Shown here one piece after another: positions 1-20,314 of a stretch of 20,314 nucleotides of DNA (the first letter of the stretch is position 1; every line of letters begins with the position of its first letter). Origin of the DNA: Spongospora subterranea (Eukaryota; Endomyxa; Phytomyxea; Plasmodiophorida; Plasmodiophoridae); NCBI GenBank assembly GCA_900404475.1, contig OUQQ01000380.1:1-20314 (forward strand), given 5' to 3'. Both the position numbers and the translations under genes were made by a program. A model generated the notes under the pieces. It had not been told where the DNA came from and searched no databases. It worked only from the letters and a program-made list of their open reading frames with translations.

Positions 1-905
1 CACTTCTGAAAGAAATTGCTGTAGCCATGCTGCTTCTCTTGCTGTAGCGCATTGCGCCATATATCTTGGCCCAGGTGACATAATTTGACTTACCATTTAA
101 ACATGGAAATTTGAGTTTTTCCCCGGGTATCCCTCCCTCTGATCCTTCGGTCGGTATCGCTTGGTGATCGCCCATAGCGCCTTCGACTGTTAGTCTTACC
201 TACCCCATCAAATTATTCATGAATCAATATTCGCTGCGCCTTCGACTGTTAGTCTTACCTACCCCATCAAATTATTCATGAATCAATATTCGCTGGTTGG
301 TTGGAAAGGCATGATTCTTGCCGAAATTCGACATTCAATCTGGAACGAGCCTGGCTCAAATGTGTCTTTGCGATATAAGGCGATGTCAATGAACGTCCTG
401 ATTGGGGTACTTACCAAAATGTCTATTGGCACGTAAAAATATGGCCCTTTGTCTCTGAGTATTGGCAATTTAGAAAATCCAATTGGTTGAATTCAAATTG
501 ACGCAGATGTAGGAATCGGAACATATATCGACTCTGACTATTACAAAGCGTACGATTAGATGATGCCGCGGGAAATTAATACAGACATTCTTGCTGCTTC
601 GGTCAACGAAGGTTTGACATCGAAGTCAAGAATGCACAAACAAGGTTTGTCTCTATATTTTCAAGTCCTAATCCAGTTCAGAAAAGATGTTGCTTGGTAC
701 GAATTGGTGAATTATTTCAGTGTCCAATGTCGCGATTAACTGCTCATATTTCTCAATAGATTGGAATATAATAATGTTGTGTTGATTACTATTACAACAC
801 CATGGTGTGGTGTTTCGAGTTACCGTCCAATTTCGATACACTTTGCGTGTGAAACCGCAACGTCGAACGCAGCGCCGATCTGAACTGGCGCTACATAGAT
901 CAGAG
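1..905. other. Left flank without a recognised gene
   Basis: Apart from the 59-bp tandem repeat, I see no recognisable gene. Short open frames on both strands (for example minus 283-468, 61 codons) show no known motif. A minus-strand open stretch at about 668-800 reads like protein (it ends in a 50-residue run with alternating charged and hydrophobic residues) and could be a downstream exon of the membrane-protein gene to its right, but no convincing splice pair joins them. Confidence 0.5.
177..294. repeat. Exact 59-bp tandem duplication
   Basis: Two identical 59-bp units lie head to tail at 177-235 and 236-294, each beginning GCGCCTTCGACTG and ending CAATATTCGCT. The base before the first unit (A176) differs from the base before the second (T235), so the boundary is sharp. 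Identity is complete, so the duplication is recent or is an assembly slip. No coding function is seen. Confidence 0.95.
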
Positions 906-1262
906 TCACGAGAAATCAAAATCCAGAACGGGATTGGGTATATGGCCATCGTCGTCCACGACAACGGTGTTGAGATACTCGTAGATATCGTCCTCGATCC
1001 GCTCGCTAAGATGCTTGAGATAGATGAGCGGGTAAAGCATCGAGAAGAGCCCGATGAAGGTGGCCAGGGCCATAACCCCAAACACGACCAGCGGACCGAT
1101 TAGCGCGATCAACGTGATCAGATAGGTCAATCGTATCAACCGACGCAGCGGCTCAGCACATAATCGCAGCAGATTCGCTTGCACGAGTCGATGTGATGGC
1201 GTATAATCGTGCTCTCGCTCGCCCGATGATAATCTCATGGCGAATATCGCCCATAGCTTCAT
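906..1262 (-). CDS. Small putative membrane protein (118 aa)
   Basis: I do not recognise the family. The frame has a hydrophobic stretch at about residues 45-82, long enough for two membrane helices with a Gly-Pro near residue 56, flanked by basic residues (RLIR before, KHLSER after). An acidic C-terminal tail follows, with DDD near residue 103. This is the layout of a helical-hairpin membrane protein. The third codon positions look G/C-rich, unlike the surrounding noncoding sequence. The start is the upstream-most Met of the frame; an inner Met at residue 9 is an alternative, and upstream exons are possible. A neighbouring tandem-like echo (AEREH / GEREH coding) lies just upstream. It could also be one exon of a larger gene ending at the TGA at 906-908. 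Confidence 0.4.
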   Translation of the reverse strand: MKLWAIFAMRLSSGEREHDYTPSHRLVQANLLRLCAEPLRRLIRLTYLITLIALIGPLVVFGVMALATFIGLFSMLYPLIYLKHLSERIEDDIYEYLNTVVVDDDGHIPNPVLDFDFS

Positions 1263-2693
1263 TGGTGCTCTCGTTCGGCCCGTAATCTCCCGATGAATAG
1301 CATCGGACCGTGTTCACCGTTATATTGATGAACTGTGTGTTTTCGGCGGTGAGTATTGACCGAAAGGAACTGGAACTGTTTTTGAGCTGAGCATGACAGA
1401 AAACCATTAGTCAGTCTTTTCAGATCCTTCAAACACATCTTCGCCAGACCCGAAACCACATTGACCCAGCTTTATCCAACGTAAAATTGGCGTCGGACGT
1501 TAAGATGCTATTGAAGTAAAGAACCAACATCGTCGGTTTTTCTGCAGCAATGAGTCTGTGTGTGATAACACGACAGATCAACAACATGTTGATTGATTTG
1601 GGCGCTCCTTTCATTGTGTATTTTCCCATCCGATCCGTATTGGCTGAATAGTTCAAGCTCTTTTTTTTAACTATGGGAGCACGCGATCGATTCCCAACAG
1701 AAGACGCCCAGGGGAGCACAATAAATTACGATTTGGTTAGCGAATTTTTTTGACAATCCGAAAATATTCCGTTTTCCGTTGGTTTCCGACCCCAATCTGA
1801 AATAATCTCTGGACAATTGCAGGAGATGATGGAACCTGTAAATGTGTTTGTTTAGACTGTCAATAGGTCAGAAATGATGACGCCAAACGAACCTCTTGAC
1901 GTGGATTCTGAAAACACAATTGGCGATCACAAGTTCTACAGCAAGGTATCCTCCCTGATTTCTGCTCAAGGGAGGTCCCTCCTGGCCATGGCGCTAGCCG
2001 ATTGTGTACTTTGAACTCCGGGTCATAACTTGATCCCCAAATAAAAAACCATTGTTGGCGGTTCAAGGCAGAACCGAAACAGCCCAGAAGGCAGGATATT
2101 CTGTGAATCTGCTCCATGTCAACGTAACGGGCCGTCGTCCGAAACCCAATTGCCAATTTTCTGGGTTTGATGAACTCAGATGATGATCTGTGGAGATTTT
2201 CGACGTCGATTTTGAGGACCGTAGCCGCGAGTTTCTGGCCATTAAAGATTCGTATATGCATTGACAAGCGTACTGATTAGTTGTGTTTGGAGCATTGAGG
2301 TCAATCAACAACGTACTGGAAATCCTCGTACAGAAAAGTGCATTTGCTGCCAAATGATTGTTTTTGTCAGAGGGACAACCTTGCAATCCGCATGGTTATT
2401 GGAGCGTTGGCAATCTGATATAAGTGACAACGCTTTCGCTAGAGGGTGTATTTCTCGCGAATACCATCTCTGTGAATCCTGGTGGAATGAAATGTGTCCT
2501 TTGGGCAAATAGGCACTCGCCGGGTTCGATAAATGACTATACATTCATCATCCTTTAAGACGATCGATGTCGTCATTGCTGCTCGGATCGATGATGGGCG
2601 AATCTCTGGAGGGAATACGTCGCTTCAACCTTTGACCACAGCCATGATTTCATAAATAATCTAATATCTAAATCAAACCCATTTTCATTTCAG
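1263..2693. other. Unassigned sequence upstream of a splice acceptor
   Basis: No gene could be identified. Several overlapping minus-strand open frames at 1860-2386 (up to 135 codons) contain protein-like segments but no motif I can name and no supporting start or splice context. At 2538-2650 a plus-strand frame begins with ATG and runs 39 codons to a TAA. It may be the upstream exon of the split frame that resumes at 2694, but the reading phases do not join cleanly. The pyrimidine-rich stretch before 2693 (ATTTTCATTTCAG) is a good 3' splice site, with a CTAATAT-type branch sequence about 30 bases upstream. Confidence 0.5.
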
Positions 2694-2863
2694 TAACCGG
2701 CTCAAGTCTGAGACCACTGAACAAAACAACTCGAGATCTACTAGAAGTAATAAGCGAAACGATGTTTCGTGAGTTTTGTCGTTCGATGAACGAGCGAATC
2801 TATCGGAAATCCGTCAAACCAAAGTTGAACACAGTGCGCATTGGGTCCAGTGTGACTGATTGA
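2694..2863 (+). CDS. Possible terminal exon, unknown protein
   Basis: After the strong acceptor ending at 2693, one frame stays open for about 55 codons to a TGA at 2861-2863. The peptide is rich in Arg, Glu and Phe (core around FREFCRSMNERIYRKS) and looks amphipathic. No family is recognised. The upstream exon is not established. Most of this exon (from 2730) is repeated immediately downstream at 2924-3057, where the acceptor is absent, so the second copy is presumably untranslated or artefactual. An RNA gene or a chance frame are the alternatives. Confidence 0.3.
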
Positions 2864-3099
2864 GGTAGTTTTTGCCATTGCCGAGTCGTCCTGGCCCCCC
2901 CCCCCCCCCCCCCCCCCCCCCCNCTCGAGATCTACTAGAAGTAATAAGCGAAACGATGTTTCGTGAGTTTTGTCGTTCGATGAACGAGCGAATCTATCGG
3001 AAATCCGTCAAACCAAAGTTGAACACAGTGCGCATTGGGTCCAGTGTGACTGATTGAGGTAGTTTTTGCCATTGCCGAGTCGTCCTGGCCCCCCCCCCC
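2730..3099. repeat. 194-bp-offset direct duplication around poly-C and an N
   Basis: The segment starting CTCGAGATCTACTAGAAG at 2730 recurs at 2924 and appears identical through the GAGTCGTCCTGG block before each C run. The first copy ends in 28 C followed by an N (2895-2923). The second ends in 11 C, a T and CCCC (3089-3104). The N at the junction suggests two reads or contigs that failed to collapse across the homopolymer, so this may be an assembly duplication rather than a biological one. Confidence 0.9.
2895..2923. repeat. Poly-C homopolymer ending in N
   Basis: Twenty-eight consecutive C residues are followed by one undetermined base. Such tracts stall polymerases and are a classic assembly break point. 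It lies between the possible terminal exon and the WD40 gene, that is, in the presumed promoter region of the latter. Confidence 0.95.
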
Positions 3100-3134
3100 T
3101 CCCCATCCGACAACGTCATAATAACGCTTCATCA

Positions 3135-4299
3135 ATGTCGGACGAAGGCATCCCGCCAGCACCGACTGACGGCGATGGCGCTACGCCCAGCCGGCGAATG
3201 TCCTGGATCGGAGTCGACTACTTCCAGGCGTTGCGTCATCACAAACAGGCAACGCACGAAGAACTGAGGCGCATCCCGGCCCAGATCAACAACATCTTGT
3301 CGGTGCGATTCGCTCCGAACGGGCGCCAGTTCGCCGTATCGGTGGCCGATGGCTGCATGGGGATTTACCAGCTCCACGATGGCCAGTGCCTGCATTTCAT
3401 TCCGGGATCGGCGTCGGGATCGCCGGCAACCGCGTTGCGATTTCGTCAGGGCGCCGATACGGGAATGGTCGGGGACGTTCTGGTCGCCGTCTACACCAAT
3501 GGCCATATCACCGAATGGAACTACACGACGGGCGAGAAGATACGCCATCTGGTCGAGAACAACAACCAGATTATGGCCATCGATTTTACTTCGGATTCGT
3601 TGATGTTCGCCACCGCCGGCAAAGACAAATGTGTGCGATTATACGACGAATGCACCGGGACGATGATCCGATCCCTCGAGGGACACGCTAATCGCGTCTT
3701 TGCCGTCAAATTCGCCAGCGTTGACCGACACGTGTTGCTATCGGGCGGGTGGGACGATATGGTGAAGGTGTGGGACACGCGTATGGGGAGTCATGGAGCC
3801 GCCCAGGGCCTGCTGTTCGGTCCCCATATCTGTGGCGACGCCATCGACGTATCTGGGCACGAGGTGCTGACGGGCTCGTGGTCGCAGAAGGACAATCTGC
3901 AGTTATGGGATCTGAGAACGATGACCAACACGATCACGTCGGAAGACACATCGTCGATGCTTTACACTGCACAATTCAGCACAGTATGTTGCGATTCTGC
4001 CCCCGAAACGCTGTGGATTTCCTGACGCCATCTAGGTCGGCCCTCGCAAAATCGGAATCGGTGGCAGTAAAACCGATCAATTCTGCTTGTACGATCGGGA
4101 GGGCGAACATGGACTCAATCAGTTTGGTCCTCGACTATTACGCCATCAGACGGAGGGGACGTATTCCTGTCACTTCAGCCCATCGTCCATGGATTTCTTG
4201 GCCGCCGGCGGCGGCAACGTCGTCAAGGCCGTCGATTTGAAAACGGGATCGTGTCGCGATATCGTCGCCGTCGGGTTCCGTGTTGTCCCTAAATGGTAG
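3135..4299 (+). CDS. WD40-repeat protein, two exons
   Basis: A 370-residue beta-propeller protein, with exons 3135-3983 and 4036-4299 and a TAG stop. Blades visible from recurring WD or YD ends: about residues 50-80, 105-132, 145-176 (ATAGKDKCVRLYD), 185-216 (SGGWDDMVKVWD), 230-260 (GSWSQKDNLQLWD), and a further blade in exon 2 (about 320-355, CHFSPSSMDFLAAGGGN). The G-W-D and CGDAIDVSGHEVLTGSW arrangement recalls a WD40 group common in protists. Its role is presumably as a scaffold, and no specific pathway can be assigned. The start at 3135 (ATGTCGGACGAA) is preferred over ATG 3066, which would translate the poly-C tract. Exon 1 ends on a codon boundary and exon 2 continues in phase. Without splicing the frame stops at 4023. 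Confidence 0.88.
3984..4035 (+). other. Spliceosomal intron of WD40 gene (52 bp)
   Basis: The intron begins GTATGT and ends CCATCTAG, with a CTGAC branch-like sequence about 12 bases before the acceptor. Removing it joins two frames that both encode WD40-like sequence. The unspliced frame stops inside the intron (TGA 4023-4025). It sets the expected intron size for the rest of the window. Confidence 0.85.
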
Positions 4300-4693
4300 A
4301 TCAGGGCGAACAACAAAATATATACGTAAATACAAAAACAGTAAATCCCAAATCATCGGCCAGATGTTTCAACCGTTCTTCAAAGTGGTGACCGCGATGT
4401 GTTTCGGTCCCTTTTTTCTGAGCAACGCCACGATCGTCCAACTCGGCAACCAATGCCCATCATCGTCACCATCACCATCGTCTGTTGGTTTCCGAACTTG
4501 TGTCACCAACTGGGGTGTTTCCACAATCGGTTTTAAGAGCCCAATAAGAAACGTTTAAAGTGGGAGTAAAACACAGCACCAGAGGACACACAGATTTGAC
4601 ACCATCTTCTAATTCATCAACCTAAAACCGATCATCCAGTGAACTCAGAAAACACTGGAGCGAGGTCTGAGCAGGAATTCCCTCTTTGCACTA
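4300..4693. other. WD40 3' flank, no gene seen
   Basis: This holds an A-rich stretch just after the WD40 stop (about 4314-4345), likely the 3' untranslated region, and a (CATCATCGTCACCATCAC)-type low-complexity patch near 4460-4480. A 92-codon plus-strand frame (4280-4558) shows no recognisable domain. Confidence 0.5.
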
Positions 4694-4728
4694 TCCTCTT
4701 CGTCAGTGAAGTCCTCTTCGTCAGTGAA
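4694..4728 (+). repeat. 18-bp tandem duplication inside RT remnant
   Basis: TCCTCTTCGTCAGTGAA occurs at 4694-4710 and again at 4712-4728 (period 18), adding six codons at the start of the broken reverse-transcriptase frame. Confidence 0.9.
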
Positions 4729-5345
4729 AACAGATGGCCCAAATACGATTGTGTGTCGATCACAGTGGGCCCTGAACAACAGTACGAACCGAGAACCGTT
4801 TCGTCTCGATCCCATCGATAACAGCCCAACGGGAGCCCAATGCTACACCACAATCGATTTTTGCGGACCCGTCAACGCCATTCGGTCCCAAGAACGCTCC
4901 CGCCCTCGATCCAACGATCAACGAACGAGGCGTTTTAAGAATTTCTATGGTTGTGGATGATATTTTTGATCAATGTCGCACCACCGATTGAGCAGGGAGG
5001 TCACGTTGAGGTCGTTCTGCAGAAGGAAGCGGGTTAGTCGTCCGCTCACGAAATGTGCTTGTGGTGTAAAATTCCTTCGGCTCCGGGGAAAACATCCGAC
5101 GTCACAACGTGGCGAACGGTGTTGAATGTGTTCCCTGGATTCGCCAATCTCTATCGAGACGTCATTGCAAATTATTTGCAGCTTGCGACGAGCATCTACG
5201 AGTTGACCGCGACGGGTGTGCCATGTTCGTGGCAATCGTATCACCAGGAAGCTGTTGCGGCGTTCGCATACGCTTTCACCAACGCCCCAATATTGGCCCA
5301 TTTTCGTGTCTGGCGACACTGGCGCTGGTCAATATCGCCATCGGC
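4694..5345 (+). pseudogene. Ty3/gypsy-type reverse transcriptase remnant
   Basis: Successive frames spell the order of a Ty3/gypsy reverse transcriptase. First comes a DG...C(V)D-YRALN-like region (4730-4790, frame 2, with WALNNST). Next is PIDN...GAQCYTTIDF, matching the PxIDD...FT-LDL block (4810-4865). Then, in frame 0, come PFGPKNAPA and VVDDIF (4878-4967), matching PFGLxNAP and the YxDD catalytic box. In frame 1 follow HVEVVLQ and the thumb and connection with FPGFANLYRD and NAPILAHF (4990-5305). At least two frameshifts (about 4870 and 4988), a TAG at 5035 and a deletion between blocks make it non-functional. The two catalytic Asp codons survive at 4956-4961. A TDAS-like RNase H start may follow near 5310. 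Confidence 0.75.
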
Positions 5346-5501
5346 ACGTCCCATCGCATTTCATTTGGAGGAGTTGCCGCCAGCAGGTCGAGATCAGTTC
5401 CACCAAACCGGAAGATGTGGGACCGAGATGGGGCTGCGGTGAGCGCGTTCGTGATCGCATCGGCCGCTTTCCGTGATGATGCGATTGCCATGAACATGGC
5501 A
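5219..5501. repeat. Inverted pair of RT connection segments
   Basis: The plus-strand segment 5219-5287 (TGCCATGTTCGTGGCAATCG onward) has a diverged reverse-complement partner at 5430-5501. Both encode the W-Q-S-x-H...A-F...LTxAP-like connection between RT and RNase H, the minus copy only after a frame change. The spacer is about 140 bp. Similarity is strongest over the first 25 bases and is otherwise moderate. Confidence 0.55.
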
Positions 5502-6116
5502 CATTTTCCAAATACGCGACGCATGATGAAAGAATAACTGGCAACCGCGGCAGCGCTCTTTCGCGTTGGCGCCATAGCAGCCCTCACAATGTCAATGATC
5601 ATGGATCGTTTTACTCGTCGAAGATTGCCCCCGGGTCGACAAAGGTGCACGATATCGTCATCCATCATCGTGCCGGGTCACTATCAGGTCGGCCAGACGC
5701 GCTCGCTCTCGAGGCGACCTGGATACGAGATTCAACATCATGACCTGGTCTGGCTTGTATCGAGGATATATTTCAGGAGATGTTTTTGTCTTTTTTGCGG
5801 TGGAATTGGTCACGGCGACGACAGTGTTCAATGGGATTTCCCACGACCTGTGGGTTCCGTATTTGACTAATCTGACAGAATGGCTCCTCGGCAGCGTCTT
5901 TCGAAATGTTTCGGCGATGGGTCAGAAGTGGACGAGCAAGAGCGAGCTGTTAGCCATAGCGACATTTCTTGAATGTCGGGAAAATTTCGCCATTTGTCAC
6001 AGATGGATCGGCTAAGGGGACTTCTCCTGGTTGCAAGGGGCGAAACCTCACGAAGGTGGAAGGCTATGGCTGCCTACATAAACAAAGTCACTGACACCAA
6101 AGGAGCGGTTATGGAC
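5502..6116 (+). pseudogene. Possible RNase H or unassigned retroelement remnant
   Basis: A plus-strand frame at 5740-6015 (91 codons) ends in a stretch with W-x(3)-S-ELLAIA, reminiscent of the E-LLAI helix in Ty3/gypsy RNase H. A neighbouring frame has a TDGSAKG-like piece near 5999. It lies about 400 bp downstream of the RT remnant on the same strand, where RNase H belongs. The rest of the frame is not recognisable, so the assignment is weak. It could be an unrelated open frame. Confidence 0.25.
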
Positions 6117-6385
6117 ACACGAAGTTACAGCAGTTTCTGGAAAACCTGTACAGAACTGTGAAAATGGATCAATACTGTAGTGTCGGATAATTCGTTGACA
6201 GATGAGGAAAATCGACTACCAAACGCCGATTTCCGCAATTGCAGATGGCGCGATGTTTCGCCGACGCACATACAAAGCATCCCTACGAGCGGGAAAGGGG
6301 CACAATTGACCAATCTGATTGTTCTTAGACCGGTTTTGATCCTTCTTCGTTTGTTGTAAAATTTCCAGAAACTGCTGTAATGGCC
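6117..6385. repeat. Inverted repeat with 19-bp perfect core
   Basis: TTACAGCAGTTTCTGGAAA (6125-6143) is the exact reverse complement of 6362-6380. The similarity continues inward at lower identity. Read outward-to-inward, both arms encode a related peptide starting LQQFLE and continuing to K-x-DQ, about 20 residues, on the plus strand (6117-6176) and the minus strand (6385-6329). This may be a gag N-terminal coiled-coil fragment. The loop is about 150-220 bp. Confidence 0.65.
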
Positions 6386-6399
6386 ATTGGCAATATCGT

Positions 6400-6994
6400 A
6401 GGTTCAAAACCGTTCTTCAGTTTTAGTCGGTGCATTTTCGTGGGCAGCCATGGCTTTGAGGCCTTCCACGTTCGTCAGTTGTTGCCCTGCAACAAAAAAC
6501 GTTGTCGATGCCGTTCTGATCTCATGCTGTCAATATCAACCCGGCCACGAACTCAAGCAAGTAAAACGCGCCGAAAAATGGTGTGTCCTTTGTCGCGACC
6601 GCCACAGTCAAGCTCATTGAGGCAGACACACCAGCTTCGTGTGTGTAAAATTCTGTCCAGTACGGCCTGTGTGTCTCACGATGGTTCAACGATCGACACA
6701 GCCGAAGCTCCCTAGAGCATCGCCAAGTCGCAGGCGATAATTTTGGGGTGGGAGAATGTCGAGTCTGCCACAGCGGGTGGGAGCAACAGCGCCCAGGGTC
6801 ATCGACGATCGCGACGCCGTTCCAGCTGATTCAGACACCCAATGAACAGACACATTCGCTATGGGAGGAATGCGACTCTTATGTTGACCCATTCAGCATT
6901 TTATATTGGAAAACTACTGGACGTCTTTACTGCACCTCAATTTTTCAGTACAGTAGTCATGAAATTATTGATGTAAAGTGGCGCTCGGAAAGAT
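6400..6994. other. No gene seen between repeats
   Basis: Open frames on both strands (for example plus 6380-6715, 111 codons) carry no motif I can name. No splice or promoter structure is evident. Confidence 0.5.
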
Positions 6995-7527
6995 GTTCAG
7001 GTTTGATCGACTTCTTCAAAAAAAAAGTGTTGTCGCCGTTGCTTTGAAAATATGTTGATTTTTTCCATGAAACCCTAGTAGATTTACGTGAAAACATTGG
7101 ATTCTGTCTCGCCTCATGTCGTGAATGTGCTGCCAACGATTTCGTTACCCACTGTTCTCGCCAGGGACAGATGGCGAAACGTATCACGAACGTTACGACT
7201 GGAGACGCGACACTGCCGCGGCCTCCCACAGCCAGGTGCCCAAAACCGTGAAATCTCTCGGTTCAGGTTTGATCGACTTCTTCAAAAAAGTGTTGCCGCC
7301 GTTGCTTTGAAAATATGTTGATTTCCCATGAAACCCTAGTAGATTGACGTCATTGGATCTCCCCTCATGTCGTGAATGTGTTGCCAACGATTTCGTTACT
7401 CACTGTTCTGGCCAGGGACAGATGGCGAAACGGGCGGATTCAACTTGGCGTATCGACTTACGACTGGTGGCGCGACACTGCCCCGCGGCCTCCCACAGCC
7501 AGGTGCCCAAATCCGTGACATCTCTCG
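6995..7527. repeat. 266-bp tandem duplication, two diverged copies
   Basis: Copy 1 spans 6995-7260 and copy 2 spans 7261-7527, both beginning GTTCAGGTTTGATCGACTTC and ending in a (G)TGA(A/C)ATCTCTCG block. They differ by substitutions and small indels (run of nine A versus six A, missing ATTTTTT and AAAACATT blocks in copy 2, and an extra GGCGGATTCAACTTGG-type insertion). That marks a real, ageing duplication rather than an assembly slip. Frames within it are broken and no domain is recognised. Confidence 0.9.
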
Positions 7528-7656
7528 GGCACTCGGAAGTCATCATGTTTTCTGAAACTGATCGATCAATGCAAGCAAGGAAGAGAGCCGAGGACTGGGA
7601 TACTCCAGAATTCGACATCACCGACTTCTAGGTAGTTCCGACGCAGATAAAGGGGT

Positions 7657-7864
7657 GTGCCTTTGGGCATTGATGGCGACTGTTGCTATCGCTATCGGAA
7701 AAAACCCGAAATTATGGGGGCCCGAATTAGCCATTTGGCAATCGGCGCGGTACGGTACCAAGACCCAACACTTTAAAGCAGGGGATTAATCGAAAGCCAT
7801 AATCGGGTTTTCTAAATATCGCCTCATAGCGATCGCTACAACTACCATCAATGGCCAAAGGCAC
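7657..7864. repeat. Diverged inverted repeat, arms about 75-80 bp
   Basis: The left arm 7657-7731 (GTGCCTTTGGGCATTGATGG...) pairs with the right arm 7784-7864 (...CCATCAATGGCCAAAGGCAC) at roughly 75-80 percent by eye, including a shared GAAAACCCGA-TTATGG block. The spacer is about 50 bp. It sits directly left of the larger LINE palindrome, and the right arm abuts the LINE 3' end. Confidence 0.6.
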
Positions 7865-7879
7865 TTTGTCTGTGTCAGG

Positions 7880-8437
7880 ATTATCTCCGTTGTTTATTAA
7901 CGATTGTACGCTGTCTACGCAGGGCTTCGCGTCTGAACGAGTAGGACGCCGACAGGAGTTGCTTCGGTTGAGCGCCTAGAACGGCCAGACGCTTCAGCAC
8001 CGCTCCGACGTGAGAGACAGGAATCCTGACGTGGTAGCGACGATGGGCGCGAAGGGGGCCAGGAACGCGTTGTCGTACTTGCGGTTCTTCTCAGGTTCTC
8101 GAGCTTCGAGCATCCGGCGAATAGCATTCTTTGTCACGGAGGTCGGCTTCTCGGCATGGGCGGGACGGGGGGAGGCCAGGATCGCCTGATTGTGGATTGT
8201 AGAGGTCGCGAACGAACGTCAAGTCAATACTGCCACAGACGCCGTTCGGGGCCGCTGGCCCGAGAACTCGAAGGTCGGCCCGTAGACTAGGGTTCGCGCC
8301 ATCGTGGGCTTTGGCTTGAACCGAGTCAGGAACGCGCAAATCTTATCGTGGCTGGTCTTGGCGGGTTGGTTCTGTCGGATTTCACAGCGATCGCTAGACG
8401 CAGCTTGGGCAAATCGTCGCCGCCTCTGCATTGATTA
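7880..8437 (-). pseudogene. LINE ORF2 C-terminal fragment, left palindrome arm
   Basis: Read on the minus strand from 8437 downward, alternating frames give parts typical of the C-terminal region of non-LTR retrotransposon polyproteins. These are a HDKICAFL helix, then RADLRV.G...SIDLTFV (the post-RT beta-strand region), then an EKNRKYDNAFLAPFAPIV segment. The last matches the K-x-x-KY...F-x-P-x-V signature that follows. Frames shift at least twice and stops are present, so it is dead. About 110 bp present here (8043-8155) are missing from the right arm. The element reads on beyond the palindrome to about 7880. LINE family assignment is by motif only. Confidence 0.6.
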
Positions 8438-8815
8438 GAAAGCGGTTGGTCAAGGCCGATCTTACTTGAGGGTTCGCCTTCTGATCAACGCAGAGGCGGC
8501 GACGATTTGCCCACGCTGCGTCTAGCGATCGCTGCGAAATCCGACAGAACCAACCCGCCGAGACCAGCCACGATAAGATTTGCGCGTTCCTAACTCGGTT
8601 CAAGCCAAAGCCCACGCTGACCGTGATGGCGCGAACCCTAGTCTACGGGCCGACCTTCGAGTTCTCGGGCCAGCGGCCCCGAACGGCGTCTGTGGCAATA
8701 TTGACTTGACGTTCGTTCGCGACCTCTACAATCCACAATCAGGCGATACTGGCCTCCCGCCGTCCGGCCCATCGCCGCTACCACATCCGGATTCCTGTCT
8801 CTCACGTCTGAGCGG
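8000..8815. repeat. Large palindrome (arms 438 and 334 bp)
   Basis: The left arm 8000-8437 and right arm 8482-8815 are reverse complements around a 44-bp spacer. Over the inner 265 bp I count five substitutions, about 98 percent identity, plus a 9-bp insertion in the right arm (GCTGACCGT near 8616). The right arm also lacks 113 bp that the left arm carries between two ATGGGC hexamers (8043-8048 and 8156-8161). That pattern fits a deletion between 6-bp direct repeats. The divergence argues against a simple amplification or assembly chimera. Confidence 0.93.
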
Positions 8816-8819
8816 CTGG
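8484..8819 (+). pseudogene. LINE ORF2 C-terminal fragment, right palindrome arm
   Basis: This mirrors the left-arm LINE fragment. On the plus strand it starts with an ICPRC cysteine pair, part of the zinc-knuckle region, then a HDKICAFL helix in another frame, then RADLRV and NIDLTFV. The distal part encoding the KNRKYD segment is deleted. In-frame stops occur at 8524 (TAG) and in the TAAG before 8580. The flank right of 8820 bears no relation to the flank left of 8000. Confidence 0.6.
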
Positions 8820-8864
8820 ATCCCAAGACCATGACATCGTGATCCGATACGTCAAGGGGGGCCA

Positions 8865-9120
8865 TTAGGAGGTCACCTTTGAATCGTTGGTCTTTTCCCA
8901 AGAAATCGAGTCATAATGTCGGTTCTGGGTTGTCATCAGCGTGTTTATGTTCAGGTTGCGACACGCGGAAAGTGTTTGTGTAAATGTCAGGATACCGGTA
9001 GCTTTGAGGAGAAACGGTCCGACAAATCGGTTTTCCAGCTTTGGGCAAGGCCGAGATCCAATCAGTGCTTTCGACCAAAACCGAACCGCCGATTGCGTGT
9101 TTGACTGCGTCGGAACGATG
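8865..9120 (-). pseudogene. Ty3/gypsy integrase C-terminal (GPF/Y) remnant
   Basis: The minus-strand frame contains KLENRFVGPFLLKATG, which matches the K-L-x-x-RF-x-GPF/Y module found C-terminal to the integrase core in many Ty3/gypsy polyproteins. It is followed by a beta-strand-like run (ILTFTQTL) and an N-I-N motif where such proteins have INPVFHVS. The upstream integrase core (H-H-C-C and D,D-35-E) is not visible. The frame runs without stop from 9230 to a stop at 8865, but nothing before about 9120 is recognisable. It is an isolated tail fragment on the strand opposite to the RT remnant. Confidence 0.55.
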
Positions 9121-9511
9121 CCTGTTGGCTGTTGCAGTTCACCGCTTGTCGGATTTGCGGCCGAATGCATAAATCGGTCTTTCTGGTAGATTTTTTTCCA
9201 GTTCTCATTGCAATCAGAGAAATTCCTCAAGATATATCTTCAAAATCAACAGTTTCCTCCATCATTTCCGGCCACAAACAAATCTCAACAGCGTTCCGTC
9301 GATGGTTCGAAAACTGCAATGATGAAAATGAGGGTCCCCTAACCCGTTCGATAACATGAAAGTTATCAATCGGACCCTGTCGACAATGAACCCAATCATC
9401 TTTACACAACTGGCCAGAATAGCAATAAATTGGGTCAAAAGCGTTGTGTATTTGAAAATACTTGTTGGATTCAGAATGAGCGTGATCGCGTGATTAGGAG
9501 TTCGGCGTTGG
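9121..9511. other. No gene seen
   Basis: This holds short open frames only (75 codons or fewer), none with a recognisable motif. It is A/T-richer than the coding region to the right and probably includes the 3' flank of the secreted-protein gene. Confidence 0.5.
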
Positions 9512-9569
9512 AATCATGGAGCGGGTTGTGACTTGGCGTAAAAATCATGGAGCAGGTTGTGATTTGGCG
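9512..9569 (-). repeat. 27-bp tandem repeat across the stop codon
   Basis: AATCATGGAGCAGGTTGTGA-type units lie at 9543-9569 (covering the last codons and stop of the secreted-protein gene) and 9512-9538 (just beyond the stop), with two differences in 27. The gene's C-terminal coding sequence was thus duplicated into its 3' untranslated region, or the reverse. Confidence 0.9.
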
Positions 9570-11641
9570 CCCCAGAGACTCGATTTCTGTAGTTTAAGAT
9601 AGGCGTATTCTAGCAAACCATAACGTCCACGGATTGCACGATAAACGACGTACTTCATCAAATCCACTAGTTGTTCTTCTTCGTCGGCTTCCATCGTGTC
9701 GACGATCAGCGCATTGTTAAAGCTCTGGACAGTGTCCTCCCATGTCTTCGCCACGACAATCTGCCGATATAGAGATGAAGGGAGGTCAGCGATGCAGAAC
9801 GAAGGGATATCTGCAAGAAGCGGCACTTGATGAAGGTCGTCAATTGGCAGCGCCAACGTAGCGCGTGCTCGATTGAGCGCGAACACGATCGCACAGAGTT
9901 GATGGAACCAACGGCGAGATGCTGATCTGTGGCCGAAGCCGATGGCGTCTGCGACATGCTCAGCTGTGGAGGATCTCCCTGAGAAATACTGAGTTGTGGG
10001 AATTTTCGCCATCAGCGCGGACAAGAAGGTGGATTTCTGACGGGGAAGAACCGGATCAGCTTCGGACGACTTATGCGACGATAGCGATCGTTGTAAAAAC
10101 ATTTCGATTTCTAACGCCACTTGGAAAATTCGCATTTTACAGCTGTTCGGAGCGAACTTCTTTATCTTGTCGTTGGGCATCGCCAGTTGGAGCAAAAGAG
10201 GTGGGTAGTTGGCATTCAAGGCGATGATGACGTTGAGCAGAGCCGGCAAGAACTCGGAATGGACCAGCTCTTTGTCTAATCGATGTTCAAAGGCGTAATA
10301 CAGCATCGGTAATAGGTTGTCCAGCGAAAACTCTTCTTCAACTTTCTCTGATTTATCGACTTTGCTCACGTCTCCCTCCATTGAACTCGCTTGCGCTTCC
10401 ACTAATCCATCGACTTTGCTCACGCCTCCCTCCTTCATCGCTGAAACAATGTCGGGGTAGTGCTTGTGAAGCAGGTTGATAGCTTCTTGCAGATGTGACA
10501 TGTCCCCTTTCAGCGCGTTGACCAATAAAGGGTTCAGTTTGAACATCAGACGCGCCGATTCATCGTCATTAGCCGAGAATGCGCCTTCGGCTTTGATTTC
10601 ATTGAAATGCCGAGAAATCCTGGACAACTTGTAAGTCAGGATAGAGTCGATGGCAAATTCGGGCAATGATTTGAATTGCTCAATACTGCTGAAATCGACG
10701 CGTTGGTTTAGAGACGACGCGAGAGGTGCAGGTTGTATCTTGGATAACAGGGTGATGACAGCCAAAACCAAACACAACTGGTCGACAGCTACCTTGGTTT
10801 CAGGGAGAAGGCCATCGTAGAGGGCACCTGTCTGCCCAAGACCTTCGTCGATTTCCTGGTTCTCCCACAGCTGATCGAGCAACGCCGACGACAGGTCCGG
10901 CTTACGGAAAAGCGGCAAACTAGCGAAGTTACGCTGAACCGCGATATCGGGAAAACGCTCGGGAGCATGATTCTCGGGCCGATCAGCTCGTGGGAATTTC
11001 ATTGAGAACTGGGGCACTCGCTTTGGATCGTACAAAGGTTTTGCGACGTGATTGGGCGAGGCGATTGAAACCGATTTAACGGGTCTGCCTTGGTCGCTTT
11101 TACCGTTGTCGCTAACGCGTGTTTTTCCCTTGGATGTACCGCTTGTTGATGCACCGCTTGCACTGATCATGATTCCAGACCCGCTGCTTGTCGGTAGGTC
11201 GCTCGCCCTTCTTCTGATGATAGGACTAGATTTGCTTTTCGCATAGCCTCGATGGTTGTTTGGACTAGCTTCGCCTCTTTTACCAAATTGGCTGCTGCTT
11301 GGGGCAGATTTGCTTTTGGCATAATAGGGAGTTGAATAGGCTGATCCACCAGAGCCTGGGCTTCCGTAAGCGTTATGAGACAGCGTATTTGGATTGACTG
11401 GACCACAGCGAACAAACAGGGTAAGCATTCGTTGTAAAAATGTCTTTTTCTTGGTCTTGAAGGGCGACACAAATGGGGATTCGGATTCATCTGAACTGTC
11501 GCCGTAATTCGAACAGGGCGAACAATCTTGCTTCACAGGATTGCCGTTGCTTGGTTGCGCTTGATTGCCCGCTCCATAGACATTCAATGCCAGCAGTGTA
11601 CTGGCGACAACTACAGCGACCAATGTGGAGATTCTGACCAT
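9545..11641 (-). CDS. Secreted protein of unknown family (698 aa)
   Basis: This is the longest intact ORF in the window, uninterrupted and intronless. The Met at 11639-11641 is chosen because it opens a textbook signal peptide (MVRIST, then a hydrophobic core to about residue 22, likely cleaved near VYG/AGN). The frame is open for 80 more codons upstream, but those lack a signal. Next come a CxxC at 40-43, a Ser/Gly/Lys-rich basic low-complexity region (about 60-240) with YAKSKS twice (107-112, 133-138), and then an alpha-helical C-terminal two-thirds (about 290-690). The helical part contains a short duplicated VSKVD element and an acidic spacer. It ends WGAKSQPAP. No enzyme motif is seen. 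A secreted or secretory-compartment effector-like protein is an inference. TGA stop at 9545-9547. Confidence 0.8.
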   Translation of the reverse strand: MVRISTLVAVVVASTLLALNVYGAGNQAQPSNGNPVKQDCSPCSNYGDSSDESESPFVSPFKTKKKTFLQRMLTLFVRCGPVNPNTLSHNAYGSPGSGGSAYSTPYYAKSKSAPSSSQFGKRGEASPNNHRGYAKSKSSPIIRRRASDLPTSSGSGIMISASGASTSGTSKGKTRVSDNGKSDQGRPVKSVSIASPNHVAKPLYDPKRVPQFSMKFPRADRPENHAPERFPDIAVQRNFASLPLFRKPDLSSALLDQLWENQEIDEGLGQTGALYDGLLPETKVAVDQLCLVLAVITLLSKIQPAPLASSLNQRVDFSSIEQFKSLPEFAIDSILTYKLSRISRHFNEIKAEGAFSANDDESARLMFKLNPLLVNALKGDMSHLQEAINLLHKHYPDIVSAMKEGGVSKVDGLVEAQASSMEGDVSKVDKSEKVEEEFSLDNLLPMLYYAFEHRLDKELVHSEFLPALLNVIIALNANYPPLLLQLAMPNDKIKKFAPNSCKMRIFQVALEIEMFLQRSLSSHKSSEADPVLPRQKSTFLSALMAKIPTTQYFSGRSSTAEHVADAIGFGHRSASRRWFHQLCAIVFALNRARATLALPIDDLHQVPLLADIPSFCIADLPSSLYRQIVVAKTWEDTVQSFNNALIVDTMEADEEEQLVDLMKYVVYRAIRGRYGLLEYAYLKLQKSSLWGAKSQPAP
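10356..10437 (-). repeat. Intragenic repeat encoding VSKVD twice
   Basis: ATCGACTTTGCTCACG(T/C)CTCCCTCC occurs at 10356-10380 and 10413-10437, a 57-bp (19-codon) period. It gives two GxVSKVD motifs flanking a short acidic linker in the 698-residue secreted protein. The unit keeps the frame. Confidence 0.85.
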
Positions 11642-12300
11642 AATGGCAGTTGTAGGTCTGTGGTTAAATCTATGTGAATGATTGGCAGATCTTGATGGGA
11701 TGGACGTCGACTTCGGATGCCGTAGAAAAGCCCGTAAACTCAGAATGTTCGTGCAAGAACTCTGGCCAAACCCTGCCGAACTCCGTGACACTCTAACCGC
11801 GCTACTTATAATATTAGCGCCACTGTCATCAAGGGTATTTTGTGTAACAGGTGATTGACTGACTGGAGACATCATCCACATCGCGTTGCATGACCGCCAG
11901 TCAAATCATGGCTAATCATGTGTAACGACAATGGACCCCAAAAACTGCGCGTCTTAATGTGGATGGTGTACATGCGCTAACGTTCCGAAATCACAAGAAC
12001 TGTATGATGGCCAGATCGCTCTGTCGGCTCGTGGGTTCTGTTCAGATCCATTTCGCTAATGCTGGATACTCTGGCGACTTTCTCCCCATTAACGGCGTTT
12101 TTGCAGAGGATCAAAGCATTTATACGTCAATTTTCTGTTTTTTTATAAACCACTGAGCCTTACATCATGAGATAATGCTGTCCATGGCTTCATTCGGGTG
12201 CGTCTTTTTCGAACGCGACCCAGCACTTCCTGTGTATCCTCTTATAGGTATGCAATGGCCAACGCACCGGTAAGGTAGCGCCATGCCCTCAATGCCGACA
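11642..12300. other. 5' flank of secreted-protein gene; no gene seen
   Basis: The minus-strand side (11642-11881) is an open extension of the secreted-protein frame, but is more likely promoter and 5' untranslated sequence because the signal peptide begins at 11641. From 11882 to 12300 I see only short frames without motifs. Confidence 0.5.
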
Positions 12301-12310
12301 CACGACGAAC

Positions 12311-12667
12311 ATGGACACTGTTAGGAACGTAACACGGAACGTAACACTGTGGTTCCAGCCATTACTGGTAAGTCCGGAACCGACGAAGGGATTCCCTACT
12401 CTCTTGTATGGTTGCCGACAAAAATTCGCCACCGTGCGTCTCATCTCGAATTTGTTCCTGTTTATTAGATCGTATCGCCACTCCGTTACTCACCATGCCC
12501 TCTTCCCCATCCTCGTGGCGTTACGCAGCCATGTTCCTCGCGGCGAAACCAACGACGCCCTCAATGAAATCCTCAAAGCGCTGGCGAATTTACAAGCTAG
12601 CGTTGCCACCATGGGTCAGCGTTTGAGTACATGGTCCTTCAGGTACAAGAAAGACAAGTTATATTGA
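12311..12667 (+). pseudogene. Open frame with coiled-coil, possible gag N-terminus
   Basis: A 118-codon frame with no recognised domain overall. Its C-terminal third (ALNEILKALANLQASV and onward) has the heptad-like spacing often seen at the N-terminus of Ty3/gypsy gag proteins. A tiny 13-bp tandem (GGAACGTAACAC) lies near its start at about 12325-12350. It could equally be a chance ORF. Confidence 0.2.
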
Positions 12668-12796
12668 TGCCAAAGCTGTAGCTATGGATTTCAACAGCCG
12701 CAGTTGGCCATCGAGTTTTTGGATCAACGAATATCAACAATCGCTAAGAACGAAATCTCTACTTGGGCCGAGCCGACACATGAAGTACCCTCAGGC

Positions 12797-12867
12797 GCTC
12801 ACCTTCGGATGAAGCTCTGGTTTCTGGAGCTTTTTTACGGATGCTTCCAATAGCACCCGTATGACCC
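12797..12867. repeat. Rearranged copy of sequence at 14349-14431
   Basis: Bases 12797-12838 match 14390-14431 directly (GCTCACC...ATGAAGC...GGTTTCTGGAG, roughly three quarters identical). The next bases, 12839-12867 (GGATGCTTCCAATAGCACCC), match 14353-14382 in reverse complement. In the second locus both blocks lie on the same strand in the order B-A. Here A is followed by inverted B. The 14.35-kb copy also has a 7-bp insertion (CCTATTG). Confidence 0.6.
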
Positions 12868-13433
12868 CTGCCCTTCTCGATGGCACTGTTCCAACTCCAA
12901 CTTGTCTTGACCAAGATGTAAATACTGACAATTGAGGCTGGTGACGATCCCTCGTATAATCTTGTTGAAATCGGGTGTGTGTCGATCCGGTTGAAGATAC
13001 TGTTGAGTGCCCATCCGAAACCATTGCTTCGAATATTTGCATTGCGGCCGGTTCGCGCTTTGCCACATGTGAAGTATGCTGTCTACCGTGAAGGAACTCC
13101 CCCATCCGATCCATGGCCCGACCGTTAAAGTCTGGCAGCGAGGAAATATTTATTGCACATTCAAAGACTCCGTTGTCAAAACGGATAAAAGAGGTATTAA
13201 GTCAACCTGTACTTGGTCAATGGATTTTACCTTTGATAGACCCTCTTCAGAATACATTATCACCAGCAGCGGCCAAGACCACAATCATGAGATTGATACT
13301 TATAATATAACTCCCGTCGGTGGACTGAAACAAGAATTTTTTTTTGACGTGGATCTTGATGCAAGCGAGCGTGAATTAATTCATAGTTTGCTCGCTAAAA
13401 TTTACCGTTGTCTAAGGTATCCGTTGTTTGCAC

Positions 13434-13503
13434 GTCTACAGTAAATAAGATTACTGAGAGCCCATCCAATCAGATTAGGGAAGGATCAAATCGTGGTAAA
13501 AAG
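13434..13503 (+). other. Probable intron 1 of the MULE gene
   Basis: A GTCTAC donor and an AAAAAG acceptor would join the zinc-finger exon to the next protein-like frame in phase, skipping the TAA at 13440 and at 13497. An alternative acceptor three bases later (TAG at 13504-13506) also keeps the phase. The donor is weak, so the boundary is tentative. Confidence 0.35.
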
Positions 13504-13676
13504 TAGTCGACTGGCCTCTTGTCCAGGAAAATCCGACGCGGAAAAGAATTGCATTTTGGCAAGATCCGGATTGTATGACCAAGTTCATGGAAGCGGGCTA
13601 TGATCTTCGGGCTGCTGGAGGTGTTTTTAAGTATGCTATAGACATGCCGCAACGTCTATCAACTGTTTACTTGCAG

Positions 13677-13729
13677 GTGTCAATCATCAATGTTTCGTTA
13701 TCTCATCATTTTGTTTACCTATGGTTCAG
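13677..13729 (+). other. Intron 2 of the MULE gene (53 bp)
   Basis: GTGTCA...TATGGTTCAG between TTGCAG and ACTGTTCAAATG. Both exon ends are on codon boundaries, and the joined frame runs from the FKYAIDMPQRL segment into the DGT catalytic block. The size matches the 52-bp WD40 intron. Confidence 0.65.
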
Positions 13730-13878
13730 ACTGTTCAAATGTCGCAATACGCCACAGTTTATGGCGACTTTTCTATTGTTGATGGTACCCATAACACCAC
13801 CCCCTATAATTTTTAAGTTGATGCCGTTTACCAACGTTAATTGCCTGGGTAAGTGTGTCATAAATCAAATCAATATAT

Positions 13879-14172
13879 GTGAACGCGAAGCGCAAGAGCG
13901 GACCGGTGTAAAAAAAGAACCCATTGGTCAAGCAACGCAATGGCAATCGTTCGAATGTCATCCGCCCATCGACCATGGGCGAGCACCTTGCAGGCGGTCG
14001 CAAAGATTTATGCAAACTCAATAAGGCTTGTTCAGGTTCGGGGGTTTGCGTTTCTGTATGCGACCGCCTGCAAGGTGCTCGCCCATGGTCTGACATTCGA
14101 ACGATTGCCATTGCGTTGCTTGACCAGTGGGTTCTTTTCTTACACCAATCCGCTCTTGCGCTTCGCGTTCAC
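13879..14172. repeat. Fold-back repeat (arms 139 and 129 bp, 26-bp loop)
   Basis: The left arm 13879-14017 starts GTGAACGCGAAGCG. The right arm 14044-14172 ends CGCTTCGCGTTCAC. Apart from a 10-bp gap (TCCGCCCATC, 13961-13970, missing on the right), the outer 124 bp differ at only four positions, all transitions. Near the loop pairing becomes patchy but stays in register to GCAAAC/GTTTGC. Both strands can encode the same peptide start (EREAQER), so either arm may have been a short coding piece. It lies just after a MULE exon donor site. Confidence 0.92.
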
Positions 14173-14226
14173 CCATGGTTGATGGGCGGATGACATTCGA
14201 ACGATTGCCATTGCGTTGCTTGACCA
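14173..14226. repeat. Third copy of the fold-back unit
   Basis: CCATGGTTGATGGGCGGATGACATTCG...TTGACCA repeats, in the right-arm orientation, the segment at 14083-14126. It retains the 10-bp piece (GATGGGCGGA side) that the right arm lost. It is joined exactly at the outer end of the right arm, giving the order left arm, loop, right arm, partial right arm. Confidence 0.88.
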
Positions 14227-14229
14227 AAA

Positions 14230-14538
14230 ATGCCTGTGGCGGGGAATATACGTTCGGGTGAAAAACAAAACGGCACGTACACCCCCCGCCACAGGGATTT
14301 AGGGATAGATACCTGCCCGACCTGTGGCAGATTCTGCCACGAACGTACACTGTATGGGTGCTATTGCCTATTGGAAGCACCCACAGACGGCTCACCATCC
14401 CATGAAGCACGGGTTTCTGGAGTTTTTCGACGAGGATGGCAATTGCCACAAAGGACCGGAGATGCTGTCATATTCGATAGTTTGATTTACCATCAGGCTC
14501 CGCGATTTGTTGGCGAGTTGGATGGAATATCGGAGTAG
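14230..14538 (+). pseudogene. Open frame, weak resemblance to dioxygenase fold
   Basis: A 102-codon frame with a Cys-rich middle (CPTCGRFCHE) and an end reading GDAVIFDSLIYHQAP. The latter resembles the GD-x-x-x-FDSxxxH strand of 2-oxoglutarate/Fe(II) oxygenases of the PhyH type. The N-terminal HxD motif is not evident, and a 7-bp insertion near 14366 has probably shifted the frame. A block of it recurs, rearranged, at 12797-12867. The function is unproven and the similarity may be chance. Confidence 0.2.
14233..14295. repeat. Hairpin with 12-bp perfect stem
   Basis: CCTGTGGCGGGG (14233-14244) and CCCCGCCACAGG (14284-14295) are perfect complements around a 39-nt loop. A weaker inner ACGT pairing is present. 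This adds another hairpin directly after the fold-back cluster. Confidence 0.85.
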
Positions 14539-14709
14539 CGGCTGTAGAGCCGGCGGAGTAGCGTACGCTTGTCGAAATATCAAGGGAATTCAACTTGGCG
14601 GCGGAATGCGATTGTCAATGGATTTCAAACTATCACTAATAGTAATCAGTTAGATTTTGTTTTCCAACCGAACCCGACTGTTTATCTGTTTCTTCGCTGT
14701 ACTATAATC

Positions 14710-15070
14710 GACCCCAAACGCTCCAATGTGTCGTGGTGGACATCACTATTGAAGTCTCTTCCCGCCAAATAAGAACGAGTGCACTGATTGATTGTGGCGC
14801 GACATCAGATTTCATTGACCGAGCGTTTGTTGGCCGACGCGCAATTTCATGTCGTCCCAAACTCATTCCTGTGGCTGTCAAAGTAGTAGATGGACGACGT
14901 CTTCCACCGATAACCCACGAATGACCACCTCGCTGACAGGGTTCTTTCAGGATTTTATCGCAATGCACGTGATCGAATCACCAAATCATAATGTTATTCT
15001 GGGAATCGGAAACAACAGCGTGTATTCAGGATGGTTGGATTGCGTGCCCGACGATCGGGGCAGAGCGGCG
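14710..15070 (+). pseudogene. Ty3/gypsy retropepsin (aspartic protease) remnant
   Basis: The frame has the strand VVDITIEV, then ALIDCGATSDFID, which corresponds to the catalytic ALIDSGATxxFI loop of gypsy proteases with the Ser/Thr replaced by Cys (the catalytic Asp is kept). Next comes VDGRRLPPITHE, where gypsy proteases have VxDGxP...ITH. After a frameshift near 14920 it resumes with ESPNHNVILGIG, matching the SPxYDIILGxxWL flap-side block. It reads toward a gag remnant that lies on the opposite strand, so the natural gag-protease order is broken. Non-functional. Confidence 0.65.
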
Positions 15071-15265
15071 ATGACATGTCCTGCTTGTCGGCAATACATA
15101 CATAAACCGAAGTCCAAGCAATGAGGACGAATTTCAGGAGTAAATCGCGAGCGTATCTGAGAATTGGCGATGGTGAACAGTGTTTTACTTTTCGATCGGG
15201 TACCGGAAGGCCAAGAGCTTGGCCTTAGCTGTCATAGCCTTTGGCGTATCTAATTCAGATTTCCT

Positions 15266-15752
15266 CTAGGCGCTCGGCCAGTGGCGGGTGTAATGATTTG
15301 CAAAAAGCTCTCTCTCGCTCATGCCTAACCCTCCTGTGGCAGCTTCAGCCTCATCTTGACGGGTCGGGAACTCGCGAATGTGCTGCTCAGGATCTCCAGT
15401 TTGTTTACAATCTTCAAATCGTTGCTCAGCTTCTGCAGCGGTATATTGTGGAAAAAACAGCTTCAGCTTGGCGCTGGCCTCAGCGAACGGCGGTTCCGGT
15501 GACATTCGACGGACGATCCTCTGGGGTTCGCCTTGCAAGTTTGCGAGTAGCAGCCGGCGAACGTGTTGGGGCATGGGTCTGGGCTCGATTGTGGCGGGTC
15601 CAACATGTAAAAATAGCCATCACCGCTCGCTGGCACTCAGGTGGCCTGTACCGTCGAACGGTTGAGCTCGATACACTTTGTCATTGTCTTCGACAGCAAC
15701 AAAGTTTTCATCCTGTGTCGACTCGGCTCGAGTAGAGATTTCATAATCTCAA
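15266..15752 (-). pseudogene. Ty3/gypsy gag remnant
   Basis: The minus-strand frame reads AQPFDGTGHLSASER, then a TGA (15620-15622), then QHVRRLLLANLQGEPQ, the FAEA...LKLFFPQYTAAEAEQRF segment, CKQTGDPEQHIREF and MSERELFA. This is the standard order of the Ty3/gypsy gag (retrotrans_gag) core: the PxFDGTGD entry, a helix ending at a processing-like GE, W/F-x(3)-A-x-L...F, LKQxG-x(2)-x-x-Y/HI-x-EF, and a Met-Ser-Glu helix. There is one in-frame stop and no nucleocapsid CCHC after the TAG at 15266-15268. It might extend upstream toward 16511 but that part is unrecognised. Confidence 0.6.
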
Positions 15753-17433
15753 ATGTTTTGAACGACTGGACACAAACTGGTGTCAGACTGTGTGGTTTGA
15801 CCGTCTATTGGTTGGTTCGTGAAAGAGACATAGAGGTCAACCGAGTTCGACCTGATAGGTCTCGCTGGATTTTCTTCTTTACGTACAGTGGATCATTTTG
15901 GAACGCCATCATAAGCCTACTCTGCCAATGGTTTTGGCCCTATAATGTTGGCAACTATTCAAGGGCGTGATTCGCCNGCGCAGAGTTGGAATCAAAGCAG
16001 ACAAAGCCTAAATGCTATATATGACCTATCAAGAACGAATTCATCTCGCCAAAACCTGGCGGTTTTCTTGCCCCACAAATCCCGCAACTAACCAGAAAAA
16101 CAGCAGCAAGCAACAAACTCCCAAGACAAACAAAAGGGGGATGCAAACGAGGAAAACACTTGAAAACGAGATGGCTCAATAGAGACAGAAAGAAGCATTC
16201 ACCACCCTGAAAGAAGAACGTGCTTTTAGGGCGGTATCTTCAGCTTTCGCATCTTCGTTTGTTTCCTTGGTTGCTGACCTGTTTGTCTGTCATGGGAATG
16301 TGCTGCCTGTTGCTTTTTGATCTGGTTGGTTGCGGGATTCATGAGGCGAGGAGACGTCGCAGACCGCCCCGCTTTGGGCGGCGAATTCCGGTTTTTGCTT
16401 AACTGGACCGCAACCTGAGCGTTTAGCGAGCAAGTCCTTGAATACCACAACTATAGCATCGCGATCTGCACCAGCGCTACCGCCATAAAGTTTCTCATTG
16501 TTCTCATGCATTCAGCCGCAAGTCCTGCTCGTCGAGCCACCGCAACGGCCATCCATGACGTGCTGTCGCACTCGTCATCTTCTCGGTTTCCAAGTTGAAC
16601 ATTCTTTGTCCCAATGTGAAGAAATGTCCAAACCTTGAGGTAATCAGCCCATTTTGTCTCAATCGCAAACCCTCAGCGCTCGCCTTGGTTTGTCTGATAG
16701 TGGGCCCTTCAGGAAATGAATACTTTTTCCAGCGACAAGACCTGAGTTCCACCCCAGATTGGATCACAATTGGGCTCCATTTGGCGTGGAAAATGGTCTC
16801 ACCAACAGAACGTCTTCATTTGTCATACATTCGCTTGTGTAGTATGACATTGACCATACCTGCCAAGAGCAATGGCTTCTCTCGAGTGCCAATCACCAAG
16901 TTTTCGACAGGCATGGAAGGTCTGATAAAATCTCAATTCCCTGCTTTGTTGAACTCAGCGTTTTCCAAACCGATAATCGCGGGTGTATGATCACCTGTAT
17001 ATGTCATAGAAGCCAACATCTCTTGGTTTCGTCAGCTACCGAGAGAAACACATTTGCTGAAGCAGTTTTCAATCAGATTTTTCATGGCCGGTTTCAGACG
17101 GCATCAACAGCCCCGAGATCAGTTCACGTGGATGTTCACCCTTCTGGATCATAAACGGTGCTATATAGCATTTCAAATTCTGATAACCCGAGCAATGTCA
17201 AACCAAGCTACCTGTAATCTCCTACAAGGATTCGCTATGTAGCTTTCTCATTCAAGTTGTCAACCTTGATTGACTTCGGAGTCGTTGCCAACGAGACCCA
17301 TAGTTCTGCACGGGCAAAATAGGCAGCTTGAAATTTGCAGAGCAGACGTCATTTATTATCAACTGATATCGTCGGGTAGGATTGTTGGAATTTACCAGTA
17401 CCAAAAACATTGGATGGGTCCAGGAAAAAACAA
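15753..17433. other. Long stretch without a recognised gene
   Basis: An N lies at 15977. A minus-strand frame starting at 16511 has a basic, Gln/Lys-rich low-complexity stretch resembling a gag N-terminus, but nothing firm. On the minus strand from about 16988 down to 16504 one reading phase is protein-like for about 160 codons, broken by two TGA codons (near 16925 and 16820). I do not recognise it. A plus-strand 131-codon frame (16595-16990) overlaps it. No splice structure could be fixed. Confidence 0.45.
17425..17430 (-). terminator. RNA polymerase III terminator for tRNA-Ser
   Basis: A run of six T on the minus strand lies three bases past the end of the mature tRNA. This fits pol III termination and supports the tRNA being a transcribed gene. 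Confidence 0.8.
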
Positions 17434-17514
17434 AGTCAACGACGAGATTTGAACTCGCGCGGGCAAGCCCAATCGATTTCTAATCGATCTCCTTAACCAC
17501 TCGGACACATTGAC
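17434..17514 (-). tRNA. tRNA-Ser(AGA)
   Basis: It reads 5' to 3' on the minus strand. The acceptor stem is GTCAATG with CGTTGAC (one T-G wobble). The D arm is TCC...GGA with GTGGTTAAG in the loop, which is the A box. The anticodon stem ATCGA/TCGAT encloses TTAGAAA (anticodon AGA at 17479-17481). A long variable arm with the GGGC-TT-GCCC stem follows, as required for a class II Ser tRNA. The T arm GCGAG/CTCGT has loop TTCAAAT (B box GTTCAAATC). No intron is present and no CCA is encoded. It decodes UCU (after A-to-I modification, UCU, UCC and UCA). The base after the acceptor stem is T, whereas eukaryotic Ser tRNAs normally carry a G discriminator. Confidence 0.92.
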
Positions 17515-18003
17515 ATTATTGAACTTTCTCATCAGCAAGTTTGATACGAATCCCGACTAATTTGTGATCAAGATTTGTCAAGTTCATCCCATGACGAGTG
17601 TAAAACGATTTGGGTTGCATGAATTGGGTGTTAGTCTGTTGGTGTTAACACCCGAAAACCAGTATATGCACTTGGTGTTTACAAATCACCAAATATGACT
17701 GATGTCAGAGTGAAATGTTTCATAAAACAGCCAAGACGGTTTTGGAATGCTTTGGGTGGTCGAAGTACCACAATTGGTGTTTTCATTGTCTTCCATCCGA
17801 GATTGAAGGTAAAACCTCCGTCGCGACCTCGTCGTTCCTGACGGCTTGATTTAACAAATTCGGCGGAATCACAAACCACATTGATGCTGCGTTTTCTTTA
17901 TGTTGTGACCTCAACGATGTCGGATGAACTCTATCTGATATCTTGTTGAAAAGCCAATCTGCAAAGAGAGCAAAAAAAACTGGAAATTTGTTGTGCTTTG
18001 TAT
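17515..18003. other. Flank of tRNA; possible last exon at 17783-17930
   Basis: At 17636-17690 the plus strand has GTGTTAGTCTGTTGGTGTTAAC and GGTGTTTAC, short GGTGTT-type repeats of unknown meaning. On the minus strand a frame from 17930 to a TGA at 17783 (48 codons) would be the last exon of the multi-exon gene to the right, if its third intron is used (GTGTGT at 18025 to ATAG at 17931). That splice is uncertain. Confidence 0.35.
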
Positions 18004-18637
18004 TCAAAACTCTTGAAGAACACACCTGTTCAAAAGGTCGTCTTTGAGCGCTAACCCAAGGGAAGCTGGTGTAAACTCTTCTTCATCAATGGCTGCTTGC
18101 AGGCATTGTCGAACAATAGGGTTGGATTTGATGCTGCACCAACTCTCGTTCGGCATTTGTGACTCGCCTACTGACCAGACGGCGTTCCCCTCATTCGAAA
18201 TAATCGCTGCAACTCAGGCTTTTTGTTTGCCTTTCATTTGACACAATATGCACCGATATCCCTATTTGAGGCTTCGTCAGCGACGGTTTCTTCGTAAGAC
18301 GCTCCGTTGTTTTCTTCACAATTTTCAGTATCGCATGGCTGCTGCTGCCGACGAGTACTGCTTGCGCTCGTTGACCCTAATCCGATATCAACAATTTGCT
18401 GCAACAAAGTATGACAAATGATATGCGTATGGGAGTTTTTGTAGAGACTATGAGCAAACTCTGTAACCAGAAGGAAGTGTGAACGTTAAGATGCTTACCC
18501 AGCGCAGGCATGATGGACGGCTTCATGCCGTCGTAATACAGGCCACCCCCTGAGGTAGTATCAACCCTGTGAAATAAAACCCGTTGTACATGATCATGGC
18601 GAATAACGAATATTCGACATCCCTCAACAAGATCCGC
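18004..18637 (-). CDS. Candidate multi-exon gene, unknown protein
   Basis: Three open blocks on the minus strand join in phase through two consensus introns: 18637-18499, 18460-18245 and 18206 down to the TGA at 18004-18006. The blocks are 139, 216 and about 203 bp. The first follows a TAG acceptor (18638-18640) and contains RIFVIRH, which echoes the RHG entry of histidine phosphatases but lacks the next residues, so I do not claim that family. The second has a His-rich helix and a Ser/Arg/Gln linker. The third is acidic and helical (AIDEEEFTPASLG). An alternative third intron (18025-17931) would extend the protein to 17783. No start codon is fixed; earlier exons must lie above 18638. A chance run of frames cannot be excluded. 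Confidence 0.4.
18207..18244 (-). other. 38-bp intron
   Basis: GTGTCAAATG...AGCCTGAGTTGCAG, with a CCTGAG branch-like sequence close to the acceptor. It joins a phase-1 exon end to a phase-matched exon, removing the TGA that would otherwise end the upstream frame near 18239. Confidence 0.45.
18461..18498 (-). other. 38-bp intron
   Basis: GTAAGCATCTTAAC...CTTCTGGTTACAG, with a good donor, a CTTAAC branch-like sequence and a pyrimidine-rich acceptor. The exons join at phase 1. Unspliced, the frame stops. A second intron of the same length follows downstream. Confidence 0.5.
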
Positions 18638-18989
18638 CTATCGATGTGTTCGCAAGTTTCGTCAGGCTTGGACAGACGGTCTCGACTCGGAGTAATGCCG
18701 GTGCAACCTGAAGTGTGAACCGTTTCTGTCCTTCAGAACCGAAACTACAATAAAGTTCGAGCTACCTTATCCAACATCTCTACTTCCCAATGCGAGAACG
18801 GGGCCCGCTAGCTTCGCTATAACAGTAGCGTCCCTGCTCGCTATAGGACAGGTGCCCTGATTGGGGATGCTACTTCAGAACTCCTCAGTTGTAAGATCTA
18901 GGAACCGCTCGCTCATTGTTACCATTTCTGGCCTACAAGTGCCAATTCTTAAACACGAATGAGAATCATCATAACAAGGATCCTCATCA
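18638..18989. other. Region between candidate gene and MULE remnant
   Basis: No gene is resolved. A minus-strand frame through 18720-18560 is open for about 60 codons in a phase different from the exon call and may be an alternative exon. Near 18810-18850 there is GCTAGCTTCGCTATAACAGTAGCG, which has a partial inverted repeat. Confidence 0.4.
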
Positions 18990-19062
18990 GAACGGATTAA
19001 CACAACCGGAAGCGATCCATCTCCACCCCTCTCATAAGGCGGTGGCCCTACACAAGCACGAG

Positions 19063-19192
19063 CGCAACGCTTGTTGCTGATTATTACGAACACAAAATTT
19101 CGTTCACACACACCGGCAATCACAACCATCCTAGACCGCATCCTACTTGACTAAAACCGTCCGTCCACGCATCGCTGAAACAGATTGTCGAA
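19063..19192 (+). pseudogene. MULE zinc-finger fragment, plus-strand copy
   Basis: The plus strand reads ATLVADYYEHKISFTHTGN, then HNHPRPHP, a TGA, and the SLKQIVE helix. It is clearly homologous to the longer minus-strand MULE remnant immediately to the right, over about 125 bp. Sequence left of 19063 shows only hints of the upstream Cys motifs. The fragment stops at a 10-bp palindrome (19183-19210) where it meets the inverted copy. Confidence 0.65.
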
Positions 19193-19921
19193 AATTCGCG
19201 TTCGACAATCGAGTTTGATGCTGCTTGTAGCAGTCCGTTTTGCCCCAGGCAGAGATGTTATTTTTGGAAAACCAATCAATTTACTAATGTGCAGAGTTCC
19301 CACAGATGGACTCGTAGCGGTGCCTATCAACAACGACTTCGGGTTGAGCTCGGGAGCGATCTCGACAATCTGTTTCAGCGATGAATGGGTGGATGGTGTT
19401 ACTCGGATAGGATGCGGTCTAGAATGGTTGTGATTGCCGATGTGTGTAAACGATATTTTGTGATCGTGATAATCAGCGGCAAGCGTTGCATGGCACTTAA
19501 CATGCACGAGACCAAGTTGTTGAACAGCGCATAGTCCCTGAGAAAGACGGGGGTCACAGCCTTTGAACTTGTTCCTTGGCGGGATCTGGGCCGCTCAAAG
19601 AAGACACAACTTTCAATATGACAATCATAGACCCCGAGGGAACTCTTCCTGATTTTTTTTGCTCGACTTTGTTCGATAGAAACGATGCTCAACAAAGCGT
19701 CGGCCAATCGCAATAGAAACTGTTTCCCAGCCACGTCAAAACAACCATTGCCCAACCAGCCGTAATGTCAATCGCAGAGTAGTTGTCTGGAGTTCGAACT
19801 CAAGACAACATTTATCGCTCGGAACCTCATCCATGACGTTGGAAGCAGGCTCAGAAGAAGACCCTTTGTCTGGAACCTGCTCTACAGCGTTGGAACTTGG
19901 CTCAGAAAAAGAAACTTGTCC
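19151..19921 (-). pseudogene. Second MULE-type zinc-finger transposase N-terminus
   Basis: Read from 19921 downward there is an acidic Ser/Pro-rich leader with a 17-residue tandem repeat, then GVYDCHIESCVFFERPR (a C-x4-C finger half). A frameshift near 19530 follows, then VHVKCHATLAADY, HKISFTHIGNHNHSRPHPIRV and SLKQIVEIAPELNPKSLLIG. The C-C...H-x-C...H-x-H arrangement is a FLYWCH/MULE-like DNA-binding domain followed by the helical region that precedes the DDE core in Mutator-like transposases. The DDE core is not present. It differs from the FAR1-like MULE at 13 kb. At least two frame breaks (about 19750 and 19530) make it a pseudogene. Family naming is by motif, without a search. Confidence 0.55.
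19183..19210. repeat. Perfect 10-bp hairpin at the inversion junction
   Basis: GATTGTCGAA (19183-19192) and TTCGACAATC (19201-19210) are perfect complements around an 8-base spacer, located exactly where the plus-sense MULE fragment gives way to the minus-sense copy. Confidence 0.9.
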
Positions 19922-19922
19922 T
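19821..19922 (-). repeat. 51-bp in-frame tandem repeat
   Basis: Two units, 19821-19871 and 19872-19922, each begin GGAACCT on the plus strand and contain the GTTGGAA and GGCTCAGAA blocks. On the minus strand they encode two 17-residue units of the pattern SEPxSNxxxxVPxxK. The period is a multiple of three, so the repeat was made while the frame was under selection or by chance. Confidence 0.8.
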
Positions 19923-20314
19923 CAAACCCAGCGATGTAAGATCCGACTCCAAAGTCATCTCCTCGACCCAGTATTTTGAGCAACGACAGCCATCGTTGCG
20001 TACAGATTGTCGTTAAACAGTGAGGTATCATTTCGAGACGCAACGCCTAGTTCTGCTGGTGCCGGTCGCCTTGATGGCGATAGAGTAAACCTGAAAGGGG
20101 CTGTTCCCTGTCACCCATTTCTACAGTCATTTCTACCTTTCTGGGGTTCACAGTTGAGCAACCGCGCGCGGCCAGCGTCCCCGTCGAGCGGGAATGGTGC
20201 GCGGCCACTGGACAGACCAAGTCAAGCCAAGATACAGTCGCCCAGTGGTGTCCGGCTCTGCTCAACTCAACAAGATTTCCTTTGCACCTGGGTTTACACC
20301 CACCGTTCACAAAG
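19923..20314. other. Right edge, no gene identified
   Basis: A minus-strand 87-codon frame (20047-20310) in a locally G/C-rich patch shows no recognisable motif and may continue beyond the window. Confidence 0.4.

Follow-up and report, generated by a model that had tools for sequence, protein, structure and literature searches.

Short-range inverted duplications in a contig of Spongospora subterranea and in a sample of its genome

The window, that is, the whole stretch of 20,314 nucleotides analysed here, raises the question of why several of its segments are followed closely by their own reverse complement. The initial annotation had listed seven such pairs and had attributed them to a recurrent local process.

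Inverted pairs in the window

Pairs were detected by self-comparison of the window, and the arms of several of them were additionally tested by local shuffling. Counting was based on arms, as a palindrome is otherwise scored on both of them; shuffles in which palindrome scores were not halved gave four inverted and no direct hits in 60. No pair of at least 40 bits arose in 50 shuffles of the whole window. Six of the seven listed pairs proved to be real inverted duplications with closely spaced arms, whereas the one at 12.8 kb did not withstand self-comparison and shuffling, and was rejected (91 of 500 shuffles equalled the fold-back score of 12700-13100). This region holds a direct repeat (12782-12834/14374-14427), and 12752-12783 matches 15711-15742 in inverted orientation, 2.9 kb apart. 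One further fold-back, absent from the earlier list, was found at 16067-16155 (plus strand) and 16262-16350 (minus strand), with 76% identity. The local score was equalled by none of 500 shuffles at 5.2, 6.1, 7.66, 16.07 and 19.1 kb, and arm size across fold-backs ranged from 29 to 457 nt.

Fold-back 1 is formed by an old left arm at 5217-5321 (plus) and a right arm at 5395-5503 (minus), with 73-75% identity in its core (5217-5289/5429-5503). In fold-back 2, the left arm (5926-6143, minus) is the derived one, and its portion 5926-6126 matches C217:7879-7676 inverted; the parental side (6238-6493, plus) comprises the end of the spacer and the right arm at 6362-6493, with 6238-6306 and 6372-6493 being collinear with C217:7531-7777. 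For the arms 6030-6143/6362-6493, BLAST recovered no more than an exact core of 19 nt (35.6 bits, E 0.008); the pair was nevertheless accepted because none of 500 shuffles reached the local score and because the relative C217 supports it. Fold-back 3 pairs 7637-7717 (plus) with 7797-7880 (minus), and its core (7657-7695/7826-7864) is 82% identical.

The parental side of fold-back 4 (7886-8474, plus) consists of flank, a left arm in two pieces (8000-8048 and 8152-8444) and a loop (8445-8474). Its derived arm (8475-8815, minus) carries 8444-8152 inverted and then 8048-8000, without the approximately 100 nt between the two copied pieces. Identity of 8152-8444/8475-8777, across a 30-nt spacer, was 96% in ungapped alignment and 91% once the entire palindrome was aligned with gaps; the outer piece is 8000-8048/8767-8815. 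The relative C259 is collinear with 7886-8092 and 8346-8474, with 43 nt replacing 8093-8345.

In fold-back 5, the derived left arm (13855-14002, minus) extends further outward than the right one, and the parental side (14017-14172, plus), comprising part of the spacer and the right arm at 14059-14172, is collinear with C601:1513-1675. The arms 13879-14002/14059-14172 are 96.5% identical in ungapped alignment, a value that falls to 82% when the entire palindrome is aligned with gaps. A third copy at 14169-14227 (plus) is 97% identical to 13924-13982 in inverted orientation and shares 36 identical nt with the right arm in direct orientation, a pattern expected from serial template switching. Fold-back 6 has a derived left arm at 19064-19191 (minus), assigned by self-comparison and C278, and a right arm at 19362-19489 (86% identity), from which the parental side (19362-20128, plus) continues collinear with C278 up to 20128. 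The spacer between them (19192-19361, plus) is a mosaic: 19193-19271 matches C288:555-632 (92%) and 19288-19361 is collinear with C278.

With regard to the nature of these segments, the view that different element families are involved stood insofar as different sequences are affected, whereas most of the transposon labels were unconfirmed by Pfam; in particular, "RT connection", "LINE C-terminus" and "MULE finger" found no Pfam support for the arms. Only the WD40 gene passed the cut-off in a Pfam scan of 20 window ORFs, with sub-threshold matches to RVP_2 at 14646-14921 (E 0.054) and Ig_NOMO at 19402-19767 (E 0.016). The WD40 exon reached at most 45% identity among 120 listed of 286 relatives, and for 690 residues of the 786-aa ORF no relative emerged from 7992 scored candidates. 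All seven fold-back-bearing genome queries matched other contigs. Judged from these matches, the traceable fold-backs appear to sit in low-copy repeated sequence, which does not imply a preference for repeats.

Frequency in a genome sample

We examined only the starts of 20 contigs (the first 10 kb of each), which amount to 1% of the assembly and 168,597 readable bases; 18 of the 20 stretches were at least partly readable. The sample contained 16 inverted pairs of at least 40 bits, and none was found in 842,985 shuffled sample bases. Thirteen of the 16 lay within 1 kb, where random placement predicts around 22% (p=8e-7). Such a pair was present in nine of the 20 stretches. Nearby direct repeats were equally frequent (18 in the sample; 21 direct versus 21 inverted when the window is included), after two sample pairs and one window pair that surround a single N had been removed from the direct counts as artefacts of assembly. 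The comparison suggested by the initial annotation thus placed inverted pairs in this 1% sample above shuffles and random placement, but not above direct repeats, and, as both orientations are equally common, the bias may be toward local duplication in general. The wide span of identities that it had described was confirmed, with BLAST values of 70 to 97% over the 21 close inverted pairs from sample and window.

These data bear on the possibility that members of the same repeat family were inserted by chance twice nearby, in opposite orientations. The genome does harbor many decayed repeats, with 71 matches to reverse transcriptase at an E value of at most 0.001, and the oldest pair, at 5.2-5.5 kb, could be such a case. 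However, neither the distance distribution of the inverted pairs nor the loop of fold-back 4, which stays collinear with its parental arm until the switch at 8474, fits independent insertions, and we regard this explanation as unlikely.

The density in the sample amounts to approximately one detectable scar per 13 kb, which extrapolates to some thousand or more across the genome. We found no report of such density in protists, which is not proof of absence. If it holds assembly-wide, the genome preserves at least hundreds of fold-back events that arose independently, and relatives lacking the fold at the same position are there for comparison. One could then measure, outside selected laboratory systems, how large the loops are, how much homology the junctions have and how well inverted copies survive. 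The same density in other protists of similar genome size would make the process ordinary, and it would still stand. Tentatively, and with somewhat less than even confidence, we propose that new local copies in this protist lineage stem from fold-back duplication (arms of approximately 30-460 nt, large loops) on a scale rivalling tandem duplication, and that these fall, by size, between the short template switches already known and fold-backs of chromosome scale.

Relatives and the polarity of the arms

Polarity was assigned only where a relative had been retrieved. In six comparisons, a relative elsewhere that is not folded at the point in question identified the original arm: one arm was contiguous with ancestral flank or spacer, and the other was a derived copy. 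For the window, these relatives were C259, C217, C601 and C278, each collinear with one arm; C460 and C406 are likewise collinear with one arm of the fold-back at C1:5394-6470 and not folded there, and the window itself supplies, at 17665-18596 (plus), an unfolded relative for the large palindrome at C288:668-1587. Two families fold at different points among their members, namely C10:7882-8353 versus C140:3885-4696, and C207:18891-19271 and C411:29350-29553 versus C315. Small inverted pairs were also seen elsewhere in some of the relatives themselves (C460, C278, C259).

These comparisons are relevant to fold-back or MITE-like transposons, palindromes with long terminal inverted repeats that move as units. 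Sizes of 0.3-1 kb would be compatible with them, such families are described in root-knot nematodes and Drosophila, and 41-44 nt present in both arms of one C542 fold-back and again in the window spacer (19209-19252) could be a terminal repeat. Nevertheless, relatives were either unfolded at the same point or folded elsewhere, so that transposons with fixed ends fit poorly, as the initial annotation had argued; shared ends together with a shared fold were not seen in the families examined. Furthermore, homology with C460 continues across the outer edge of the C1 fold-back, and relatives per query were few, these counts being lower bounds since very common words were skipped. Mobile palindromes are therefore quite improbable here, and inverted repeats of such size are by themselves no evidence of a transposon.

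Spacers, junctions and a possible mechanism

We aligned 26 hand-chosen fold-backs, comprising nine from the window, 11 of the 13 close sample pairs (L008 3853/4427 and L017 684/834 being left out) and six loci of relatives. An uncopied spacer was present in all 26 (30-859 nt, although BLAST ends may enlarge the old ones), and measured 30-256 nt in 20 of them. Junction microhomology is inconsistent: read by eye, a short inverted match is present at the 19.1-19.5 kb junction and none was seen at 8474/8475. The centre of the C10 loop carries an 8-bp stem, and the C140 arms carry the same stem, without mismatch on the left and with a single one on the right. However, 8-bp stems with 6-20-nt loops occur at 0.33 per kb in the sample, so that the loops examined, some 2.7 kb in total, should hold approximately one. 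Their frequency being close to chance, stems were not counted as evidence for the trigger suggested in the initial annotation, short palindromes. As a group, loops were not clearly more structured than control stretches (mean z -0.73, n=21, versus -0.24 for control DNA, n=63), the shift arising partly from loops that retain residual arm (C288, C542).

Retention of the fold-backs as functional hairpins, sources of double-stranded or small RNA, is very unlikely: the youngest arms (96%) could pair across approximately 300 nt, but a G-U strand bias of transitions was absent (p below 0.05 in one of the 26 fold-backs), and no Piwi domain was found in six frames, where introns or divergence could hide one. 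Inverted chimaeras from genome amplification or assembly are more improbable still. Amplification does produce artificial palindromes (PMC6218980), and contig ends are repeated around single Ns in this assembly; but the 21 close pairs from sample and window show 3 to 30% divergence between their arms, including gaps as well as both transitions and transversions, and none of these pairs contains an N.

We therefore consider it probable that recurrent short-range inverted duplication left these scars, which are of very different ages; the variety of sequences affected, the wide range of identities and the excess over random placement bear out in part the local process proposed initially. Where DNA breaks or a fork stalls, a single strand would fold back, or the polymerase would jump to the nearby opposite strand; approximately 30 to 450 nt would be copied in reverse before synthesis returned to the chromosome, giving the order parental arm, uncopied loop, inverted arm. 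The enzymatic route would probably be either break fold-back or fork template switching, and the events are presumably neutral. Ku and the DNA-binding domain of Mre11 both have matches in the genome, the latter interrupted by stop codons that may mark an intron, and, as far as these two are concerned, a repair defect is not indicated.

The process itself is already known in yeast and human, and what is notable here is the density and the arm size. In yeast hairpin fold-back inversions, the inverted copy and the original are likewise separated by an uncopied loop, and loops are larger (median 36 nt) where Mre11 and Sae2 are wild type; those events are selected gross rearrangements with secondary rearrangement, whereas ours are small, interstitial and mostly old (PMC7467729). 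Human inverted duplications with a disomic spacer share the single-copy spacer between non-inverted and inverted copies, but are described with very large arms, spacers of 766-70,466 bp, and 2-8 bp of inverted microhomology at 13 of 21 sequenced junctions (PMC3907307). Short-range template switching in great apes also yields local templated inverted copies, with hairpin potential already present at some ancestral sites; copied length in its gold-standard set has a median of 12 and a maximum of 128 nt, a comparison limited by our detection threshold, which is blind to short inverted copies (PMC7954356). Finally, inverted neighbours are common among young gene duplicates of C. elegans (PMC2728529, PMC4546093), whereas the cases traced here concern decayed or unnamed repeats.

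Inverted pairs in the window and the orientation of their arms

The initial annotation had described seven head-to-head duplications in the window, at 5.2-5.5, 6.1-6.4, 7.66-7.86, 8.0-8.8, 12.8, 13.9-14.2 and 19.1-19.5 kb. Six of these places were recovered by self-BLAST and local shuffles as fold-backs, i.e., a segment and a nearby inverted copy separated by an uncopied loop or spacer, and the same approach revealed an additional one at 16.07-16.35 kb. The exception was the 12.8-kb block: it combines a direct repeat with an inverted match lying far away, and was ruled out as a fold-back. Nine inverted pairs scored at least 40 bits, seven of them with a spacer below 300 nt, while no pair reached 40 bits in any of 50 versions of the window shuffled under a first-order Markov model. 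The 6.1-6.4 kb case scored below 40 bits, and its support came from the local shuffle test and a relative in contig C217.

Relatives were located in other contigs of the assembly (20.59 Mb in 679 contigs, the window being the entire contig C456, 20,314 nt). C259 was collinear with 7886-8092 and 8346-8474, which cover the flank, the inner part of the left arm and the 30-nt loop as far as the switch point, and has 43 nt instead of 8093-8345. By this comparison, the right arm of the 8.0-8.8 kb fold-back is the derived copy. C217 was collinear with the spacer over 6238-6306 and with the right arm over 6372-6493, and 5926-6126 is an inverted copy of it. The left arm is derived both at 13.9-14.2 kb, where C601 was collinear with 14017-14172, and at 19.1-19.5 kb, where C278 was collinear with 19288-20128. 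At 13.9-14.2 kb, the left arm extends further outward and a third copy, direct, lies at 14169-14227; one part of the 19.1-19.5 kb spacer is similar to C288. Conversely, the palindrome at 668-1587 of C288 has an unfolded relative at 17665-18596 of the window. The fold at 5394-6470 of C1 is missing in C460 and C406, and the collinearity of C460 with C1 5259-5857 runs without a break past the outer left-arm edge. At other points, C460 (34 nt, 330 apart), C278 and C259 (38-43 nt) carry small inverted pairs themselves.

Frequency of close inverted pairs

The sample consisted of the initial 10 kb from each of 20 contigs, with roughly one contig in 35 chosen, and yielded 168,597 readable bases, or 1% of the assembly; two stretches contained nothing but N, a third was mostly N and two more were N in part. 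Inverted pairs of at least 40 bits were spaced by 0-300 nt in nine cases, by 300-1000 nt in four and by more in three. Thus, 13 of 16 lay within 1 kb, compared with the approximately 22% predicted by random placement (p=8e-7, for contig starts throughout and with counts inside one stretch not fully independent), an excess over random placement within this 1% sample. The rate was also above that of five sample shuffles (no inverted pair in 842,985 bases), but not above that of direct repeats: 18 of 26 direct pairs, a count excluding two that flank a single N, overlapped or lay at most 1 kb apart, and the inverted share of local copies was 13/31. In sample and window together, 21 inverted and 21 direct pairs fell within 1 kb, and therefore local duplication is common in both orientations. 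Inverted pairs were more divergent than direct pairs (p=0.024), and none of the 21 close ones contained an N. Rough extrapolation suggests at least 1000 scars per genome. Contigs may be collapsed where repeats occur, and genome DNA searches give lower bounds.

Origin of the fold-backs

Fold-back transposons with fixed ends, already discounted in the initial annotation, fit these structures poorly, because members of one family were folded at differing points, as recurrent events produce and a fixed-end element would not. C140 and C10 belong to one family, the fold centre being at 4234-4358 in C140 and that of C10 at about 4490-4525 in C140 terms. C315 carries fold-backs of its own; in the related contigs C207 and C411, the palindromes lie at different points of the common sequence. 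Four of eight other contigs retrieved with C315 (C207, C411, C83 and C410) gave adjacent opposite-strand matches overlapping in the query, a pattern read for C83 and C410 from the match table alone.

The layout observed, a parental arm followed by an uncopied loop and an inverted arm, matches that of fold-back inversion or template switching, either at a break or at a fork, as described in yeast and human studies (PMC7467729, PMC3907307, PMC7954356). Spacers measured 30-256 nt in 20 of 26 aligned fold-backs, which we chose from the window, the sample and relatives' loci. Junction homology, judged by eye, was mixed: 19.2 kb showed a short match, 8474/8475 did not. In the sample, 8-bp stems enclosing loops of 6-20 nt occurred at 0.33 per kb, and therefore about one was expected in the approximately 2.7 kb of examined loops, versus two found (C10 and C288). 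The C10 stem also occurs in both arms of C140, without mismatch in the left arm and with a single one in the right. The loops as a whole showed little more structure than control DNA. Both Ku and the DNA-binding domain of Mre11 had matches in the genome, the Mre11 match with internal stops. The substitutions in the 26 fold-backs, 195 transitions and 171 transversions in total, showed no G-U strand bias, and a six-frame search of the genome gave no Piwi domain; we infer that the fold-backs are neutral scars.

Transposon labels and other contents of the window

The transposon labels given to the arms were not borne out by Pfam: in a scan of 20 ORFs from the window, no transposon domain passed the cut-off. 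Genome-wide, there were 71 reverse-transcriptase matches, many with stops, and four MULE matches. C522 has a weak reverse-transcriptase match that falls short of the cut-off; relatives of 5649-5753 and 5111-5257 lie at distances of approximately 0.6 and 1.1-1.2 kb from it, and a retroelement origin of the block holding both is therefore plausible. Two reverse-transcriptase pieces on opposite strands of C44 (2560-3226), with overlapping profile ranges and about 155 nt apart, are possibly another fold-back. Three fold-backs were seen within about 1.6 kb of C542 (1490-1957 and 2328-2530 in stretch L035; 2294-2649 in L036), the first having 41-44 nt of window 19209-19252 in both arms.

The window also harbors a WD40 gene (3126 to about 4.3 kb), a tRNA-Ser (17434-17514, minus strand) and a 786-aa stop-to-stop ORF (9548-11905, minus strand). 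Among the matches listed for the WD40 exon (120 of 286 relatives), which came from a wide range of eukaryotes and from metagenomes, identity did not exceed 45%, and we therefore regard the source as a eukaryote with no close relative in the collection searched. The ORF had no Pfam match, a 690-residue part of it had no relatives among 7992 scored candidates, and a signal-peptide-like stretch was noted by eye past its likely start. Tandem duplications were present at 6995-7528 (two copies of about 266 nt, 84%) and at 177-295 (two identical copies of 59 nt). Near-identical direct copies at 2730-2910 and 2924-3104 flank a single N at 2923, beside a poly-C run; the same layout around one N was found near 6034 in stretch L009 and near 2441 in L022, and all three probably represent overlapping contig ends joined but left unmerged by the assembler.
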